64,000 bases of DNA, taken from positions 1 through 64,000 of the forward strand of contig JAJQCD010000004.1 of NCBI GenBank assembly GCA_021202925.1, given 5' to 3'. Under the pieces are notes generated by a model, which was not told the DNA's origin, did not search any database, and was given only the letters and a program-made list of their open reading frames with translations. The stretch comes from Clostridiales bacterium (GTDB lineage Bacteria; Bacillota; Clostridia; Lachnospirales; Lachnospiraceae). How positions within the stretch are numbered: position 1 is the first letter of the stretch; every line of letters starts with the position of its first letter. The position numbers and the translations under genes were made by a program. This document shows, piece after piece, positions 1 through 64,000 of this stretch.

Positions 1-30
1 GCGGAAGATGGTGATCTGGACGAGTTTTAG
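1..30 (+). CDS. C-terminal end of an upstream gene (partial)
   Basis: Frame 1 is open from the window edge to a TAG at 28-30 and encodes only AEDGDLDEF. An acidic tail followed 34 bp later by a ribosome binding site (GAGGAA, 51-56) and the next start is what the end of an operon neighbour would look like. Too little is visible to name it, and it could be a chance open frame. Confidence 0.25.
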   Translation, partial: AEDGDLDEF

Positions 31-64
31 TCGGAAAATTTCTGGAAAATGAGGAAATGATTGC

Positions 65-2140
65 ATGGCAAAGAACTGGGAATACGGATTTGCCATAGAG
101 CATCATGTACCTATTCTTCCGATCACTGTGGAATCTGGATTGGAGGAATATTTTGCTGTTGAAATGAACCGGATCTGTGATGGGTATGGGGATATCCAGC
201 TTCTCAGGATGGAAGTGACAGATCGAACAGAGATACCTTATTATCAGAAACTGGGTAGGGATCTCGGAGCAATTCTTTTGGAGAATAAAGAGATTGAACG
301 GATCAAACAGGCCTTCAGTGGGAAGATATTTTTGAGCTACCGAAAAAAAGAAAGGATATATGCTAATGAGCTGATGCACACAATACACAGTATTCCATCA
401 CTCAGGAATGTTTCCATCTGGTTTGATGAGTTTATGTCTTCGGGTGAAAGATGGAGTGATCAGATAGACGACGCTTTAAAGCAGAGTGACGTGTTCCTTC
501 TGATGGTTTCTCCTTCTATTACAGAACCAGATAATTATATAATCAGAGAGGAATATCCCGCGGCGTTAAAACAGGATAAGAAGATAGTTTCAGTCGAAAA
601 AAGTGAAAATAAATCAGAGATTCCCGATATTGAAGAGTTAAGGCAGCTATTTCCGGGGCTTAGTGTATTTGTGGATGGTGATGATACGGACGGACTGGAG
701 AACATGCTTCAGGAGATTTCGTCTGCAGCAGAATTAACTCCGGAGACGGATTATCTGATTGGACTTGCTTTTTTAAATGGTATTGAGATGGAACACGATA
801 CGGAAAGAGCAGTGTCATTGATCGTTGCTTCGGCACGTCAGAATTTTCCGGAAGCTATCAGAAAGCTGGCGGAGATGTACTGGAAAGGTGACGGTATCGG
901 AGTTAACTATGAAAATTCGATTCTCTGGAGAAAAAGGCTGGTTGAACTTTATGAACATAAGGTTGACGAGATAAAAGAGCCAGAAGAAACGCTGAAATAT
1001 ATCAGAGCACTTGAGGGGCTTGCAACAAGCCTTTATGAGCTGAGTTCTTTTCGAGAATCACTATTGTATGCAAAACAGTTGGTGAAGCTGATGGAACAGA
1101 TCGCTTCCTTTTCGGATTATCGCTCTCTGGCATATGATCTTTGTGGTAAGAATTGTAAGAGGCTGGGCCTGTATGATGATGCGATTGCTTATGCGGACAA
1201 GTTTCGTGAACTTGCTGAAGAGCAGTATAAACGAGATCCTTCGACTAATAATCGGCATAATATTTCTGTTGCCTGTGAGCGTGTTGGAGATGCGTATTAT
1301 GCTATTGGTGATTTTGAACAGACTGAAAGCTGGTATCTCAAGGCTATAGAGATAGACCGTAGAATTGATGAAGAATTGAAATCTATAGATTCGGCGTTTA
1401 CCTTGTCTGTCAGTACGCTGATGCTTGGAGATATCTATATCAGGCACGGTGAGTATGAGAAAGCTGAGCAGATATACGACGAAGCAGTTCAACTAAGAAA
1501 AAGAATTCTTGAAGCTGAAAATACAGATGATCATCGAAAACAGTACGGAGAAGTGTTACTTGTAAGAGGAACTGCTCTACTGCTTAAGCGGGAAACTGAT
1601 GAAGCGAGAAAAAACTTTTCGGAGGCAAAAGAAATCTTCAGAAATCTGGCGGAAAAGCACGGAACGATAGAAATTCAGTACTCTTATTCGATATCGTTGA
1701 ACCGATGTGGGAGAATATGCGAAGAAAAGCGTGATTTTGCATCGGCTCGTGAGTGTTACATAGAAAGCCTGGAAATCCGTAGAAAAATCCTGAAAAAGCA
1801 TAGAAGTATGGAAACGCTTTATGAATATGCGCTTGTTCTGCTTTTTAAAGCAAGGGCAAGTCAACATGTATATGATTGGATCAGTGCAAAAGCTGATTAT
1901 GAAGAAATCGTAGAGAAGCTACGGCCTGTTCTGGCAAAGGATCGTAAAGGAGATTGTCATCGTATCTTTACGGAAGCAGCATTTGAGCGGTTTAAGATAG
2001 ATACCTACTCTGGAAAGCACTATCTGCAGTATGCAATAGATGGATGGAAATGGTTGCTTGACCGAAGCCCTTCAAATCGTGGTTATCAGAAACAATATGA
2101 TCTTTGCCAGAAGATGTATTGGAGGTGCTATTCGGATTAA
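65..2140 (+). CDS. TIR-domain/TPR protein, N-terminally short
   Basis: A 691-residue protein. Residues about 8-75 match the second half of the first TIR-like domain of the gene at 8051 (FAIEHHVPILP here, FAVEHHIPVLP there). A full TIR domain follows at about 86-190: FLSYRKK opening strand, WFDE, then a helix with EE at 162-163, the position of the catalytic glutamate in NAD-cleaving TIRs. Sel1-like repeats (about 230-290) and TPR-like helical repeats fill the rest. TIR domains cleave NAD+ or scaffold signalling, and TPRs bind partners. About 95 residues present in the paralogue are missing: the frame is closed upstream by a TGA at 50-52, and the ATG at 65 has a GAGGAA site 8 nt before it. The gene at 2165 follows after 24 bp and is probably cotranscribed. 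Defence or signalling is inference. Confidence 0.75.
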   Translation: MAKNWEYGFAIEHHVPILPITVESGLEEYFAVEMNRICDGYGDIQLLRMEVTDRTEIPYYQKLGRDLGAILLENKEIERIKQAFSGKIFLSYRKKERIYANELMHTIHSIPSLRNVSIWFDEFMSSGERWSDQIDDALKQSDVFLLMVSPSITEPDNYIIREEYPAALKQDKKIVSVEKSENKSEIPDIEELRQLFPGLSVFVDGDDTDGLENMLQEISSAAELTPETDYLIGLAFLNGIEMEHDTERAVSLIVASARQNFPEAIRKLAEMYWKGDGIGVNYENSILWRKRLVELYEHKVDEIKEPEETLKYIRALEGLATSLYELSSFRESLLYAKQLVKLMEQIASFSDYRSLAYDLCGKNCKRLGLYDDAIAYADKFRELAEEQYKRDPSTNNRHNISVACERVGDAYYAIGDFEQTESWYLKAIEIDRRIDEELKSIDSAFTLSVSTLMLGDIYIRHGEYEKAEQIYDEAVQLRKRILEAENTDDHRKQYGEVLLVRGTALLLKRETDEARKNFSEAKEIFRNLAEKHGTIEIQYSYSISLNRCGRICEEKRDFASARECYIESLEIRRKILKKHRSMETLYEYALVLLFKARASQHVYDWISAKADYEEIVEKLRPVLAKDRKGDCHRIFTEAAFERFKIDTYSGKHYLQYAIDGWKWLLDRSPSNRGYQKQYDLCQKMYWRCYSD

Positions 2141-2164
2141 ACATTTACGAAGGGGGAGAGAAAA

Positions 2165-3547
2165 ATGGCAGATATATGTATGGTACCAATTCCAAAGATG
2201 GATGTCCTGATGGAGGATTTTACTAATATTGAGACACTGATTGATAATATCGCTTCTGACAGGGAGAAGTTGCTTGAAATGAGAAATAGTTGGGCAGTAT
2301 TTTTTCTGGGCTATGATGATGATCCGCGCGAAATTCCTGATATTCCTGAAGTGGTGAATTGGATTAAGAAGTCTATGGAAGCTGGTATACCTTGGTTCTA
2401 TTTTATGAGAGCGACACAGGACAATTTGGGACTTGTTACGTTTATGATCTGTTGCGGTTCAGATCATGATTCTGATCATCCGGGACGGTATATTTTTGAA
2501 AAAGAAAGGATGCTTGCATTTATCAAAAAGAATCTGAGTAATCTGGCTGACTTTGTAGAGAAACATAATATTCCGGACGAGGTGAGATGTGCAGTTACAG
2601 ATGATATCATGGGCGTGGTTCAGAGCGTATTGCAGGGATCAATGGATCAGAAAAATCCTTCTGAAAACATGGATAGAGCAAAACAGATCAAGGAGGCGAT
2701 GTTACGTCTTACCACGTTGGAGAATATTTATGGGATTAATCCCAATATTAAGAAATATTTTGGTGAGGGAAAATTGTACTACTCCTATATTACCGGGGGA
2801 TTTTTGGGTAGTATAGATACGATCGATTATGATAAAAGGTATGTAAAAGTTGTTAAGGATTTCGAAGAGCGAACCGCCTATCTGGTTTATCATGTGATTG
2901 AATGTGGAAATACAATTTCTTTGTTGTACGTTAGTGATGATTATAATCATTGGCTAGAGGAAAGGCCAACTTCATCCGGTGTCATGGCACAGGTTGTAAA
3001 TATGGATACCCATGAAAACGAGATGGGATTTATCCGAGTAGATATAATTCAGGGAGCATTGTACAGAAGCAATGATACAGTGTATTCCTCCATGCCTGGA
3101 AAAGATGCTGACAAAAGGGAACTTTCCTGTATAGATATGGAGGTTGTTGAACGGCTGGAGATTCTGAAAAATTCCAGTATTATGTCGGATCTCGATATCG
3201 CACAGACATATATCCGGGAAGGCGAAATCTGCGGCAGCCTGTTGAGATCTGTCCTTGGGACGCCGGTAGGCGTGGTCAATCGTGTATCTTCCAGCTCTAA
3301 AAATAAGCAGCTATTGGAAATGCTGCAGGCACAAGTGCCGATGAAACTTTATTTCATGATGGACTCCACCGGGAATAAGGTGGCTTTTCTGTCAGTGTCT
3401 GAAGATGAGAGCGAATGGGAATACGAAAAGCTGGCACTGGAGAAGGGAAGAGCGTTTGCGGTCGTAGTTGATCCGGATGAAAGGACTGCGACGCTTAAAC
3501 AGATTAGTTTCGTGATGATAAATGGTGGACCGATATTTGTAGATTGA
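2165..3547 (+). CDS. Uncharacterised 460-residue cytoplasmic protein
   Basis: Starts with ATG after a GGGGGAGAG site, 24 bp behind the TIR/TPR gene, so the two are likely one transcript. The protein has no signal peptide and no obvious membrane helix. It looks like an alpha/beta protein with an acidic first 100 residues and a helical middle (about 140-190), then beta-rich stretches. No catalytic motif that I recognise is present. Its position suggests a partner of the TIR/TPR protein, which is inference from context only. Confidence 0.7.
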   Translation: MADICMVPIPKMDVLMEDFTNIETLIDNIASDREKLLEMRNSWAVFFLGYDDDPREIPDIPEVVNWIKKSMEAGIPWFYFMRATQDNLGLVTFMICCGSDHDSDHPGRYIFEKERMLAFIKKNLSNLADFVEKHNIPDEVRCAVTDDIMGVVQSVLQGSMDQKNPSENMDRAKQIKEAMLRLTTLENIYGINPNIKKYFGEGKLYYSYITGGFLGSIDTIDYDKRYVKVVKDFEERTAYLVYHVIECGNTISLLYVSDDYNHWLEERPTSSGVMAQVVNMDTHENEMGFIRVDIIQGALYRSNDTVYSSMPGKDADKRELSCIDMEVVERLEILKNSSIMSDLDIAQTYIREGEICGSLLRSVLGTPVGVVNRVSSSSKNKQLLEMLQAQVPMKLYFMMDSTGNKVAFLSVSEDESEWEYEKLALEKGRAFAVVVDPDERTATLKQISFVMINGGPIFVD

Positions 3548-3727
3548 TTGTATCTTCTGGCGATGAATGTTTTTGGCCTGATGGAATTTGATCAGGACAA
3601 ATGCCGTGACCCGTTTGGAGTTATTGACGGACGGGATGGACGTTAGTCCACAACCATTTTCTGGAATATATAGCAAGGTGCAGGCGAAAGACTGAAAGGA
3701 ATTCAACCGATAATCGAATATAATCGC

Positions 3728-3770
3728 GAAAGACCCGAAGGAGAGACAATTTCTCTTCCGGGTCTTTCTT
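3728..3770 (+). terminator. Rho-independent-like terminator after the TIR/TPR operon
   Basis: GAAAGACCCG (3728-3737) pairs perfectly with CGGGTCTTTC (3759-3768). An inner GAGA/TCTC pairing and a short loop lie between, and TT follows. It lies 180 bp after the stop of the 460-residue gene and directly before the C-run promoter. Confidence 0.6.
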
Positions 3771-3775
3771 AAGTT

Positions 3776-3812
3776 CCCCCCTTTTAAAAAGGATTCCGTT
3801 ATGATGTACAAT
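3776..3812 (+). promoter_or_regulatory. C-run promoter, copy A
   Basis: Six C (3776-3781), 25 nt, then a TACAAT -10 box (3807-3812) preceded by TATGATG. There is no TTGACA-like -35 hexamer in the usual place. The same layout occurs at 4958, 10080 and 10409. It precedes the small gene at 3936 and the membrane protein at 4160. The C run lies around -43 to -38, where an activator would bind; that role is inference. Confidence 0.55.
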
Positions 3813-3935
3813 AATAATGTAAAGAGTTATATGAGATCTGCCAATGAACTGTTACCTGATGTTCCTTCTGTATTTTAGTCAAAGGACATACAAAGGAAAG
3901 TTGGTGACGGGCATAGTAAGAGGAGTGATATTCAA

Positions 3936-4091
3936 ATGAATGAAAAAGAAATAACGAAAGATTTAATAAGGGCATTGATGTTTTTTGGAATAGTCAGAGG
4001 GTGGAAAATATCGAAATTGATAGATGAATATGAGCGTCTGGGAATACCTAAAGAATTGGTAAATGATACTTTAAATGAGGGATGTGAGTAA
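3936..4091 (+). CDS. Small 51-residue helical protein
   Basis: The ATG at 3936 has an AGAGGAG site about 10 nt upstream and the frame ends with TAA at 4089-4091. The product starts MNEKEITKDLIRALMFFGIV and continues with charged helical sequence (RGWKISKLIDEYERLGIP). It has no Cys motif and no signal peptide; one short hydrophobic patch (ALMFFGIV) could be a helix face. It is the first gene after C-run promoter A, 69 bp before the membrane protein at 4160. Function unknown. It may be a regulator, a peptide partner or an immunity factor. Confidence 0.5.
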   Translation: MNEKEITKDLIRALMFFGIVRGWKISKLIDEYERLGIPKELVNDTLNEGCE

Positions 4092-4159
4092 ACATATTTC
4101 TTGTCCAGCTATTGGAAGATCTATCTTAGATAAATTTTTTAGAGGATGGTAGTGACGGT

Positions 4160-4915
4160 ATGGGTGATATATGGTTTGTTTTGATATTTTTGGCAGTATT
4201 TGTTATTGATGCAAATCCGTGGATCATTGGAGTTGTGATTATGTGCATTTTTGGTTTTATAATCTATGCCTGTTTGATTAATCAAAATAAGAGCGAAGTA
4301 AATACTGACATAATTCAGAGAGGGGAAAAGAAACTGAAAAAAGCCGATGTTCAAAATGATCCCATGATTGATGAAGTTATTCAGTTTTTAGATTCATTTG
4401 CTGAATATGATAAATATCGGAGAAATTCGAAGTCAGAACCAGAGGAGAAATTAGTTTATTATACAGTAAAAGAAGACGGTTCGTTCCGATCGTTGCTTTT
4501 AAAAAAATCATTGTCGGAAACAGTAACAATAGATTTTAGGATTAATAATGGTTCTCTTAGCGTTCGTTTTAGTATTGATGGATATGTCAATATTTTTAAC
4601 GAATTTTGTAATACGATTGGCCAATCATCGTACATCATAGATAAAGCCTTAGGCATGATTTGGTGGAATTCGGATGCTAAGGTGAAAAAATTTTGGTGTG
4701 ATGCAGAAATGGAGACATGGTATGTTAATTCAGATGACGGAGCCGTTAGCGTGTGCCTTAATGGATTAGTAAAAACATTTTGTCTTCAATATAAAAATGG
4801 TGATGAAGCATATATTGAAACTATTTTAGATAGAGCAAAAAGAAATTTTCCAACAATTTGTGTTGAAAAAGATAAAAAAGGCTCTGGCGGGAAATTATAT
4901 TTTCCTGTTACATAA
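4160..4915 (+). CDS. Membrane-anchored protein with FVIDANPWII segment (copy 1)
   Basis: A 251-residue protein. Residues about 3-37 form one or two hydrophobic helices around the motif FVIDANPWII, followed by a soluble, charged domain without a recognisable fold. The gene at 6568 shares this N-terminal segment, including 28 identical bases (4197-4224 and 6605-6632), but the downstream domains do not align by eye. The two copies flank the radical SAM/peptide pair. The start has only a weak upstream site. Conserved anchor plus variable tail resembles immunity or toxin-variant families, but no such activity can be read from the sequence. Confidence 0.65.
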   Translation: MGDIWFVLIFLAVFVIDANPWIIGVVIMCIFGFIIYACLINQNKSEVNTDIIQRGEKKLKKADVQNDPMIDEVIQFLDSFAEYDKYRRNSKSEPEEKLVYYTVKEDGSFRSLLLKKSLSETVTIDFRINNGSLSVRFSIDGYVNIFNEFCNTIGQSSYIIDKALGMIWWNSDAKVKKFWCDAEMETWYVNSDDGAVSVCLNGLVKTFCLQYKNGDEAYIETILDRAKRNFPTICVEKDKKGSGGKLYFPVT

Positions 4916-4957
4916 AGCGCTTTTATTAATGAGACCAGGATCAATCAACATTATCAT

Positions 4958-4994
4958 CCCCCCTTCATGCGAGTAAATATCGATATGCTATATT
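4958..4994 (+). promoter_or_regulatory. C-run promoter, copy C, before the radical SAM gene
   Basis: Six C (4958-4963), 25 nt, then TATATT (4989-4994) with an extended TGC in front (TATGCTATATT). It is closely related to 10080-10119: both read ATATCG, TATGCTATA, then TTGTAAA-like sequence. It lies 50 bp upstream of the radical SAM start at 5044, which has its own AAAGGAG site. Confidence 0.55.
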
Positions 4995-5043
4995 TACCAA
5001 TGTAAAGAATAAATGTATCACAAAATCAAAGGAGAAAAAGCCA

Positions 5044-6156
5044 ATGAGTAATACGGTTAAAAAAACAGATAAGGATACTGTAGAGATTCTTTTGGTAATG
5101 ACAGAAAGCTGCAACCTCAAATGTCGATATTGTTATGAAAAAAATAAGTCAGCGAAAAGAATGGAATTGGATATTGCAAAACGCATTATAGATCATGAAT
5201 TTGAAATCGCGCAGGGTACAGATATTAAGCTTGTGGTTCAGTTCTTTGGTGGTGAACCAACGCTCGAATTTGATCAGATCCGTAAAATTTACGATTATAT
5301 TCACGAAAAAAACTCTCCAAACTATGAATATTGCTTTGTGGTAACAAACGGGACAGCATTGAAAGACAATGACAAGGAGTGGTGCAGAGAACATCGGGAG
5401 GATTTCATCTGTGGGTTGAGCCTGGATGGAACAAAAGAAGTCCAGGATTATAACAGAAGCAATTCTTATGACCTGATAGATTTTCCGTTTTTTCGTGATA
5501 CCTGGCCGAATCAGAAAGTGAAGATGACGGTATCACCGGATATGCTTCATAAGCTGGCGGAATGTGTTATCCACTGCCACGAACTTGGTTTTGATGTGCT
5601 TTGCAATCTTGCTGATGGTGTGGGCTGGGAGGAAAGCAGTTCCGGTATCCTTGAGACGGAATGTAAAAAATTGATTGAGTATTATCTTCTACATCCGGAA
5701 AAAGAACCTTGCACCATGCTGAAGATGCCGCTTCTGCACGTTGGTTTGACTGATCACACGGTGTTTCCAAAATGGTGCGGAGCCGGAGATCATATTCATG
5801 CATATGATACAGACGGAACTTGTTATCCATGCCAGATGTTTATGGGGATCACGGAGGAGAATCTGGAAAACCCTCTGTTGCAGAGTGCTTATAAGGCCGA
5901 ATTATTACCCGAAGGTTGTCAGGATTGTGTTTTATACGGGTGCTGCCCAACTTGTATCGGTACAAACATGGTAAGAAGATGCACGCCCTTTTATCATACG
6001 GCAACGGAATGTAAGAATATAAAAATTCAGTTCCTTGCTACTTCGTATTTGATGTATGAAAAATACAAGCAAGGCCAATTGAATCTTTCGGATGTCGAGA
6101 CGAATCTGTTGCTGAGAAATATCTATACAGTACAAAACGCTTTTGCGGATCTGTGA
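5044..6156 (+). CDS. Radical SAM/SPASM peptide maturase
   Basis: A 370-residue enzyme. The CX3CX2C cluster that binds the SAM-cleaving [4Fe-4S] centre is C23, C27, C30, and the GGEP motif is at 69-72. The C-terminal SPASM-type region has C245, C260, C263, C292, C295, C300, C301, C304, C313 and C323, enough for auxiliary clusters. This build is typical of enzymes that install thioether or carbon-carbon crosslinks in ribosomal peptides. A short Cys-rich ORF follows 62 bp downstream and is the obvious substrate. It resembles the Cys-rich-peptide maturases of clostridia, but I cannot assign the exact subfamily. No RRE domain, transporter or protease gene lies beside it, so export and leader removal are unexplained. 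Confidence 0.85.
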   Translation: MSNTVKKTDKDTVEILLVMTESCNLKCRYCYEKNKSAKRMELDIAKRIIDHEFEIAQGTDIKLVVQFFGGEPTLEFDQIRKIYDYIHEKNSPNYEYCFVVTNGTALKDNDKEWCREHREDFICGLSLDGTKEVQDYNRSNSYDLIDFPFFRDTWPNQKVKMTVSPDMLHKLAECVIHCHELGFDVLCNLADGVGWEESSSGILETECKKLIEYYLLHPEKEPCTMLKMPLLHVGLTDHTVFPKWCGAGDHIHAYDTDGTCYPCQMFMGITEENLENPLLQSAYKAELLPEGCQDCVLYGCCPTCIGTNMVRRCTPFYHTATECKNIKIQFLATSYLMYEKYKQGQLNLSDVETNLLLRNIYTVQNAFADL

Positions 6157-6218
6157 CAAAGCTTTGTCGCCTGATTGGTAATAGCGATTTGATAATCAAT
6201 GGGAAGGAGGAAAAACAT

Positions 6219-6371
6219 ATGCTCAAACTGACTTTTGAAGAGTTAACCGGCTTGTCCGTTTATCTGGACACATTACCGGTGATCACATCGTCTATGCTGG
6301 AAGGATTTGCCTGCTCTGCCAGTGATAATAGTTGTGGATGTGGATGGGATTGTTCGAGTACAAAAACCTGA
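6219..6371 (+). CDS. Cys-rich RiPP precursor peptide, 50 residues
   Basis: The ATG at 6219 sits 8 nt behind a strong GGAAGGAGG site (6202-6210). An upstream in-frame start at 6153 lacks such a site. The leader is amphipathic (LKLTFEELTGLSVYLDTLP) and the C-terminal core is GFACSASDNSCGCGWDCSS. It holds four Cys, one CX3D spacing (CSASD) and one CX2D (CGWD), plus many Ser, Asp and Gly acceptors. CX3D/E spacing is used in some ranthipeptides, where Cys sulfur is joined to the beta carbon of Asp or Glu. Sactipeptide-type alpha crosslinks are the alternative. The partner is the radical SAM enzyme 62 bp upstream. Crosslink type and activity are inference. Confidence 0.75.
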   Translation: MLKLTFEELTGLSVYLDTLPVITSSMLEGFACSASDNSCGCGWDCSSTKT

Positions 6372-6470
6372 ACCTGAGAGTAAAAACTAGCAACTTGAGC
6401 TTGAGATGGTGTATAGGGGAAGGAAACAAATATTTGTGAGATTTCCGCATACGAAGCCATCAAAGAAAAT

Positions 6471-6520
6471 GCATCCCTGACTAAAAAGAGATATGCGTCA
6501 GGGATGCAATCCCTGAGTGT
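6471..6520 (+). terminator. Terminator after the RiPP precursor
   Basis: GCATCCCTGAC (6471-6481) and GTCAGGGATGC (6497-6507) form a perfect 11-bp stem with a 15-nt loop. A T-rich stretch follows from about 6518. A second CCCTGA copy just after the stem could give an alternative pairing. It closes the radical SAM/peptide unit before the second FVIDANPWII gene. Confidence 0.6.
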
Positions 6521-6567
6521 TTTCTTATTTTTGCAGGAAGGCTTTTTGTTAGGCTGATAATAAAGGT

Positions 6568-7257
6568 ATGAATGGTATGTGGCTTATTTTAATATTATTT
6601 GTAATATTTGTTATTGATGCAAATCCGTGGATTATAAGCACGGGCTTTGGAATTTTGATTCTATTTATTTGTGGAATAATAATTAAAGGATTGATACGAC
6701 AGGACGAAACCGAGCAGTTTTGTTCAAGCCAGGATTGTGTTAAATTACAAAAGCTTTTTGAAAACTGCAATTATGTAAACAAAGATTTCCGGATACTGCA
6801 AATTCACTTTTGTTCCGGAGATGTAAAGGGATTTATTAATTACTCGATTCGTTTTCAGGATTTAGGGAAACGGGTAATCATTCCATGGAGAGATAGCCTG
6901 GAATGGGTTGATAAGAAAGCAGGAATGGATTATCAATCATCTTATAATACAAGGCTTGGAATACAAAAGGGGGCAGATACGGAGTTTTATAAAAAATTAT
7001 TTCAAGAGAATTCATTAATGCCTGAAAATTTGGTAATTCGTTCGCCATTTGAATTTTATGCAAGTTCGGGAGGAAAGTGTGTTGTTGATGCGGATCGTTG
7101 GAAGGTAGATGAAGACGATGCGATTTATATGGATATCTTAGAATTTCGTAGTGACAAAAATGACGCTATTCTTTGCGCAATTGAAAATACTGCCAGAAAA
7201 ATGCTTTCCGGTGTTAGAATATCAAGATTTTCGAATAACTGTTATATCAACTTTTGA
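6568..7257 (+). CDS. Membrane-anchored protein with FVIDANPWII segment (copy 2)
   Basis: A 229-residue protein. Residues about 4-42 are hydrophobic and contain VIFVIDANPWII, as in the gene at 4160. The remaining domain (about 50-229) is charged, has several Cys, and ends RFSNNCYINF. It does not align with copy 1 by eye. It lies just downstream of the RiPP terminator and has no C-run promoter of its own that I can see. The final codons overlap an 18-bp sequence repeated at 10046-10063. Function unknown; a membrane partner or self-protection factor for the peptide is one possibility. Confidence 0.65.
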   Translation: MNGMWLILILFVIFVIDANPWIISTGFGILILFICGIIIKGLIRQDETEQFCSSQDCVKLQKLFENCNYVNKDFRILQIHFCSGDVKGFINYSIRFQDLGKRVIIPWRDSLEWVDKKAGMDYQSSYNTRLGIQKGADTEFYKKLFQENSLMPENLVIRSPFEFYASSGGKCVVDADRWKVDEDDAIYMDILEFRSDKNDAILCAIENTARKMLSGVRISRFSNNCYINF

Positions 7258-7356
7258 TTTGACGCGCTACTGTTTATTTGTGTTAATTGGATGTCCGGAT
7301 AGACAGCAGAGAATAATGACTTATATAGAAATTTTATGGTACAATGAAACAAATTG

Positions 7357-7385
7357 TTGACAGCTTTTTCATTAAAATATATTTA
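7357..7385 (+). promoter_or_regulatory. Standard promoter for the gene at 7442
   Basis: TTGACA (7357-7362), 17 nt, TATTTA (7380-7385). The -35 is a perfect match to the housekeeping consensus and the spacing is ideal. It contrasts with the C-run promoters around it, so the 7442 and 8051 genes may be expressed independently of the C-run units. Confidence 0.6.
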
Positions 7386-7441
7386 TAGGCCATGAAGATA
7401 ATAGAAATCAAGAGCAGATGTATCATTACAAGGAGGAAGAC

Positions 7442-7996
7442 ATGTATAAGGTGATTAAAAATAAAGGCAACATGATAAATGCGTATCAGCTGGGAAGCGG
7501 CAATCCGGTTATCAAAGCGCTGATGGACGATGGCAAAATCAAAGATATTGGAAGCGGCAGATATGAAATCTATTCTCAGGAAGCGATTAATGGTGCTGTC
7601 GGTGGCGAGATGGCTGAGGCCGGTGACTGGATTAAGGTGGATTCCAGGGAATGTCCATATCCAAATAACAGAGAATATTTTGAAGCGAATCACAGACATA
7701 TAGAGGGGGATATCTTCGAGCAGATTCCGAAAACTCTGTCAGCGTGGGATGCGAAACTTGCGATGTGTCCGGAGATCGCATTCTTGATAGAGAATAAGGG
7801 GCTGATCATTGATAAGACTTCTTCTGATCGACGATATATTGCAAAACTTTGGGGAACGACGGAAGCAGCGGCAGAAGATGCGATGATCGTATTTTACAGC
7901 ATTTTTTATGATGAGGCAGGGAATGTAACAGACTGTGATTATAATTTTGTTAAGAGAGAGGAATTTGACCGAACATACAGCATAATAATCGGATGA
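7442..7996 (+). CDS. Uncharacterised 184-residue protein beside the TIR gene
   Basis: The ATG at 7442 follows an AAGGAGGAAGAC site, better than any start further upstream. The product opens MYKVIKNKGNMINAYQLG and looks globular and acidic, without a signal peptide, membrane helix or Cys motif. I do not recognise a domain. It ends 54 bp before the TIR-TIR-TPR gene and shares its strand and probably its standard promoter. An accessory role to the TIR protein is inference from context only. Confidence 0.65.
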   Translation: MYKVIKNKGNMINAYQLGSGNPVIKALMDDGKIKDIGSGRYEIYSQEAINGAVGGEMAEAGDWIKVDSRECPYPNNREYFEANHRHIEGDIFEQIPKTLSAWDAKLAMCPEIAFLIENKGLIIDKTSSDRRYIAKLWGTTEAAAEDAMIVFYSIFYDEAGNVTDCDYNFVKREEFDRTYSIIIG

Positions 7997-8050
7997 TCGA
8001 ACTGAGGGGCTTTATGAGTATTTGGATCATAATAACGGGAGAGATATGCC

Positions 8051-9898
8051 ATGGAAAAATCATTAGCTTGCAAAACAAGAGGAAACAGCAGCCCGCAGGG
8101 AAAGGAGCGTATATTCTTTACCTGCCATCCGGAAGATTTCAGCAACTATTTTGAGCCTATCTGTGAAGAAATCTTTAAGACTCAGAACTGTGCGGTCTGG
8201 TATGATGAAAAGCCAGAGATTGCATGGAATCCGGAAGAGATGGATACGGAACTTGGCCGGATGCAGTTATTTGTGATTCCAATTACAAGCAGGTTCCTCT
8301 ATAAAGAAAACAGCGCACGGGAAGTTCTTTTCCGTTTTGCTGTGGAACATCACATCCCTGTTCTGCCATTGATGCAGGAGCGTGGCCTTGAGGAGGGCTT
8401 TAACCGTATCTGCGGTGATTTGCAGTTCTTGGATAAAAATGCAGCAAGATCGGATCCGACGGCACTGCCTTATGATCAGAAGCTGGAGCGTTTCCTCGCT
8501 TCCGTACTTTTGGGCGATGAACTGGCTGAGAAAGTACGGAAGGCGTTTGATGCGTACATTTTTTTAAGCTATCGGAAAAAAGATCGGACATATGCGCAGG
8601 AACTGATGCGTCTAATTCATCAGAATGATTTTTGCCGTGATATCGCGATCTGGTATGATGAGTTCCTTGTGCCCGGCGAGAACTTTAACCATGCCATCCA
8701 GGACGCTATGGAGAAAAGTGAACTTTTTACATTTGTGGTGACGCCGAACCTGCTGGAACCGGATAATTACGTAATGAAAGAAGAATATCCTGCTGCAAAG
8801 GAAAACGGGAAACCGATCCTGCCGGCGGAGATGGCGATCACTGACCGCCAGGCACTTCTGGAAAGCTATAGTGAGATTCCGGAGCCGGTGGATGCTCATA
8901 ACGCTCCGGTACTTTCCAAAGCTTTGATGCAAGGGCTTTGCAATCTGGCGATTGCGGAGCGTAACGATGAATCCGAACATCTTTTTTTCATTGGGCTGGC
9001 ATATTTGAGCGGAATTGATGTTGAAGAAAACCGGGAACAGGGGGTACAGTTGATTACGACAGCAGCAGAAAGAGAACTCCCGGAGGCGATGGAAAAACTT
9101 AGCCAGATGTACAAGTCTGGTGAAGGTGTTGAGCGGGATAATGAAGCGTCGGTACAATGGCTGGAAAAGCTGGCTGATTATTGGGAGAAAAAGTTTGCAG
9201 AGAGTGGAAGACAGGAAGATGAGGAAAGATGGTGGTTAGCTCTTGCAAATTTAGGAGTAATGTGGCATGTAATGGACAAATTGGAGCCTGAGGCACATGT
9301 TTATAATAGATTATTAGATGTATCAGAGCGCATGTTGGAACAATTTCCAAGTACATACCACAAACATTTATTGAGCATTAGCTATAGGAATATGGGATAT
9401 ATCTGTAATGCAGAAAGGAACTTCGGAGGAGCCAGAACTTGGTATGAGAAAGCATTGGAGATCTGCGAAGGGGCGGAGACGTCTCGGTGGAACCTGAGCG
9501 CCGTTTATATTGATCTGGGGGATATCTGTAATGCAGAAGGGAATTTCGGAGGAGCCAGAATTTGGTATGAGAAAACATTAGAGATCCGCGAAAAATTGGG
9601 TAGGGAGATGGGAACTGAGGAGTCGTGGTGGAATCTGAGCGCTATCTATGTAAGAATGGGAAATGTCTGTAAAGTAGAAAGGAACTTAGGTGGAGCCAGA
9701 GTCTGGTATGAGAAGGATGTGGAGATTTGCGAAAAATTGAGCAGGGAAACGGGGGCGGAGGCATCGCGGTGGAATCTGAGTGCCAGCTATACAAGGATGG
9801 GAAATATCTGTGAAGCAGAAGGTAATCCAGAAGAAGCAAGTGCTTGGTATGAGAAGGCTATGGAGATCGACGCAAAATTAAGTTCTGGATTAAATTAA
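8051..9898 (+). CDS. Tandem TIR/Sel1/TPR protein
   Basis: A 615-residue protein. A first TIR-like domain lies at about 18-125 (IFFTCHPEDF, WYDE). A second, better conserved TIR domain lies at about 167-260, with YIFLSYRKK, IWYDEF and YVMKEEYPAA; the EE there is the likely catalytic position. Sel1-like repeats cover about 310-375 and TPR units continue to the end. The last four TPR units are near copies at DNA level. TIR enzymes act on NAD+ in bacterial immunity, while TPRs sense partners. The order (sensor repeats C-terminal, effector N-terminal) fits a ligand-triggered effector, but activation and target are unknown. It is the full-length paralogue of the gene at 65. Confidence 0.78.
   Translation: MEKSLACKTRGNSSPQGKERIFFTCHPEDFSNYFEPICEEIFKTQNCAVWYDEKPEIAWNPEEMDTELGRMQLFVIPITSRFLYKENSAREVLFRFAVEHHIPVLPLMQERGLEEGFNRICGDLQFLDKNAARSDPTALPYDQKLERFLASVLLGDELAEKVRKAFDAYIFLSYRKKDRTYAQELMRLIHQNDFCRDIAIWYDEFLVPGENFNHAIQDAMEKSELFTFVVTPNLLEPDNYVMKEEYPAAKENGKPILPAEMAITDRQALLESYSEIPEPVDAHNAPVLSKALMQGLCNLAIAERNDESEHLFFIGLAYLSGIDVEENREQGVQLITTAAERELPEAMEKLSQMYKSGEGVERDNEASVQWLEKLADYWEKKFAESGRQEDEERWWLALANLGVMWHVMDKLEPEAHVYNRLLDVSERMLEQFPSTYHKHLLSISYRNMGYICNAERNFGGARTWYEKALEICEGAETSRWNLSAVYIDLGDICNAEGNFGGARIWYEKTLEIREKLGREMGTEESWWNLSAIYVRMGNVCKVERNLGGARVWYEKDVEICEKLSRETGAEASRWNLSASYTRMGNICEAEGNPEEASAWYEKAMEIDAKLSSGLN
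9401..9870 (+). repeat. DNA-level tandem TPR units
   Basis: Four related units begin at about 9401, 9524, 9665 and 9806, giving steps of 123, 141 and 141 bp (41 and 47 residues). Each carries an ATCTGTAATGCAGAA-like block, GGAGCCAGA, TGGTATGAGAA and GAGATCTGCGAA, followed by a GGTGGAATCTGAGC-like block. The first unit lacks seven residues present in the next two. Such similarity at DNA level indicates recent expansion and a site where repeat number may vary. Confidence 0.75.
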
Positions 9899-10176
9899 GC
9901 TTGACATAATGGTATTACATAATGCAAGAAAAAATGGCATCTATTATCCGAACAATATACAAAAATCAGAATTGTATGTTTTGTATTTATGGTTGTATTG
10001 TAGTATGAGCGACCAGACAGTAAAATCAACCGCCGGAATCGGGACTTTCGAATAACTGTTATACGAGCTGGTTTTATATCCCCCCCCTCTGTCAGGAGAG
10101 AATATCGCTATGCTATACTTGCATTGTAAAAGATATCCAGTATTTTTTCCAATATCATTTCAAGGAGGTGTATATT
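9899..10176 (+). other. Intergenic stretch with gene remnant and C-run promoter
   Basis: About 280 bp without a convincing gene. It contains an 18-bp copy (10046-10063) of the last codons of the gene at 6568; in one frame it reads LSNNCYTSW, compared with FSNNCYINF there. This suggests a decayed third member of that family or a recombination junction. C-run promoter D follows directly at 10080. Confidence 0.4.
10080..10119 (+). promoter_or_regulatory. C-run promoter, copy D
   Basis: Eight C (10080-10087), 26 nt, then TATACT (10114-10119) with an extended TGC (TATGCTATACT). It is the closest relative of the promoter at 4958. It drives the 38-residue zinc-ribbon gene at 10177, which has a strong AAGGAGGTG site. 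Confidence 0.55.
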
Positions 10177-10293
10177 ATGAAGCGTGTGCTTTGCCCGTGC
10201 TGTGGATTCCTTGCGCGTAAGTGTTGCTCTGAGGATGGAAAACGATGGAGGTATATATGTGAGCGCTGTGGGACTATCTTTTCCGTTGATTGA
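10177..10293 (+). CDS. 38-residue zinc-ribbon miniprotein
   Basis: The ATG at 10177 lies 7 nt after AAGGAGGTG and the frame ends with TGA at 10291-10293. The protein begins MKRVLCPCCGFLARKCC and ends ERCGTIFSVD. The pairs CPCCG and CERCG form a classic zinc ribbon, with two extra Cys (KCC). Such very small ribbons can bind nucleic acid or serve as structural partners. It sits alone between C-run promoter D and module B. The strong ribosome binding site and clean promoter support it as a real gene; function is unknown. Confidence 0.65.
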   Translation: MKRVLCPCCGFLARKCCSEDGKRWRYICERCGTIFSVD

Positions 10294-10358
10294 ATGGATC
10301 GGAGCTGCCGTATGACTGAAGGGAATTCAGTCGCTAACCGAACATAATTGCCTTGCCG

Positions 10359-10404
10359 GAAGTCCCGGAGGAGTGACAACAATCTCTCTTCCGGGACTTT
10401 CTTA
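10359..10404 (+). terminator. Terminator after the 38-residue gene
   Basis: AAGTCCCGG (10360-10368) pairs with CCGGGACTT (10391-10399), and the stem is followed by TTCTTATG. It corresponds to the terminator at 3728 in module A and separates the zinc-ribbon gene from the next C-run promoter. Confidence 0.55.
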
Positions 10405-10408
10405 TGTT

Positions 10409-10445
10409 CCCCCCTTTAAAGAGGGATTTCCTTATGATGTATAAT
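10409..10445 (+). promoter_or_regulatory. C-run promoter, copy B
   Basis: Six C (10409-10414), 25 nt, then a perfect TATAAT (10440-10445) preceded by TATGATG. No -35 hexamer is recognisable in the interval. It precedes two miniprotein genes (10492, 10661) and possibly the VirD4-like gene at 10853, since no terminator is visible between them. Confidence 0.6.
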
Positions 10446-10491
10446 GATAACAACAGAAAAACAAATAACACACTATCGATGAAAGAGGGAA

Positions 10492-10647
10492 ATGGCAATG
10501 CGGCATTTGCTTTTAATTATAATCTGCATAAAGCTCTTTTTTATCCAATGCAGGATTTTACATCTGGCATGTAAAATCCTATCAGAAGTGATAGGTATGT
10601 TTTTGTTCCTGCTGTTAGTATTTATAATCGCTAAAATATTTTTCTAA
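10492..10647 (+). CDS. 51-residue small membrane protein
   Basis: The ATG at 10492 follows AAAGAGGG and the frame ends with TAA at 10645-10647. Two hydrophobic segments are visible, LLLIIICIKLFFI near the N-terminus and GMFLFLLLVFIIAKIFF at the end, joined by a short basic, Cys-containing linker. It is almost certainly membrane-embedded. The next gene starts 13 bp downstream, so the two are cotranscribed from C-run promoter B. Function unknown. Small hydrophobic proteins in defence islands are sometimes toxins or membrane effectors, which is speculation here. Confidence 0.5.
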   Translation: MAMRHLLLIIICIKLFFIQCRILHLACKILSEVIGMFLFLLLVFIIAKIFF

Positions 10648-10660
10648 GGAGGAGATGCAG

Positions 10661-10798
10661 ATGAAACGAATAACCAGAATGAGATTTAAGAGCCAGATGT
10701 TCGAATGCTCGCAGTGTGGGTATTATATACCGATGCTTGTAAGATGGGATACCGCCACCTGCCCAAGATGTGGAGGAACGATGTATCGGAACAGTTAG
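10661..10798 (+). CDS. 45-residue zinc-ribbon miniprotein
   Basis: The ATG at 10661 lies 8 nt after TAAGGAGGAG. The protein has CSQCG and CPRCGG pairs separated by about 15 residues, a compact zinc ribbon, after a basic N-terminus (MKRITRMRFK). It follows the 51-residue membrane gene by 13 bp and precedes the VirD4-like gene by 54 bp. It resembles the miniprotein at 10177 in type (MKR start, two CxxC pairs) but differs in sequence. Nucleic-acid binding is plausible, unproven. Confidence 0.65.
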   Translation: MKRITRMRFKSQMFECSQCGYYIPMLVRWDTATCPRCGGTMYRNS

Positions 10799-10852
10799 AT
10801 CAGATTGTTTACATACCGACCGAAAACAGGAAATATAGAAAGGACGAATCTT

Positions 10853-12337
10853 ATGAATAATGAATATTACAAGTCGGTTTTTGGCGATGATGGCAGCAAT
10901 GTTATGGTCGAAGGACCAGCGGAAAGTGAAAAAATGAAATCCCTGGTAATTCCATGGGTGAGTAGCAGGATCGACGCAAACGAGTCCTTTATATGCGTGG
11001 AAGGTTCAGACATAATTTTGCAGGACACCTTCCAGAAAGCGAAGGAAATGGGTTATAAGACGTTCATCCTGAACCTGAAAACTCCAAACAAATCATCCGA
11101 TCACTGGAATCCGCTTGGGGGCATGTTTCAGGCGTACCATTCCGGCGACGCCGGACAAAAGGACTGGGTGCTGGGTAATCTGCTGTGTATCGCGCAGGCG
11201 CTGATACCGTATGATGAAAACAGCCGTGACCTTTTTGTAGCGTGCGCGGAGGCACTTTTTATGTGCGCGGAGAAGGAAGACGAGATTACTTTGGGTAACA
11301 TATATCGCATGATTATGAATAGCGAGGAACGCATTGATTTTTCCGGTTCTGCGTTAGCGGAGTTCTTTCGGCTCATTGTGGGGCAGGAGGAAAACGCATA
11401 TTTGAAAGCGGCCAGTTTCCTCCTGTGCAGGGATACGGAAACCAGGAGCAGGATCCTTCTGGAAGTTATAAAGGCGCTTTCATTCCTCTTTACGGATCCG
11501 TCAACAAAAAATCTGTTCGCCCATAATGGTTTTGACATTTGGGATATAAAAGACACAGAAAAATGGGCAATCTATATTATTTTATCGGATGAGACGCGGA
11601 GATTTCATCATGTCGCCACAATGTTTATGAAACTCCTGCATCATCATCTGGTGAGAATTGCCGATCACAATGGAGGCAGCCTGAAAAAACGTTTCAACTT
11701 CATATGCTGTGAGTTTGCGGAGTACAAACTTCCGGATGTGGATATGATGCTGTTCGGTTCAGCCAGGAGAGATATCCGGTTTTTTCTGTCTTTTCAAAGC
11801 CACGAAAAACTTCTTCTACGATACGGACACGATGCTGCTATGGTTATGAAGAACAGTTGCCCGATCCAATACCGTTTCCCTTTCCCCAATAGCGTAACCA
11901 TTTGTAAAAGCGATGAGCTATCCGAAAGGGAGGATCAGGAAACTATGGCGCGTACATCCGTGCAGCTGCCGGAATTGAGTGAAGATGAGGATATGCCTGA
12001 TCCGGTTTATGACATCATTCAGGTCCTCGAAGAGAGGAAAAAAAGGAAGCGGAAGGAATGGGAAGAGAAGGAGGAAGAATTGCTGAAAGAGATAGAAGAA
12101 CAGGGAATCCGCATGGAGGAGGACGGCTCTGTCAGCCGGCTTATTTGCAGTAAAGAAAAGCTGGATGAGCTTAAATGTGAGGGCGAAGAACCTCCTACCG
12201 ACGAAGAGCTGGACGAGATGATGTCTTTGATTGAAGATATGGATTTATCAGACATGAAAGAGAAGCTCAGGGAAAATATAAAACGGATGGGAGATGCAGA
12301 TGGAGATAACAATAACACGGACAATTCTGATCAGTGA
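10853..12337 (+). CDS. VirD4/TraG-like protein lacking a normal Walker A motif
   Basis: About 494 residues from the ATG at 10853 (AAAGGA site); a TTG at 10805 is a weaker start. The layout follows VirD4/TraG coupling ATPases: NVMVEGPAESEKMKS at 17-30 replaces the nucleotide-binding loop, FICVEGSD stands where TDPKGE would be, then YKTFILNL and WNPLGG. FNFICCEFAEYK at about 281-292 replaces the hhhhDEFA Walker B, and FQSHEKLLLRYG stands where the LQS...Y segment lies. The loop lacks the second Gly and the Thr/Ser, and the Walker B Asp is Cys, so ATP hydrolysis is doubtful. No N-terminal membrane helices. The C-terminal 110 residues are a charged coiled coil. It overlaps the phosphatase gene by 44 bp. 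Likely a domesticated conjugation protein. Confidence 0.6.
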   Translation: MNNEYYKSVFGDDGSNVMVEGPAESEKMKSLVIPWVSSRIDANESFICVEGSDIILQDTFQKAKEMGYKTFILNLKTPNKSSDHWNPLGGMFQAYHSGDAGQKDWVLGNLLCIAQALIPYDENSRDLFVACAEALFMCAEKEDEITLGNIYRMIMNSEERIDFSGSALAEFFRLIVGQEENAYLKAASFLLCRDTETRSRILLEVIKALSFLFTDPSTKNLFAHNGFDIWDIKDTEKWAIYIILSDETRRFHHVATMFMKLLHHHLVRIADHNGGSLKKRFNFICCEFAEYKLPDVDMMLFGSARRDIRFFLSFQSHEKLLLRYGHDAAMVMKNSCPIQYRFPFPNSVTICKSDELSEREDQETMARTSVQLPELSEDEDMPDPVYDIIQVLEERKKRKRKEWEEKEEELLKEIEEQGIRMEEDGSVSRLICSKEKLDELKCEGEEPPTDEELDEMMSLIEDMDLSDMKEKLRENIKRMGDADGDNNNTDNSDQ

Positions 12338-13010
12338 CATACACGGGTGCTATAATGAACTGAGACGATTGCTTGAAAAAGTTCATTTTTCGACCCGGGA
12401 GGATAGGCTTATCCTCCTGGGAGATCTGTTTGACCGCGGGTCGGGGTCATTCGAGGTCTACTGCTTTGTAAAACGTTTAAAAGAGCAGATGAAAGAGAGA
12501 TGTATTCTCATCCGCGGCAATCATGAGGATATGTTTTTAAGAGCGGAGGAAGAAGAAAAGGCAAAACGAATGTGGCTCAGGAATGGCGGGATTGAGACGT
12601 GCGAGTCTTTTCGGCAGCATCAGGCAGATATCAACGAATGCGCATCATTTATCGAAAAAAACACGGTTTTGTATTATATTGACGACCGGTTCCAATGCGT
12701 TCATGCCGGTCTCGATTCGGAAAACCCTGAGAATAATGATCCGCATACGTTGCTCTGGAATGGCTATGTCACGGATAATTATTATGAGGGCAAGCTTACC
12801 ATGGTGGGGCATGTGCCGCTTTTAAATGAAGTGATTTACCTGAACGGCGACTCGGAAAATAATGTCAATCTTCCTCTGCATGAAATGATCAGGCTCCCAG
12901 AGACAGGCATGATTTTTCTTGATGGAGGATGCGTGTTCGGAGGCAGGCTGACAGCGATGGTGATAGGCGAGGGATGTTTTTATGTCGAAGCTGTTATGTA
13001 CGGAGAATAA
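12294..13010 (+). CDS. PPP-type metallophosphoesterase
   Basis: A 238-residue calcineurin-like phosphoesterase. The motifs are in order: SDIHG (14-18), GDLFDRG (43-49), GNHED (75-79), then VHAG and MVGH further on. This is the signature of the PrpA/Ser-Thr phosphatase and diadenosine tetraphosphatase group, which uses two metal ions. The substrate could be phosphoprotein or a dinucleotide. It overlaps the VirD4-like gene by 44 bp, implying translational coupling, and is followed by a 79-residue gene and a TatD-type hydrolase. Bases 12826-12869 inside it are duplicated at 14307-14350. Confidence 0.85.
   Translation: MQMEITITRTILISDIHGCYNELRRLLEKVHFSTREDRLILLGDLFDRGSGSFEVYCFVKRLKEQMKERCILIRGNHEDMFLRAEEEEKAKRMWLRNGGIETCESFRQHQADINECASFIEKNTVLYYIDDRFQCVHAGLDSENPENNDPHTLLWNGYVTDNYYEGKLTMVGHVPLLNEVIYLNGDSENNVNLPLHEMIRLPETGMIFLDGGCVFGGRLTAMVIGEGCFYVEAVMYGE
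12826..12869 (+). repeat. 44-bp direct repeat, copy inside the phosphatase gene
   Basis: Encodes NEVIYLNGDSENNVN of the phosphoesterase. It matches 14307-14350 with one mismatch in 44 bases (38 identical, one change, five identical). The copies are 1,481 bp apart in the same orientation and bracket the end of the phosphatase, the 79-residue gene and the TatD gene. Confidence 0.85.
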
Positions 13011-13087
13011 AAGCCGGATGTTAAAAGTGTGGCCGGAACAGGGAAAAATGTTGTTGAGCACAAAGAAATATAAGTGAGGTGTTCGGA

Positions 13088-13327
13088 ATGGAACCAAACA
13101 ATACTCTGTCCAGAGAGGTGCTGCTGGAATTGCCGGTTTCGATTAACAGCTACATCGTGTTGCGGGATTATATTATTCATCACGCAGACAGAGAGCTCTA
13201 CAAAAAATTTATACTACAATACAAAGAAGTTTGCCCTGGTTACGAGATGGCGAGAATTCTGGAACTGGTAAACTACATGTTTTATGGTGAAGATCCATAC
13301 GAGATCATCGGACTGGTTTTTACCTGA
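13088..13327 (+). CDS. Uncharacterised 79-residue protein
   Basis: The ATG at 13088 follows GTGAGGTG; another in-frame ATG at 13079 is too close to that site. The protein (MEPNNTLSREVLLELPVSIN...) is helical and acidic with no Cys motif and no signal peptide. It lies between the phosphatase and the TatD gene, 28 bp before the latter, inside the segment bracketed by the 44-bp repeat. I do not recognise it; it may be a small partner of TatD. Confidence 0.5.
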   Translation: MEPNNTLSREVLLELPVSINSYIVLRDYIIHHADRELYKKFILQYKEVCPGYEMARILELVNYMFYGEDPYEIIGLVFT

Positions 13328-13355
13328 AGGGGAGAGGTACTGAAGGAGACGAAAA

Positions 13356-14273
13356 ATGAAATTTATTGATTCCCATACGCATTTAGACCATAAACGGTTT
13401 GATGATAATCGCAATGCGATTATTGAGATGTCTCACGAAGCAGGCATTGAATATATGATTAATCCCGCGATTGATTTTAGCAGCAACTATACAATGAGAG
13501 AATGCCTGGATCCATACGAATTTATCAGGTATGGAGTGGGTATTCATCCAAATTATTTGGGGACAGACTGGATGACCGACGAAGAGAGGATGTCCGGTTT
13601 AACAGAACTGCTCATAAAAAATAAATCATCAAAAAGGATTGTTGCCATAGGAGAAACCGGACTTGATTATTACCGGCTGACTCGTGATAAAAACGGAGAG
13701 CCTGATGAAAACGGCCTCACAAAATTACGCAGACAACATTACTGGTTTCGTAAACACCTGTATTTAGCCTGCAGGACAAAACTTCCGCTTATTTTACACA
13801 TCAGAAATGCTGATATACAAATTGCCGGAGGTAAATGTCGATTAACAGAAGAAACAAAAACGGAATATGTGGATGCACATAAAGAGGCAATCAGAATCTT
13901 AAAAGAATTTGATAAGAAACTTCCTTCCAGAAAAAAGGGAGTAATTCATTGCTTTTCATCAAAAGACATAGAAGATGCGTTTACATACATTGATATGGGA
14001 TACATGCTCGGAATTGGCGGTGCGATTACTTATGAAGGACTGCCAGAATTAAAAGAAATCGTAAAACAGGTGCCGCTTCAAAATATCGTATTAGAAACCG
14101 ATTGTCCATATGTTTTTCCCACGGGAATGAATAGAGACATCGCCGGTAAGAGAAATACCCCTGTGAGTATTCCTTATATTGCACAGAAATTGGCCGAAGT
14201 TAAGGGTATCCGTCTGGAAGACGTGGCGCAAATTACAAGAGAAAATGCGTTGCAGCTTTTTCGATTGGATTAA
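13356..14273 (+). CDS. TatD-family metal-dependent hydrolase
   Basis: A 305-residue TIM-barrel amidohydrolase of the TatD type. Visible motifs are DSHTHLD near residue 5, GIHPNY, IGETGLDYY with the metal-binding Glu, HIRNAD (metal His), GVIHCFS, and LETDCPY near the end. TatD enzymes are metal-dependent deoxyribonucleases. The length is slightly above the usual 260, with an insert after HIRNAD. A TatD member is the nuclease of the Qat defence system, but no QueC-like or KAP-type partner is present, so this would be a different assembly with the phosphatase and VirD4-like protein. Confidence 0.85.
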   Translation: MKFIDSHTHLDHKRFDDNRNAIIEMSHEAGIEYMINPAIDFSSNYTMRECLDPYEFIRYGVGIHPNYLGTDWMTDEERMSGLTELLIKNKSSKRIVAIGETGLDYYRLTRDKNGEPDENGLTKLRRQHYWFRKHLYLACRTKLPLILHIRNADIQIAGGKCRLTEETKTEYVDAHKEAIRILKEFDKKLPSRKKGVIHCFSSKDIEDAFTYIDMGYMLGIGGAITYEGLPELKEIVKQVPLQNIVLETDCPYVFPTGMNRDIAGKRNTPVSIPYIAQKLAEVKGIRLEDVAQITRENALQLFRLD

Positions 14274-14306
14274 CGTCAAATGACGGTAAGGATAAATTAA
14301 GGCACT

Positions 14307-14350
14307 ATGAAGTGATTTACCTGAACGGCGACTCGGAAAATAATATCAAT
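14307..14350 (+). repeat. 44-bp direct repeat, copy after TatD
   Basis: Near-identical copy of 12826-12869 lying in non-coding sequence between tatD and the membrane protein gene at 14370. Here it encodes nothing intact, so it is the remnant: either the right part of an older phosphatase copy or a scar from insertion of the 79-residue/TatD segment. Confidence 0.85.
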
Positions 14351-14369
14351 GTTGAAATGGAGGCGTCAG

Positions 14370-15446
14370 ATGAAAATAAGGGAATATAAAAACTGTTACC
14401 GAAAAATATTAGATACTGATATACATGTCGAAATATATTATACGCTGCTGTACCAGGGGAAATTGTATTGCGCCTGCAGAAAAAAGGAATCCGAAGACCG
14501 TATTCTCATCCATTTTCAGATGGAAAAAAAACAGGAAATCAAGGCCCTTAGTATTGAAGAATCGGAAGAATTAGAGGGGGTAATTGAATGCTGTGAGGAG
14601 ATGTATTGTTCCGATGATCGCGGATTGTTTTCGGGTATTCCCCATTTTCTATATCTCTCGGATACGAAGGAGCTGGTGTCGGGGTCGAGAATACTGGAAA
14701 ACAATCTGGAATATTTTTTGAATGCAAGGCTAGAGAAAATTATTCCTACGGCGGGTCCCCTTGTCAGTAAATTCCTTTTTGCCGGATTCTTTGTGTGCAT
14801 GCTTTTTTGCCTAATGGTGACCGTAAGGACAGCTGCGGGGCATCTGGGATATCGTCAATACAGCTTCCATGGTTTTACGGTCAGCGCGACTGGTATCCTG
14901 GTACTGAGGTTTATCTGCCTGGCTTTTGCTGCCTTCCTTGTGTGGTATTTTTCCATACGGATTGCCGGGAAAAGAAAACATGGCTGTCTGTTGGCAATGG
15001 CGGCGGTATCTGCGCTTTTCCTGGGGAGCGGCTGGATGCTGGACAGGCTCAACGTGGACTTGGACGCTTACGCGTTACCAGTAGAGTATAACTATTCATA
15101 TATCAAGGAACACGGCGGCAAGGAGGGAAAGCTTGTTTTGACGGTGAATGAGGGAGGAATAGTGAGCTTGCCATGCCGGGAAAACCGGATTCCTCTTGTG
15201 CGTTATTCCAGGACAGAACCGTTTGATGTGGGAGACGGCCTTGTATTTACAGCGGCATTGCAAATGAAGGATGGCACAACAACGCAAGCGTATGAAGGCG
15301 CTTATAATGAGGAAAGCGACGCAGTAGAAATCTACGTGCCGGAGCTTGAGACGGATTATGGCTATGGCGTGCTTGTGGTTACAGCGACGAATGGACAGGA
15401 AAGCACACAGACACGGGTGACTGTGGAGGAGAGCGAAAATGACTGA
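14370..15446 (+). CDS. Membrane protein, paralogue of the gene at 16398
   Basis: About 358 residues from the ATG at 14370, which has TGGAGG 6 nt upstream; an ATG at 14349 lacks a site. A cytoplasmic N-terminal domain (about 1-135) with LLYQGKLYCACRK and GIPHFLYL is followed by three hydrophobic segments (about 138-155, 175-195, 205-220) and an outer beta-rich C-terminal domain. The gene at 16398 has the same plan and matching phrases (FLYNNRLYVCCRE, SCPHFVWL), so the two are diverged paralogues. It overlaps the next gene by 8 bp (ATGACTGA). Function unknown; a transmembrane sensor or scaffold is plausible. Confidence 0.6.
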   Translation: MKIREYKNCYRKILDTDIHVEIYYTLLYQGKLYCACRKKESEDRILIHFQMEKKQEIKALSIEESEELEGVIECCEEMYCSDDRGLFSGIPHFLYLSDTKELVSGSRILENNLEYFLNARLEKIIPTAGPLVSKFLFAGFFVCMLFCLMVTVRTAAGHLGYRQYSFHGFTVSATGILVLRFICLAFAAFLVWYFSIRIAGKRKHGCLLAMAAVSALFLGSGWMLDRLNVDLDAYALPVEYNYSYIKEHGGKEGKLVLTVNEGGIVSLPCRENRIPLVRYSRTEPFDVGDGLVFTAALQMKDGTTTQAYEGAYNEESDAVEIYVPELETDYGYGVLVVTATNGQESTQTRVTVEESEND

Positions 15447-16386
15447 AATTGAACGAAAACTTTTTCCGGCGCCGATATTAAATAAGAGAAGGTATCCGCA
15501 GGTTAGTCAGAGAAAAAAGGAAATGATGGCTATATTTGGGGAAGGTCTCCAATCGGACTATGTTGGTTTTACTTTTTTTCGTAAAAACAGGGAAGGTTGG
15601 TTTGCAGACATTTACATATACGGATATCACCCGTATCAGCCGACGGTCCGTTTTGTCATCGCGCCAGGATATCGCATGAGTGATGGGGAAGAACGTAAAT
15701 TTGACGAGTATATGCAATATTTGACCCGTTACGACCAGATGATGGGATACCTGTTTTACCGTCAAGTCCGTGAAACTCTTCCAGAGATCCATATAAAAAA
15801 ATATTCCGATTTTCCCGGAGGTTACACGAGAAATAATCTTCGTCTTGATAATATATTGCTCCATCTTTATTATACAACCCATCCATGCGGGATAAGGGAA
15901 CAGCTTTACAAAATGGGATGTGAGTGCATTGCTGGTATGTTGTCCGAGGTTGAGGAATACAATTTGATTGCGACAAATGTTAAGGACGCGTTCGGTTTGC
16001 CGGCAAATCTGGTCAGGATACTGAATTCTTATGTGGGTGTAAGGATTCTGCAAAGCAAGGAGACAAGACAGCGGATGGCAGTTTTATATCAGGCGTTCCA
16101 TGGCACGATAAACCAGCTGGATGTACTTTCGAGCAGGTACCAGTACCGGTACCTCAATGAGTGTTACGAACAGCAGCAGTCTCCGGCTATTGAGGTTTTG
16201 CGTGAATTGTCAAACATATTGGAGCCATGGGAAGACGAGGTGGAGCAGACAGACTGGCTGTATGAACAATACATGGAGTACATAAAGAAATACCGGATAT
16301 TCCGGAAATACCATTGTTTTTATCCAAGATACCCAGATCTGAGCGATCAGAGAGAATTTCTTGAGCTTTGTGAGACATTGCAATAG
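15439..16386 (+). CDS. Uncharacterised 315-residue cytoplasmic protein
   Basis: The start overlaps the previous stop by 8 bp and has GGAGGAGAG upstream, so translation is probably coupled. The protein is soluble and mostly helical in its second half, rich in Tyr and aromatic residues (YRQVRETLPEIHIKKY, YQYRYLNECYEQQQ). I see no known catalytic motif. It is sandwiched between two paralogous membrane proteins. The C-terminal segment (KYRIFRKYHCFYPRYPDLSD) faintly recalls PcfJ-like proteins of conjugative elements, but that is too weak to call. Confidence 0.6.
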   Translation: MTEIERKLFPAPILNKRRYPQVSQRKKEMMAIFGEGLQSDYVGFTFFRKNREGWFADIYIYGYHPYQPTVRFVIAPGYRMSDGEERKFDEYMQYLTRYDQMMGYLFYRQVRETLPEIHIKKYSDFPGGYTRNNLRLDNILLHLYYTTHPCGIREQLYKMGCECIAGMLSEVEEYNLIATNVKDAFGLPANLVRILNSYVGVRILQSKETRQRMAVLYQAFHGTINQLDVLSSRYQYRYLNECYEQQQSPAIEVLRELSNILEPWEDEVEQTDWLYEQYMEYIKKYRIFRKYHCFYPRYPDLSDQREFLELCETLQ

Positions 16387-16397
16387 GATGAAACGTG

Positions 16398-17768
16398 ATG
16401 ATAAAATGGATGAAAAAAGAGAACTGTGGCTGTGAGAGAAAAGGGACGGTCAGGAGAACGATCGTTAATGAAGACGGTACTGTCTTTGCCGAAGACTGTG
16501 AAATCCTTTTTTCTTTTTTATATAATAACAGATTGTATGTGTGTTGCAGGGAATTGCATTTATCTGCAGAGGAGACAGATCCGGAGGCAGACGAGGATTT
16601 TAAAATTGACGATAATTTAGAGGCTCTTTGTCTGGTTGCGGTAAGTATTAACGAGGCTGAGAAAATTACGGACATCTATTTGCCAGATGATATGGATGAT
16701 AGAGAAGATCCCATAGAAGCATTTTTGGAGACGCTGGAAATTTATGAGAAAGGGGATGGCTTTGAAGAATCCTGTCCTCATTTTGTCTGGCTGAAGGATT
16801 CAGAACCTCATGTGGTAAAAACGACTGCCATTTTGCACAGTTCTCAGGAATCCGAGTTTTTAAAGGGACCTTGCCGTTTTCTGAATAAGATCTGGCTTGT
16901 TTTGGCATTGGTGGGAACCTTAATATCACTGGCCGGAAATCTGCGGCGAATGCTTATACTTTCATCAAGATTTGAGAGAAGTATCGATGAATTCCCATTT
17001 GGTTATATGTTTCTTAATTTTGGCCGGGCGTCAGATTTTATGGTACCGATGGCAGTCGGGATTATATTAATGACAGTGGTACTGATATGTTTTACCACGT
17101 TCATTGCTATGGGAAAGACAAAGCGTTTCTTAAAAAGGAGTTTGATTGTTTTTACCGCGCTTTATCTTTTAAATCAGTTTGGAATTGGCGCTCTGATCCG
17201 GCTTAACGGGCCGTTTTTTCTCGGGGAGACATTGATTGTAAGCAATCCATATTACAAAGGTTTTCTTATTATGCCGATCGATTATCTCGAAAATGAGAAT
17301 AACCGTTTTTCCGGCGAGGAAGAGTTTCGTATAGTGTGGACAATCGATGGAGTGAGTATTTCAGACAGCGCGGAATATTCTGAAGGAGATCGGACATTTT
17401 CTTTTCAGGCACCTCAGGAAGCTGTCGCGGCAAGTTCCGTTTCCTGCAGAATTGAAAAAACAAGTCAAGGAAAAACAAACGCGACGTTATTTTACTGGGG
17501 CGAACGGCAGACGTCGGAATGGTATCATAATTTTTGGAATACAACAACAGATCTGCGACAGCTTTTGTATCTGGAGTCGCTTGACTCACTGACTGTAGAT
17601 GGAAAAATAAGCGCCGGGCTCCTGCCGTCGCTTTTATGGAGATTTTTCGTGAACATGAGTGATTTGAGCGCTATTTTCGGATGTCTTCTCTTTATAACCA
17701 CGCTTTTAATTATATGTTGGAGGGAAACTGTGGCTTATTTATCGGAACAGTATCAGAACCAAAAATAA
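16398..17768 (+). CDS. Membrane protein, paralogue of the gene at 14370
   Basis: A 456-residue protein from the ATG at 16398 (GGATG site; a GTG at 16395 is possible). It has a soluble N-terminal domain (about 1-165) with FLYNNRLYVCCRE and SCPHFVWLKDSEP, two or more hydrophobic helices (about 175-190, 220-245, 255-275), an extracytoplasmic beta-rich domain, and a final helix near 420-435. It has one more terminal helix than its paralogue. It starts 11 bp after the 315-residue gene, so 14370-17768 is one operon. Function unknown. The downstream 227 bp to the next gene contain only a weak hairpin. Confidence 0.6.
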   Translation: MIKWMKKENCGCERKGTVRRTIVNEDGTVFAEDCEILFSFLYNNRLYVCCRELHLSAEETDPEADEDFKIDDNLEALCLVAVSINEAEKITDIYLPDDMDDREDPIEAFLETLEIYEKGDGFEESCPHFVWLKDSEPHVVKTTAILHSSQESEFLKGPCRFLNKIWLVLALVGTLISLAGNLRRMLILSSRFERSIDEFPFGYMFLNFGRASDFMVPMAVGIILMTVVLICFTTFIAMGKTKRFLKRSLIVFTALYLLNQFGIGALIRLNGPFFLGETLIVSNPYYKGFLIMPIDYLENENNRFSGEEEFRIVWTIDGVSISDSAEYSEGDRTFSFQAPQEAVAASSVSCRIEKTSQGKTNATLFYWGERQTSEWYHNFWNTTTDLRQLLYLESLDSLTVDGKISAGLLPSLLWRFFVNMSDLSAIFGCLLFITTLLIICWRETVAYLSEQYQNQK

Positions 17769-17995
17769 AATAGGTGTGGTTCTGATGCCTATGTAGAAAG
17801 CATCGCGGTCAAATTACGCGTCACGCCGGTAGACATAACAGTATGAGCACCCGGTACTTACTTTCGTGCCATGGATTCCAGATAGCCATTTTTCCGCCTC
17901 CCCTCGTTCTTTTAGTTGGTCAGATGTCTGTAAAGTGAATGGATAGAGAATTGTAATTCAAAGCAGGGAAGCAGACTATAGACATTGCTGTTTCC

Positions 17996-18511
17996 CTACT
18001 TTGCCAGAAACCTGCTGTCAATTTCCATCGGCATGTTATAAGAGTAGCCGCGCCTCACCAGGCTGTACAGCTTAAAGCTCATCAACTCCGGACTGACATC
18101 CAGGCTGCTGCACATGCTGAAATAATTCAGATCCGGATCTTTGGATCGTACTTCCACCTCGTTGTCCCGGATCAAAGTATCGGCCGCGAACAGGTTTGCC
18201 TCATATTCGGTCCGGCTGGTCATATCGTAGAGGACAGAATCCTTCATGGGAGCCATTTTCAGTTCCTGTTTGTGCAGCACGATGTGTCCCAGCTCATGGG
18301 CGGCGACGATCTTTTTCTCCGGTTCTGGCAGGAAGCTGCTGATCATGACATAGTAAGTCTGGCAGCTCAAAAAGCAGTATCCCTTCAGCCGTTCGTAACG
18401 GTCGGTTTCCATGACCACGGCCCTCATGCACTCCAGCAGTTCCAGCGGATTCCGTGTTTTATATTTTCGGACGAGATGTTCCACCCGTTCATAGATATAA
18501 TCTTTTTGCAC
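17996..18511 (-). CDS. ImmA/IrrE-type metallopeptidase
   Basis: A 171-residue protein with the zinc motif HELGH (AAHELGHIVLH) and a downstream EYEANLFAADTLI helix that supplies the third ligand. The start is GTG at 18509-18511 behind GGAGGTGA. ImmA/IrrE peptidases cut or inactivate a partner XRE repressor after a stress signal. The XRE gene lies 71 bp upstream on the same strand, which fits that pairing exactly. The pair is divergent from a Y-family polymerase, suggesting that repressor removal induces error-prone synthesis and perhaps element mobility. Confidence 0.85.
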   Translation of the reverse strand: MQKDYIYERVEHLVRKYKTRNPLELLECMRAVVMETDRYERLKGYCFLSCQTYYVMISSFLPEPEKKIVAAHELGHIVLHKQELKMAPMKDSVLYDMTSRTEYEANLFAADTLIRDNEVEVRSKDPDLNYFSMCSSLDVSPELMSFKLYSLVRRGYSYNMPMEIDSRFLAK

Positions 18512-18582
18512 AGGGTATCACCTCCGACAAGAAATTCATTGATATCAGTGTAACAGATCGGTTGTCCCATATACAGGACAGC

Positions 18583-18999
18583 CTACTGTTCCTTGCCGGC
18601 CAGATACTTTTTGGGTGTAAATTTCTTCGCACGCTTTTTGGAATCCAGATAGAGGGTCTGGATCTCGTTCAGGAAAGCGATCTGGTCCGCATCGGATAAA
18701 TCGCCGCCTGCGAAAAGTGCCGCAGTCTGCTCCAGAATCCGTTCTGCCTGTTTTTCTCCGCGGCTCCCGTAAAGCTCAGAAACCTGCGTAATAAAGTTTT
18801 CTTCTTCGGTCAGGAGATAGGAAACCTCACAATCAAGGACTTCTGCGAGTGAGGTATACAGTTCCCTCTTTTTCGGGTAGCGGCCTTCGATTTCCCATCC
18901 CCTTATGGTGCGGAGGGATACCCCGATGCATTCTGCCAGTTCTGTCTGGGAAATGCCTTTCTTCTTTCTGAGTTCTTTTAACTTTTCTCCAAATTTCAT
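18583..18999 (-). CDS. XRE-family repressor, ImmR-like
   Basis: A 138-residue protein starting at 18999 behind GGAGGCTGTGAG; longer in-frame starts reach into the divergent promoter and are unlikely. The N-terminal helix-turn-helix reads LKELRKKKGISQTELAECIG. The C-terminal half (about 70-138) is helical and probably mediates dimerisation or contact with the ImmA-type peptidase encoded just downstream. The intergenic region to the polymerase holds several TTGCC(T) boxes, the likely operators. Confidence 0.85.
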   Translation of the reverse strand: MKFGEKLKELRKKKGISQTELAECIGVSLRTIRGWEIEGRYPKKRELYTSLAEVLDCEVSYLLTEEENFITQVSELYGSRGEKQAERILEQTAALFAGGDLSDADQIAFLNEIQTLYLDSKKRAKKFTPKKYLAGKEQ

Positions 19000-19024
19000 C
19001 TCACAGCCTCCATAGGAATGTTTG

Positions 19025-19128
19025 TTGCCTGAATTTTTAAATTGCCTCTTGACAAGGGTTAAATGGTTGCCTATAATGAAAAACACATACAGGCAATCAA
19101 CTTGCCTATATAATAAACGCAACTTGCC
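19025..19128 (+). promoter_or_regulatory. Divergent operator region with TTGCC boxes and a consensus promoter
   Basis: A perfect housekeeping promoter points to the polymerase: TTGACA (19049-19054), 17 nt, TATAAT (19072-19077). TTGCCT occurs at 19025, 19042, 19067 (touching the -10) and 19102, with AGGCAA at 19091 and TTGCC at 19124. 19091-19107 is a palindrome with 6-bp arms. A second TATAAT lies at 19109. Boxes over the -35/-10 suit repression by the XRE protein encoded at 18583. Confidence 0.7.
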
Positions 19129-19152
19129 GATTTGTCAAGAGGTGAAAGGAAA

Positions 19153-20427
19153 ATGGACCGGATTATTTTACACTCTGATATGAATAACTGTTACGCCAGC
19201 ATTGAACTCCTGCATCATCCGGAGCTTCGGGGGAAGCCGCTGGCGGTAGGTGGCGACCCGGAAGCGCGGCACGGAATTGTCCTGGCGAAAGACCAGCTGG
19301 CGAAGAAAGCCGGAGTCAAGACTGGCATGGCGTTGTGGCAGGCCAGGCAGGTCTGCCCGGAGATTCAGTTCATCGAGCCGCACATGGATTTATATCTGCG
19401 GTTTTCCTGGCTGGCGCATGAGATTTATGCCGACTACACAGACCTGCAGGAGCCGTTTGGTGTGGACGAATCCTGGATTGATGTGACAGACAGCTGCGCA
19501 CTTAAGGGAGACGGGATGAAGGTCGCGCAGGAGATCAGCAGCCGGATTAAGTTTGAACTGGGCATTACCGTGAGTATCGGTGTTTCCTGGAATAAGATCT
19601 TTGCCAAATTAGGAAGCGATTATAAGAAGCCGGATGCCATTACGCAGATCAGCCGGGAGAATTATCAGCAGATCGTCTGGCCGCTTCCGGTGGAAGAACT
19701 GCTTTATGTGGGGCGGGCGACGAAACGGAAGCTGAACCTGTACGGCATTCATACCATTGGGGATCTGGCGGCAACAGACCCGAAATATCTTCACAGCTGG
19801 CTGGGCAAAATGGGTTATGTGCTCAGTGTCTTTGCCAATGGAGATGACCAGACGCCAGTCAGTAAGGAAGGAACTTCTGCGCCGATCAAGAGCATTGGGA
19901 ACAGCACCACGACACCGAGGGATCTGGTCAATAACGAGGATGTCGCTGTTATTGTGTATCTGCTGGCAGAGAGTGTGTCTGCAAGGCTTCGGGAGAACCA
20001 TTTTAAAGGCGATGTGGTTGAGATTTCTGTCCGCGATAATGAGCTGTATTCGTTTACCCGGCAGCAGAAGTTAAGCATGGCGACCAACATCACCAATGAA
20101 ATCGCCCTGGCTGCGATGCTGCTGTTCCGGGAAAACTATCACTGGAGGAAGCCGATCCGGAGTGTAGGTGTGCGGGTTTCGTCCCTGGTGATGGAAGACT
20201 GCCCCGTGCAGCTGGATTTATTTATCAGCGAGGAGAGACGGGAGAAGCAGCACCGGATGGACGTGGCGGTGGATGATATCCGGAGACGTTTCGGGTTTTA
20301 TTCGGTCCAGCGGGGGATGATGTACCGGGACCGGGTACTGGCATCGTTGAATGCGAAGGAAGACCATACCGTTCATCCCCATGGTTACATGGAAAGGGGC
20401 AACCGGACTGGCGCTTACGCCAGATAA
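19153..20427 (+). CDS. Y-family DNA polymerase (DinB/UmuC type)
   Basis: About 424 residues from the ATG at 19153 behind GAAAGGA; a TTG at 19132 is less likely. The catalytic acidic residues are D9 (HSDMNNCYAS) and D105/E106 (GVDESWID). A little-finger domain follows, and QLDLF near the C-terminus is a sliding-clamp binding motif. The enzyme bypasses DNA lesions. It is of the UmuC-like type carried on mobile elements, controlled here by an XRE/ImmA pair rather than a visible LexA box. The 86-residue gene at 20606 is a frequent companion of such polymerases. Confidence 0.9.
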   Translation: MDRIILHSDMNNCYASIELLHHPELRGKPLAVGGDPEARHGIVLAKDQLAKKAGVKTGMALWQARQVCPEIQFIEPHMDLYLRFSWLAHEIYADYTDLQEPFGVDESWIDVTDSCALKGDGMKVAQEISSRIKFELGITVSIGVSWNKIFAKLGSDYKKPDAITQISRENYQQIVWPLPVEELLYVGRATKRKLNLYGIHTIGDLAATDPKYLHSWLGKMGYVLSVFANGDDQTPVSKEGTSAPIKSIGNSTTTPRDLVNNEDVAVIVYLLAESVSARLRENHFKGDVVEISVRDNELYSFTRQQKLSMATNITNEIALAAMLLFRENYHWRKPIRSVGVRVSSLVMEDCPVQLDLFISEERREKQHRMDVAVDDIRRRFGFYSVQRGMMYRDRVLASLNAKEDHTVHPHGYMERGNRTGAYAR

Positions 20428-20605
20428 GTGTGCCGCATTATAAATGTGTAGCTGGGTAAATATATTGCCTATAGATATGTTACCTGTAAATGTGTTGCCG
20501 CATAATAAGTTCTTGTGTCCATTGTTATGGGTATATTATATACGGCTGCGTGAATGCACCAATCGCACAAAGGATAGAAAGATAGAAGGAAAGAAGGTAC
20601 CTAAG

Positions 20606-20866
20606 ATGGAAGGAGCAAAAAGCTGCAAGGTATATGTGGATGTCGATGTAGAATTCACCGCGGACGGCAAAATGTGGCCGAAGTGGATTCGCTGGACAGA
20701 CGGCCATATCTTTGAGATTGATCGTGTCAAGCAGTGTGTCAGAGCCGCCAGCCGCAAAGCCGGCGGCGCAGGGATTCGCTATACGGTGATGATCGGCGGT
20801 CAGGAATCCCAGCTGTATTATGAGGAAAATTACAAATGGTTTGTGGAGGCGAAGCAGCCATGCTGA
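20606..20866 (+). CDS. Small protein of the polymerase-associated type (DUF6504-like)
   Basis: 86 residues from the ATG at 20606 (GGAAAGAAGG upstream). It has a compact beta-rich pattern: PKWIRWTDGHIFEIDRV, then GGAGIRYTVMIGGQ, then LYYEENYKWFVE. That series of Trp, Gly and aromatic positions resembles small proteins often found beside Y-family polymerases. It lies 178 bp downstream of the polymerase on the same strand. The role is unknown; the family link is from memory of the pattern and should be treated as tentative. Confidence 0.6.
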   Translation: MEGAKSCKVYVDVDVEFTADGKMWPKWIRWTDGHIFEIDRVKQCVRAASRKAGGAGIRYTVMIGGQESQLYYEENYKWFVEAKQPC

Positions 20867-20997
20867 TAGCTGGAGGAAAAAGATGAATGAGAGGAAGGAA
20901 TTTCGCTGCACGGCAGGAAGCGGCAGTGTGGAACGATATAGACAGGAAGCGTTGGCGCGTAAGACAAAGTGCCGGCGGTTCACAGGGAGGTGGATGA

Positions 20998-21717
20998 ATG
21001 CGCAACTACATTTCAAATGCCGAGCTGGAGGAGCTTGGCGAGGGGATCATCCTGGGATATACCGGGGGAAAGGCTGCGAAGCTGGAACGCGTGGATATCG
21101 AGGGACTGATCACGGATTATCTGGGACTGTTAATCGAGTACGAACAGTTCGCGGAGGATGATGTGTCAAAGATTGGATTTCTTGCGAACGGGACGACGCC
21201 GCTTCAGATCTGCCGGGGCGGGAAAAAGATGGCAAAGGTTTTCAGCAGAGGAACCATCGTGCTGGACCGTTATCTCCTTCGTGCGGAGGAGAGCGGCAGA
21301 CGCAGGTTTACGCTGGCCCATGAAGCTGCCCACTGGCTTCTGGAGCGGCATAACCCCTTACAGGCAGCGTTCCGGATAGAATACGACTGTGAACAGGAAT
21401 ATTCGGTTAAGGAGCTGCAGCAGTTCTGCAACATCAGGGAAAGCCAGGCAGACAGGCTGGCGGCGGTGATCCTCATGCCAGGATGCACGGTGCGTGGAGC
21501 GTTACGCAGGTATGCCGGGACGGAGCGGCTGCGGGTATACGGCAGTACGGTATTCGCACGGACGGAAAAGGCTGCCATGCAGAGGATGGCGGACCGTATG
21601 GGAGTATCCTGGTCGGCACTGTTCTACCGGCTGAAGGAACTGAACCTGCTGGAATACCGGGATGTGCAGGAGTACCTGTCCGGAGAACTGAAGCTGGGGG
21701 TGGTGCCGTTTGAATGA
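20998..21717 (+). CDS. Second ImmA/IrrE-type metallopeptidase
   Basis: 239 residues with the zinc site HEAAHWLLE at about 109-117 (RRRFTLAHEAAH) and a later RESQADRLAAVILMP helix containing the third ligand region. A longer C-terminal domain (about 165-239) may recognise the substrate. The ATG at 20998 follows CACAGGGAGGTGG. It overlaps the next gene by 8 bp. The XRE gene at 22163 may encode its target, since the first ImmA already has its own repressor. Confidence 0.85.
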   Translation: MRNYISNAELEELGEGIILGYTGGKAAKLERVDIEGLITDYLGLLIEYEQFAEDDVSKIGFLANGTTPLQICRGGKKMAKVFSRGTIVLDRYLLRAEESGRRRFTLAHEAAHWLLERHNPLQAAFRIEYDCEQEYSVKELQQFCNIRESQADRLAAVILMPGCTVRGALRRYAGTERLRVYGSTVFARTEKAAMQRMADRMGVSWSALFYRLKELNLLEYRDVQEYLSGELKLGVVPFE

Positions 21718-21976
21718 AGTGGAATGGAACCCTAGGTATCCCACCCCGGATCAGGTGGTGATGGATAAACTGATCCGTTCTTGCCGCGAGGTGGAGGAAA
21801 TGCCGGAGCAGGAGCTCCGCTGTCCCATCTGCCATTTCCGGATCGCCGGGGTATATGGGGACAGGAGCGGGCATATCCGTGTGAAATGCCGGAAGTGCAA
21901 ATTTGAAGGGGTCCTGAACCTTGCTTATTTCAGGAGGATGAAGCGGTATCACCGCGAACTGACAGATAAAAAATAA
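21710..21976 (+). CDS. 88-residue zinc-ribbon protein
   Basis: Translationally coupled to the peptidase gene (8-bp overlap). The middle holds CPICHFRIAG and CRKCKFEG, two CxxC pairs about 20 residues apart, a zinc ribbon. The N-terminus is acidic and the C-terminus basic. Such proteins may bind DNA or RNA or recruit the neighbouring peptidase. I cannot name it more closely. Confidence 0.65.
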   Translation: MNEVEWNPRYPTPDQVVMDKLIRSCREVEEMPEQELRCPICHFRIAGVYGDRSGHIRVKCRKCKFEGVLNLAYFRRMKRYHRELTDKK

Positions 21977-22036
21977 AATATCATAACGACTTGAATCGTG
22001 CAAGCAGAGCCGGTGTGAACCGTGTCTTCCAGGCGC

Positions 22037-22120
22037 CGTATGAAGCCGGGATGTGTACAGAATATCTGTGCCATTCCGATTTCTGCGGCGTTTTTTTGCG
22101 CGGTTTTTCTGCTTCATACG
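22037..22120 (+). promoter_or_regulatory. Long-range inverted repeat in the leader of the second XRE gene
   Basis: CGTATGAAGC (22037-22046) and GCTTCATACG (22111-22120) pair perfectly over 10 bp, enclosing 64 nt. Inside is a small ACAG/CTGT hairpin and a T7 run. It lies 43 bp before the XRE start. A 5' leader structure affecting expression is possible; a chance repeat cannot be excluded. Confidence 0.35.
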
Positions 22121-22162
22121 ACGGGGAAAGTCCTTCAACCGGTTATGCGGAAGGAGGACAAT

Positions 22163-22450
22163 ATGTATTTTGACCCGGAACAGTATGGAAAACGGCTGAG
22201 GGAGCTTCGCCTGCTCCATGGGATGACACAGGAAGAACTGGCGGAGGAACTGCACATCAGCCTGGATCACATGAGAAAGATGGAGAAAGGACGGCGGACC
22301 TGTTCGATTGACCTGCTGGTGGAGATTTCCGTGTATTTCAAAGTCAGCACCGATTACCTGCTGACCGGAAAGGTGTCGGACCGGGTGGCAGAGAGAACAA
22401 AGATACTGACGGTGATTGCGGAACTGTCAGAACTGGCGAAGAGCTTCTAG
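22163..22450 (+). CDS. XRE-family regulator
   Basis: 95 residues from the ATG at 22163 behind GAAGGAGGAC. The helix-turn-helix reads LRELRLLHGMTQEELAEELHISLDHMRKME, and the C-terminal part (VSTDYLLTGKVSD) is typical of short repressors. Upstream in-frame starts at 22022 lie within the leader structure. It is located between the second ImmA gene and a candidate RNA, in the regulatory/integration end of the island, and may control excision. Confidence 0.8.
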   Translation: MYFDPEQYGKRLRELRLLHGMTQEELAEELHISLDHMRKMEKGRRTCSIDLLVEISVYFKVSTDYLLTGKVSDRVAERTKILTVIAELSELAKSF

Positions 22451-22914
22451 GAGTTCCGGAAGCGGCGGCCGGTACTCAGAGTACCGCCAAAGCAGGACTG
22501 CCGGTCACTCCTGCGCCGGGAGTTTTCCTTATACAATAAGCATGTATCGACCGAAAGGCCGGAAGCAGGCACTTTGAAAACAGAATACACATTCATCAGG
22601 TACGAAGCTGTGAGGAATGAGCGACGTCAGCGGCCAACGCCACGATCTCCCGTAGGGGACGGAGCGGTAGCCGGCTGTAAGTATCGGGCAGCACCCGGTA
22701 GCGCGATGACACTTCACAGGATAATGATACTTCCGCTATGCGGCTCGGTGAGAACCACGGAGGGGTGAGATTCCCATGGATCTGATAAGCTGTCAGACGC
22801 CTGATGATTTCCCGGCAGGACAGAGTGCCTGCAGTTCCGGGGGTGTTGAGAACAAATACGGAAAGATCATATAAAAAGAGACAGCCGGAACAGCTTCGGC
22901 TTCGGCCGGCTGTC
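22451..22914. ncRNA. Candidate structured non-coding RNA
   Basis: About 490 bp between the XRE and PemK genes hold no convincing ORF but many short perfect stems: CGGTACTC/GAGTACCG near 22470, CCGC/GCGG near 22735, TCTGA/TCAGA near 22780, CCCGGCAGG with CCTGC and CCGGG near 22810-22845, and GACAGCCGG (22880-22888) with CCGGCTGTC (22906-22914). A TACAAT box lies at 22532. On the plus strand the last hairpin is followed only by TTACCT. On the minus strand it is followed by CTCTTTTTAT, a better terminator. Orientation is therefore unclear. It does not show the landmarks of RNase P, tmRNA, 6S or a group II intron that I could check by eye. Confidence 0.35.
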
Positions 22915-22943
22915 TTACCTAGAAGTAGACAAGGAGGACGAAC

Positions 22944-23321
22944 ATGAAGAAAGAATGGATTTACCGGAGAGGAGATTTGTATATGGCAAATCTGAATCCG
23001 TTTAAGGGGTCGGAGCAGGGCGGCACCCGTCCTGTCCTGGTGCTCCAGAATAATGACGGCAACTATTACTGCCCGACGCTGATCGTCGCGCCGCTGACGA
23101 CAAAGATCAAGAAGCAGAACCAGCCGACACATTATTATCTGGAGAGAGTGCGGGGGTTAAGCGCACCATCTATCGTAGAACTGGAGCAGATCAAAACCAT
23201 AGACAAGCTGCGGGTTCAGAGATACATCGGCAAGCTGTCACCGGAACAGATGTCAGGGGTGGAGGATGCGCTCCGCTGCAGTATGGGGTTGGAGATACCG
23301 GAGAGTACAGAAGCTCCGTAA
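22944..23321 (+). CDS. PemK/MazF-family endoribonuclease toxin
   Basis: 125 residues from the ATG at 22944 behind AAGGAGGACG. It begins with the family hallmark YRRGDLYMANLNPFKGSEQGGTRP split over residues 7-30, followed by PVLVLQNN and the VAPLTTK strand. MazF/PemK toxins cut mRNA at specific short sites. A separate antitoxin gene is not visible on either side; the gene upstream is 490 bp away. It may be solitary, be controlled by the XRE protein, or be paired with a very small antitoxin. Confidence 0.85.
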   Translation: MKKEWIYRRGDLYMANLNPFKGSEQGGTRPVLVLQNNDGNYYCPTLIVAPLTTKIKKQNQPTHYYLERVRGLSAPSIVELEQIKTIDKLRVQRYIGKLSPEQMSGVEDALRCSMGLEIPESTEAP

Positions 23322-23469
23322 TAGATTTTAAAAATATTGATGAAGCATAAAAGGCAGAATTTGTCAAGGATGCAGAAGGAGGTTTCTGCCAGTATCGGCA
23401 TCATGGACGATGAGCGGCTGGATGATTATGATAAGAATGTAAGGCCGCTTCGGAAAGGAGAAAATCGGT

Positions 23470-23667
23470 ATGGAAACTGTAAATACAGAAAAGAAAGTTT
23501 ACGATGCGGAAGATATTCAGAAGTTACTGGGGATTGGCAGAAGCAAGGCATATTCCCTGCTGGAAGAAACATATGAGAAGCAGGAGCCGTTCCGTGTTAT
23601 AAAGATCGGAAAACTTCTCAGGGTGCCAAAACAATCTTTTGATCATTGGTTGGATGGTATCAGCTAA
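23470..23667 (+). CDS. Excisionase-like helix-turn-helix protein
   Basis: 65 residues from the ATG at 23470 behind GGAAAGGAG. The sequence YDAEDIQKLLGIGRSKAYSLLEE and IGKLLRVPKQSFDHWL is the MerR-like winged helix of DNA-binding excisionases (Xis). It stands directly before the first integrase gene (14 bp to the likely TTG start), the usual xis-int order, and should direct the integrase toward excision. Confidence 0.85.
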   Translation: METVNTEKKVYDAEDIQKLLGIGRSKAYSLLEETYEKQEPFRVIKIGKLLRVPKQSFDHWLDGIS

Positions 23668-23681
23668 GGAAGGTGAAGCTG

Positions 23682-24869
23682 TTGAAAAAGGAAACCACTC
23701 AGAAAAGTAAATCATTCTACGAAAATAATTCGTGGTATCACCGCACCAAAGTCCTTCAGGACGATGGAACAGTGAAATATGTAAAAAAGGGCGGCTTCCG
23801 GACCAGTAAAGAGGCTGACAAAAGCTATGACCGTTGTGAGGCTGAATTTAAGAAAGCTTATCGGTCATACCAGCTGGCGAATCAGGTCAATACAGAGGTC
23901 ATGCTGAAAGATTATCTGATCTACTGGTTTGAAGATGTGTTCTCTCAGAGAGTGGAGTCCACTACAAGGATGGTAGGAGCGTATGCTATTTATGATCTGA
24001 TCCTCCCACAACTGGATTATGATATTAAGGTCAGATATGTTAATGCAGATTATCTGAATGCACTTCTGGAGCGTGTGGCGAAAGCAACGCCATCTGCAGG
24101 AAATAAAGGCAGGGAGATATTGAATCTGGCTTTCAAGGAGGCGGTGATTGCCGGTTATATTAAAACCAACCCAGTCACAGCAACAAAACCTTATAAAAGG
24201 CCGAAACCGAAAGTTACGGTACTGAGTAAGGAAGGAATCAAACAGCTCCTGAAAGCAGCATCGGAGAGCAGCTGGTATCTTGAAATACTGTTGGGGCTGT
24301 TTTGCGGACTCCGAAAAGGCGAGATTCTTGGTTTGAAATTTGCAGACTTTGATCTTGAGAAAAATACTGTATTCATCAGTCGGCAGGTTGTGTCAGATCC
24401 CAGAATTAGCAAAGGGAGTGGAAGCAAGATTGATGAATATGCTCTGATTGAACGGGAGCCGAAGACGCCGAACAGTTTTCGTACCCTACGGGTGCCGGAT
24501 ATCATTATGGCGGAGTTAAAAGAGCGGAAAAAACTGATCGAGTGGAATAAAGATAACAGCCGGGGAACGTATTCAGACAAGGATTACATCAGCTGCCAGA
24601 AAAATGGCTGTCCACACTCATTAAGTTCCCTGAATCATGCGCTGACAAAAATATGCAGTAAGTGTGGATTGCCACACATAACCGTTCACGGACTCAGGCA
24701 TATGTATGCGACGATTCTGATAGAGATGGGCGTACCGCTGGTGAAAATATCCGCGCTTCTCGGTCATAGTTCCGTCCATACCACATTTGAATACTATTGT
24801 GATGTGATGGATGAGAATGAGAATATCCTGGCATTTATGAATCAGGCGTTTACGCCTGTGGAAACATGA
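23682..24869 (+). CDS. Tyrosine recombinase/integrase 1
   Basis: About 395 residues. The most likely start is TTG at 23682 (GGAAGGTG upstream); GTG at 23673 is an alternative. An arm-binding N-terminus (WYHRTKVLQDDG) and a SAM-like core-binding domain precede the catalytic domain with R in FCGLRKGEILGL, HGLRH, LGHSS and the nucleophile Tyr in TTFEYY. A CQKNGCPHS...CSKCG pair in the catalytic domain might bind zinc. It integrates and excises the island together with the Xis protein. A second integrase follows 13 bp later, an unusual tandem. Confidence 0.9.
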   Translation: MKKETTQKSKSFYENNSWYHRTKVLQDDGTVKYVKKGGFRTSKEADKSYDRCEAEFKKAYRSYQLANQVNTEVMLKDYLIYWFEDVFSQRVESTTRMVGAYAIYDLILPQLDYDIKVRYVNADYLNALLERVAKATPSAGNKGREILNLAFKEAVIAGYIKTNPVTATKPYKRPKPKVTVLSKEGIKQLLKAASESSWYLEILLGLFCGLRKGEILGLKFADFDLEKNTVFISRQVVSDPRISKGSGSKIDEYALIEREPKTPNSFRTLRVPDIIMAELKERKKLIEWNKDNSRGTYSDKDYISCQKNGCPHSLSSLNHALTKICSKCGLPHITVHGLRHMYATILIEMGVPLVKISALLGHSSVHTTFEYYCDVMDENENILAFMNQAFTPVET

Positions 24870-24882
24870 AAGGCGGTGTGAT

Positions 24883-26172
24883 ATGGTTCTGGATCTGAAT
24901 TTACAGAAATTTGTAGATTGGGAAGTAAAAGGTGTGATGCAGATTAAAGGGAAATATGGATATCGCGTCATACTGAAATATATGGATGGAACAGAGCGAA
25001 CCCAGCAGAAAGCTGGGTTCGTTTCGGAAAAAGAAGCAAATGCTGCCAGGGACAGGACTCTCGGAGAACTTTATTCCGGAAAGTACGTGGTTTATGAAAG
25101 CGTCAGAGTAAAAGATTTTCTGGTTTTCTGGCTGGATGAGGACATCCTGAACCGGGTGGGAAGCAGTGAAACCTATGATACATATCGAGGAATGGTTTAT
25201 AATCACATTATTCCGGCTCTGGGAAACAGAAAAATTTCAGAGATCAATCGTGGTGATGTGCAGAAATTTTATAATGAAATTGCAGAGTATTCAATATCCG
25301 TTGCCAGACTGGTAAAAACGGTCATGAACGTCTCATTTCGATACGCCGTGGAAAAGAAGATCATTGCAGAGAATCCGACGATTGGAGTCAATCTTCCCAA
25401 AAAGGTGGAAAAGAAACCGTACCATACGCGATATGTGAACGGACAGAAGACACTGACAATGGAGCAGATTCAGATCTTACTGGAGGCCAGCAAAGATACG
25501 CCGATACATATGCAGGTGTTGTTTAATGTCCTTATGGGACTCAGACGGCGGGAGATCAATGGTGTAAAATATTCGGATGTCGATTATATTAATCGGACAC
25601 TCACCGTGCAGAGGCAGCTGGGGAAAAAGATCAATACCAAAAAAGATGATTTCGCTCCCAAGACGTATACGAAACAGGAAGTCCGGCTGAAAACAGAGTC
25701 CAGTTACCGTACATTACCGATACCGGATTATGTGTTTGAAGCGATTCTGGAAGAACGGAAAGTATATGAAAGAAACCGGAGCCGTAGGAGTACAATCTTC
25801 GATGATTCAGGGTATATATGTTGTTCAGTGACAGGAAAACCCAGAAGCAAGGATTTTCACTGGAAGCACTATAAGAAATTGCTGGAGGACAATAACCTGC
25901 CGAATATTCGCTGGCATGATCTTCGCAGCACATTCTGTACGATCCTTTTAAAAAATGATTTTAATCCGAAAGCAGTCTCAAAACTGATGGGACATGCTAA
26001 GGAGCTGATCACGATGGATGTCTATGGTGACAAGAGAGGAATCATCGCAGACTGTGTGGATGAGCTTCAGCCATTTATCGACGAGGTACTCCCGCATGAA
26101 GACGATGATGAAGATCTTATGACTGAAAATATCGATGTGGTAACCAGACCAGAAGATTATCTCTGGGAATAA
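24883..26172 (+). CDS. Tyrosine recombinase/integrase 2
   Basis: A 429-residue integrase with its own AAAGGCGGTG site. The catalytic residues are R in MGLRRREINGV, HDLRSTF, LMGHAKE and Tyr in TMDVYGDK. The N-terminal arm domain (KGKYGYRVILKYMDG) differs from that of integrase 1, so the two likely recognise different arm sites or act as a heteromeric pair. It is the last gene before the junction with uvrB. The acidic C-terminal tail is longer than usual. Confidence 0.9.
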   Translation: MVLDLNLQKFVDWEVKGVMQIKGKYGYRVILKYMDGTERTQQKAGFVSEKEANAARDRTLGELYSGKYVVYESVRVKDFLVFWLDEDILNRVGSSETYDTYRGMVYNHIIPALGNRKISEINRGDVQKFYNEIAEYSISVARLVKTVMNVSFRYAVEKKIIAENPTIGVNLPKKVEKKPYHTRYVNGQKTLTMEQIQILLEASKDTPIHMQVLFNVLMGLRRREINGVKYSDVDYINRTLTVQRQLGKKINTKKDDFAPKTYTKQEVRLKTESSYRTLPIPDYVFEAILEERKVYERNRSRRSTIFDDSGYICCSVTGKPRSKDFHWKHYKKLLEDNNLPNIRWHDLRSTFCTILLKNDFNPKAVSKLMGHAKELITMDVYGDKRGIIADCVDELQPFIDEVLPHEDDDEDLMTENIDVVTRPEDYLWE

Positions 26173-26188
26173 ATTAAGAGCCAAAACG

Positions 26189-26243
26189 TAGCCGCAAGAA
26201 AAGAACGAATGTTCCTGCTTGCGGCTATACAATTCTATTTTTT
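26189..26243 (+). terminator. Terminator after the integrase genes
   Basis: TAGCCGCAAG (26189-26198) pairs with CTTGCGGCTA (26218-26227), followed by a T-rich stretch with a run of T at about 26238-26244. The loop contains GAACGAATGTTC, which can itself pair. It ends the integrase transcript before the uvrB region. Confidence 0.65.
26203..26214 (+). promoter_or_regulatory. Possible LexA (SOS) box upstream of uvrB
   Basis: GAACGAATGTTC matches the core GAAC-RNRY-GTTC of Gram-positive SOS boxes without deviation. It sits 35 bp before the -10 at 26249, and uvrB is a classic SOS gene. It also forms the top of the integrase terminator, so the palindrome may be simply part of that hairpin. Confidence 0.4.
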
Positions 26244-26254
26244 TATGTTATAAT
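26226..26254 (+). promoter_or_regulatory. Probable uvrB promoter
   Basis: TATACA (26226-26231, weak -35), 17 nt, TATAAT (26249-26254) with an extended TGT in front. The transcript would run 190 bp to uvrB through the inverted repeat at 26351. If the island boundary lies downstream of here, uvrB is now read from an element-borne promoter. Confidence 0.45.
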
Positions 26255-26350
26255 TTCTGGTGACTTTCAGAACAGCCGGTTTTGCCTTGTATTATAAGGT
26301 GTTTCGGGGTTTTGAAAATCGGGTTCAGGTGACTTTCATTCGTAAAAAAC

Positions 26351-26421
26351 AAAAAGTTCGACTATATGCCAGGGCTTAAGTGTTCAGTTTTACGAATTTC
26401 TGGCATATAGACGTACTTTTT
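26351..26421. repeat. 22-bp inverted repeat at the island-uvrB junction
   Basis: AAAAAGTTCGACTATATGCC(AG), 26351-26372, is mirrored by 26400-26421 with two mismatches; the inner 11 bp (CTATATGCCAG) are perfect and the spacer is 27 nt. T6 follows the right arm. It ends 31 bp before uvrB. Two readings are possible: a recombinase core/attachment site, or a bidirectional terminator protecting uvrB. Direct repeats GGTGACTTTCA at about 26259 and 26329 nearby could be integrase arm sites. Confidence 0.55.
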
Positions 26422-26452
26422 TCAGGGTCACCCAGGAGGTGAAAAAACAGGG

Positions 26453-28438
26453 ATGTTGTTCAAATTGCACAAAGAATTCGAGCCGACGGGTGATCAGCCA
26501 CAGGCCATCGCCGAGCTGGTCAAAGGCTTTAAAGAAGGCAATCAATTCCAGACTTTACTGGGAGTTACGGGTTCCGGAAAGACCTTTACGATGGCAAATG
26601 TGATCGAGGCTCTCCAGAAGCCGACTTTGGTAATAGCGCACAATAAAACGTTGGCGGCGCAGCTTTACGGGGAATTTAAAGAGATGTTCCCTGAGAACGC
26701 GGTGGAATATTTTGTGTCCTACTACGACTACTACCAACCGGAAGCCTATGTCCCATCAACGGACACCTACATTGAAAAGGATTCCGCCATCAATGATGAG
26801 ATTGATAAGCTGCGCCATTCGGCGACGGCGGCGCTTTCTGAGCGGCGGGATGTGGTGATTGTGGCGTCGGTGTCGTGTATCTATGGACTGGGCAGCCCGA
26901 TTGACTATCAGGAGATGGTGATTTCGTTGCGGCCGGGGATGGTGCGCGACCGGGACGAGGTGATACGGAAGCTGATTGACATTCAGTACACACGCAACGA
27001 GATTGATTTCCATCGGGGAACATTCCGGGTGCGTGGAGATGTGCTGGAGGTTTTTCCGGCCTATTCGGGGAATGAGGCGTTCCGGATTGAGTTCTTCGGC
27101 GATGAAATTGATCGCATTACGCAGTTTGATTCGCTGACCGGAGAGGGCAGGCTGCAGCTGAATCATGTGGCGATTTTTCCGGCGTCGCATTATGTGGTAC
27201 CGAAAGAGAAGCTGATGTTGGCCACAGACAATATTCTGGCGGAACTGAAGGAACGGGTCGCGTGGTTTAAGAGTGAGGACAAGCTGCTGGAGGCGCAGCG
27301 CATTTCGGAACGAACGAATTTTGACGTGGAGATGATGCGGGAGACGGGATTCTGTTCAGGAATTGAGAACTATTCCCGGCATCTGACGTTTGGGAAGCCG
27401 GGGGCGCCGCCGTGGACCCTGATCGATTATTTCCCGGAAGACCTGCTGATTATCATTGATGAGTCGCACATGACATTGCCGCAGGTGCGAGGAATGTATT
27501 TCGGCGATCGTTCAAGGAAGCAGACGCTGGTGGATTATGGATTCCGCCTGCCGTCGGCGCTGGACAACCGGCCCCTGAATTTTACCGAGTTTGAGAGTAA
27601 GATTGATCAGATGCTGTTTGTTTCGGCAACGCCGGGACAGTATGAAGCGGAGCACGAACTGTTGCGGACGGAACAGATCATTCGGCCGACCGGGCTTCTG
27701 GATCCGGAGATTTCCGTGCGGCCGGTGGAAGGGCAGATCGATGATCTGGTATCGGAGGTGAACCGGGAGACGGCAAACCATCATAAGGTGCTGATTACGA
27801 CGCTGACGAAACGGATGGCGGAGGATCTGACGGATTATATGCGGGAAGCGGGAATCCGGGTGAAATATCTGCACTCCGATATTGACACGTTAGAGCGGGC
27901 AGAGATCATTCGTGATATGCGTATGGATGTGTTCGACGTGCTGGTCGGTATCAACCTTCTTCGGGAGGGACTGGACATACCGGAGATTACGCTGGTTGCT
28001 ATCCTGGATGCGGATAAGGAGGGGTTTCTTCGCTCGGAGACGTCCCTGATTCAGACGGTCGGCCGTGCGGCGCGAAATGCAGAGGGGCATGTGATTATGT
28101 ATGCGGATACGATTACAGAGTCCATGCGCGTGGCGATTGACGAAACGAACCGCCGCCGTCAGATTCAGCAGAAATATAATGAAGAGCATGGCATTACGCC
28201 GACAACGATCAGAAAGGCAGTCCGGGATCTGATTGCGATTTCGAAGGCGGCGACGGAAGATCAGAAGTCATTTGAGAAAGAGCCGGAGTCGATGGACGCG
28301 ACCGAGCTGAAGAAACTTGCCAAAGAGCTTCAGAAGAAAATGAATCAGGCCGCGGCTGAGCTGAATTTTGAAGAAGCCGCTGTACTGCGTGACCGGATGC
28401 TCTATGTGAAGAAGATGCTGGTGGATGCGGAAGGTTGA
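26453..28438 (+). CDS. uvrB: Excinuclease ABC subunit B
   Basis: A 661-residue protein of full family length, starting 11 nt after AGGAGGTG. Walker A is GVTGSGKT (37-44), the damage-probing beta hairpin reads [14 protein letters not shown], then [11 protein letters not shown] and the helicase motif QTVGRAARN follow. The last 35 residues are the UVR domain that contacts UvrC. With UvrA and UvrC (not in the window) it carries out nucleotide excision repair. It marks the start of core chromosome beside the integrated island. Confidence 0.97.
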
Positions 28439-28492
28439 GCGGCGTCCCGCCGGTCCGGATCATGCGGCCGGCGGGGTGCCACAGCGCTATGG

Positions 28493-28560
28493 AAAAAATG
28501 CTTACCATGCAGTGTAAAAATCTCCTTACCGTGTGGCTGTAAAATCATCTTGCCACCCAC
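28493..28560. repeat. Three imperfect 24-bp tandem units
   Basis: The core CTTACC/CTTGCC recurs at 28501, 28525 and 28549, exactly 24 bp apart, each preceded by an AAAA(A)TC-like stretch. Read on the minus strand it would give three 8-residue units (PHGKEIFT, LHGKHFFH). It lies in the gap between uvrB and the convergent DUF5688 gene. No gene is called here. Confidence 0.45.
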
Positions 28561-28619
28561 AAACGGAGACCGCCCAGACATGCACAAAATGCCTGAGCGG
28601 AATTTCGCGGAGTATATTG

Positions 28620-29576
28620 TCAGGCACCGGAATGGCCAACCAGCCTCGGACCGGCAGTCATGAGATGAATGAGCCGATCGTTTCGTTTGTAGAGATAGAC
28701 CTGGTTGGAAAGCTGGTCTTCGCCATCAACCTGCTGGCGGTTGATGGTGGTCACCATCTCGCTCAAGTCGTCGTAAGGGGTGTCGGATTCACCTGGCATG
28801 ACAAGTACTTCATGGACGCTGGATGGCAGCAGGACGAGATTGGCATCGAGACGGTCTGAAAGCTTGCGCAGCATGTCCGGATAAAGAATGCAGGCGCTTC
28901 CATAGAGACCGTACGAATTGGTGACAACGTAAAGCGGCGGCGTGTCGGTTTCATCCAGAACCGGGATCGGACAGGAAGCTTCTGCAGATGATTCGGGCAG
29001 ATCAAGGCAGAAACGCTGCAGGACATTCTGCATGGGCATGACACGGACGGGATATTCCCTGGGGGTATTTTCGCGTGCCAGATTCCAGAGCGCTTTCTCG
29101 TCCATATTCCATTGCCGGATGTGGGAACGGTGGATCAGGGCAGTCATCTGGCTGTTGCCCCGGTGTTCCAGAGACAGGTAGAATACAATGGAAAGATCAA
29201 GGAACGAAATGCTTGGCACGTCGCTCAGGATCGTCGGATTGGATTCTGTGTGAATCAGACGGAACATGATCCTGTCCCGTACCTGGTTGAAATCCGACAG
29301 ATCATCCGGCATGGCGGCGGGCGGACGGGCGTTGCGCAGCTGATCGAGAATCTCGGCCAGCACCTGTTCGATGGAAGCCCTGCCTTCTCTGACTTTTCCA
29401 TAATAAGGATTCAGGTAAACGACCGGCAGCGCCTGCTCCCCGGGGCGGATGAGGAAAAGCCCGTCTACCGTGGCGCCGTTATTTTTCGGAAGTGTATTGA
29501 TACGAAACTGGTAATCTTCTCCCAGCGTTTCTTTTAAACTACTGAGAATGGTATCGAGAAATTCATCATAAGACAT
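28620..29576 (-). CDS. DUF5688-family protein
   Basis: A 318-residue soluble protein with an AGGAGGTATTTT site before its ATG at 29576. Recognisable phrases are the DGLFLIRPGEQALPVVYLNPYY-type region near residues 38-59, split by short loops, and the C-terminal SSVHEVLVMPG and YLYKRNDRLIHL stretches. Such proteins occur in many copies in Lachnospiraceae and have no assigned function. The gene is convergent with uvrB and divergent from the gene at 29848. It carries no signal peptide. Confidence 0.7.
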   Translation of the reverse strand: MSYDEFLDTILSSLKETLGEDYQFRINTLPKNNGATVDGLFLIRPGEQALPVVYLNPYYGKVREGRASIEQVLAEILDQLRNARPPAAMPDDLSDFNQVRDRIMFRLIHTESNPTILSDVPSISFLDLSIVFYLSLEHRGNSQMTALIHRSHIRQWNMDEKALWNLARENTPREYPVRVMPMQNVLQRFCLDLPESSAEASCPIPVLDETDTPPLYVVTNSYGLYGSACILYPDMLRKLSDRLDANLVLLPSSVHEVLVMPGESDTPYDDLSEMVTTINRQQVDGEDQLSNQVYLYKRNDRLIHLMTAGPRLVGHSGA

Positions 29577-29748
29577 AAAATACCTCCTGATTTGATTTCA
29601 GATAACATAAAAAGATTGGGATATTCGCAGTAATGCACAGATCAGAATGCAAACCACTTGAAAAGAAGAAAAACAGAATGGTGAGATTCAGTATAATGCA
29701 ATCTACCCGTAATTGCAAGTCCAAAACGAAATTTAATAAATAATTTTG

Positions 29749-29777
29749 TTGTTGTTTCCTGCTATTCCGTATAGAAT
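29749..29777 (+). promoter_or_regulatory. Promoter for the gene at 29848
   Basis: TTGTTG (29749-29754), 17 nt, TAGAAT (29772-29777). Both boxes match the consensus at four or five positions and the spacing is ideal. The transcript start would be about 65 bp before the ATG. The rest of 29577-29847 shows nothing else notable. Confidence 0.5.
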
Positions 29778-29847
29778 AATAGCGTGCGGCCGTGTCTGTC
29801 CGGCGGCTGTACGGTGTGAAGGTACCGGACAGGAGAAAGAAACCGGG

Positions 29848-32319
29848 ATGAATCAGTTATTAAAGAAAACAGGAATTTTATTTGTTATTTTCGCAGCGGC
29901 GCTGCTGATATTTTTTTTCTGGAACAGAAATGTGGCAGAACAGAATGAGAAAACCTATGTGGCACTGGCGGATGCCTCGTTGCCTGTGGTGCGCGTCGAG
30001 ATGGCCGGCAGGGCGATGAATCGTATGCCGGGATACACGCAGGAGATGGAGAATACGGCGGCTGCGGAACTGCTGACAATTCTACCGCAGGATCGGGCGC
30101 TTACTTTGCTGATTGAGGATGATGACGCGCCGGTGATGGCGATTTGTTATGAGGTTCGCAGTCTGGACCGCGAGCGTCTGGTGGAACGGACGAGTCTGGA
30201 ATCCTGGGACGAAACGGAGGAGGGGATTCGGGCGGTTCTTCCGATTCAGAATCTGATCAGCAAGGAGCGGGAGTATCTGCTTCGCGTGGAGCTGGTGACG
30301 CAGCGACAGCCATCTGTCCTTTATTATACGCGTATTCTCTGGACGGACAATGATCATGTTCCGGCGCTGCTTGATATGGCGGAGGATTTCTCCGCGAAGA
30401 CATTCGACTATGACCAGGCAAAGTCGCTGACGACCTATATGGAGCCGGATTCCTCGGAGGACAACAGTTCTTTTGGACGGACGACGATCCATTCGAGCTT
30501 TGATCATCTGACCTGGGGTGATCTGGATATGCAGCGGATGACAGAGGTAGAACTGCAGCTGAAAGCGTTGGACGGAACCATGAGCTGCGTGACGCTCTGT
30601 TACCAGGCCGGTGTGCAGAACGAGGAGGACGGGACAGAAAAACATTATGAGGTGAACGAGAGTCTGACCATGCGTTGGAGTGAGGTTCGTATCTACCTGA
30701 TGGATTATGAGCGGGAGGTCAATGAGATATTCGAAGGGGACGCGAATGATTTTGCGGGTAAGCGGATCATGCTGGGAATTACGAATGACGATCGTGTGGA
30801 GGTAAAGAGGAGCACGAACGGCAGGATTTTTGCCTGGCGGGTGAACCGGGATCTCTGGACCTTTGACTCGGCGGGGCGACGCGCAGTGAAGGTATTCTCT
30901 TTTCGTGGGGAGACGGCTTCGGATGTGAGAAACAGCGACGCCCGGCACGACGTGAAGATTCTGTCGGTGGACGATGACGGCGATCTGGACTTCCTTGTTT
31001 ACGGGTATATGAACAGAGGAAATCATGAAGGGAGCATGGGAATTACAGGATTTCATTACAGCGGTTCCGGGAATACACTGGACGAACTGTTTTTTATTCC
31101 TTATACCGGCGCCTATGAGACGCTGGAAAATGACCTGGGACAGCTGACCTATCGGAACGAAATCGGAATTCTGTACCTGTATCTGGACTGCGTGGTCTAC
31201 AGTGTGGACCTGCGAAGCAGGGAGAATATGGTTGTGGCAGATTGTCTGGCGGAAGGAAGTTTTGCTGTCAGTGCGGAAGGACGGCGGATTGCCTGGCAGG
31301 AGGGCGGTTCCCTCTACGAAGCGGAGTGTCTGTATCGGATGGATTTGGAGACTGGAGAGACGCAGACGATTCGTGGAGAGGCTGGCGAACATGTGCGGGT
31401 GCTGGGATTTGTCGGTGAGGATCTGGTGTACGGAATTGCGCGGGAGGAAGACCGTTATGTAATCAATGGCAGACTTCGGGGGCTGCCCATGTATTGTGTG
31501 AGAATTATAAATGACCAGATGCAGGAGGAAACGAGCTATGAAAAGGACGGATATTACGTTTCCAGCGTGGAAGTTGAAGAGAGCCGGATCCATCTGAACC
31601 GGGTCACTCGTGCGTCGGGACAGAAATACGCGGAAGCGCAGTCGGATACCATCGTGTGCAATATCGAGATGGGCGCCGGCCGACTGGCGGATATTGGCTG
31701 GTATGTTTCTCAGAATGAGGGGAAGCAATATTTTGTTCAGCTGGAAAATGATGCGGGACGGGTTCATGTCCTTGTGTCAAAGGAGATCAGTTATGATCAG
31801 GCAGATCTCCTGAGCCTGACTGCGAATCGGGAACTTTCCGGAATGTGGTTCTATGCCAGGGGCGCGGGGCGGATTCAGAAAGCGACAATGGATCTTGCGG
31901 AGGCAATCGGTCTGGCTTATGAACAGATGGGATATGTGACGGATGCGAACGGGGAGGTTCTCTGGAGCCGGGTCAATCGCAGTACGGCCCGCACGATCCG
32001 GGACGCGCAGACCGTATTTGCGGCAGTGGAGCGTGGACTTGCGGATTTTACCGGAAGCGGAGAGTATGATGAGATGCTGTTTCTGGATGCGTATGGCTGC
32101 AGTCTGACACAGGTGCTTTATTATATCGACCGTGGTCTTCCGGTTATTGGTTATACCGGGGACGGCAGCTATCTGGTTCTTACCGGTTATGACGCGTATA
32201 ACGTTACGGTGTATGACCCTTTGAGTGGACAGACCTGGCGTCTGGGTCTGAATGACAGCACAGAATTTTTCCGGGGGAGGGGGAATGAATTTATCTGTAC
32301 CTTGAACTGGGGGAACTGA
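29848..32319 (+). CDS. Membrane-anchored extracytoplasmic protein with C39-like C-terminus
   Basis: 823 residues from the ATG at 29848 (GGAGAAAG site). An N-terminal anchor helix (KTGILFVIFAAALLIFFFW, about 7-25) is followed by a long exported region. Residues about 370-600 look like beta-propeller or WD-like sheet repeats (EIGILYLYLDCVVYSVD, RIAWQEGGSLYEA). The last 80 residues read YGCSLTQVLYYIDRGLPVIGY and LVLTGYDAYNVTVYDP, the pattern of C39-like papain-fold domains. A catalytic Cys in the usual N-terminal position of that fold is not evident, so it may be a binding version. Function unknown; it may act in wall or peptide sensing. Confidence 0.65.
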   Translation: MNQLLKKTGILFVIFAAALLIFFFWNRNVAEQNEKTYVALADASLPVVRVEMAGRAMNRMPGYTQEMENTAAAELLTILPQDRALTLLIEDDDAPVMAICYEVRSLDRERLVERTSLESWDETEEGIRAVLPIQNLISKEREYLLRVELVTQRQPSVLYYTRILWTDNDHVPALLDMAEDFSAKTFDYDQAKSLTTYMEPDSSEDNSSFGRTTIHSSFDHLTWGDLDMQRMTEVELQLKALDGTMSCVTLCYQAGVQNEEDGTEKHYEVNESLTMRWSEVRIYLMDYEREVNEIFEGDANDFAGKRIMLGITNDDRVEVKRSTNGRIFAWRVNRDLWTFDSAGRRAVKVFSFRGETASDVRNSDARHDVKILSVDDDGDLDFLVYGYMNRGNHEGSMGITGFHYSGSGNTLDELFFIPYTGAYETLENDLGQLTYRNEIGILYLYLDCVVYSVDLRSRENMVVADCLAEGSFAVSAEGRRIAWQEGGSLYEAECLYRMDLETGETQTIRGEAGEHVRVLGFVGEDLVYGIAREEDRYVINGRLRGLPMYCVRIINDQMQEETSYEKDGYYVSSVEVEESRIHLNRVTRASGQKYAEAQSDTIVCNIEMGAGRLADIGWYVSQNEGKQYFVQLENDAGRVHVLVSKEISYDQADLLSLTANRELSGMWFYARGAGRIQKATMDLAEAIGLAYEQMGYVTDANGEVLWSRVNRSTARTIRDAQTVFAAVERGLADFTGSGEYDEMLFLDAYGCSLTQVLYYIDRGLPVIGYTGDGSYLVLTGYDAYNVTVYDPLSGQTWRLGLNDSTEFFRGRGNEFICTLNWGN

Positions 32320-32376
32320 CCGGTCGGCGCTTCCGGTCAATTGCCGTCGCTGTCTGACGCGAACCGGGAACGATAC

Positions 32377-32404
32377 TTTACAAAATCGGGAAATGTGGTA
32401 TAAT
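32377..32404 (+). promoter_or_regulatory. Promoter for murA
   Basis: TTTACA (32377-32382), 16 nt, TATAAT (32399-32404) with an extended TGG before the -10. It is one of the best promoters in the window. The leader to the murA start is about 130 nt. Confidence 0.65.
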
Positions 32405-32538
32405 CATTAAGAAACCGTAAAGGTTGTAATGATTTTGTAAAAATACAGGATATTTGTAATATAGAGTGGGAATGAACGATCAGCATTGCAGAGAAACGGG
32501 AGATGGAATGCGTTCGCGATAAGAGGCAGAGGTGTGGG

Positions 32539-33831
32539 ATGAACCAGTTTATTATGAAGGGCGGGAACCCGCTCGTTGGTGATGTGGTCATCAGTGGAGC
32601 AAAGAACGCGGCGCTGGGGATACTGGCGGCGGCGATTATGACGGATGAAGATGTGATTGTAGAGAACCTGCCGGATGTGCGGGATATCAATGTCCTTCTG
32701 GAAGCGATTGAGAAGATTGGCGCGATGGTGAATCGTATTGACCGGCATACGGTTAAGATCAACGCAGCGTCGATCAAGAGAGTGTCAGTGGATGATGATT
32801 ATATCCGCAGGATCCGCGCGTCTTATTATTTCATTGGCGCGTTGCTTGGTAAGTATAAGAGTGCGGAAGTGCCGCTTCCGGGGGGATGCAATATTGGCAG
32901 TCGACCGATTGACCAGCATCTGAAGGGATTCCGGGCACTGGGCGCGAAGATCGGGATTGAGCGCGGGGCGGTGGTTGCCGAGGCGATCGACCTGGTGGGG
33001 AGCCATATTTATCTGGATGTGGTTTCGGTTGGTGCGACGATCAATATTATGCTGGCAGCGGTTCTGGCCGAGGGCAAGACGATCATTGAAAACGCAGCGA
33101 AGGAGCCGCATGTCGTTGACGTGGCTAACTTCCTGAACAGTATGGGCGCAAATATCAAGGGCGCGGGGACGGATATTATCCGCATCTGGGGCGTCCGCAG
33201 ACTGCACGGGACGGATTATTCGATTATTCCGGATCAGATTGAGGCTGGGACGTTTATGTGTGCGGCAGCGGTGACGCGTGGCGATGTGACCGTGAAGAAT
33301 GTGATTCCGAAGCATCTGGAGGCGATTACGGCGAAACTGATTGAGATCGGCTGTGAAGTGATTGAGGGCGATGACGAGGTGCGTGTGGTCGGTAAGCCCA
33401 GACAGCGGTCGACGAATATCAAGACCCTTCCTTATCCGGGATTCCCGACGGATATGCAGCCGCAGATGGCAGTGACGCTGGCGCTGGCGAGCGGAACGAG
33501 TCTGATTACAGAGAGCATTTTTGAAAATCGCTTCAAGTATGTTGACGAACTGGCCAGGATGGGGGGCAGCATTAAGGTCGAGGGCAATGTGGCGGTCATC
33601 GATGGCGTCAGGGAATTTACCGGTGCCCAGGTAGAGGCTCCGGATCTGCGCGCCGGCGCGGCGCTGGTTCTGGCTGGCCTTTCCGCGAGTGGTTATACCG
33701 TGGTAGATGAGATCGGTTATATCCAGCGGGGTTATGAGCGTTTCGAGGAGAAGCTGCAGGCACTGGGGGCACATATTGAGCTGGTGGATTCGGAGAAGTC
33801 AGCCAGGAAGTTTAAGCTGAAGGTTGGATAA
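32539..33831 (+). CDS. murA: UDP-N-acetylglucosamine 1-carboxyvinyltransferase
   Basis: 430 residues from the ATG at 32539 (GAGGCAGAGG site). The enzyme transfers enolpyruvate from PEP to UDP-GlcNAc, the first committed step of peptidoglycan synthesis, in the cytoplasm. Visible are K22 in SGAKNAALGIL, the catalytic-loop Cys in LPGGCNIGSRPIDQH (about residue 117, the fosfomycin target), and PGFPTDMQPQ near 315. Full family length. Many Firmicutes have two murA copies; which paralogue this is cannot be told here. Confidence 0.95.
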   Translation: MNQFIMKGGNPLVGDVVISGAKNAALGILAAAIMTDEDVIVENLPDVRDINVLLEAIEKIGAMVNRIDRHTVKINAASIKRVSVDDDYIRRIRASYYFIGALLGKYKSAEVPLPGGCNIGSRPIDQHLKGFRALGAKIGIERGAVVAEAIDLVGSHIYLDVVSVGATINIMLAAVLAEGKTIIENAAKEPHVVDVANFLNSMGANIKGAGTDIIRIWGVRRLHGTDYSIIPDQIEAGTFMCAAAVTRGDVTVKNVIPKHLEAITAKLIEIGCEVIEGDDEVRVVGKPRQRSTNIKTLPYPGFPTDMQPQMAVTLALASGTSLITESIFENRFKYVDELARMGGSIKVEGNVAVIDGVREFTGAQVEAPDLRAGAALVLAGLSASGYTVVDEIGYIQRGYERFEEKLQALGAHIELVDSEKSARKFKLKVG

Positions 33832-33976
33832 GCGGGCGTTAAATGTTTTGTCTCGTTTCCGTAAACAATTTGTTATGAACTGAACATAAACTGGACACGA
33901 TTTCCAACTAAGATAATAGGCAAGAGACGAATCAGTAAGTAGTAAATTTACCAATACATAGAACGGAGGAGAAGTT

Positions 33977-35014
33977 ATGAAGACATGGAAGAAGCAGATA
34001 TCATTATGGATTGGAGCCGGACTGATGGCGATGGCGATGGCAGGGACGGCGCTGGCGGCAGAATCCAGGACGAAGATTACGAAGGTAGATCTGACGATTG
34101 ATTCAGAGATCGAAGCGGGCGAGGACAGCGGAGATGTCTCCGTGACGGTTACCTCCGACACGACCTATACGGTTGAGGAGGTCGAGATCGTGAACGACGA
34201 AGGCGAGTGGGTCAGCGGCGACGTGCCGAGGGTAGAGATCACGCTGGAGGCGGACGATGATTACTACTTCGCGTCGATGTCCTCAAGCAAGGTGAAGCTG
34301 AGAGGCGACGATGCAACCTATGTCAGCTCCCATCGTGAGGACAGCAGTTCGACGCTGGTGATCACGATCAAGCTTGACGCGCTGGAAGGCAGCATGGAAG
34401 TCGAGGAAGTGAACTGGGACGGCGATGATTCAACGGTTGCTGTCTGGGAAGAGGCTGACGGTGCGAAGAGCTATCAGGTGAAGCTGTACCGTGGAAGCAG
34501 TTCCGTCGGCAGCACGGTTACCACGACCAATACCTATTACAATTTCGTTTCTCTGATTACCAGAGAGGGCGAGTATTATTTCAAGGTGCGTGGCGTCAAT
34601 TCCAACAACAAGAAGGGCGACTGGTATGAGTCCGATTACATTTATGTTGACGAGGAGATGCTGAGCAAGATCAATGCCGGTTATTATAATTCGGTATCGA
34701 ACAGTTCGTCCGGGACGTCGACAACCACGACGACAACGCCGTCGACAAGTACAACGACGAGTGATCACTGGGTCTGGGATTCTACGGCACAGAAGTGGTG
34801 GTACAGCTATGCGAGCGGCGGTTATCCGGCGGGCGGCTGGCTGTTGATTGACGGTTACTGGTATTGTTTCGATTCGTCAGGCTGGATGATGACCGGCTGG
34901 ATCTTGGCGGGTGGCAATTATTACTATTGCGACACATCCTCCGGAAAGATGCTGACGAACACGACGACCCCGGATGGATATCGGGTGGATGCGAACGGAG
35001 TCTGGATTCAGTAA
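33977..35014 (+). CDS. Secreted protein with C-terminal cell-wall-binding repeats
   Basis: 345 residues with a Sec signal peptide (MKTWKKQISLWIGAGLMAMA, cleavage near ALAAES) and a GGAGGAGAAG site. The middle has an Ig/fibronectin-like beta domain (about 140-220: VAVWEEADGAKSYQVKLY...YYFKVRGVNSNNKKG). A Thr/Ser-rich linker (TSTTTTTTPSTST) leads to choline-binding-like repeats: GGWLLIDGYWYCFDSSGWM, TGWILAGGNYYYCD and DGYRVDANGVW. It is probably attached non-covalently to wall polymers. Substrate unknown. A strong terminator follows. Confidence 0.8.
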   Translation: MKTWKKQISLWIGAGLMAMAMAGTALAAESRTKITKVDLTIDSEIEAGEDSGDVSVTVTSDTTYTVEEVEIVNDEGEWVSGDVPRVEITLEADDDYYFASMSSSKVKLRGDDATYVSSHREDSSSTLVITIKLDALEGSMEVEEVNWDGDDSTVAVWEEADGAKSYQVKLYRGSSSVGSTVTTTNTYYNFVSLITREGEYYFKVRGVNSNNKKGDWYESDYIYVDEEMLSKINAGYYNSVSNSSSGTSTTTTTTPSTSTTTSDHWVWDSTAQKWWYSYASGGYPAGGWLLIDGYWYCFDSSGWMMTGWILAGGNYYYCDTSSGKMLTNTTTPDGYRVDANGVWIQ

Positions 35015-35050
35015 ATGCGGGTACAGATGAGAAAAAATTGACAGGTAATA

Positions 35051-35086
35051 CGCGGCGGCTGCCAGGAAAATGCTTGACAGCCGCCG
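35051..35086 (+). terminator. Terminator after the wall-binding protein gene
   Basis: GCGGCGGCTG (35052-35061) pairs with CAGCCGCCGC (35078-35087), then GTTCTCTGTT. The right arm contains a TTGACA that is the -35 of the next promoter, so terminator and promoter overlap. Confidence 0.65.
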
Positions 35087-35102
35087 CGTTCTCTGTTAGG
35101 AT
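35074..35102 (+). promoter_or_regulatory. Promoter of the SAM riboswitch/metK transcript
   Basis: TTGACA (35074-35079), exactly 17 nt, TAGGAT (35097-35102). The -35 lies within the descending arm of the upstream terminator. The transcript would begin near 35109, about 36 nt before the riboswitch P1 helix. Confidence 0.65.
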
Positions 35103-35144
35103 AGACCATGCAGTACCGATATGACAATTGAAAAGTGCGTAATC

Positions 35145-35330
35145 CCTTATTCAGAGTGATGGAGATACAAAGGATCTGTGAAGTCACGGCAACCCCGTAT
35201 GAAGTGCCGGATGTCCCGGTGAGACATTGGCAGGAGCATGCGGAAGGTGCCAACCTGAGCGAGCAATCGAGCAATAAGAGGATTTGATGTACAAGATGAT
35301 ATCAAGTCCGCAGTCCATTGCTACGGGCTT
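35145..35330 (+). ncRNA. SAM-I (S-box) riboswitch with terminator
   Basis: The P1 strand CTTATT (35146-35151) pairs with AATAAG (35273-35278). Between them are the conserved CAGAGTGATGGAG and CACGGCAACC blocks and the following arms of the four-way junction. A terminator, AAGTCCGCAG (35304-35313) pairing with CTACGGGCTT (35321-35330) and then TTC-rich sequence, lies before the metK ribosome binding site. When SAM is abundant the terminator forms and metK, which makes SAM, is turned down. Confidence 0.9.
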
Positions 35331-35368
35331 TTCTTTTGCTGAATTTTCATTTCAAAGGAGGAACGGAT

Positions 35369-36559
35369 ATGGAGAAATTATTGTTTACATCTGAATCTGT
35401 GACGGAAGGGCATCCGGATAAAATGTGCGACGCAATCTCGGACGCGATTCTGGACGCGCTGATGGAGAAGGATCCGATGAGCCGTGTGGCGTGCGAGACC
35501 TGCGCGACGACCGGGATTGTGATGGTCATGGGCGAGGTGACGACGACCGCATATGTGGATATTCAGAAGATTGTGCGGGACACGGTGCGGGAGATTGGTT
35601 ATGATCGCGCCAAGTATGGATTTGACGCGGATACCTGTGGGGTGATTGTGGCGCTGGACGAGCAGTCGCCGGATATCGCGCAGGGAGTCGACCGGGCTCT
35701 CGAAGTCCGGGAGAGCGAGCTGGATGAGGATGCGTTGGACGCAATCGGCGCAGGTGACCAGGGCATGATGTTTGGTTACGCGACGAATGAGACCGCGGAA
35801 TATATGCCGTACCCGATCGCGCTGGCGCACAAACTGGCCCACAGGCTGACCGAGGTGCGCAAGGACGGTACGCTTCCGTATCTCCGTCCGGATGGCAAGA
35901 CACAGGTGACAGTGGAGTACGATACGGATGGCAGACCGTTCCGCCTGGATGCGGTGGTCCTGTCGACCCAGCACGATGAGAACGTGACTCAGGAACAGAT
36001 CCATGCAGATATCAGGAAGTATGTGTTTGACGCGGTGCTTCCGGCAGAGATGGTGGATGAGAATACGAAATTTTTCATCAATCCGACCGGACGCTTTGTG
36101 ATTGGTGGGCCGCATGGGGACAGCGGCCTGACCGGGCGCAAGATCATTGTTGATACATACGGCGGCTATGCGCGGCACGGCGGCGGCGCGTTTTCCGGTA
36201 AGGACTGCACGAAGGTCGATCGTTCCGGAGCGTACGCGGCGCGTTATGTGGCGAAGAACATCGTGGCGGCAGGACTTGCTGAAAAATGCGAGATACAGCT
36301 GTCCTATGCGATCGGCGTCGCGCATCCGACTTCGATCATGATTGATACATTCGGTACCGGGAAGCTCAGTAACGAGCGGCTGGTGGAGATTGTCCGCGAC
36401 CACTTTGACCTGCGCCCGGCCGGAATCATTAAAATGCTGGATCTGAGACGGCCGATTTACCGGCAGACCGCCGCTTACGGACATTTCGGAAGAACGGATG
36501 TGGATCTGCCGTGGGAGAAGACGGACAAGGCGGAACTGCTGAAAACGTATCTTAATTAA
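35369..36559 (+). CDS. metK: S-adenosylmethionine synthetase
   Basis: 396 residues from the ATG at 35369 behind AAAGGAGG. It makes SAM from methionine and ATP in the cytoplasm. Signature sequences: [11 protein letters not shown] with the metal/phosphate-contacting His and Asp, [12 protein letters not shown] (hexapeptide-like loop), [25 protein letters not shown], and GGGAFSGKD. Full length and intact. Controlled by the SAM-I riboswitch directly upstream. SAM also feeds radical SAM enzymes such as the one at 5044. Confidence 0.97.
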
Positions 36560-36592
36560 GGAAACCTTAAGACAATGTAAGAGTGTGCCAAC

Positions 36593-36620
36593 TTGTATTT
36601 GCCGGGAATCCGGATATAAT
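36593..36620 (+). promoter_or_regulatory. Promoter for the gene at 36654
   Basis: TTGTAT (36593-36598), 16 nt, TATAAT (36615-36620). It lies 33 bp before the start codon and inside the short metK-36654 gap. Confidence 0.55.
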
Positions 36621-36653
36621 AATGAGCAGATGACTGGATGAAGGAGGCACACG

Positions 36654-38399
36654 ATGATACGATCTTTGCAAAAAAGTGGGCGGTTTGCCGTCTGTTTTCT
36701 GTTGGCAGCAGGTATGACTGCTCTGGCTGCTTTTTCCGCGTTCGCAGAACTGACGGAGACAACGGCGGCTGAGGAGACAGTGGAAGAAACGGTGGCGGTG
36801 ACGCCGGAACCAACAGAGTTCGCCCATCTTTATACCTGTTCGACGGACGGGACGAACATTTCCATTACCGGGGAAAATGAAGGAACCTGGTCGGATGCGG
36901 CATATTATGACAATTATCTGTACCTGTTTGAACTGAAACCATACGAAGATGAGATCGGCGAACGGACAGATTATATTGCCTGGGTTACGAAGGGAGACGC
37001 GCTGGCATTTCAGGTACCACTCAATCTGGGAACAGCAGCGGATCGCCTGTATTCCAGATTTGTTGTGGCGGTCTGTGACGGGACGAAGTATACGCAGGTC
37101 AGCAACACGGCGTATGTGACGAACCCGGAGTCGCTGGCAAAATATACAGAAGCCTACAATTCCGCGCAGACGAAGAAGGGACTGCTGATCCAGAATACAG
37201 ACAGCATGGTGGCGGATGCGTTTGAACTCGGCGTCAGCCATGTGATCGTCAATATTGCCTTTCAACAGATCCTGGGCGACGGCATTGACTATGTCTACGA
37301 CGGGAAGACCTACAGCTTTAATAAGGAGCTGATTGAGAGCTATGATGCGACCATTCGCCGGATGTCGGAGAAGAGTATGACGGTAACCGCAGTGATTCTG
37401 AACGGATGGAACGACGCGACGCCTCAGCTGGTCTACCCGGGGGTGACGAAACAGCCGGACAGTTCCGTGTTCTATTATGGATTCAATGCGTCGACACCGG
37501 AAGGCTATGAGACGATCAAGGCAATCGCCTCATTTCTGGCAGAGCGGTACAGCAGTCGCACATCCGCTTACGGAAAGGTATCGAATTGGATCATCGGTAA
37601 TGAGATCAACAATCAGCAGTGGAATTACATGGGACCGATGGGAATCGAGCAGTATGTGACGGAGTATGCGCGGGCCTTCCGTGTTTTCTATACGGCGATC
37701 AAAAGCACGACAAGCAACGCGCGCCTGTTCTTTTCGACGGATTATAACTGGATCCATGATGCGGATGGAACGACGAAATACAACGCGAAAGATATCATCG
37801 ATCGTTTTGCCGATATGACCGGAGCCGGCGGCGCGATGGACTGGGGGCTGGCCTATCACCCATATTCGATTCCGATGACGGAGCCGGAGTTCTGGGACGA
37901 TGCGTCGACGGGGCAGATCACCAGTGAGGCGAATTCGCCGGTGATCAATCTGTCTAATTTGAGCGTCCTGACAGATTATATGCAGAATGCGGCCCTGCTG
38001 AGTCCGAACGGAACCGTGCGCCACATCATTCTCTCGGAACAGGGCTTTACGTCGAAGAGTCTGACCCGCGGAGAGAACGAGGATCTGCAGGCGGCGGCGA
38101 TCGCTTACGCGTATTATATTGCGGACAGCAACCCATATATTGACGCATTTATCATGAGCCGTCAGGTGGACGCGCCCTCAGAGGTCGATCAGTCCCTGAT
38201 GTTCGGTCTCTGGTATTGTGATATGAATCAGCCGGATGATATTGTACCGACGACGAGAAAGAAGGCCTGGCAGATTTACAAATATATCGACAACCGGACT
38301 TATACGCTGGAGACGACCGAGTTTGCGAAATCCATTCTTGGGATTGAAAAGTGGAGCGACGTGATTCCAAACTTTAAGTGGAAGTCTCAGGAGAATTGA
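36654..38399 (+). CDS. Secreted DUF5722/glycoside-hydrolase-like protein
   Basis: 581 residues with a signal peptide (RFAVCFLLAAGMTALAAFS, cleavage near AFAE) and a GAAGGAGG site. After an acidic Thr-rich linker and a beta-sandwich (about 60-165) comes a TIM-barrel-like domain. WIIGNEIN at about 314-321 and ILSEQGF at about 461-467 are placed like the acid/base and nucleophile glutamates of clan A glycoside hydrolases. It is likely an exported glycan-active enzyme; the substrate cannot be read from sequence. The DUF5722 assignment is from the overall pattern. Confidence 0.7.
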   Translation: MIRSLQKSGRFAVCFLLAAGMTALAAFSAFAELTETTAAEETVEETVAVTPEPTEFAHLYTCSTDGTNISITGENEGTWSDAAYYDNYLYLFELKPYEDEIGERTDYIAWVTKGDALAFQVPLNLGTAADRLYSRFVVAVCDGTKYTQVSNTAYVTNPESLAKYTEAYNSAQTKKGLLIQNTDSMVADAFELGVSHVIVNIAFQQILGDGIDYVYDGKTYSFNKELIESYDATIRRMSEKSMTVTAVILNGWNDATPQLVYPGVTKQPDSSVFYYGFNASTPEGYETIKAIASFLAERYSSRTSAYGKVSNWIIGNEINNQQWNYMGPMGIEQYVTEYARAFRVFYTAIKSTTSNARLFFSTDYNWIHDADGTTKYNAKDIIDRFADMTGAGGAMDWGLAYHPYSIPMTEPEFWDDASTGQITSEANSPVINLSNLSVLTDYMQNAALLSPNGTVRHIILSEQGFTSKSLTRGENEDLQAAAIAYAYYIADSNPYIDAFIMSRQVDAPSEVDQSLMFGLWYCDMNQPDDIVPTTRKKAWQIYKYIDNRTYTLETTEFAKSILGIEKWSDVIPNFKWKSQEN

Positions 38400-38491
38400 C
38401 CGCGACGATTCCGTGTGGCTTCGTGCCAGGATGATAACATGGAATCAGAAGGACAGTGACCTTAGGAAATTAACCGGACAAACCAGATCAA

Positions 38492-38544
38492 AAGCCATTT
38501 CGCACAGCAGATATTCTGAAAATGCGCGGAATGGCTTATTTTTT
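38492..38544 (+). terminator. Terminator after the GH-like gene
   Basis: AAGCCATT (38492-38499) pairs with AATGGCTT (38530-38537) with further inner pairing, followed by ATTTTTTT. It lies about 95 bp after the stop codon. Confidence 0.7.
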
Positions 38545-38656
38545 ATGAATGTTCGAAAAAAGGGCGAGATGTGTTTGATTTTTTTGTCAGATGAATATAT
38601 ACTATAGGAAACGAGAGAAAGTATGGACGAGAAATCAGTTAGAAGGAGAACGCGGC

Positions 38657-38995
38657 ATGAAAAAACTGGAAATTATTATCAGGCCGGATAAGCTGGAATC
38701 TTTGAAGGACATCCTGGAAGGGTGCAAAGCGAAGGGCATTATGATCAGCAATATTATGGGATATGGGAATCAGAAGGGGTATAAGCAGATGTACCGGGGG
38801 ACGGAATACACCGTGAATCTGCTTCCAAAGCTGAAGGTGGAGACGGTTGTGGACGATGAAGAGGCAGAGACGATTATTGTCCAGGTGGAAGAGAAGATCG
38901 CAACCGGCGACGTCGGCGACGGCAAGATTTTTATTTATGATGTGCAGGATGCGGTGCGAATCCGTACTGGTGAGCGCGGAAGCGCAGCGTTGTGA
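38657..38995 (+). CDS. P-II family nitrogen regulatory protein
   Basis: 112 residues from the ATG at 38657 (GAAGGAGA site). It has the P-II fold: MKKLEIIIRPDKLESLKDIL, the T-loop MGYGNQKGY...RGTEY, and the C-terminal signature GDGKIFIYDVQDAVRIRTGERG. P-II trimers sense ATP/ADP and 2-oxoglutarate and control nitrogen enzymes or transporters. No amtB, glnA or nitrogenase gene is adjacent, so the target is not indicated by context. The gene stands alone between two terminators. Confidence 0.92.
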   Translation: MKKLEIIIRPDKLESLKDILEGCKAKGIMISNIMGYGNQKGYKQMYRGTEYTVNLLPKLKVETVVDDEEAETIIVQVEEKIATGDVGDGKIFIYDVQDAVRIRTGERGSAAL

Positions 38996-39188
38996 GAACC
39001 ATTTACGGTTTTATGAATTTTTTTTGACTTTTTCGCAAAACCTCTACCCAAAACCGGTCTGATCGTGTATACTACCTACGATGCCCATTCGGAATGGCGG
39101 TGTCCGGCAGAGGGATGCTTTTGGAAAAGATATCATTCGGAATGGATTCCATCAAACGTATGTGTGAGATTCAGGAGGAATGATCAGA

Positions 39189-39722
39189 ATGAAGAAGATA
39201 AAAGCGGGGATTCTCTTACTGTCTGCTGTATGCGCGGTGGGACTTGCCGGCTGTACCAAAAGCAATATTGTAAATCCGACGGAGTCGTCCGGGGCGGCTG
39301 CCGTGAAGCCGGATACGCATGTTTATTTTGATATTGTGCTGGATGAGGAGGATCTGCAGAATTCGGTCAATGATGTTTATCTGGATGAGGAGGATTATCC
39401 GATGGCGTCCGCGATTGACTTTTCTCTCCATCTGGACGAGGAGTATATCGATGTCAACGTGGTCGTGAAGGACGGGACGTCCATGGAGGACGCGGCTTAC
39501 TTTACGGAGACTGCGCTGAAGGGAATCAACGATGAGGTCTGCGTACAGGATTTCTCTTATGGTGGGTCGGATACGGATACGTTCGGCGGTCTGTATCAGG
39601 ACAACGTGACAAACCTGAAGGTTTATTTTGAGTCGGATTATGAAGCAGACGGAGAACCGTTCTATGAGACACAGATCGGTATGGATGAATATGTGGAGTT
39701 CGATTTCTCAGATTTGGAGTGA
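39189..39722 (+). CDS. Small lipoprotein, uncharacterised
   Basis: 177 residues from the ATG at 39189, which is 10 nt after AGGAGG; the ATG at 39180 is too close to that site. The signal peptide ends in the lipobox LAGC (GILLLSAVCAVGLAGC). The mature part is strongly acidic (DEED, LDEEY) and probably a single alpha/beta domain (DVNVVVKDGTSMEDAAYFTETALKGI, split by turns). It would be lipid-anchored on the outer face of the membrane. Function unknown. Confidence 0.75.
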   Translation: MKKIKAGILLLSAVCAVGLAGCTKSNIVNPTESSGAAAVKPDTHVYFDIVLDEEDLQNSVNDVYLDEEDYPMASAIDFSLHLDEEYIDVNVVVKDGTSMEDAAYFTETALKGINDEVCVQDFSYGGSDTDTFGGLYQDNVTNLKVYFESDYEADGEPFYETQIGMDEYVEFDFSDLE

Positions 39723-39739
39723 GAAACGGACAGATAGCG

Positions 39740-39769
39740 GGCAGTCCCGGTGAAAGGGACTGCCTTTTT
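39740..39769 (+). terminator. Terminator after the lipoprotein gene
   Basis: GGCAGTCCC (39740-39748) and GGGACTGCC (39756-39764) form a perfect 9-bp stem with a 7-nt loop, followed by TTTTT. Confidence 0.85.
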
Positions 39770-39855
39770 CGTTGGCGATTGCGTCAAAGAAACCGATGCG
39801 TGGAATGAACGGAAACCGGGTATGAAAATAAGATGGGAGGCGCGAACCTGGAACC

Positions 39856-40878
39856 ATGTTGATCGTAGAAAAATCAGGAGGGATGGGGGAATTTGTAACC
39901 ATTCAGTCGGCGTTGGACTGGCTGGAGTCCCATCCTCGCGAAGAGAGACAGATACGAGTCTGCCCCGGCGTCTATGAGGAGTGGGTGACCGTGCGGGTGA
40001 ATGGCGTTACGATTGCGGGCGTCGGCGCGGCAGAAACGGAAAACACGAAGATCACTTCTTCACGGAAGGCCTGGGAAATTCTTGCGGATGGAAGGAAACG
40101 CGGAACATTTCACACCTATACCTGTCTCGTTGACGCTGCGGATGTGACGTTTCGCAATCTGACGATCGAGAATGGGGCCGGACCGGGGACAAGAGTCGGA
40201 CAGGCGATCGCCCTGTATGCGGATGGCGACCGTTTTTCGTGTGTGGGCTGTCGTCTGCTTGGATGGCAGGATACCCTGTTCACTGCGCCGCTTCCACCGA
40301 AGGAGATCGAGAAAGATGGATTTGTCGGACCGAAGCAGTATGCGCCGCGGACGCCGACCAGACAGTATTACCGGGACTGCTATATAGAAGGCGAAGTGGA
40401 TTTTGTCTTTGGCGGAGCGACGGCATATTTTGAGAATTGTATCTTTTTTTCAAAGGATGTGGATCGGGAGATACGGGGATATGTGACCGCGGCCTCCACG
40501 CCGGAAGGACAGCGCTTTGGCTATGTAATGGCAGACTGTCGCTTTGAAAGCAACTGTCCGCCGCATACCGTCTTTCTGGGACGTCCCTGGCGGGAATACG
40601 CGCAGGTTGTTCTTCTGAACTGTGCGATTGGTCCCCATATCTGCCCGGAGGGATGGGATGACTGGAATAAGCCGGGAACTCATGACACCTCTTTTTTTGC
40701 GGAATACGCCTGTACCGGGCCGGGAGCGGCCCAAAGCAGCCGCCCGCATTGGGTGCATACGCTGTCGGAGACGGATGCGGTGGGATATGACCGGGCTGTC
40801 GTATTGGCCGGAACGGACGGCTGGGATCCATGTAAGACGATGAAAATGACGGAAAAGGGAACGAGCTTTACTTGTTGA
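39856..40878 (+). CDS. Pectinesterase, cytoplasmic type
   Basis: 340 residues, carbohydrate esterase family 8. It removes methyl groups from homogalacturonan. Motifs: GQAIALYADGDR, GWQDTLF with the catalytic Asp, GEVDFVFGGATAYFENC with the second Asp, YVTAASTPEGQRFGYV, and LGRPWREYAQ with the substrate-binding Arg and Trp. There is no signal peptide, so it probably acts on short pectic oligomers after uptake. The start is chosen for the family's conserved beginning (MLIVEKSGGMGEFVTIQ); its ribosome binding site is poor. No other pectin gene is adjacent. Confidence 0.88.
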   Translation: MLIVEKSGGMGEFVTIQSALDWLESHPREERQIRVCPGVYEEWVTVRVNGVTIAGVGAAETENTKITSSRKAWEILADGRKRGTFHTYTCLVDAADVTFRNLTIENGAGPGTRVGQAIALYADGDRFSCVGCRLLGWQDTLFTAPLPPKEIEKDGFVGPKQYAPRTPTRQYYRDCYIEGEVDFVFGGATAYFENCIFFSKDVDREIRGYVTAASTPEGQRFGYVMADCRFESNCPPHTVFLGRPWREYAQVVLLNCAIGPHICPEGWDDWNKPGTHDTSFFAEYACTGPGAAQSSRPHWVHTLSETDAVGYDRAVVLAGTDGWDPCKTMKMTEKGTSFTC

Positions 40879-40939
40879 TTTTTTTCTGCTATGATAGGTT
40901 TGTAGCAGAGAGACAGCAGAAAAACGGAGGTTGATTGAA

Positions 40940-41359
40940 ATGGAATATAAGAAAATCGGGAATCATTATGTGGTGCGAATCGATCCGGGTGAGGAGATTC
41001 TCGCGAAGATTACGGGACTGTGCAGGGAGGAAAATATCCGGGTTGGTTCGGCAGTCGGGCTGGGGGCAGTCAACCGGGTTACGGTAGGGCTGTTTGATAC
41101 AGAGAAAAAAGTGTACCGAAAGAAAGAATTTGCAGGGCCGATGGAGATCACTTCTCTTGTGGGTAATATTTCTACGAAAGACGGTGAGACCTATCTGCAT
41201 TTTCATATTACAGTCTGCGATGAGGAGATGAAGGTTCGTGGAGGGCATCTGAATGAAGCCTGGGTCTCTGCGACGGCGGAAATTATGATTACGGCGCTGG
41301 AGGGGACTATTGAACGCAGGATGTCCGAGCAGATCGGTTTGAATCTTTATCAGTTCTGA
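40940..41359 (+). CDS. PPC/DUF296-domain protein
   Basis: 139 residues from the ATG at 40940, 9 nt after CGGAGG. The whole protein is one PPC domain: HYVVRIDPGEEILAKITGLC, GLGAVNRVTVGLFD, and the HFHITVCDEEMKVRGGHL region with the clustered His residues. Members form trimers and are thought to bind DNA, sometimes metal. Short bacterial versions have no proven role. The gene is monocistronic, followed by a GC-rich hairpin. Confidence 0.85.
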   Translation: MEYKKIGNHYVVRIDPGEEILAKITGLCREENIRVGSAVGLGAVNRVTVGLFDTEKKVYRKKEFAGPMEITSLVGNISTKDGETYLHFHITVCDEEMKVRGGHLNEAWVSATAEIMITALEGTIERRMSEQIGLNLYQF

Positions 41360-41367
41360 GACAACAT

Positions 41368-41398
41368 ACGGGCGGCGGTCGGAAGACTGGCCGCCCGT
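41368..41398 (+). terminator. GC-rich hairpin after the PPC gene
   Basis: ACGGGCGGC (41368-41376) pairs perfectly with GCCGCCCGT (41390-41398). No T run follows, so it may be a weak or factor-assisted terminator. Confidence 0.4.
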
Positions 41399-41509
41399 GG
41401 TGCGTCTGCCGGTAAAATCAGAGATTATATGAGCACGATTAATTGTTTTGTGACGGAAACGTGAGACGTAAAGAATCCATAAAATTTTCACATTTGTCCA
41501 TTTTTTTCC

Positions 41510-41571
41510 TTGACAAGGTGACAGGTTGTCATTATAATGAGTGACAGGCTGTCACAAATGACAGATTGTCA
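41510..41571 (+). promoter_or_regulatory. Efflux operon promoter with three tandem palindromic operators
   Basis: TTGACA (41510-41515), 17 nt, TATAAT (41533-41538): a consensus promoter. Three 13-bp palindromes of the form TGACA-NNN-TGTCA follow each other at 41519-41531 (inside the spacer), 41542-41554 (at the start site) and 41559-41571. Their placement is that of strong repression. The TetR-family gene at 45999, downstream in the same cluster, is the natural candidate repressor. Confidence 0.85.
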
Positions 41572-41700
41572 CCCCTCGGCAGGATTTTCAGATTCGTGTC
41601 GAGGGGTGCCGGGTGTCTGGAGGCGGCCGCGTGCATATGGCAAGAGGAACAGGCCATACGCATAGAATGCAGGAAGAACAGGAAGGAAAGGAAGATATTC

Positions 41701-42777
41701 ATGAAGGGAAAGCTGAAGTGGATCATTGGCGTGATCGTCATCATTCTGATCGGAGTATTGCTTTTTATCCGATTCAGGCCGGAAGAGGTGGCGGAGTATG
41801 AGACACGCCCGACAGTCGCGGTGGAGCAGCCGCAGACAGGAGATATTGTCCTTTATACGGAACTGACAGGCAAGGTGGAGCCGCAGTCCAAGGCGACGGT
41901 GCAGGCCAAGATGGGCGGCGAGGTTCTGGAGGTGCTGTTTTCGGCCGGTGATTTCGTGACGGCGGGGCAGGCGCTGGTAACGATTGATTCGGACTCGCTG
42001 ACGGCGCTGAAGCTGCAGGTGGATGCGGCGGAGGTATCTCTGACGAACGCGAACAATACGCTGGCGAGGACGCGGGCGCTGTATGCGGACGGATTTGTGT
42101 CCGATGAATCGATGGAGCAGGCGGAGAATTCGGCGAGAAGTGCACAGATCTCCTATGATTCGGCGAAGAATTCCTACGACCTTCAGCTGGAATATACGAC
42201 GGTGACGGCGCCGATCGACGGGCTGATTGAGACGAGAAACGTCGATCCGCACGACCATATTGGCACGGATACGGAGCTTTGCGTGATCTCCGGCACGGAG
42301 GAGCTGCAAGTGACCTTCGGCATCACGGAGAAGACGCTGAGCAACATTGAAGTGGGAGATACCATTGAGATCACGAAGAACGGCACTACATATGAGGGAA
42401 CGATTTTCGAGCTCGGCACGATGGTAAATTCCTCCACTGGTCTCTATGACGCGAAGGCGACGGTCAGCGACACGCATAGCCTGACGAATGGAACCCGTGT
42501 GAAGATCACGGTGGTTATGGATCAGACGCGGGATGCGATGACGATTCCGGTGGACGCGGTCAGCTATGACGACGGACAGCCGTTTGTGTATGTATATCAG
42601 GATGGTGTGGCTGTAAAGACAGATATTGAGTCCGGCATCTATGATTCCGAGCGGATGGAGATTCTGGGTGGTCTTTCCGCGGATGATGATGTCATCGTGA
42701 CCTGGAGCAATGAGCTGGTTGACGGACAGGAGGTCCTGATCAAGGGACAGAGTGACGGGCAGGTGAGCGCGGAATGA
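41701..42777 (+). CDS. RND efflux periplasmic-adaptor-type subunit
   Basis: About 358 residues from the ATG at 41701 (AGGAAAGGAAG upstream). One N-terminal helix (WIIGVIVIILIGVLLFI) anchors it outside the membrane. A lipoyl half-motif (GGEVLEVLFSAGDFVTAGQALVTID), a coiled-coil hairpin (about 95-160), the second lipoyl half (TVTAPIDGLIETRNVDPHD), and beta-barrel and membrane-proximal domains follow. It is a membrane fusion protein that links the RND pump to an outer component. It overlaps the pump gene by 4 bp (ATGA). Confidence 0.92.
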   Translation: MKGKLKWIIGVIVIILIGVLLFIRFRPEEVAEYETRPTVAVEQPQTGDIVLYTELTGKVEPQSKATVQAKMGGEVLEVLFSAGDFVTAGQALVTIDSDSLTALKLQVDAAEVSLTNANNTLARTRALYADGFVSDESMEQAENSARSAQISYDSAKNSYDLQLEYTTVTAPIDGLIETRNVDPHDHIGTDTELCVISGTEELQVTFGITEKTLSNIEVGDTIEITKNGTTYEGTIFELGTMVNSSTGLYDAKATVSDTHSLTNGTRVKITVVMDQTRDAMTIPVDAVSYDDGQPFVYVYQDGVAVKTDIESGIYDSERMEILGGLSADDDVIVTWSNELVDGQEVLIKGQSDGQVSAE

Positions 42778-45700
42778 TAGAATTGACAAAGTTAGCGTTA
42801 AAGCGGCCGGTCACGATCATCCTCTGCCTGGTGACGATTGCTTATTTCGGTATTCAGAGTCTGATGGGGACGAAGGTAGAGCTGACTCCGGATATGGAAA
42901 TGCCGATGTTGATTGCCTATACCGTTTACGCAGGAGCCAGTCCGCAGGATATCAATGATCTGATTATGCTGGATATCGAGGACGCGGTGTCATCTCTGGA
43001 CGATGTGGATACGGTTTACACGTATTCCATGGAGAACATGGGCATTCTCATGATTTCCTATGAGTATGGCACCAACATTGATACCGCATACATTAACCTG
43101 AAGAAGGCGCTGGATGGAATCGCGAGCGATATGCCGGATGATGCAGATGAGCCGGTTATCATGGAGCTGGATATGAATTCTTCTGCGGTTCTGACACTGG
43201 CGGTCAGCGGCACGGTGGACGGCAACCTTTACACTTATGTGGATAACAATATTGTGCCGGAGCTGGAGAAGCTGAGCGCGGTCGGCGAGGTTTCCATCGC
43301 CGGTGGTCAGGCGAGTTATATCAAGATTGAACTGATTCCGGAGAAGCTGGCGCAGTATGGTCTCAGTATGTCAACGGTTGCTCAACTGGTGGCGGCGGCG
43401 GACTTTACGATTCCGGCTGGCGATATCAATGTGGGAAAGCAGAATCTGGATGTCTCGGTGGGCAATGATTATGACAGTGCGGAGGCATTAAAAAACATTG
43501 CCCTTCCCTTGTCGAACGGGGATACGATCCATCTGTCAGACATTGCGGAGGTCTATGATGCCCTGGAGACGGCAGATTCCATCGGTCGTTACAACGGCGA
43601 GGACGTGGTTTCCCTGTCGATTAAGAAGCAACAGAGCAGCACGGCTATTGATGTGTCCAATCAGGTGCTGGGCGCCCTGGATGAGTTGCGGGAGCAGTTC
43701 CCGGGTATTGACATCGTTGTTGTGGATGACAACAGTGAGATGATAACGCAGTCCATCACGAATGTATTCCAGACGATGATCATGGCGGTCATCCTTTCTA
43801 TGATTATTCTCTGGCTGTTCTATGGAGACCTGCGGGCGTCTGTCATTGTCGGTACTTCGATTCCGGTTTCCATCGTACTGGCACTGATTGCCATGAGTGC
43901 GGCGGGATTTACCCTGAACCTGGTTTCTCTGACGTCGCTGGTACTGGGCGTCGGCATGATGGTGGATAACTCGATCAACGTCCTGGACGGCTGCTTCCGT
44001 TCCAGAGAAAAGGGACTGGACTTCTATAATGCGGCGCTTGACGGCACGAAGACGATGATTGGTTCGATCTTTGGTGGTACGGCGACGACCTGCGTGGTCT
44101 TTATCCCGCTGGGACTTTTAAGCGGCCTGACTGGGCAGATGTTCACGCAGTTGGGTTTTACGATCGTCTTTTCACTGATTGCTTCCTTCGTTTCGGCGAT
44201 CACGATCGTTCCACTCTGCTTCTATTTCTGGCATCCGCAGGAGAAGGAATCTGCGCCGATCGACGCGCCGTTAAAATCCTTCCATGTCTGGTACCGCCGG
44301 GTGATGCCGAAGCTGATTCCGAGGTCGGGAATTGTGCTGGGAGTGACGGTCCTTCTTCTGATATTTTCTTTTATGATGGCGAGCCGACTGGACGTGCAGC
44401 TGATGGTATCGCCGGATGAGGGCATCGTCGACGTGACGGTGGCATTGAAACCGGGCATGACGGTGGATGCAATTAATGAGACCGTTGCCGAGGTGGAGGA
44501 ACTGATCGCCACGGACGAAGATGTTGATCACTACCTGCTGACTTATGGATCCAGTGGCTTAAGCATCTCCATCGGGGACGAGGTTTCCATCAGTGTATAT
44601 CTGAAGGACGACCGGAGCATGACGACGGATGAGGTGATTGAAAAGTGGCGTTACGCGACGGCAGATTATACAGACGTCACGCTGACTTTTGAACAGGGCA
44701 GCACGACCATGTCGAGTTCAACTTCTACCAGCGACGAGATTGAAGTTGATCTGCAGAGTACGGATTACGATGCTTTGAAGGATGCGGTGGACGATCTGGT
44801 CGGGAAGCTGCGCCAGAGACATGACGTCATGCAGGTACACTCTTCGACGGAGAATGGCGCGCCGATCGTCAAGGTAGAGGTCGATCCGGTGATGGCGGAG
44901 GCCGAAGGCCTGACGCCCGCGAGCATTGGCTCCACGATCTACACGAACTTAAGCGGCACGACGGCCATGACGATCCGTGTGAACAATGAGACGATCGACG
45001 TTAATGTGGAGTTTGCCGACGACCGTTATGACAGCATCGAGGATCTGCAGGGGATGATGATCACCACCGGCACGGGGACGACACTCCCGCTTGAGGATCT
45101 GGCGGAAATTCATTATGAGGACAGCCCGCAGATGATTCAGCGGAGGGATAAGCAGTATCAGGTGTCGATTACCATGCAGCCGCAGGCTGAATACAAGAAG
45201 ACGGCAGAGGACGACGTCGATGCTTTCGTGGAGAATGAATGGGAAATGCCATCGGGGGTTGAGATGGGAACCAGCGCATCGGCAGAGATGATCGCAGAGG
45301 AGATTGGTGCCCTGGCAAGTGCATTGGTTACCAGTATCTTCCTGGTCTTTATCGTCATGGCCATCCAGTTCGAGTCGCCGAAGTTCTCGCTGATGGTGAT
45401 GGCAACGATTCCCTTTGCGCTGATTGGCGCCTTTGGTTTCCTGTTCCTGGCGGACAGCCCGATCAGCATGGTATCGATGATTGGATTCCTGATGATGGTC
45501 GGTACCGTTGTCAATAATGGTATTCTTTATGTGGATACGGTGAATCAGATGATCGGAGAAGGCGTGGAACTGGATAAGGCGCTTGTCGAGGCCGGCGTCA
45601 TCCGTGTGCGTCCGATCCTGATGACAACGCTGACGACGGTTATCGCCATGATACCGAATGTTCTCGCTTATGGCCGATCCGGCGCGATGATGCAGGGCAT

Positions 45701-45833
45701 GGCACTCGTGGAGGTCGGCGGTCTGACCGCTTCGACGCTCCTGACCCTGATCCTGTTGCCGACCTTCTATCGACTGGTGCGTGGAGTAGGACAAAAGAAA
45801 CCGGATGAATTTGCCGGACTTGACATAGATTAA
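42774..45833 (+). CDS. RND-family efflux transporter
   Basis: A 1,019-residue proton-driven pump of the AcrB/HAE type. TM1 is at the N-terminus (RPVTIILCLVTIAYFGI), a large external loop follows, TM2-6 lie near 335-485, a second external loop comes next, and TM8-12 lie near 840-1010. The sequence VLGVGMMVDNSINVLDG in TM4 carries the proton-relay Asp, and a duplicated half has MVGTVVNNGILYVD. Substrates may be drugs, lipids or wall intermediates. It is cotranslated with the adaptor and followed by the TetR gene and two TolC-like genes. Confidence 0.95.
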   Translation: MIELTKLALKRPVTIILCLVTIAYFGIQSLMGTKVELTPDMEMPMLIAYTVYAGASPQDINDLIMLDIEDAVSSLDDVDTVYTYSMENMGILMISYEYGTNIDTAYINLKKALDGIASDMPDDADEPVIMELDMNSSAVLTLAVSGTVDGNLYTYVDNNIVPELEKLSAVGEVSIAGGQASYIKIELIPEKLAQYGLSMSTVAQLVAAADFTIPAGDINVGKQNLDVSVGNDYDSAEALKNIALPLSNGDTIHLSDIAEVYDALETADSIGRYNGEDVVSLSIKKQQSSTAIDVSNQVLGALDELREQFPGIDIVVVDDNSEMITQSITNVFQTMIMAVILSMIILWLFYGDLRASVIVGTSIPVSIVLALIAMSAAGFTLNLVSLTSLVLGVGMMVDNSINVLDGCFRSREKGLDFYNAALDGTKTMIGSIFGGTATTCVVFIPLGLLSGLTGQMFTQLGFTIVFSLIASFVSAITIVPLCFYFWHPQEKESAPIDAPLKSFHVWYRRVMPKLIPRSGIVLGVTVLLLIFSFMMASRLDVQLMVSPDEGIVDVTVALKPGMTVDAINETVAEVEELIATDEDVDHYLLTYGSSGLSISIGDEVSISVYLKDDRSMTTDEVIEKWRYATADYTDVTLTFEQGSTTMSSSTSTSDEIEVDLQSTDYDALKDAVDDLVGKLRQRHDVMQVHSSTENGAPIVKVEVDPVMAEAEGLTPASIGSTIYTNLSGTTAMTIRVNNETIDVNVEFADDRYDSIEDLQGMMITTGTGTTLPLEDLAEIHYEDSPQMIQRRDKQYQVSITMQPQAEYKKTAEDDVDAFVENEWEMPSGVEMGTSASAEMIAEEIGALASALVTSIFLVFIVMAIQFESPKFSLMVMATIPFALIGAFGFLFLADSPISMVSMIGFLMMVGTVVNNGILYVDTVNQMIGEGVELDKALVEAGVIRVRPILMTTLTTVIAMIPNVLAYGRSGAMMQGMALVEVGGLTASTLLTLILLPTFYRLVRGVGQKKPDEFAGLDID

Positions 45834-45998
45834 TGATGCAAAGGAATGAAACAATTGGGGAACGACAGGATGGAGCAGCGGAAGACGCTGTCTCCCATCC
45901 TGTGTGAAAAAATTGGATCGTACCGGCATTCGTGGTCTTGCCGCGGTGAGTCTGGCCCGATCCCGGATTGAAAGAAAGAAAAGGAATAGTGAAAGGAA

Positions 45999-46640
45999 AT
46001 GCCTACAGAACGATTCAGGAGATTATCCGCAGAGAAAAGGATGATCATCCGCAAGGCAGCAATGAAGGAATTTGCACGGGTTCCGTTTGAAAAGGCTTCA
46101 ATTAACCAGATCATTCAGAACGCGGGGATCTCCCGGGGGAGTTTTTATACTTATTTTGAAGATAAGCAGGATCTGGTCAGCTTTCTCATGGAGGAGATTA
46201 ATGACGAACTGAGTGAGCATTGTGTCCGCACGCTGGAAGAGAATGGCGGAGATTATTTCGCCATGATGGATGGCATGCTGGATCATATGCTGGGGATGAT
46301 CGACAGAGAATGGGAATGGATCGAAGTCGCCCGAAACGTATTCAATTACCAGGAGAATCTTCGCGGACTGGGACTGGAGACCAGGCTGGCGGAAGATTTT
46401 AAGAGCAACTCGGAAAAAAACCTGCATCAGCGGATCGATTCGAAGATGGATCACAGTCTGCTCCGGGAACAGGACGAGGAAGGGCGGTCCACGGCGATTA
46501 CGCTGGGAGGGATTGCCTTGCTCATGGCGCTGAAACGTTACTATATGAGTCTGGAGGAACTGGAAGAAGTAAGGCGGAGCTATCGAAGGTGCCTGGAAGT
46601 CATCAAGTATGGAGCCTTGCGGGAGAGACCGGCGTCGTAA
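45999..46640 (+). CDS. TetR-family transcriptional regulator
   Basis: 213 residues starting behind GTGAAAGGAA. The N-terminal helix-turn-helix reads FEKASINQIIQNAGISRGSFYTYFEDKQDL split over residues about 30-59, as in TetR. The C-terminal domain is helical and would bind the inducing ligand. It lies 165 bp after the pump gene and before the TolC-like genes. The three palindromes at 41519-41571 are the expected operators, giving feedback control of the whole cluster. Confidence 0.9.
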   Translation: MPTERFRRLSAEKRMIIRKAAMKEFARVPFEKASINQIIQNAGISRGSFYTYFEDKQDLVSFLMEEINDELSEHCVRTLEENGGDYFAMMDGMLDHMLGMIDREWEWIEVARNVFNYQENLRGLGLETRLAEDFKSNSEKNLHQRIDSKMDHSLLREQDEEGRSTAITLGGIALLMALKRYYMSLEELEEVRRSYRRCLEVIKYGALRERPAS

Positions 46641-46798
46641 CAGGTGACATGAGATGCTTACGGATGTCTTACGTTCGATTACGATTTCGGAGAAGGTCTG
46701 TTCGGAAATGGGGAAATATGTTAGAATGGATATAGAAGAAATGAGAGCAGGGATTCGTTTGACAAAAACAGACAGGAAATGAAGGAGACGTGATTTTC

Positions 46799-47965
46799 AT
46801 GAAGAGATGGAAACGGGCGCTGGCCCTGGGAGCGGCGGGCCTGATGACTGCCGCGGCTCCGCTTGCCGCCTTTGCTGCGAGCCCGGAATTTTCGCGGACC
46901 GAGGAGGAGTGGGCGCAGCTGCGGGATGACGTTCTGGAATATGAAGAACTGGCCGGACTGATTCATGAGTACAACGCGACGGTTCAGCAGAATGCCATTG
47001 ATTATGCGTATTTCCGCAACGAATATGGCGAGACCAATACGGAATGGGCGGATAAGTACCGGGAACTGGCGTCGGATCTGCGGGACGCGATCGATTATCC
47101 GGACATTGATGATTCCAGCTATGGTACGCAGATGGCGCAGGCGATCACCAACGAGGCAAGTGCGGATACTTACGAGGAGAGTGCGGATGACGTGCTGGAG
47201 GATCTTTATGTCAAGTATCTGGAATATTCGCAGGAGGAGGCGCAGCTGGTGCAGTCGGCGCAGACGCTGATGATCAGCTATTATCTGAATCAGCTGCAGC
47301 AGCAGATTGATACGAAGACGCAGGAGCTTTCTCAGCTGACGTATGACTATACGGTGAAACAGCGTGATGTTGGCATGGCGACGGATATCGAAGTGCTGTC
47401 GGCGTTCGAGTCGCTGCGCAGCACCGAACAGGCGCTGATTGACGATCAGACAGCGATCGACAGCGGAAGAAAGTCATTGCTTGTCCTCTGCGGTTGGGAC
47501 GCGAATGCGGATGCAGAGATATGTTCGATCCCGGAAGTAGATGAGGAGCGGATCACCCAGATGGATCCGACAACGGACACGGAGACGGCGATTGCCAATA
47601 ACTATACGCTGCTCAGTAATACGCGTCAGTATGAGAACGCGAGAAGCAATGACAAGAAGGAGACACTGGCGGTGAGCATGGCGGACAACGAGCGCAACAT
47701 CAAGGCCTCGGTCAGCAGCAGTTACCAGAGTGTACTTTCGTCGAAGATTGCCTACGACCTTGCGGTCACGCAGGCGGCTCTGGAAGCGCAGAACCTGACG
47801 ATTGCCCAGACCAAGGCGGCAAACGGGCAGCTGGATGTCCTTTCTCTACAGACACAGCAGAACACAACGGAGACCGCCGCGCTGAACGTTGAAGTGGCTC
47901 GGCTGAACCTCTTCCAGGCGATTCAGAGTTACGAGTGGGCAATCAATGGGTTGGCGGACGCATAA
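46799..47965 (+). CDS. TolC-like (OEP-fold) exported protein 1
   Basis: 388 residues from the ATG at 46799 (AAGGAGA site; a GTG at 46790 is possible). The signal peptide is RALALGAAGLMTAAAPLAAF. The mature protein is nearly all long helices with the OEP phrase GMATDIEVLSAFESLRSTEQ and a second, weaker repeat (SSYQSVLSSKIAYDLAVTQA...NGQLDVLSLQTQQN). TolC has two such repeats around an outer-membrane barrel; here, at about 365 mature residues, space for barrel strands is missing. In a monoderm it may form a wall-spanning helical conduit for the RND pump. It is 12 bp before its paralogue. Confidence 0.75.
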   Translation: MKRWKRALALGAAGLMTAAAPLAAFAASPEFSRTEEEWAQLRDDVLEYEELAGLIHEYNATVQQNAIDYAYFRNEYGETNTEWADKYRELASDLRDAIDYPDIDDSSYGTQMAQAITNEASADTYEESADDVLEDLYVKYLEYSQEEAQLVQSAQTLMISYYLNQLQQQIDTKTQELSQLTYDYTVKQRDVGMATDIEVLSAFESLRSTEQALIDDQTAIDSGRKSLLVLCGWDANADAEICSIPEVDEERITQMDPTTDTETAIANNYTLLSNTRQYENARSNDKKETLAVSMADNERNIKASVSSSYQSVLSSKIAYDLAVTQAALEAQNLTIAQTKAANGQLDVLSLQTQQNTTETAALNVEVARLNLFQAIQSYEWAINGLADA

Positions 47966-47977
47966 GGTGGTGACAGA

Positions 47978-49222
47978 ATGAGACGGGAAAAACCGATTGA
48001 GAAAATGTCGCACGCAGTCACGGAGCGTTGTCGCGGTGTGCGTCGTTTGACTGGAACGTGCCGGGTGGCGTTTGTCCTGGCGTTCGTGATGGCCGTGACG
48101 CCGCTTTGCTCCGTCTGTTCTTTTGCGGCAGCCGGCCCGATGGGCGAGAAGATCAACGACGGCTACGATGAGGAGACCTGGGCGACCCTGACGGACAATG
48201 TGCTGGAATACGACGAAGTGCCGACCCTCGTGCATGAGTTTAACACTACCATGCAGAGCCAGTATGACAGCCTGGAGCGGACGAGACAGGATATGATCAC
48301 GGCATTGAATGATCTGAATGTCGCGAAGTGGAGAGCCGACCGGCGGGAAGAGTCTGCCGAGGAGGACGGCGATACGGAAGACATGATCAATGCGATCACC
48401 TCCTCAGTGATTCTGAGAGCCGTGATTACCTCGCTGGATTCCACGGCGGTTAATCTGCTCAGCAAGGTGACGCTGGCTTCGCTGACGAAGGCAGAGAATA
48501 CGATTACCATGTATGCACAGTCGGCGCTGATTTCCTATGATTCCCTGCGCGCGAGCCGGGAGACGCTCTCACAGATGCAGGAATTATACAATCGGCAGTA
48601 TCAGATTCTGCAGCGGCAGCAGGAGCTGGGCATGGCGACGTCCACCGAGGTGCTGGAGGCGCAGATGAATCAGCTGTCCGCGGAATCGAATATCATGGCG
48701 CTGGACAGTGGAATCACGCAGCTGATGAACAGCCTCTGTACGCTGGTGGGGTTCGATCCGAATGATCCGCCGACGATCGCGCCGATTCCGACGGTAGATG
48801 TCTCCCTGATCGATGAGATGGATCTGGAAACGGATACGCTCAAGGCGATCGGTAACAATTCGACGCTGCAGACTCAGCGGAAGACGGATGCGGGCAAGAC
48901 CAACGCGGAAGTGGCGTCGCGCCTGGCGCTGATCAACGAAGGCGAAGCGAAGATGCGGATCAAGATGGAGGAGCTGTATCGCGACGTGCAGGCAAAGCTG
49001 GTTGCCTTTGAGGGCGCGCAGGCTGGATTTGAGAGTGCACAGAAGAGTGCGGCTTCCTACCAGAAGATGTACGAGCTCGGTATGCTGTCCGAAACGCAGT
49101 ATATTGCCTATATGCTTAGTTACTACAGCGAAAAGGCAACCTACGACAATGCGGACACCAGCCTGCGTCTGGCAATCGAGACTTACAACTGGGCAAAGCT
49201 CGGACTGGTGGATCCGGACTAG
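47978..49222 (+). CDS. TolC-like (OEP-fold) exported protein 2
   Basis: 414 residues with a signal peptide after a basic N-terminus (VAFVLAFVMAVTPLCSVC, cleavage near FAAAG). Like its neighbour it is mostly helical and carries the OEP phrase GMATSTEVLEAQMNQLSAES, with the second repeat near AGFESAQKSAASYQKMYELGMLSETQY. Both proteins open with a similar mature start (WATLTDNVLEYDEVPTLVHEFN here, WAQLRDDVLEYEELAGLIHEYN there, each broken by variable residues), so they are paralogues. They might form a mixed oligomer or serve different pumps. Confidence 0.75.
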   Translation: MRREKPIEKMSHAVTERCRGVRRLTGTCRVAFVLAFVMAVTPLCSVCSFAAAGPMGEKINDGYDEETWATLTDNVLEYDEVPTLVHEFNTTMQSQYDSLERTRQDMITALNDLNVAKWRADRREESAEEDGDTEDMINAITSSVILRAVITSLDSTAVNLLSKVTLASLTKAENTITMYAQSALISYDSLRASRETLSQMQELYNRQYQILQRQQELGMATSTEVLEAQMNQLSAESNIMALDSGITQLMNSLCTLVGFDPNDPPTIAPIPTVDVSLIDEMDLETDTLKAIGNNSTLQTQRKTDAGKTNAEVASRLALINEGEAKMRIKMEELYRDVQAKLVAFEGAQAGFESAQKSAASYQKMYELGMLSETQYIAYMLSYYSEKATYDNADTSLRLAIETYNWAKLGLVDPD

Positions 49223-49245
49223 GATGGTCTGATTTTTGTGCCTGG

Positions 49246-49878
49246 CTATTGGGATGGATTCAGAAAAGGAAAAAACAGAAAACGGATCTGGATATCGGGA
49301 CGGCTGTCAAGCAGGGCGAGACAGTCGTCCCGATTCAAATGTTCCCGCAGATAAGCCAGCGTGTCCTCTGGAACCATATGGCATGCCTCCTTCACAAAGC
49401 AGAAGCTGGGGTAAAGGACACACCACCAGTTGCGTCCCTTCCCTTCGCCGAGGACAACGCGCACCGCGTCGTACATGCCTTCCGGAAAAACTACGTTTCC
49501 ATACTGGCGCGGCGGAAACCGGCACTCGGTCAGCTGAATATCTGCAAGGTAAGAAAATGCGTTTCTTTTCAGGAAGGCGTTGATTTCATCGATCCATCCG
49601 TTTTTTTCCTGTTTGACATGGGCGACGGCATCCGCTTTGCCTGTCGGTTTTTCCTTGCGGACCCATTCCTCAATCCGATCAAGCAGCAGGCTTCGAATCT
49701 CCAGCTTGATGGCCTGATCCTCGTCATCATCGCTGTTTGCGATTACATGCAGCCGCAGCACCTGCGGCGCCACCCGTCCGGCCAGTGCTTCCTGCTGCAT
49801 GCGCATCTGTCCGATCCCGATCAGAAAAGCAAGCAACAAAGCCGCCAGCCCGGTAAAACATTCTTCGCGTAAAGTCAT
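49246..49878 (-). CDS. spoIIR: Stage II sporulation protein R homologue
   Basis: 210 residues from the ATG at 49878, which sits 8 nt after GGAGGG on the minus strand. One N-terminal helix (GLAALLLAFLIGIGQM) is followed by the family hallmark VLRLHVIANSDDDEDQAIKLEIR and the later FPEGMYDAVRVVLGEGKGRNWWCVLYPS. SpoIIR is made in the forespore and secreted into the space between the two membranes, where it activates processing of pro-sigma-E by SpoIIGA. It shows the organism, or its recent ancestor, is a spore former. Confidence 0.88.
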   Translation of the reverse strand: MTLREECFTGLAALLLAFLIGIGQMRMQQEALAGRVAPQVLRLHVIANSDDDEDQAIKLEIRSLLLDRIEEWVRKEKPTGKADAVAHVKQEKNGWIDEINAFLKRNAFSYLADIQLTECRFPPRQYGNVVFPEGMYDAVRVVLGEGKGRNWWCVLYPSFCFVKEACHMVPEDTLAYLREHLNRDDCLALLDSRPDIQIRFLFFPFLNPSQ

Positions 49879-49960
49879 AAACATCACCCTCCATAAATAC
49901 ACATGGCGATTCCTTTCATTTCATCATCTCCAAATGCTGTTAAACGGTCTCCTTTTTGCA

Positions 49961-50100
49961 GTCCCGGATAAAATTCTGTCCGAAGGGGACATTTTCCACG
50001 TCGGTTCTTCGTTCGCGGGATGCATTCCCGCGAACTTAGAATCTGTTACGTGGAAACGTAAGCGCAAGCGGTTTCCGGAGGACAGGATTTTATCCGGGAC
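49961..50100. repeat. 140-bp nested palindrome
   Basis: The outer arms are GTCCCGGATAAAATTCTGTC(C), 49961-49981, and GGACAGGATTTTATCCGGGA(C), 50080-50100, with one mismatch. A middle pair is TTTCCACGT / ACGTGGAAA. The centre is GTTCGCGGGA / TCCCGCGAAC with a 5-nt loop. It lies between the divergent spoIIR and ddl genes. It could be a miniature inverted-repeat element or a strong RNA hairpin in the ddl or spoIIR leader. No ORF is present. Confidence 0.75.
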
Positions 50101-50187
50101 GTCCGGGAGAAAGGAATTCTGTCGTTGTAATTTTTGCCAGATATGATATAATAAATCAGCCTGATGTGAAAAATTGGAGGGAATTTT

Positions 50188-51276
50188 ATGGGAAGGAAGA
50201 AAATCGCGGTATTATTCGGCGGCCAGTCCTCGGAGCACGTTGTTTCCTGTATGTCGGCCGCGAACGTGATTGAATTGATAGATACAGAGAAGTACGAGCC
50301 GATTCTGATTGGTATCACGGAAGCCGGTCATTGGCTGCGTGTTGCGAGTGTGGAAGATATCCGTACCGACACATGGCGGGAAAGTGCGACGGAGGCGATC
50401 CTCTCCCCGGATGCGACAGGAAAGTGTGTGATCTGCAGGGACGGGGAGCGGATCTGGACGGAGCCGGTTGACGTTGTATTTCCGGTGCTTCATGGCCTTT
50501 ACGGAGAGGACGGCACCGTGCAGGGGCTGTTGGAACTGGCGCAGATCCCGTATGTCGGCTGTGGCGTCCTGGCCTCGGCGGTGTCGATGGATAAACTGTA
50601 TACCAAGATCATTGTGGATCGGCTGGGAATCCGGCAGGCGGCCTATGAGCCGGTCATGATTGCAGAGATTCGTGAGAATATGAGTGCGGTTGTGGAGCGG
50701 ATTGAGGCGCGGTTTTCCTATCCGGTGTTTGTCAAGCCATCGAATGCGGGGTCTTCCCGCGGCGTGAGTAAGGCGGAGAACCGGCGGGCTCTTGAGGCGG
50801 GGCTTTGCGAGGCGGCGAAGCATGACCGGAAGATTCTGGTTGAGGAGATGATTGTGGGACACGAGATTGAGTGTGCGGTACTCGGCGGCGGCAGCTGTCC
50901 GCTGCGGGCGTCCGGCGTGGGCGAGATTCTGGCGGCCGCAGAGTTCTATGATTTTGAGGCGAAATATTATAATGAAGAATCACGGACGGTCGTGAATCCG
51001 GCGCTCCCGGGGAATTCGGCGGAGCGTGTCCGGCAGGCGGCGATGGCAATCTTCCGTGCGGTCGACGGCTTTGGCCTGGCACGGGTCGATTTCTTTGTCA
51101 GAGAAGATGGTGAGGTGGTTTTTAACGAGATCAATACGATGCCCGGGTTTACTGCGATCAGTATGTATCCGATGCTGTGGGAGACCGCCGGGATTGCGAA
51201 ACGGGAGCTGATTGACGAATTGATCCGCCTGGCATTTGCGCGCAGGGGCAAGGAACTGGCTGCGGCAGGGATGTGA
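50188..51276 (+). CDS. ddl: D-alanine--D-alanine ligase
   Basis: 362 residues, with a TTGGAGGG site. It joins two D-Ala using ATP to give the dipeptide of the peptidoglycan stem. N-terminal GGQSSEHVVS, the ATP-grasp lid VFVKPSNAGSSRGVSK, the omega-loop FYDFEAKYYNEES (Tyr as in D-Ala ligases rather than the depsipeptide ligases of VanA type), and the metal site FNEINTMPGF are visible. It heads an apparent operon with murI and a DUF1934 gene. Confidence 0.95.
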   Translation: MGRKKIAVLFGGQSSEHVVSCMSAANVIELIDTEKYEPILIGITEAGHWLRVASVEDIRTDTWRESATEAILSPDATGKCVICRDGERIWTEPVDVVFPVLHGLYGEDGTVQGLLELAQIPYVGCGVLASAVSMDKLYTKIIVDRLGIRQAAYEPVMIAEIRENMSAVVERIEARFSYPVFVKPSNAGSSRGVSKAENRRALEAGLCEAAKHDRKILVEEMIVGHEIECAVLGGGSCPLRASGVGEILAAAEFYDFEAKYYNEESRTVVNPALPGNSAERVRQAAMAIFRAVDGFGLARVDFFVREDGEVVFNEINTMPGFTAISMYPMLWETAGIAKRELIDELIRLAFARRGKELAAAGM

Positions 51277-51297
51277 CAGAGGGAAAGGATGGAAGGT

Positions 51298-52143
51298 ATG
51301 GATTCTGAGAAAGACGGCAGTGGGATCGACCGGAACGCGCCGATCGGGGTCTTTGACTCCGGGATCGGCGGTATGACGGTGGTGCGGGAGATCATCCGTC
51401 AGAATCCCGATGAACGGATCGTATATTTTGGCGATGTGGCGCGTCTGCCTTACGGAAGCAAGACGAAGGATACCATTGTGCGTTTTGCGCGCCAGATTAC
51501 CCGGTTTTTGCGGACGAAGCAGGTGAAGGCCATCGTGGTTGCCTGCAACACGGCGAGCGCTTACGCGCTTGATATTCTCAAGGAGGAATCGGACATTCCG
51601 ATGATTGGCGTGATCGGCGCAGGCGCGCGGGCGGCGATTCAGGCGACGCGGAACGGTAAGATTGGCGTCATTGGCACAGACGCGACGATCGGAAGCAATA
51701 TCTATACGGACGTGATGATACAGCTGCGGCCGGATATTCAGGTGACGGGAAAAGCGTGCCCGCTGTTTGTACCTTTGGTGGAAGAGGGATTATGGCATGA
51801 TTCTGTGACGGACGAGATTGCCTCGCGTTATCTGAACGAGCTGAAGGGCAAGTACATTGATACGCTGGTGCTGGGCTGTACCCATTATCCGTTGCTCCGC
51901 TCGACGCTCCGCCGGCTGATGGGGGATGAGGTGACGCTGGTCAATCCGGCTTATGAGACTGCGATTGAGCTGAAGGCGCTGCTTGCGCAGCTGGGACTTG
52001 CGCGGGATCCGCAGGAGCCGGTTGAGGGGGAGAAATACAGCTTTTACGTCAGTGACCTGGCCGAGAAATTCCGCAATTTTGCGGTTTCCATTCTTCCCGG
52101 CGAGGTGAAGGAGATTCAGAAAATTAACATCGAAGAATATTGA
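51298..52143 (+). CDS. murI: Glutamate racemase
   Basis: About 281 residues from the ATG at 51298; an ATG at 51289 is possible but lies too close to GGAAAGG. It makes D-glutamate for peptidoglycan. The family features are IGVFDSGIGGMTV, the first catalytic Cys in VVACNTASA, and the second in VLGCTHYPLL. The C-terminus (about 255-281) is slightly extended. It lies 21 bp after ddl, so two D-amino-acid steps of wall synthesis are coupled in one transcript. Confidence 0.95.
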   Translation: MDSEKDGSGIDRNAPIGVFDSGIGGMTVVREIIRQNPDERIVYFGDVARLPYGSKTKDTIVRFARQITRFLRTKQVKAIVVACNTASAYALDILKEESDIPMIGVIGAGARAAIQATRNGKIGVIGTDATIGSNIYTDVMIQLRPDIQVTGKACPLFVPLVEEGLWHDSVTDEIASRYLNELKGKYIDTLVLGCTHYPLLRSTLRRLMGDEVTLVNPAYETAIELKALLAQLGLARDPQEPVEGEKYSFYVSDLAEKFRNFAVSILPGEVKEIQKINIEEY

Positions 52144-52153
52144 GGTGACAGGT

Positions 52154-52600
52154 ATGACAAAGGATGTGATCATTCGGATCAGTGGTCTGCAGGCACTGGG
52201 AGAAGGCGGCAGGGATGACCTGGAGGTGATTACGACCGGAGATTATTATCAGAAGAGCGGAAAGCATTATATTATTTATGACGAGGCGGTGGAGGGTGAG
52301 ACCGGCAGTATCCGCAATACTGTGAAAATCTCTCCGGATCGGCTGGACATCCGCAAGTCGGGACTGACGTCGGCGCTGCTGAGTTTTGAGCAGGGGCATA
52401 AGAGCCTGACCCGTTACGTGATGCCAATGGGGGAGATGCTGGTCGGCGTCAATACCCGTCAGGTGGACGTCATGGAGCAGGAGGATCATCTGCATGTGTC
52501 GGTGGACTATTCGCTGGATATCAATTACGATCATGTGTCGGACTGCATGATTACCATGGATATTCGTTCCAAGCAGAGCGGTGCACTGGAACTGAACTGA
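52154..52600 (+). CDS. DUF1934-family beta-barrel protein
   Basis: 148 residues from the ATG at 52154 (GGTGACAGG upstream). The protein is beta-rich, with DVIIRISGLQ, the HYIIYDEAVEGETG stretch and LHVSVDYSLDINYDHVSDC. This matches the DUF1934 (YwiB-like) lipocalin-type fold common in Firmicutes near wall genes. No biochemical role is established. It closes the ddl-murI operon, 10 bp after the murI stop. Confidence 0.8.
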   Translation: MTKDVIIRISGLQALGEGGRDDLEVITTGDYYQKSGKHYIIYDEAVEGETGSIRNTVKISPDRLDIRKSGLTSALLSFEQGHKSLTRYVMPMGEMLVGVNTRQVDVMEQEDHLHVSVDYSLDINYDHVSDCMITMDIRSKQSGALELN

Positions 52601-52604
52601 GAAA

Positions 52605-52650
52605 GGCTGTGGTCGATGCATCTTGCGTCGGCCACAGCCCTTCTCTTTTA
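52605..52650. terminator. Bidirectional terminator between DUF1934 and the 52660 gene
   Basis: GGCTGTGG (52605-52612) pairs with CCACAGCC (52632-52639), with extra inner pairs (TCGA/TCGG). TTCTCTTTTATT follows on the plus strand, serving the ddl operon. The convergent minus-strand gene ends at 52660 and would run into the same hairpin. Confidence 0.75.
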
Positions 52651-52659
52651 TTATTCGGT

Positions 52660-53142
52660 TTATTTATGCTTCTCGTCCTTTTCTTTGCGGAAACGGGAAG
52701 CGATGTTCGCGAAAAAGCCCTTCTTCTTTGGCGCCTGCGGAATCGTGCCGCCGCGCACGCTCTTAATCTCGCAGATGTAAATGCCACTGACGACAACCTT
52801 GCATTCCTTTTTGACCGGAAGGACGGCGAAGACTCCTTCGTCCGCTACCATTGCGAGTACCTTCGGTCCGACCTTTGCCTTCACGACCGGCAGTTTTGCC
52901 CATTTCAGATACCATGGCGTCTGCTGATAGACGGCTTCCGGGAGCCCGGCGGCTACCGCATCCCTGATCTTCATCCGTTTCTTGTCAATCACCAGCATGG
53001 ATATGGTCTGCTTCGCCATCTCCATTGCCTGTTGGGATTCGTACTGCTGCTTCTCGAGCTTCCTGCCGACGAAATACAGGATGACAAACGCGATGGCGAG
53101 AATCACCAGGATCACTAACAGGATATTCAAAAACGTGCTCAT
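52660..53142 (-). CDS. Membrane-anchored protein, uncharacterised
   Basis: 160 residues from the ATG at 53142 behind CGGAGGTAG on the minus strand; the longer frame start at 53187 has no site. One helix at the N-terminus (LNILLVILVILAIAFVILYFVG) is followed by a coiled-coil-like stretch (EKQQYESQQAMEMAKQ), a compact domain (about 50-140) and a basic tail. It faces the cytoplasm if the positive-inside rule holds. Such proteins are common in Lachnospiraceae, function unknown. Confidence 0.7.
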   Translation of the reverse strand: MSTFLNILLVILVILAIAFVILYFVGRKLEKQQYESQQAMEMAKQTISMLVIDKKRMKIRDAVAAGLPEAVYQQTPWYLKWAKLPVVKAKVGPKVLAMVADEGVFAVLPVKKECKVVVSGIYICEIKSVRGGTIPQAPKKKGFFANIASRFRKEKDEKHK

Positions 53143-53287
53143 GGGGTCTACCTCCGATGAATTCTTCTTTGATGCAGTGTCCGCCACAAAGAGCAGTCAG
53201 GGCAGACCTGTTTAAATATTATATCATTTTTCGCCGAAAATTGCAAGATTCTGCGACGTTTTTGCTCAAAAAAAACCAATCTTTTCC

Positions 53288-53316
53288 TTGACTTCTTGAC
53301 AGGGCTATGATAATAT
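53288..53316 (+). promoter_or_regulatory. Promoter for rpoB-rpoC
   Basis: TTGACT (53288-53293), 17 nt, TAATAT (53311-53316). A second TTGACA lies at 53296. It gives rpoBC its own promoter, with a leader of about 70 nt. Confidence 0.6.
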
Positions 53317-53389
53317 GGAGTTTGCACTATTGTGGCAAAGTGGGTGTTTTGCGCCCATTTATAGAATAGAAAACAGGGGTGAAACGTCT

Positions 53390-57277
<3,888 letters not shown>

Positions 57278-57297
57278 ATAGAAGGGAGTATCATTTC

Positions 57298-60200
57298 ATG
57301 CCTGAGACAAATGAAACTTATCAGCCGTTGGTATTTGATGCCATTAAAATCGGTCTGGCTTCCCCGGAGAAGATCCTGGAGTGGTCCCATGGTGAGGTGA
57401 AGAAACCGGAGACCATCAATTACCGCACGTTGAAGCCGGAGCGTGACGGCCTGTTCTGTGAGCGGATTTTCGGACCGACGAAGGACTGGGAGTGTCACTG
57501 TGGCAAATATAAAAAGATTCGTTACAAGGGCGTCATTTGCGACCGTTGCGGTGTAGAAGTGACCAAGTCAAGCGTCCGCCGGGAACGAATCGGCCATATC
57601 CAGCTGGCGGCGCCGGTGTCGCACATCTGGTATTTTAAGGGAATTCCGAGCCGGATGGGCCTGATTCTGGATATCTCTCCGCGCGTTCTGGAAAAGGTGC
57701 TTTATTTCGCTTCTTATATTGTACTTGACGGTGGGCAGACCAGCCTCAGCTACAAGCAGGTGCTTTCGGAGAAGGAGTACCGCGAGGAGATGGAGAAGTG
57801 GGGATCGGGTGCTTTCCGTGTGGGAATGGGCGCTGAGGCGGTTCTCGAACTTCTGAAGGCGATTGATCTGGATAAGGAGTCGGAGCAGCTGAAGGGTGAA
57901 CTGAAGAATGCGAGCGGACAGAAGCGCGCCCGTATCATCAAGCGGCTCGAAGTGATTGAGGCCTTCCGCACCTCCGGCAATAAGCCGGAGTGGATGATTC
58001 TGACGGTTATTCCGGTGATTCCGCCGGATATCCGCCCGATGGTTCAGCTGGATGGCGGTCGTTTCGCAACTTCGGATCTGAATGATCTGTACCGCAGAAT
58101 TATCAACCGGAACAATCGTCTGGCCCGTCTGCTCGAACTGGGAGCGCCGGATATCATTGTCCGTAATGAGAAACGGATGCTACAGGAAGCGGTTGACGCG
58201 CTGATTGACAATGGCCGCCGCGGAAGACCGGTCACGGGACCGGGCAATCGTGTGCTGAAGTCCCTTTCCGATATGCTGAAAGGAAAGCAGGGGCGTTTCC
58301 GTCAGAATCTGCTGGGCAAGCGTGTTGACTATTCCGGTCGTTCGGTTATTGTGGTTGGACCAGAGTTAAAGATTTATCAGTGTGGTCTGCCGAAAGAGAT
58401 GGCGATTGAACTGTTTAAGCCGTTCGTGATGAAGGAGCTGGTGCAGAACGGTACGGCTCACAACATCAAGAGCGCGAAGAAGATGGTGGAGCGTCTGCAG
58501 CCGGAGGTCTGGGATGTGCTGGAAGACGTCATCAAGGAGCATCCGGTTATGCTGAACCGTGCGCCTACTCTGCATCGTCTGGGTATTCAGGCGTTTGAAC
58601 CGATCCTTGTGGAAGGAAAGGCGATCAAGCTGCATCCACTGGTCTGCACCGCGTTTAATGCGGACTTTGATGGCGATCAGATGGCGGTTCATCTGCCGTT
58701 GTCCGTGGAGGCACAGGCTGAGTGCCGGTTTATGCTGCTTTCCCCGAATAACCTGCTGAAGCCGTCGGACGGCGGACCGGTGGCGGTTCCGTCTCAGGAT
58801 ATGGTTCTTGGTATTTATTATCTGACCCAGGAACGGCCAGGCGCGAAGGGCGAGGGTAAGGTGTTCAAGAACGTCAATGAAGCGATCCTGGCCTATGAGA
58901 ACGGCGTGGTGACCCTGCATTCGAGAGTGAAGGTTCGTGTGCGCAAAAAGATGGCGGACGGCACGGTGCAGAGCGCGACGATTGAGTCCACGGTGGGACG
59001 TTTTATTTTCAACGAGATCATTCCGCAGGATCTGGGATTTGTGGATCGGAGCATCGCAGGAAATGAATTCGTGCTGGAGATCGATTTCCATGTAGGCAAG
59101 AAGCAGCTGAAGCAGATTCTGGAGAAGGTTATCGACGTGCATGGTGCGACGCAGACTGCCGTGACACTGGATGATATCAAGGCAATCGGCTACAAGTATT
59201 CCACGAAAGCTGCCATGACGGTATCCATTTCCGACATGACGGTTCCGGAGTCAAAGCCGAGACTGATTGCGGAAGCACAGGCAACGGTAGACCGGATTTC
59301 GAAGAACTATCGCCGGGGCCTGATTACGGAGGATGAGCGTTACAAGGAAGTCATTGAAACCTGGAAGAATACGGACGATCAGCTGACACATGACCTGCTG
59401 ACCGGTCTGGATAAATACAACAATATTTACATGATGGCGGATTCCGGTGCGCGTGGATCGGATAAGCAGATCAAGCAGCTGGCCGGCATGCGAGGCCTGA
59501 TGGCGGATACGACCGGTCATACGATTGAACTGCCGATCAAGTCCAATTTCCGTGAAGGTCTGGATGTACTGGAATACTTTATTTCTGCACATGGGGCAAG
59601 AAAGGGGCTTTCTGATACGGCGCTTCGTACCGCGGACTCCGGATATCTGACGAGACGTCTGGTCGACGTTTCTCAGGATCTGATCATCCGTGAAGTTGAC
59701 TGCTGTGAAGGACAGGATATTCCTTATATGGAGATCAAGGCCTTTTCGGACGGCAAGGAGACCATCGAGACACTGCAGGAGCGGATTACGGGACGTTATA
59801 TTGCTGAGACGATCACGGATCCGGAGACGGGTGAGACCGTGATGGAGGCGAACCATATGGTGACGCCGACGAAGTCAGTGGCAGTCATGCGTGCGTTGAC
59901 CCGGGCTGGCCGTGACAGCGTGAAGATCCGTACTGTTCTGACGTGTAAGTCGCATGTGGGCGTCTGTTCGAAATGTTATGGCGCGAACATGGCGACCGGA
60001 CAGCCGGTGCAGGTCGGCGAGGCCGTCGGAATCATTGCAGCGCAGTCGATTGGTGAGCCGGGTACACAGCTGACGATGAGAACCTTCCATACCGGCGGCG
60101 TGGCCGGCGGCGATATCACACAGGGTCTTCCCCGTGTCGAGGAGTTGTTCGAGGCGCGTAAGCCGAAGGGTCTTGCGATCATTTCCGAGTTTGGCGGCGT

Positions 60201-61002
60201 GGTGCAGCTGAAGGATACGAAGAAGAAGCGCGAGATTGTGGTGACCGATACGGAGAGCGGCAATTCCAAGACCTACCTGATTCCTTATGGTTCCAGGATC
60301 AAGGTCCAGGATGAGCAGGTAATTGAGGCCGGTGACGAGCTGACGGAAGGAAGCGTCAATCCGCATGATATCCTGAAGATCAAAGGCGTGCGGGCCGTAC
60401 AGGATTACATGCTGCGTGAGGTACAGCGTGTCTATCGTCTGCAGGGCGTGGAGATCAACGATAAGCATATCGAGATGATCGTTCATCAGATGATGAAGAA
60501 GGTTCGTATTGAGGAGAGCGGCGACAGCGATAAGCTGCCGGGTGTATCCATGGATGTTCTGGATTACAATGAAATGAATGAGAAGCTGATCGCCGAGGGC
60601 AAGGAGCCGGCAGTGGGCAAGCAGGTTATGCTTGGTATCACCAAGGCATCTCTGGCAACGGATTCCTTCCTGTCTGCGGCCTCCTTCCAGGAGACCACGA
60701 AGGTTCTGACGGAAGCGGCTATCTGTGGCAAGGTGGATCACCTGATCGGATTAAAGGAGAATGTCCTGATCGGTAAGCTGATTCCGGCTGGTACCGGTAT
60801 GAAGCATTATCGTTCGCTCAAACTCGATACAGAACTGAACGAGGATGATGATATTTTCCTGGATGACGACGATGACGTTGTCCTTTCCGGAGACGATGAG
60901 ATGCAGGAAGTCCCGGAGGTGTACGAAATCGATGATACGATGGAACCGGAGACGGAGGAAGAAGTGAGCCAGACCGAGGACGAGACTTCGGATGAAGAAT
61001 AA
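57298..61002 (+). CDS. rpoC: RNA polymerase beta-prime subunit
   Basis: 1,234 residues, ATG 10 nt after GAAGGGAG. The zinc-binding N-terminus has CHCGKYK and CDRCGVEV, the catalytic magnesium loop is [12 protein letters not shown], the bridge and trigger region appears as [19 protein letters not shown], and the second zinc site reads [14 protein letters not shown] very acidic tail (DDDDD and EEE runs, about 1,180-1,234) ends the protein. The next gene's ATG lies within the last codons, 11 bp of overlap. Confidence 0.98.
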
Positions 61003-62314
61003 CAGAGTATTGACAGAACCGGAGCGGAGGGCGCGACGTGAGCACAAACAGAAGGTAAGACGGAGACAGCTCCGGCGCCGGACGCTCGCGTCCGCTCTTC
61101 TGCTTTTGCTCTGTCTGGTGGGGGGAATGGCGGCCGCATCTGTATGGAGGCGGTCAGAGGAGGCCGCTCTTGTACAGGAACGGCAGGAAGCGGATGAGAG
61201 TGGAACAGAATTAATCATTGATCCATGGTCGGAGACGGATCTTCCGGATATCCGGGCCATCTATGGTATTTCGGTAAATGAGACGGGATGGAGCCATTTC
61301 TTTGCGGACAATTCCTATGCAATGGCGCCGGTGGATCATTATGTGACCGCGATGCGCTGTACGCTGCAAAATCAGCCGCAGGGCATGACGGGAACCGTCA
61401 CCTATCAGGTGAATCTAAGCGGAAGCGGATGGCTGGACTGGCGGGAAGACGGAACGGAGGCAGGTGCTTCGTCCGGAGACACTCCGTTAGAAGCAGTTGC
61501 AATGAAGCTGACAGGACAACTGGGGGAGCATTATGACATTCTGTACAGTGTTCTGCAGAATCAGGCCTGGACAGACTGGGTGAAGAACGGTGAGGAAGCA
61601 GGCGTCAGCGGACAGGGAATGCGCGTGGACGGAATCCGTATTTCCGTCGTCGAAAGGCAGAAAGGCAGGGAATCTTACGCGGGCAATATTGATCCGACCA
61701 GACCGATGGTTGCCCTGACCTTCGATGACGGACCGTCGGCATCGGCGACGCTGCGAATCCTGAACGCTTTGGCCGAGCAGAACGGGCGGGCGACCTTCTT
61801 CATGGTGGGACGGCAGGTGGCGAAGTATCCGGATGTGGTGCGGCAGGTGGCTGAGTCCGGAAGCGAGATTGGCAATCACACCTACGACCACGTTGCGATG
61901 ACGAAAGAGGATCCGGGTGAACTGGCGAATCAGCTTGCCAGAAACAGTCAGGCCATTTCAGAGATCTGCGGTATTGCTCCGGTGCTGATGCGGCCAGTCG
62001 GAGGCGCGGAGAGCGAGGAAGGAATGAGTATGGTGGGGGCAGTTTCCATGCCCGCTGTGCTTTGGTCGGTCGATACGCTTGACTGGAAGACGAGAGACGC
62101 GCAGAGCACGATTGCTGAGGTGTTGGATAAGGTACAGGATGGAGATATCATCCTCATGCATGATCTCTATGACGCGACAGCGGAGGCTGCGGAGACCCTG
62201 ATCCCGGAACTGACCAGTCAGGGCTATCAGCTGGTGACGGTCAGTGAGCTGGCTTCTTATCGGGGTGGTATGCTGCCCGGGAAAAGCTATGGGAAATTCC
62301 GGCCGACGCAATGA
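60992..62314 (+). CDS. ChW-repeat polysaccharide deacetylase
   Basis: 440 residues starting inside the end of rpoC (11-bp overlap). A basic N-terminus and one helix ([20 protein letters not shown]) export or anchor it. Residues about 85-220 hold three clostridial hydrophobic (ChW) repeats, each with a GW/GWLDW-type core followed by GxxAG. The NodB domain starts near 232: TFDDGPS, HTYDH (metal His pair), [13 protein letters not shown] and ILMHDLY. It probably removes acetyl groups from peptidoglycan GlcNAc and so lowers lysozyme sensitivity. The overlap implies expression with RNA polymerase. Confidence 0.88.
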
Positions 62315-62337
62315 GAAAAAAGAAACAGATAAAGATA

Positions 62338-62379
62338 AGCCCCGGACAGGTGACGAAGATGGTCGTTCTGCCCGGGGCT
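62338..62379. terminator. Bidirectional terminator between convergent genes
   Basis: AGCCCCGG (62338-62345) pairs with CCGGGGCT (62372-62379). T-rich sequence follows on both sides (GCTGTATTTATT to the right; CTTATCTTTATC on the minus strand). It serves the deacetylase gene and the minus-strand gene ending at 62387. Confidence 0.7.
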
Positions 62380-62386
62380 GCTGTAT

Positions 62387-63130
62387 TTATTCTTTGTTCG
62401 GTTCTTTTTCGCGTTTCCTTGGTTTCGCGGCTTCCCGGAGCCGGTCCATCGGGACGAGCGTGGCCAGCGCATCTGCCGTGCCCTTTACGTCAAGCGTCCC
62501 TTCCCGCAGCATCTGTGCGTTGGAGAGGTACTCCAGAAAACTGCTGACGGTATAGACATCCGGCGGAATAGAAGAGAGTTCCACCTTTGTGTTGGTGAAT
62601 ACCGCGACTACCCGCAGGTTTCCGGCCAGATTCAGAGAGTCCATCGCGGCACGGATCAGCCGGTACTGCTCCTGACATACACGGACCGGGCTCGGGATGG
62701 TCTTCGTCTCCCCATTGATGTGCTGCGTCCATTCGGCCGCGCCTTTTTTAGGGGTGATGGTTCCGCCGAAGCCAAGGCAGTAGACGCCGACGACGCCGCC
62801 GGGTGCGACGAGAAGGGCCATGGTTCTGGCAGTTTCACCGTTGAAGGCGATCATCCCGGGGAGAACGGTGCGCATTCCATTTCTGGAGGCAAAACGAACC
62901 AGCCGGGAGGCAAAGATCGTGATGTCATTTTTTGTGCTGTTGGTGGCCGGGCGCTGCTTCTTTACCGGCGTCTGGACGACGGTTGAGCGTTTTTTGAAGA
63001 AGCCGCCGCTGCCAAGCAGAATCTCACGCATGCTTTTGCCGGTGACGGAACGGACATAGGGAATGACCACCAGGATCAGAATGCCCAGAAGAATCACAAA
63101 GATAAATTCGGAAATCGATACGTCTTTCAT
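62387..63130 (-). CDS. Membrane-anchored NERD-like protein
   Basis: 247 residues from the start at 63130 behind AGAAGGAGAG on the minus strand. The N-terminal helix is EFIFVILLGILILVVIPYV. A soluble region (about 75-180) reads VLPGMIAFNGETARTMALLV, GVVGVYCLGFGGTI and WTQHINGETKTIPSPV, resembling NERD (nuclease-related) domains. I cannot confirm all catalytic residues, so nuclease activity is uncertain. The C-terminus is basic. The gene is monocistronic and divergent from nothing nearby; an extended -10 (TGTTATACT) lies about 65 bp upstream. Confidence 0.6.
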   Translation of the reverse strand: MKDVSISEFIFVILLGILILVVIPYVRSVTGKSMREILLGSGGFFKKRSTVVQTPVKKQRPATNSTKNDITIFASRLVRFASRNGMRTVLPGMIAFNGETARTMALLVAPGGVVGVYCLGFGGTITPKKGAAEWTQHINGETKTIPSPVRVCQEQYRLIRAAMDSLNLAGNLRVVAVFTNTKVELSSIPPDVYTVSSFLEYLSNAQMLREGTLDVKGTADALATLVPMDRLREAAKPRKREKEPNKE

Positions 63131-63225
63131 CAGAAAATCTCTCCTTCTTTCAATCGCTGCAGAAGATTGGGGGCGATACATGCACCCAACATCGAGTATA
63201 ACACATTCTGTTCGTTTGGTCGACA

Positions 63226-63260
63226 AAAAAATAAGGGGCGGCGCGTCTGGCGTCCCCCTT
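63226..63260 (-). terminator. Terminator after the 3D-domain gene
   Basis: On the minus strand AAGGGG pairs with CCCCTT (plus-strand 63233-63238 and 63255-63260) with partial inner pairing, followed by ATTTTTTTG. It lies 30 bp beyond the stop of the gene at 63290. Confidence 0.7.
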
Positions 63261-63289
63261 TTGCCTGAGATTCGTCCGAATGGAAGGCA

Positions 63290-64000
63290 TCAGCTCCGGA
63301 GCAGAAAGACCTCCTGCATCTGGTTCCCATGCTGAGTCGTCTGGCTGTGTGTATCGAAGTAAATGTCAATGTGGTTTCCCTTGACGCCGCCGCCGCGGTC
63401 TTCCGCGATGTAGACGATTCCGTTGATCATGATTTTACTGCCAAGCGGAATCACTCTCGGGTCGACGGCAATGGTGTGGTTAGCGGTCGCCAGCGCGCCG
63501 GTGCTCGTGGTGCGGCCATAGCCTTCTGAGCAGATTCGGCACGGGCAGTAGCCGGTTGTCCGGAAATATCCGAGAGAGACCAGGTTTGTATCGGTTTGTG
63601 TTTCTGTATTCTCCTCTGTTACGGCCTCCTCTCCCACCGTGTAAGTCAGTGTGTTCTCAAAGGTCCTGCCATCTGTGCGGCCTTCGATGCGGTATACGCC
63701 GTCCTCCATGGAATTCCAGTTTACCGAGATCCGGAATCCGTGGCGACCATTGCCGATGCCCTCGGTCTCCAGATCCTCGCGATAGACGGCTGCGGTCTGT
63801 TCAAAATCATGAATCGTTTCGCCGGTTTCTTCATTCGTAACGGTCACATTTACCGGAACAGCGGTGTTGGGAGTCGATGGATCCCAGCCCCAGCCGACGA
63901 TCACACCGTTCTCAATCCGGTCGAAATATCCGGTTGTCTCTGCGGCGTAGGTGCGTGTCGTGCTTCCGAGAAGGAGCAGCATCGCCAATGCAAAGGCTGC
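63290..64000 (-). CDS. Secreted 3D-domain protein, 5' end beyond the window
   Basis: At least 236 residues; the frame is open to the window edge (AAFA before LAMLLLLGS), so the signal peptide begins outside. After cleavage near TYAAET comes a beta domain (about residues 20-115: GWGWDPSTPNTAVPVNVTV, GIGNGRHGF), a Thr/Glu linker, and the 3D domain: TTGYCPCRICSEGYG, AVDPRVIPLGSKIMINGIVYIAEDRGGGVKGNHIDIY (given in parts), with the three Asp that name the fold (D in AVDP, EDRG, IDIY). 3D proteins are wall-active, related to lytic transglycosylases and germination factors. Confidence 0.82.
   Translation of the reverse strand, partial: AAFALAMLLLLGSTTRTYAAETTGYFDRIENGVIVGWGWDPSTPNTAVPVNVTVTNEETGETIHDFEQTAAVYREDLETEGIGNGRHGFRISVNWNSMEDGVYRIEGRTDGRTFENTLTYTVGEEAVTEENTETQTDTNLVSLGYFRTTGYCPCRICSEGYGRTTSTGALATANHTIAVDPRVIPLGSKIMINGIVYIAEDRGGGVKGNHIDIYFDTHSQTTQHGNQMQEVFLLRS

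Follow-up and report, generated by a model that had tools for sequence, protein, structure and literature searches.

The window analysed here comprises the first 64,000 bases of an 80,444-bp contig (C23) from a 3.17 Mb genome of 39 contigs, and its left end is the contig end. Positions 1-18000 have a G+C content of 0.37-0.46 in blocks, against 0.47-0.56 for most of the rest, and encode TIR-TPR proteins, a radical SAM maturase with a Cys-rich peptide, small zinc-ribbon-like proteins and a coupling-protein-like gene. The island discussed in the following lies here and is a small, foreign-looking part of the genome. It carries four sites at which a run of C is followed at near-fixed distance by a -10-like box. 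Each of these putative promoters precedes an open reading frame, and two of them directly follow a strong hairpin. Further along the window, at 22721-22779, a pemK RNA (Rfam RF02913, 75.8 bits) was identified upstream of a gene (22944-23321) whose product, as we read its sequence, presumably resembles a PemK/MazF-type protein. The features of the island that are relevant here are the following.

65-2140: TIR-TPR protein
3677-3817, + strand: duplicated terminator-promoter segment, family A, copy 1
3728-3768, + strand: terminator-like hairpin just upstream of putative promoter 1 (-26.3 kcal/mol for 3715-3782, z -4.66)
3776-3781, + strand: C-run 1 (6 C), about -43 to -38 of the inferred start
3807-3812, + strand: -10 box TACAAT of putative promoter 1 (family A), 25 nt after C-run 1
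3936-4091, + strand: first gene after putative promoter 1, 51-aa protein with a predicted three-helix fold
4160-4915, + strand: second gene after putative promoter 1, 251-aa protein with a hydrophobic N-terminus and FVIDANPWII
4958-4963, + strand: C-run 2 (6 C)
4989-4994, + strand: extended -10 TGC-TATATT of putative promoter 2 (family B), 25 nt after C-run 2
5044-6156, + strand: radical SAM peptide maturase, best NCBIfam match to the PapB family with 120.6 bits, under its cut-off of 340
6219-6371, + strand: 50-aa Cys-rich peptide next to the maturase
8051-9898: TIR-TPR protein
10080-10087, + strand: C-run 3 (8 C), about -46 to -39 of the inferred start
10114-10119, + strand: extended -10 TGC-TATACT of putative promoter 3 (family B), 26 nt after C-run 3
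10177-10293, + strand: 38-aa zinc-ribbon-like protein after putative promoter 3, Pfam match below cut-off
10301-10450, + strand: duplicated terminator-promoter segment, family A, copy 2
10358-10401, + strand: terminator-like hairpin upstream of putative promoter 4 (-30.9 kcal/mol for 10350-10416, z -4.90)
10409-10414, + strand: C-run 4 (6 C)
10440-10445, + strand: -10 box TATAAT of putative promoter 4 (family A), 25 nt after C-run 4
10492-10647, + strand: 51-aa small protein with a hydrophobic stretch, after putative promoter 4
10655-10798, + strand: 47-aa zinc-ribbon-like protein, family matches below cut-offs

The predicted fold of the 51-aa protein (3936-4091) had no clear structural match, and the 251-aa FVIDANPWII protein had no Pfam family at E<=0.01. 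Relatives of the latter were present in none of the 298 other genomes searched from the bacterial family (1 of 299 being the genome itself, with two copies), and searches of 50,697 phage and 72,556 plasmid records were negative too. The two copies, 4160-4915 and 6568-7257, have a hydrophobic N-terminus with VIDANPWII in common (52% identity, query residues 2-46) and seem to differ in their C-terminal parts. Behind the second putative promoter, the 50-aa Cys-rich peptide is the probable substrate of the radical SAM maturase.

Exactly four runs of at least six C occur on the + strand of the window, all four intergenic and inside 6.7 kb, and each is followed by a -10-like box after 25, 25, 26 and 25 nt, respectively; all coordinates and spacings given in the original prediction were exact. 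A T flanks the C-run directly on both sides in every case, so that the element reads T-C6-8-T. All four -10 boxes match TATAAT at five or more of the six positions, and TGn stands directly before the box in two promoters (4958 and 10080), with ATG in its place at the other two. A good -35 hexamer at 15-19 nt spacing is absent from all four sites, the best matches being 4, 3, 4 and 4 of 6, as had likewise been predicted. The claim that no other run of six C exists in the 64 kb was correct for the + strand only, since the - strand has three more (32880-32885, 33561-33566 and 61120-61125), which lie within open reading frames. None of these three has TANNNT at 25-26 nt; the run at 32885 has TATACT at 22 nt. 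The promoter positions given here (-43 to -38 and so on) assume that transcription starts 7 nt after the -10 box, and we infer both this start and that the four sites are active promoters from the sequence.

Alignment indicates that the four sites are not independent and that they fall into two promoter families (A: 3776 and 10409; B: 4958 and 10080), a point missed when they were counted as four in the original prediction. Both sites of family A belong to a segment of 141/150 bp, with the preceding terminator included, that is present in two copies (3677-3817 and 10301-10450, 77% identity), and the hairpin pairing is conserved between these copies despite stem changes on both sides (GACCC/GGGTC versus GTCCC/GGGAC). 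In family B, 4951-5034 aligns with 10074-10167 from the C-run through the Shine-Dalgarno sequence with a score of 81 versus a shuffle maximum of 52, and none of 500 shuffles was as good. When one site of each family was compared (3776 with 4958), the alignment including the C-run beat all but one of 500 shuffles, whereas without the C-run it was marginal, with 37 of 500 shuffles as good; the two families possibly come from one common source. Their spacer sequences differ, yet the C-run and the 25-26 nt spacing are kept in both, and by this comparison the C-run and its spacing are what survived the divergence of the surrounding bases. Since there are only two families, the finding of four out of four carries less weight than it would for independent sites. 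Just upstream of the 10080 promoter, 18 bases (10046-10063, TTTCGAATAACTGTTATA) are identical to 7229-7246, where the second FVIDANPWII gene (6568-7257) has its 3' end. The place may once have held a third copy of this gene.

The combination of C-run and box is more frequent here than expected by chance. Six C followed by TANNNT at 25-26 nt was observed four times, compared with a mean of 0.013 and a maximum of 1 in 300 dinucleotide shuffles of positions 1-18000, and with a mean of 0.053 and again a maximum of 1 when the whole window was shuffled 300 times. A sample of the genome (20 stretches of 20 kb, the first overlapping the last 3,556 bases of the window including one - strand run) contained 17 runs of at least six C in 400 kb on both strands, three of which have TANNNT at 24-26 nt and one at 25-26 nt. 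With a model built from the four promoters (R1), the four sites scored 38.0-43.4 bits in the genome and the next place, on contig C19, scored 15.0 bits and is without a run of six C. We also used a motif model (R2) made from 24 artificial strings of C6, 25 nt and a -10 box with random spacers, in which TATG was placed in 18 of the 24 strings and the -10 variants were those of the reported finding; because it is modelled on the reported motif including these variants, it is informative only by where its matches fall. At E<=10, R2 gave three matches in the 3.17 Mb of the genome, all of them in the island; 150 of the 488 candidates from the first look were scored. R2 passed over the fourth site, 10080, presumably on account of its 26-nt spacing. 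Within the reach of these searches, the C-run motif characterises the island and not the genome. Such confinement fits one dedicated regulator, and this part of the original prediction, which had proposed one dedicated activator or alternative sigma factor, therefore gains from the result; the other part is taken up below. No regulator gene tied to the motif was found.

In other genomes we did not encounter a second island of this kind. R2 had matches with E<=0.1 in 18 of 397 genomes of the bacterial family including the genome itself, one match each, compared with about 40 genomes expected by rough E-values. This search was insensitive, with 16 candidates scored per genome and only one of the four known sites recovered, and related islands may therefore exist elsewhere. 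At the 17 other loci, six hold at least six C with TANNNT at 25-26 nt and three have no run of at least five C with a box. The six are single sites (L063, L064, L066, L068, L075 and L076); at least L064 and L067 have, by eye, a -35-like hexamer. The search in related genomes put forward in the original prediction gave no second island, a weak result in view of this sensitivity. Neither the 23 other genomes of the genus nor the 6 other TIR-TPR neighbourhoods held a second island with the motif. Within the genus (24 genomes, own included), R1 had 58 matches outside the genome itself, of which 28 gave loci, and none of these 28 has a run of six C nearby. The best of the R1 matches, at 20 bits, is an extended -10 promoter, TATGTTATACT, in G407 (L105), which lies directly after a hairpin, has no C-run and precedes a gene that we take from its sequence to be sugar-kinase-like. 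This suggests that TATGnTATA by itself is nothing unusual in the genus and that the peculiarity lies in the C-run. A BLAST search with the promoter-terminator segment found matches at E<=0.01 in 15 of 299 family genomes, own included, and none of the 14 other loci had an unbroken run of six C or G close to the matched part. For island DNA from 3600-7000 the other 23 genomes of the genus gave no match apart from 37 bases in G402, and for 3600-10900 plasmids and phages gave none. Viral contigs searched by promoter pattern gave no hit for family B; the three hits for family A were near-identical stretches, and in none of them does TANNNT stand at 25-26 nt.

A protein 60% identical to the radical SAM protein is encoded in genome G318; at E<=1e-25, 2 of 397 genomes of the bacterial family had a match, G318 and the genome of the island itself. 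The peptide encoded there (L083, 4292-4453) is identical to the island peptide (6219-6371) in its last 25 residues, MLEGFACSASDNSCGCGWDCSSTKT, while the leaders differ. No run of at least five C or G is present in the 239 bases upstream of the G318 radical SAM gene; in the 20 kb around it there are eight runs of at least five C, one of which (C5) has TAATCT at 25 nt. Since this related operon is without the C-run, the element would belong to the island and not to the radical SAM gene, and more generally the C-run seems not to be tied to a gene. In plasmids, relatives of the radical SAM protein were found in 90 records, all below 60% identity. A record titled Phocaeicola massiliensis plasmid 7 (L062) encodes two peptides, at 3062-3205 and 4694-4843, with a similar SCGCSGDCGSNW end, and these adjoin a 38% identical maturase. 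A pattern scan of genome contigs for the radical SAM protein gave three distant archaeal loci, and viral contigs gave no match. Relatives of the TIR-TPR protein 8051-9898 were identified in 6 other genomes among 250 family genomes searched. In the DNA around them, covered by 10 stretches (L092-L101) of which some stop at a contig end, no C6 has TANNNT at 25-26 nt; there is a C6 with TATTGT at 24 nt (L100), a C5 with TATCAT at 25 nt (L096) and a C5 with TACCTT at 26 nt (L093).

The motif, its near-fixed spacing, the missing -35 hexamer, the place before open reading frames, the confinement to the island as far as searched and the retention in both promoter families can all be read from the DNA itself. 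The best reading of them, to which we give an even chance, is that the sites are housekeeping-sigma promoters with a C-run that is read by a dedicated factor, probably an activator. According to this reading the four sites would be promoters of the housekeeping (RpoD-type) RNA polymerase, and T-C6-8-T at about -43 to -38 (-46 to -39 at 10080) would stand in for the -35 hexamer. A sequence-specific factor, encoded in the island or in an unseen neighbouring place, would bind the C-run, recruit or position the polymerase and so activate transcription. The small-protein, radical-SAM peptide and zinc-ribbon units would thereby be turned on together. In that case the C-run would be the mark of a regulon private to a single genomic island, and it could lead to the regulator by which, beside TIR-TPR genes, a radical-SAM peptide, small membrane proteins and zinc ribbons are connected.

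The main rival is that one or two ancestral extended -10 promoters were copied in the island together with their genes, that they are essentially constitutive and that the C-run was inherited and has no dedicated reader. The duplications described above speak for it, both the 77% identity of 3677-3817 and 10301-10450 and the homology of 4958 and 10080 from C-run to Shine-Dalgarno. So does the TGn plus -10 in two of the four sites, as extended -10 promoters can function without activator or -35 (PMC4390567). However, the C-run is intact in all four sites while adjacent spacer bases diverged, the 25-26 nt spacing held in both families, and runs of six C are rare otherwise, at the density given above for the 400 kb sampled. 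We regard this explanation as rather unlikely. Should the tract only be inherited by duplication, the case would still show how a cassette of terminator and promoter is copied to places upstream of new genes. A more specific form of the favoured reading would combine copying with control: a private factor might read the bare C tract, by its sequence or by an A-like DNA shape and with no inverted arms, as a substitute -35, and a copied promoter cassette would have wired newly arrived cassettes (small membrane proteins, the radical-SAM peptide, zinc ribbons) into one regulon. In this full form we think it improbable.

The C-run might instead be the operator for a G/C-tract repressor of the CsoR/RcnR/FrmR type, with the four units off until a signal arrives. 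The tract lengths of 6, 6, 8 and 6 lie in the range of three to eight described for type 1 operators in PMC3902906, and a location beside an extended -10 promoter suits repression. Against this, the tract of such operators lies between AT-rich inverted repeats, and around the C-runs these are not beyond chance, as 114, 291, 500 and 353 of 500 shuffled flanks reached the symmetry of the real ones; moreover, the regulated genes are unlike a metal or formaldehyde response. We judge a repressor of this type to be quite doubtful.

The sigma factors of the genome bear on a further possibility, namely that an alternative sigma reads the C-run as its -35. TIGR02937 had 14 matches in the genome, six of them above cut-off, and from their sequences we take these six to be two RpoD proteins and the sporulation types E, F, G and K only. 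The C-terminal recognition segment is nearly the same in both RpoD proteins. Among the six, no candidate for a sigma factor with a C-run -35 was recognised (the eight matches below cut-off were only glanced at), nor was a SigI-like protein with this family model. Together with the -10 boxes, which are of housekeeping type, this makes an alternative sigma very unlikely, and the corresponding half of the original prediction was not upheld. The C-run does recall the ACCCCC read by sigma-I, as given in PMC4711584, but none of the four C-runs is followed by CGAA within 45 nt. We would thus assign the sites to the housekeeping sigma factor. Equally improbable is a slippage-prone, phase-variable switch in which the tract length sets promoter output: the length does differ among sites (6, 6, 8, 6), but six-base tracts are short for slippage and the distance from the tract end to the -10 box stays at 25-26 nt at any tract length.

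Among known systems, one of the two closest in architecture is the middle promoter Pm of phage Mu, where, according to PMC4390567, a 16-bp Mor element centred at -43.5 replaces the -35. Like Pm as described there, the island sites would use a housekeeping sigma, and in their sequence they combine a recognisable -10 with the lack of a -35 and with a G/C element near -43 in its place; counted from the inferred start, the C-run lies at about -43 to -38. Mor, the activator of Pm, recognises 5-bp inverted repeats on either side of a G/C-rich hexanucleotide in the middle of its element (PMC4390567), whereas inverted arms around the C-runs are not beyond chance. The other is the type 1 operator of the CsoR/RcnR family, with which the sites share an uninterrupted single tract, made up in these operators of three to eight G/C bases (PMC3902906); they differ by lacking AT-rich inverted arms better than those of shuffled flanks. 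The regulators of that family respond to metals, persulfide or formaldehyde (PMC5016687). Sigma-I promoters also have a C-rich upstream element, the Bacillales consensus being ACCCCC--AA, 15 nt, CGAA----T (PMC4711584), and differ from the island sites in the CGAA motif. The ordinary extended -10 promoter of the genus in G407 also follows a hairpin but is without a C-run. If a dedicated factor does read the C-run, the island sites would have, where other promoters have a -35, nothing but a homopolymer tract that lacks inverted arms, which would set them apart from the Mor and CsoR sites compared here; the sigma-I element ACCCCC would be the nearest in letters.
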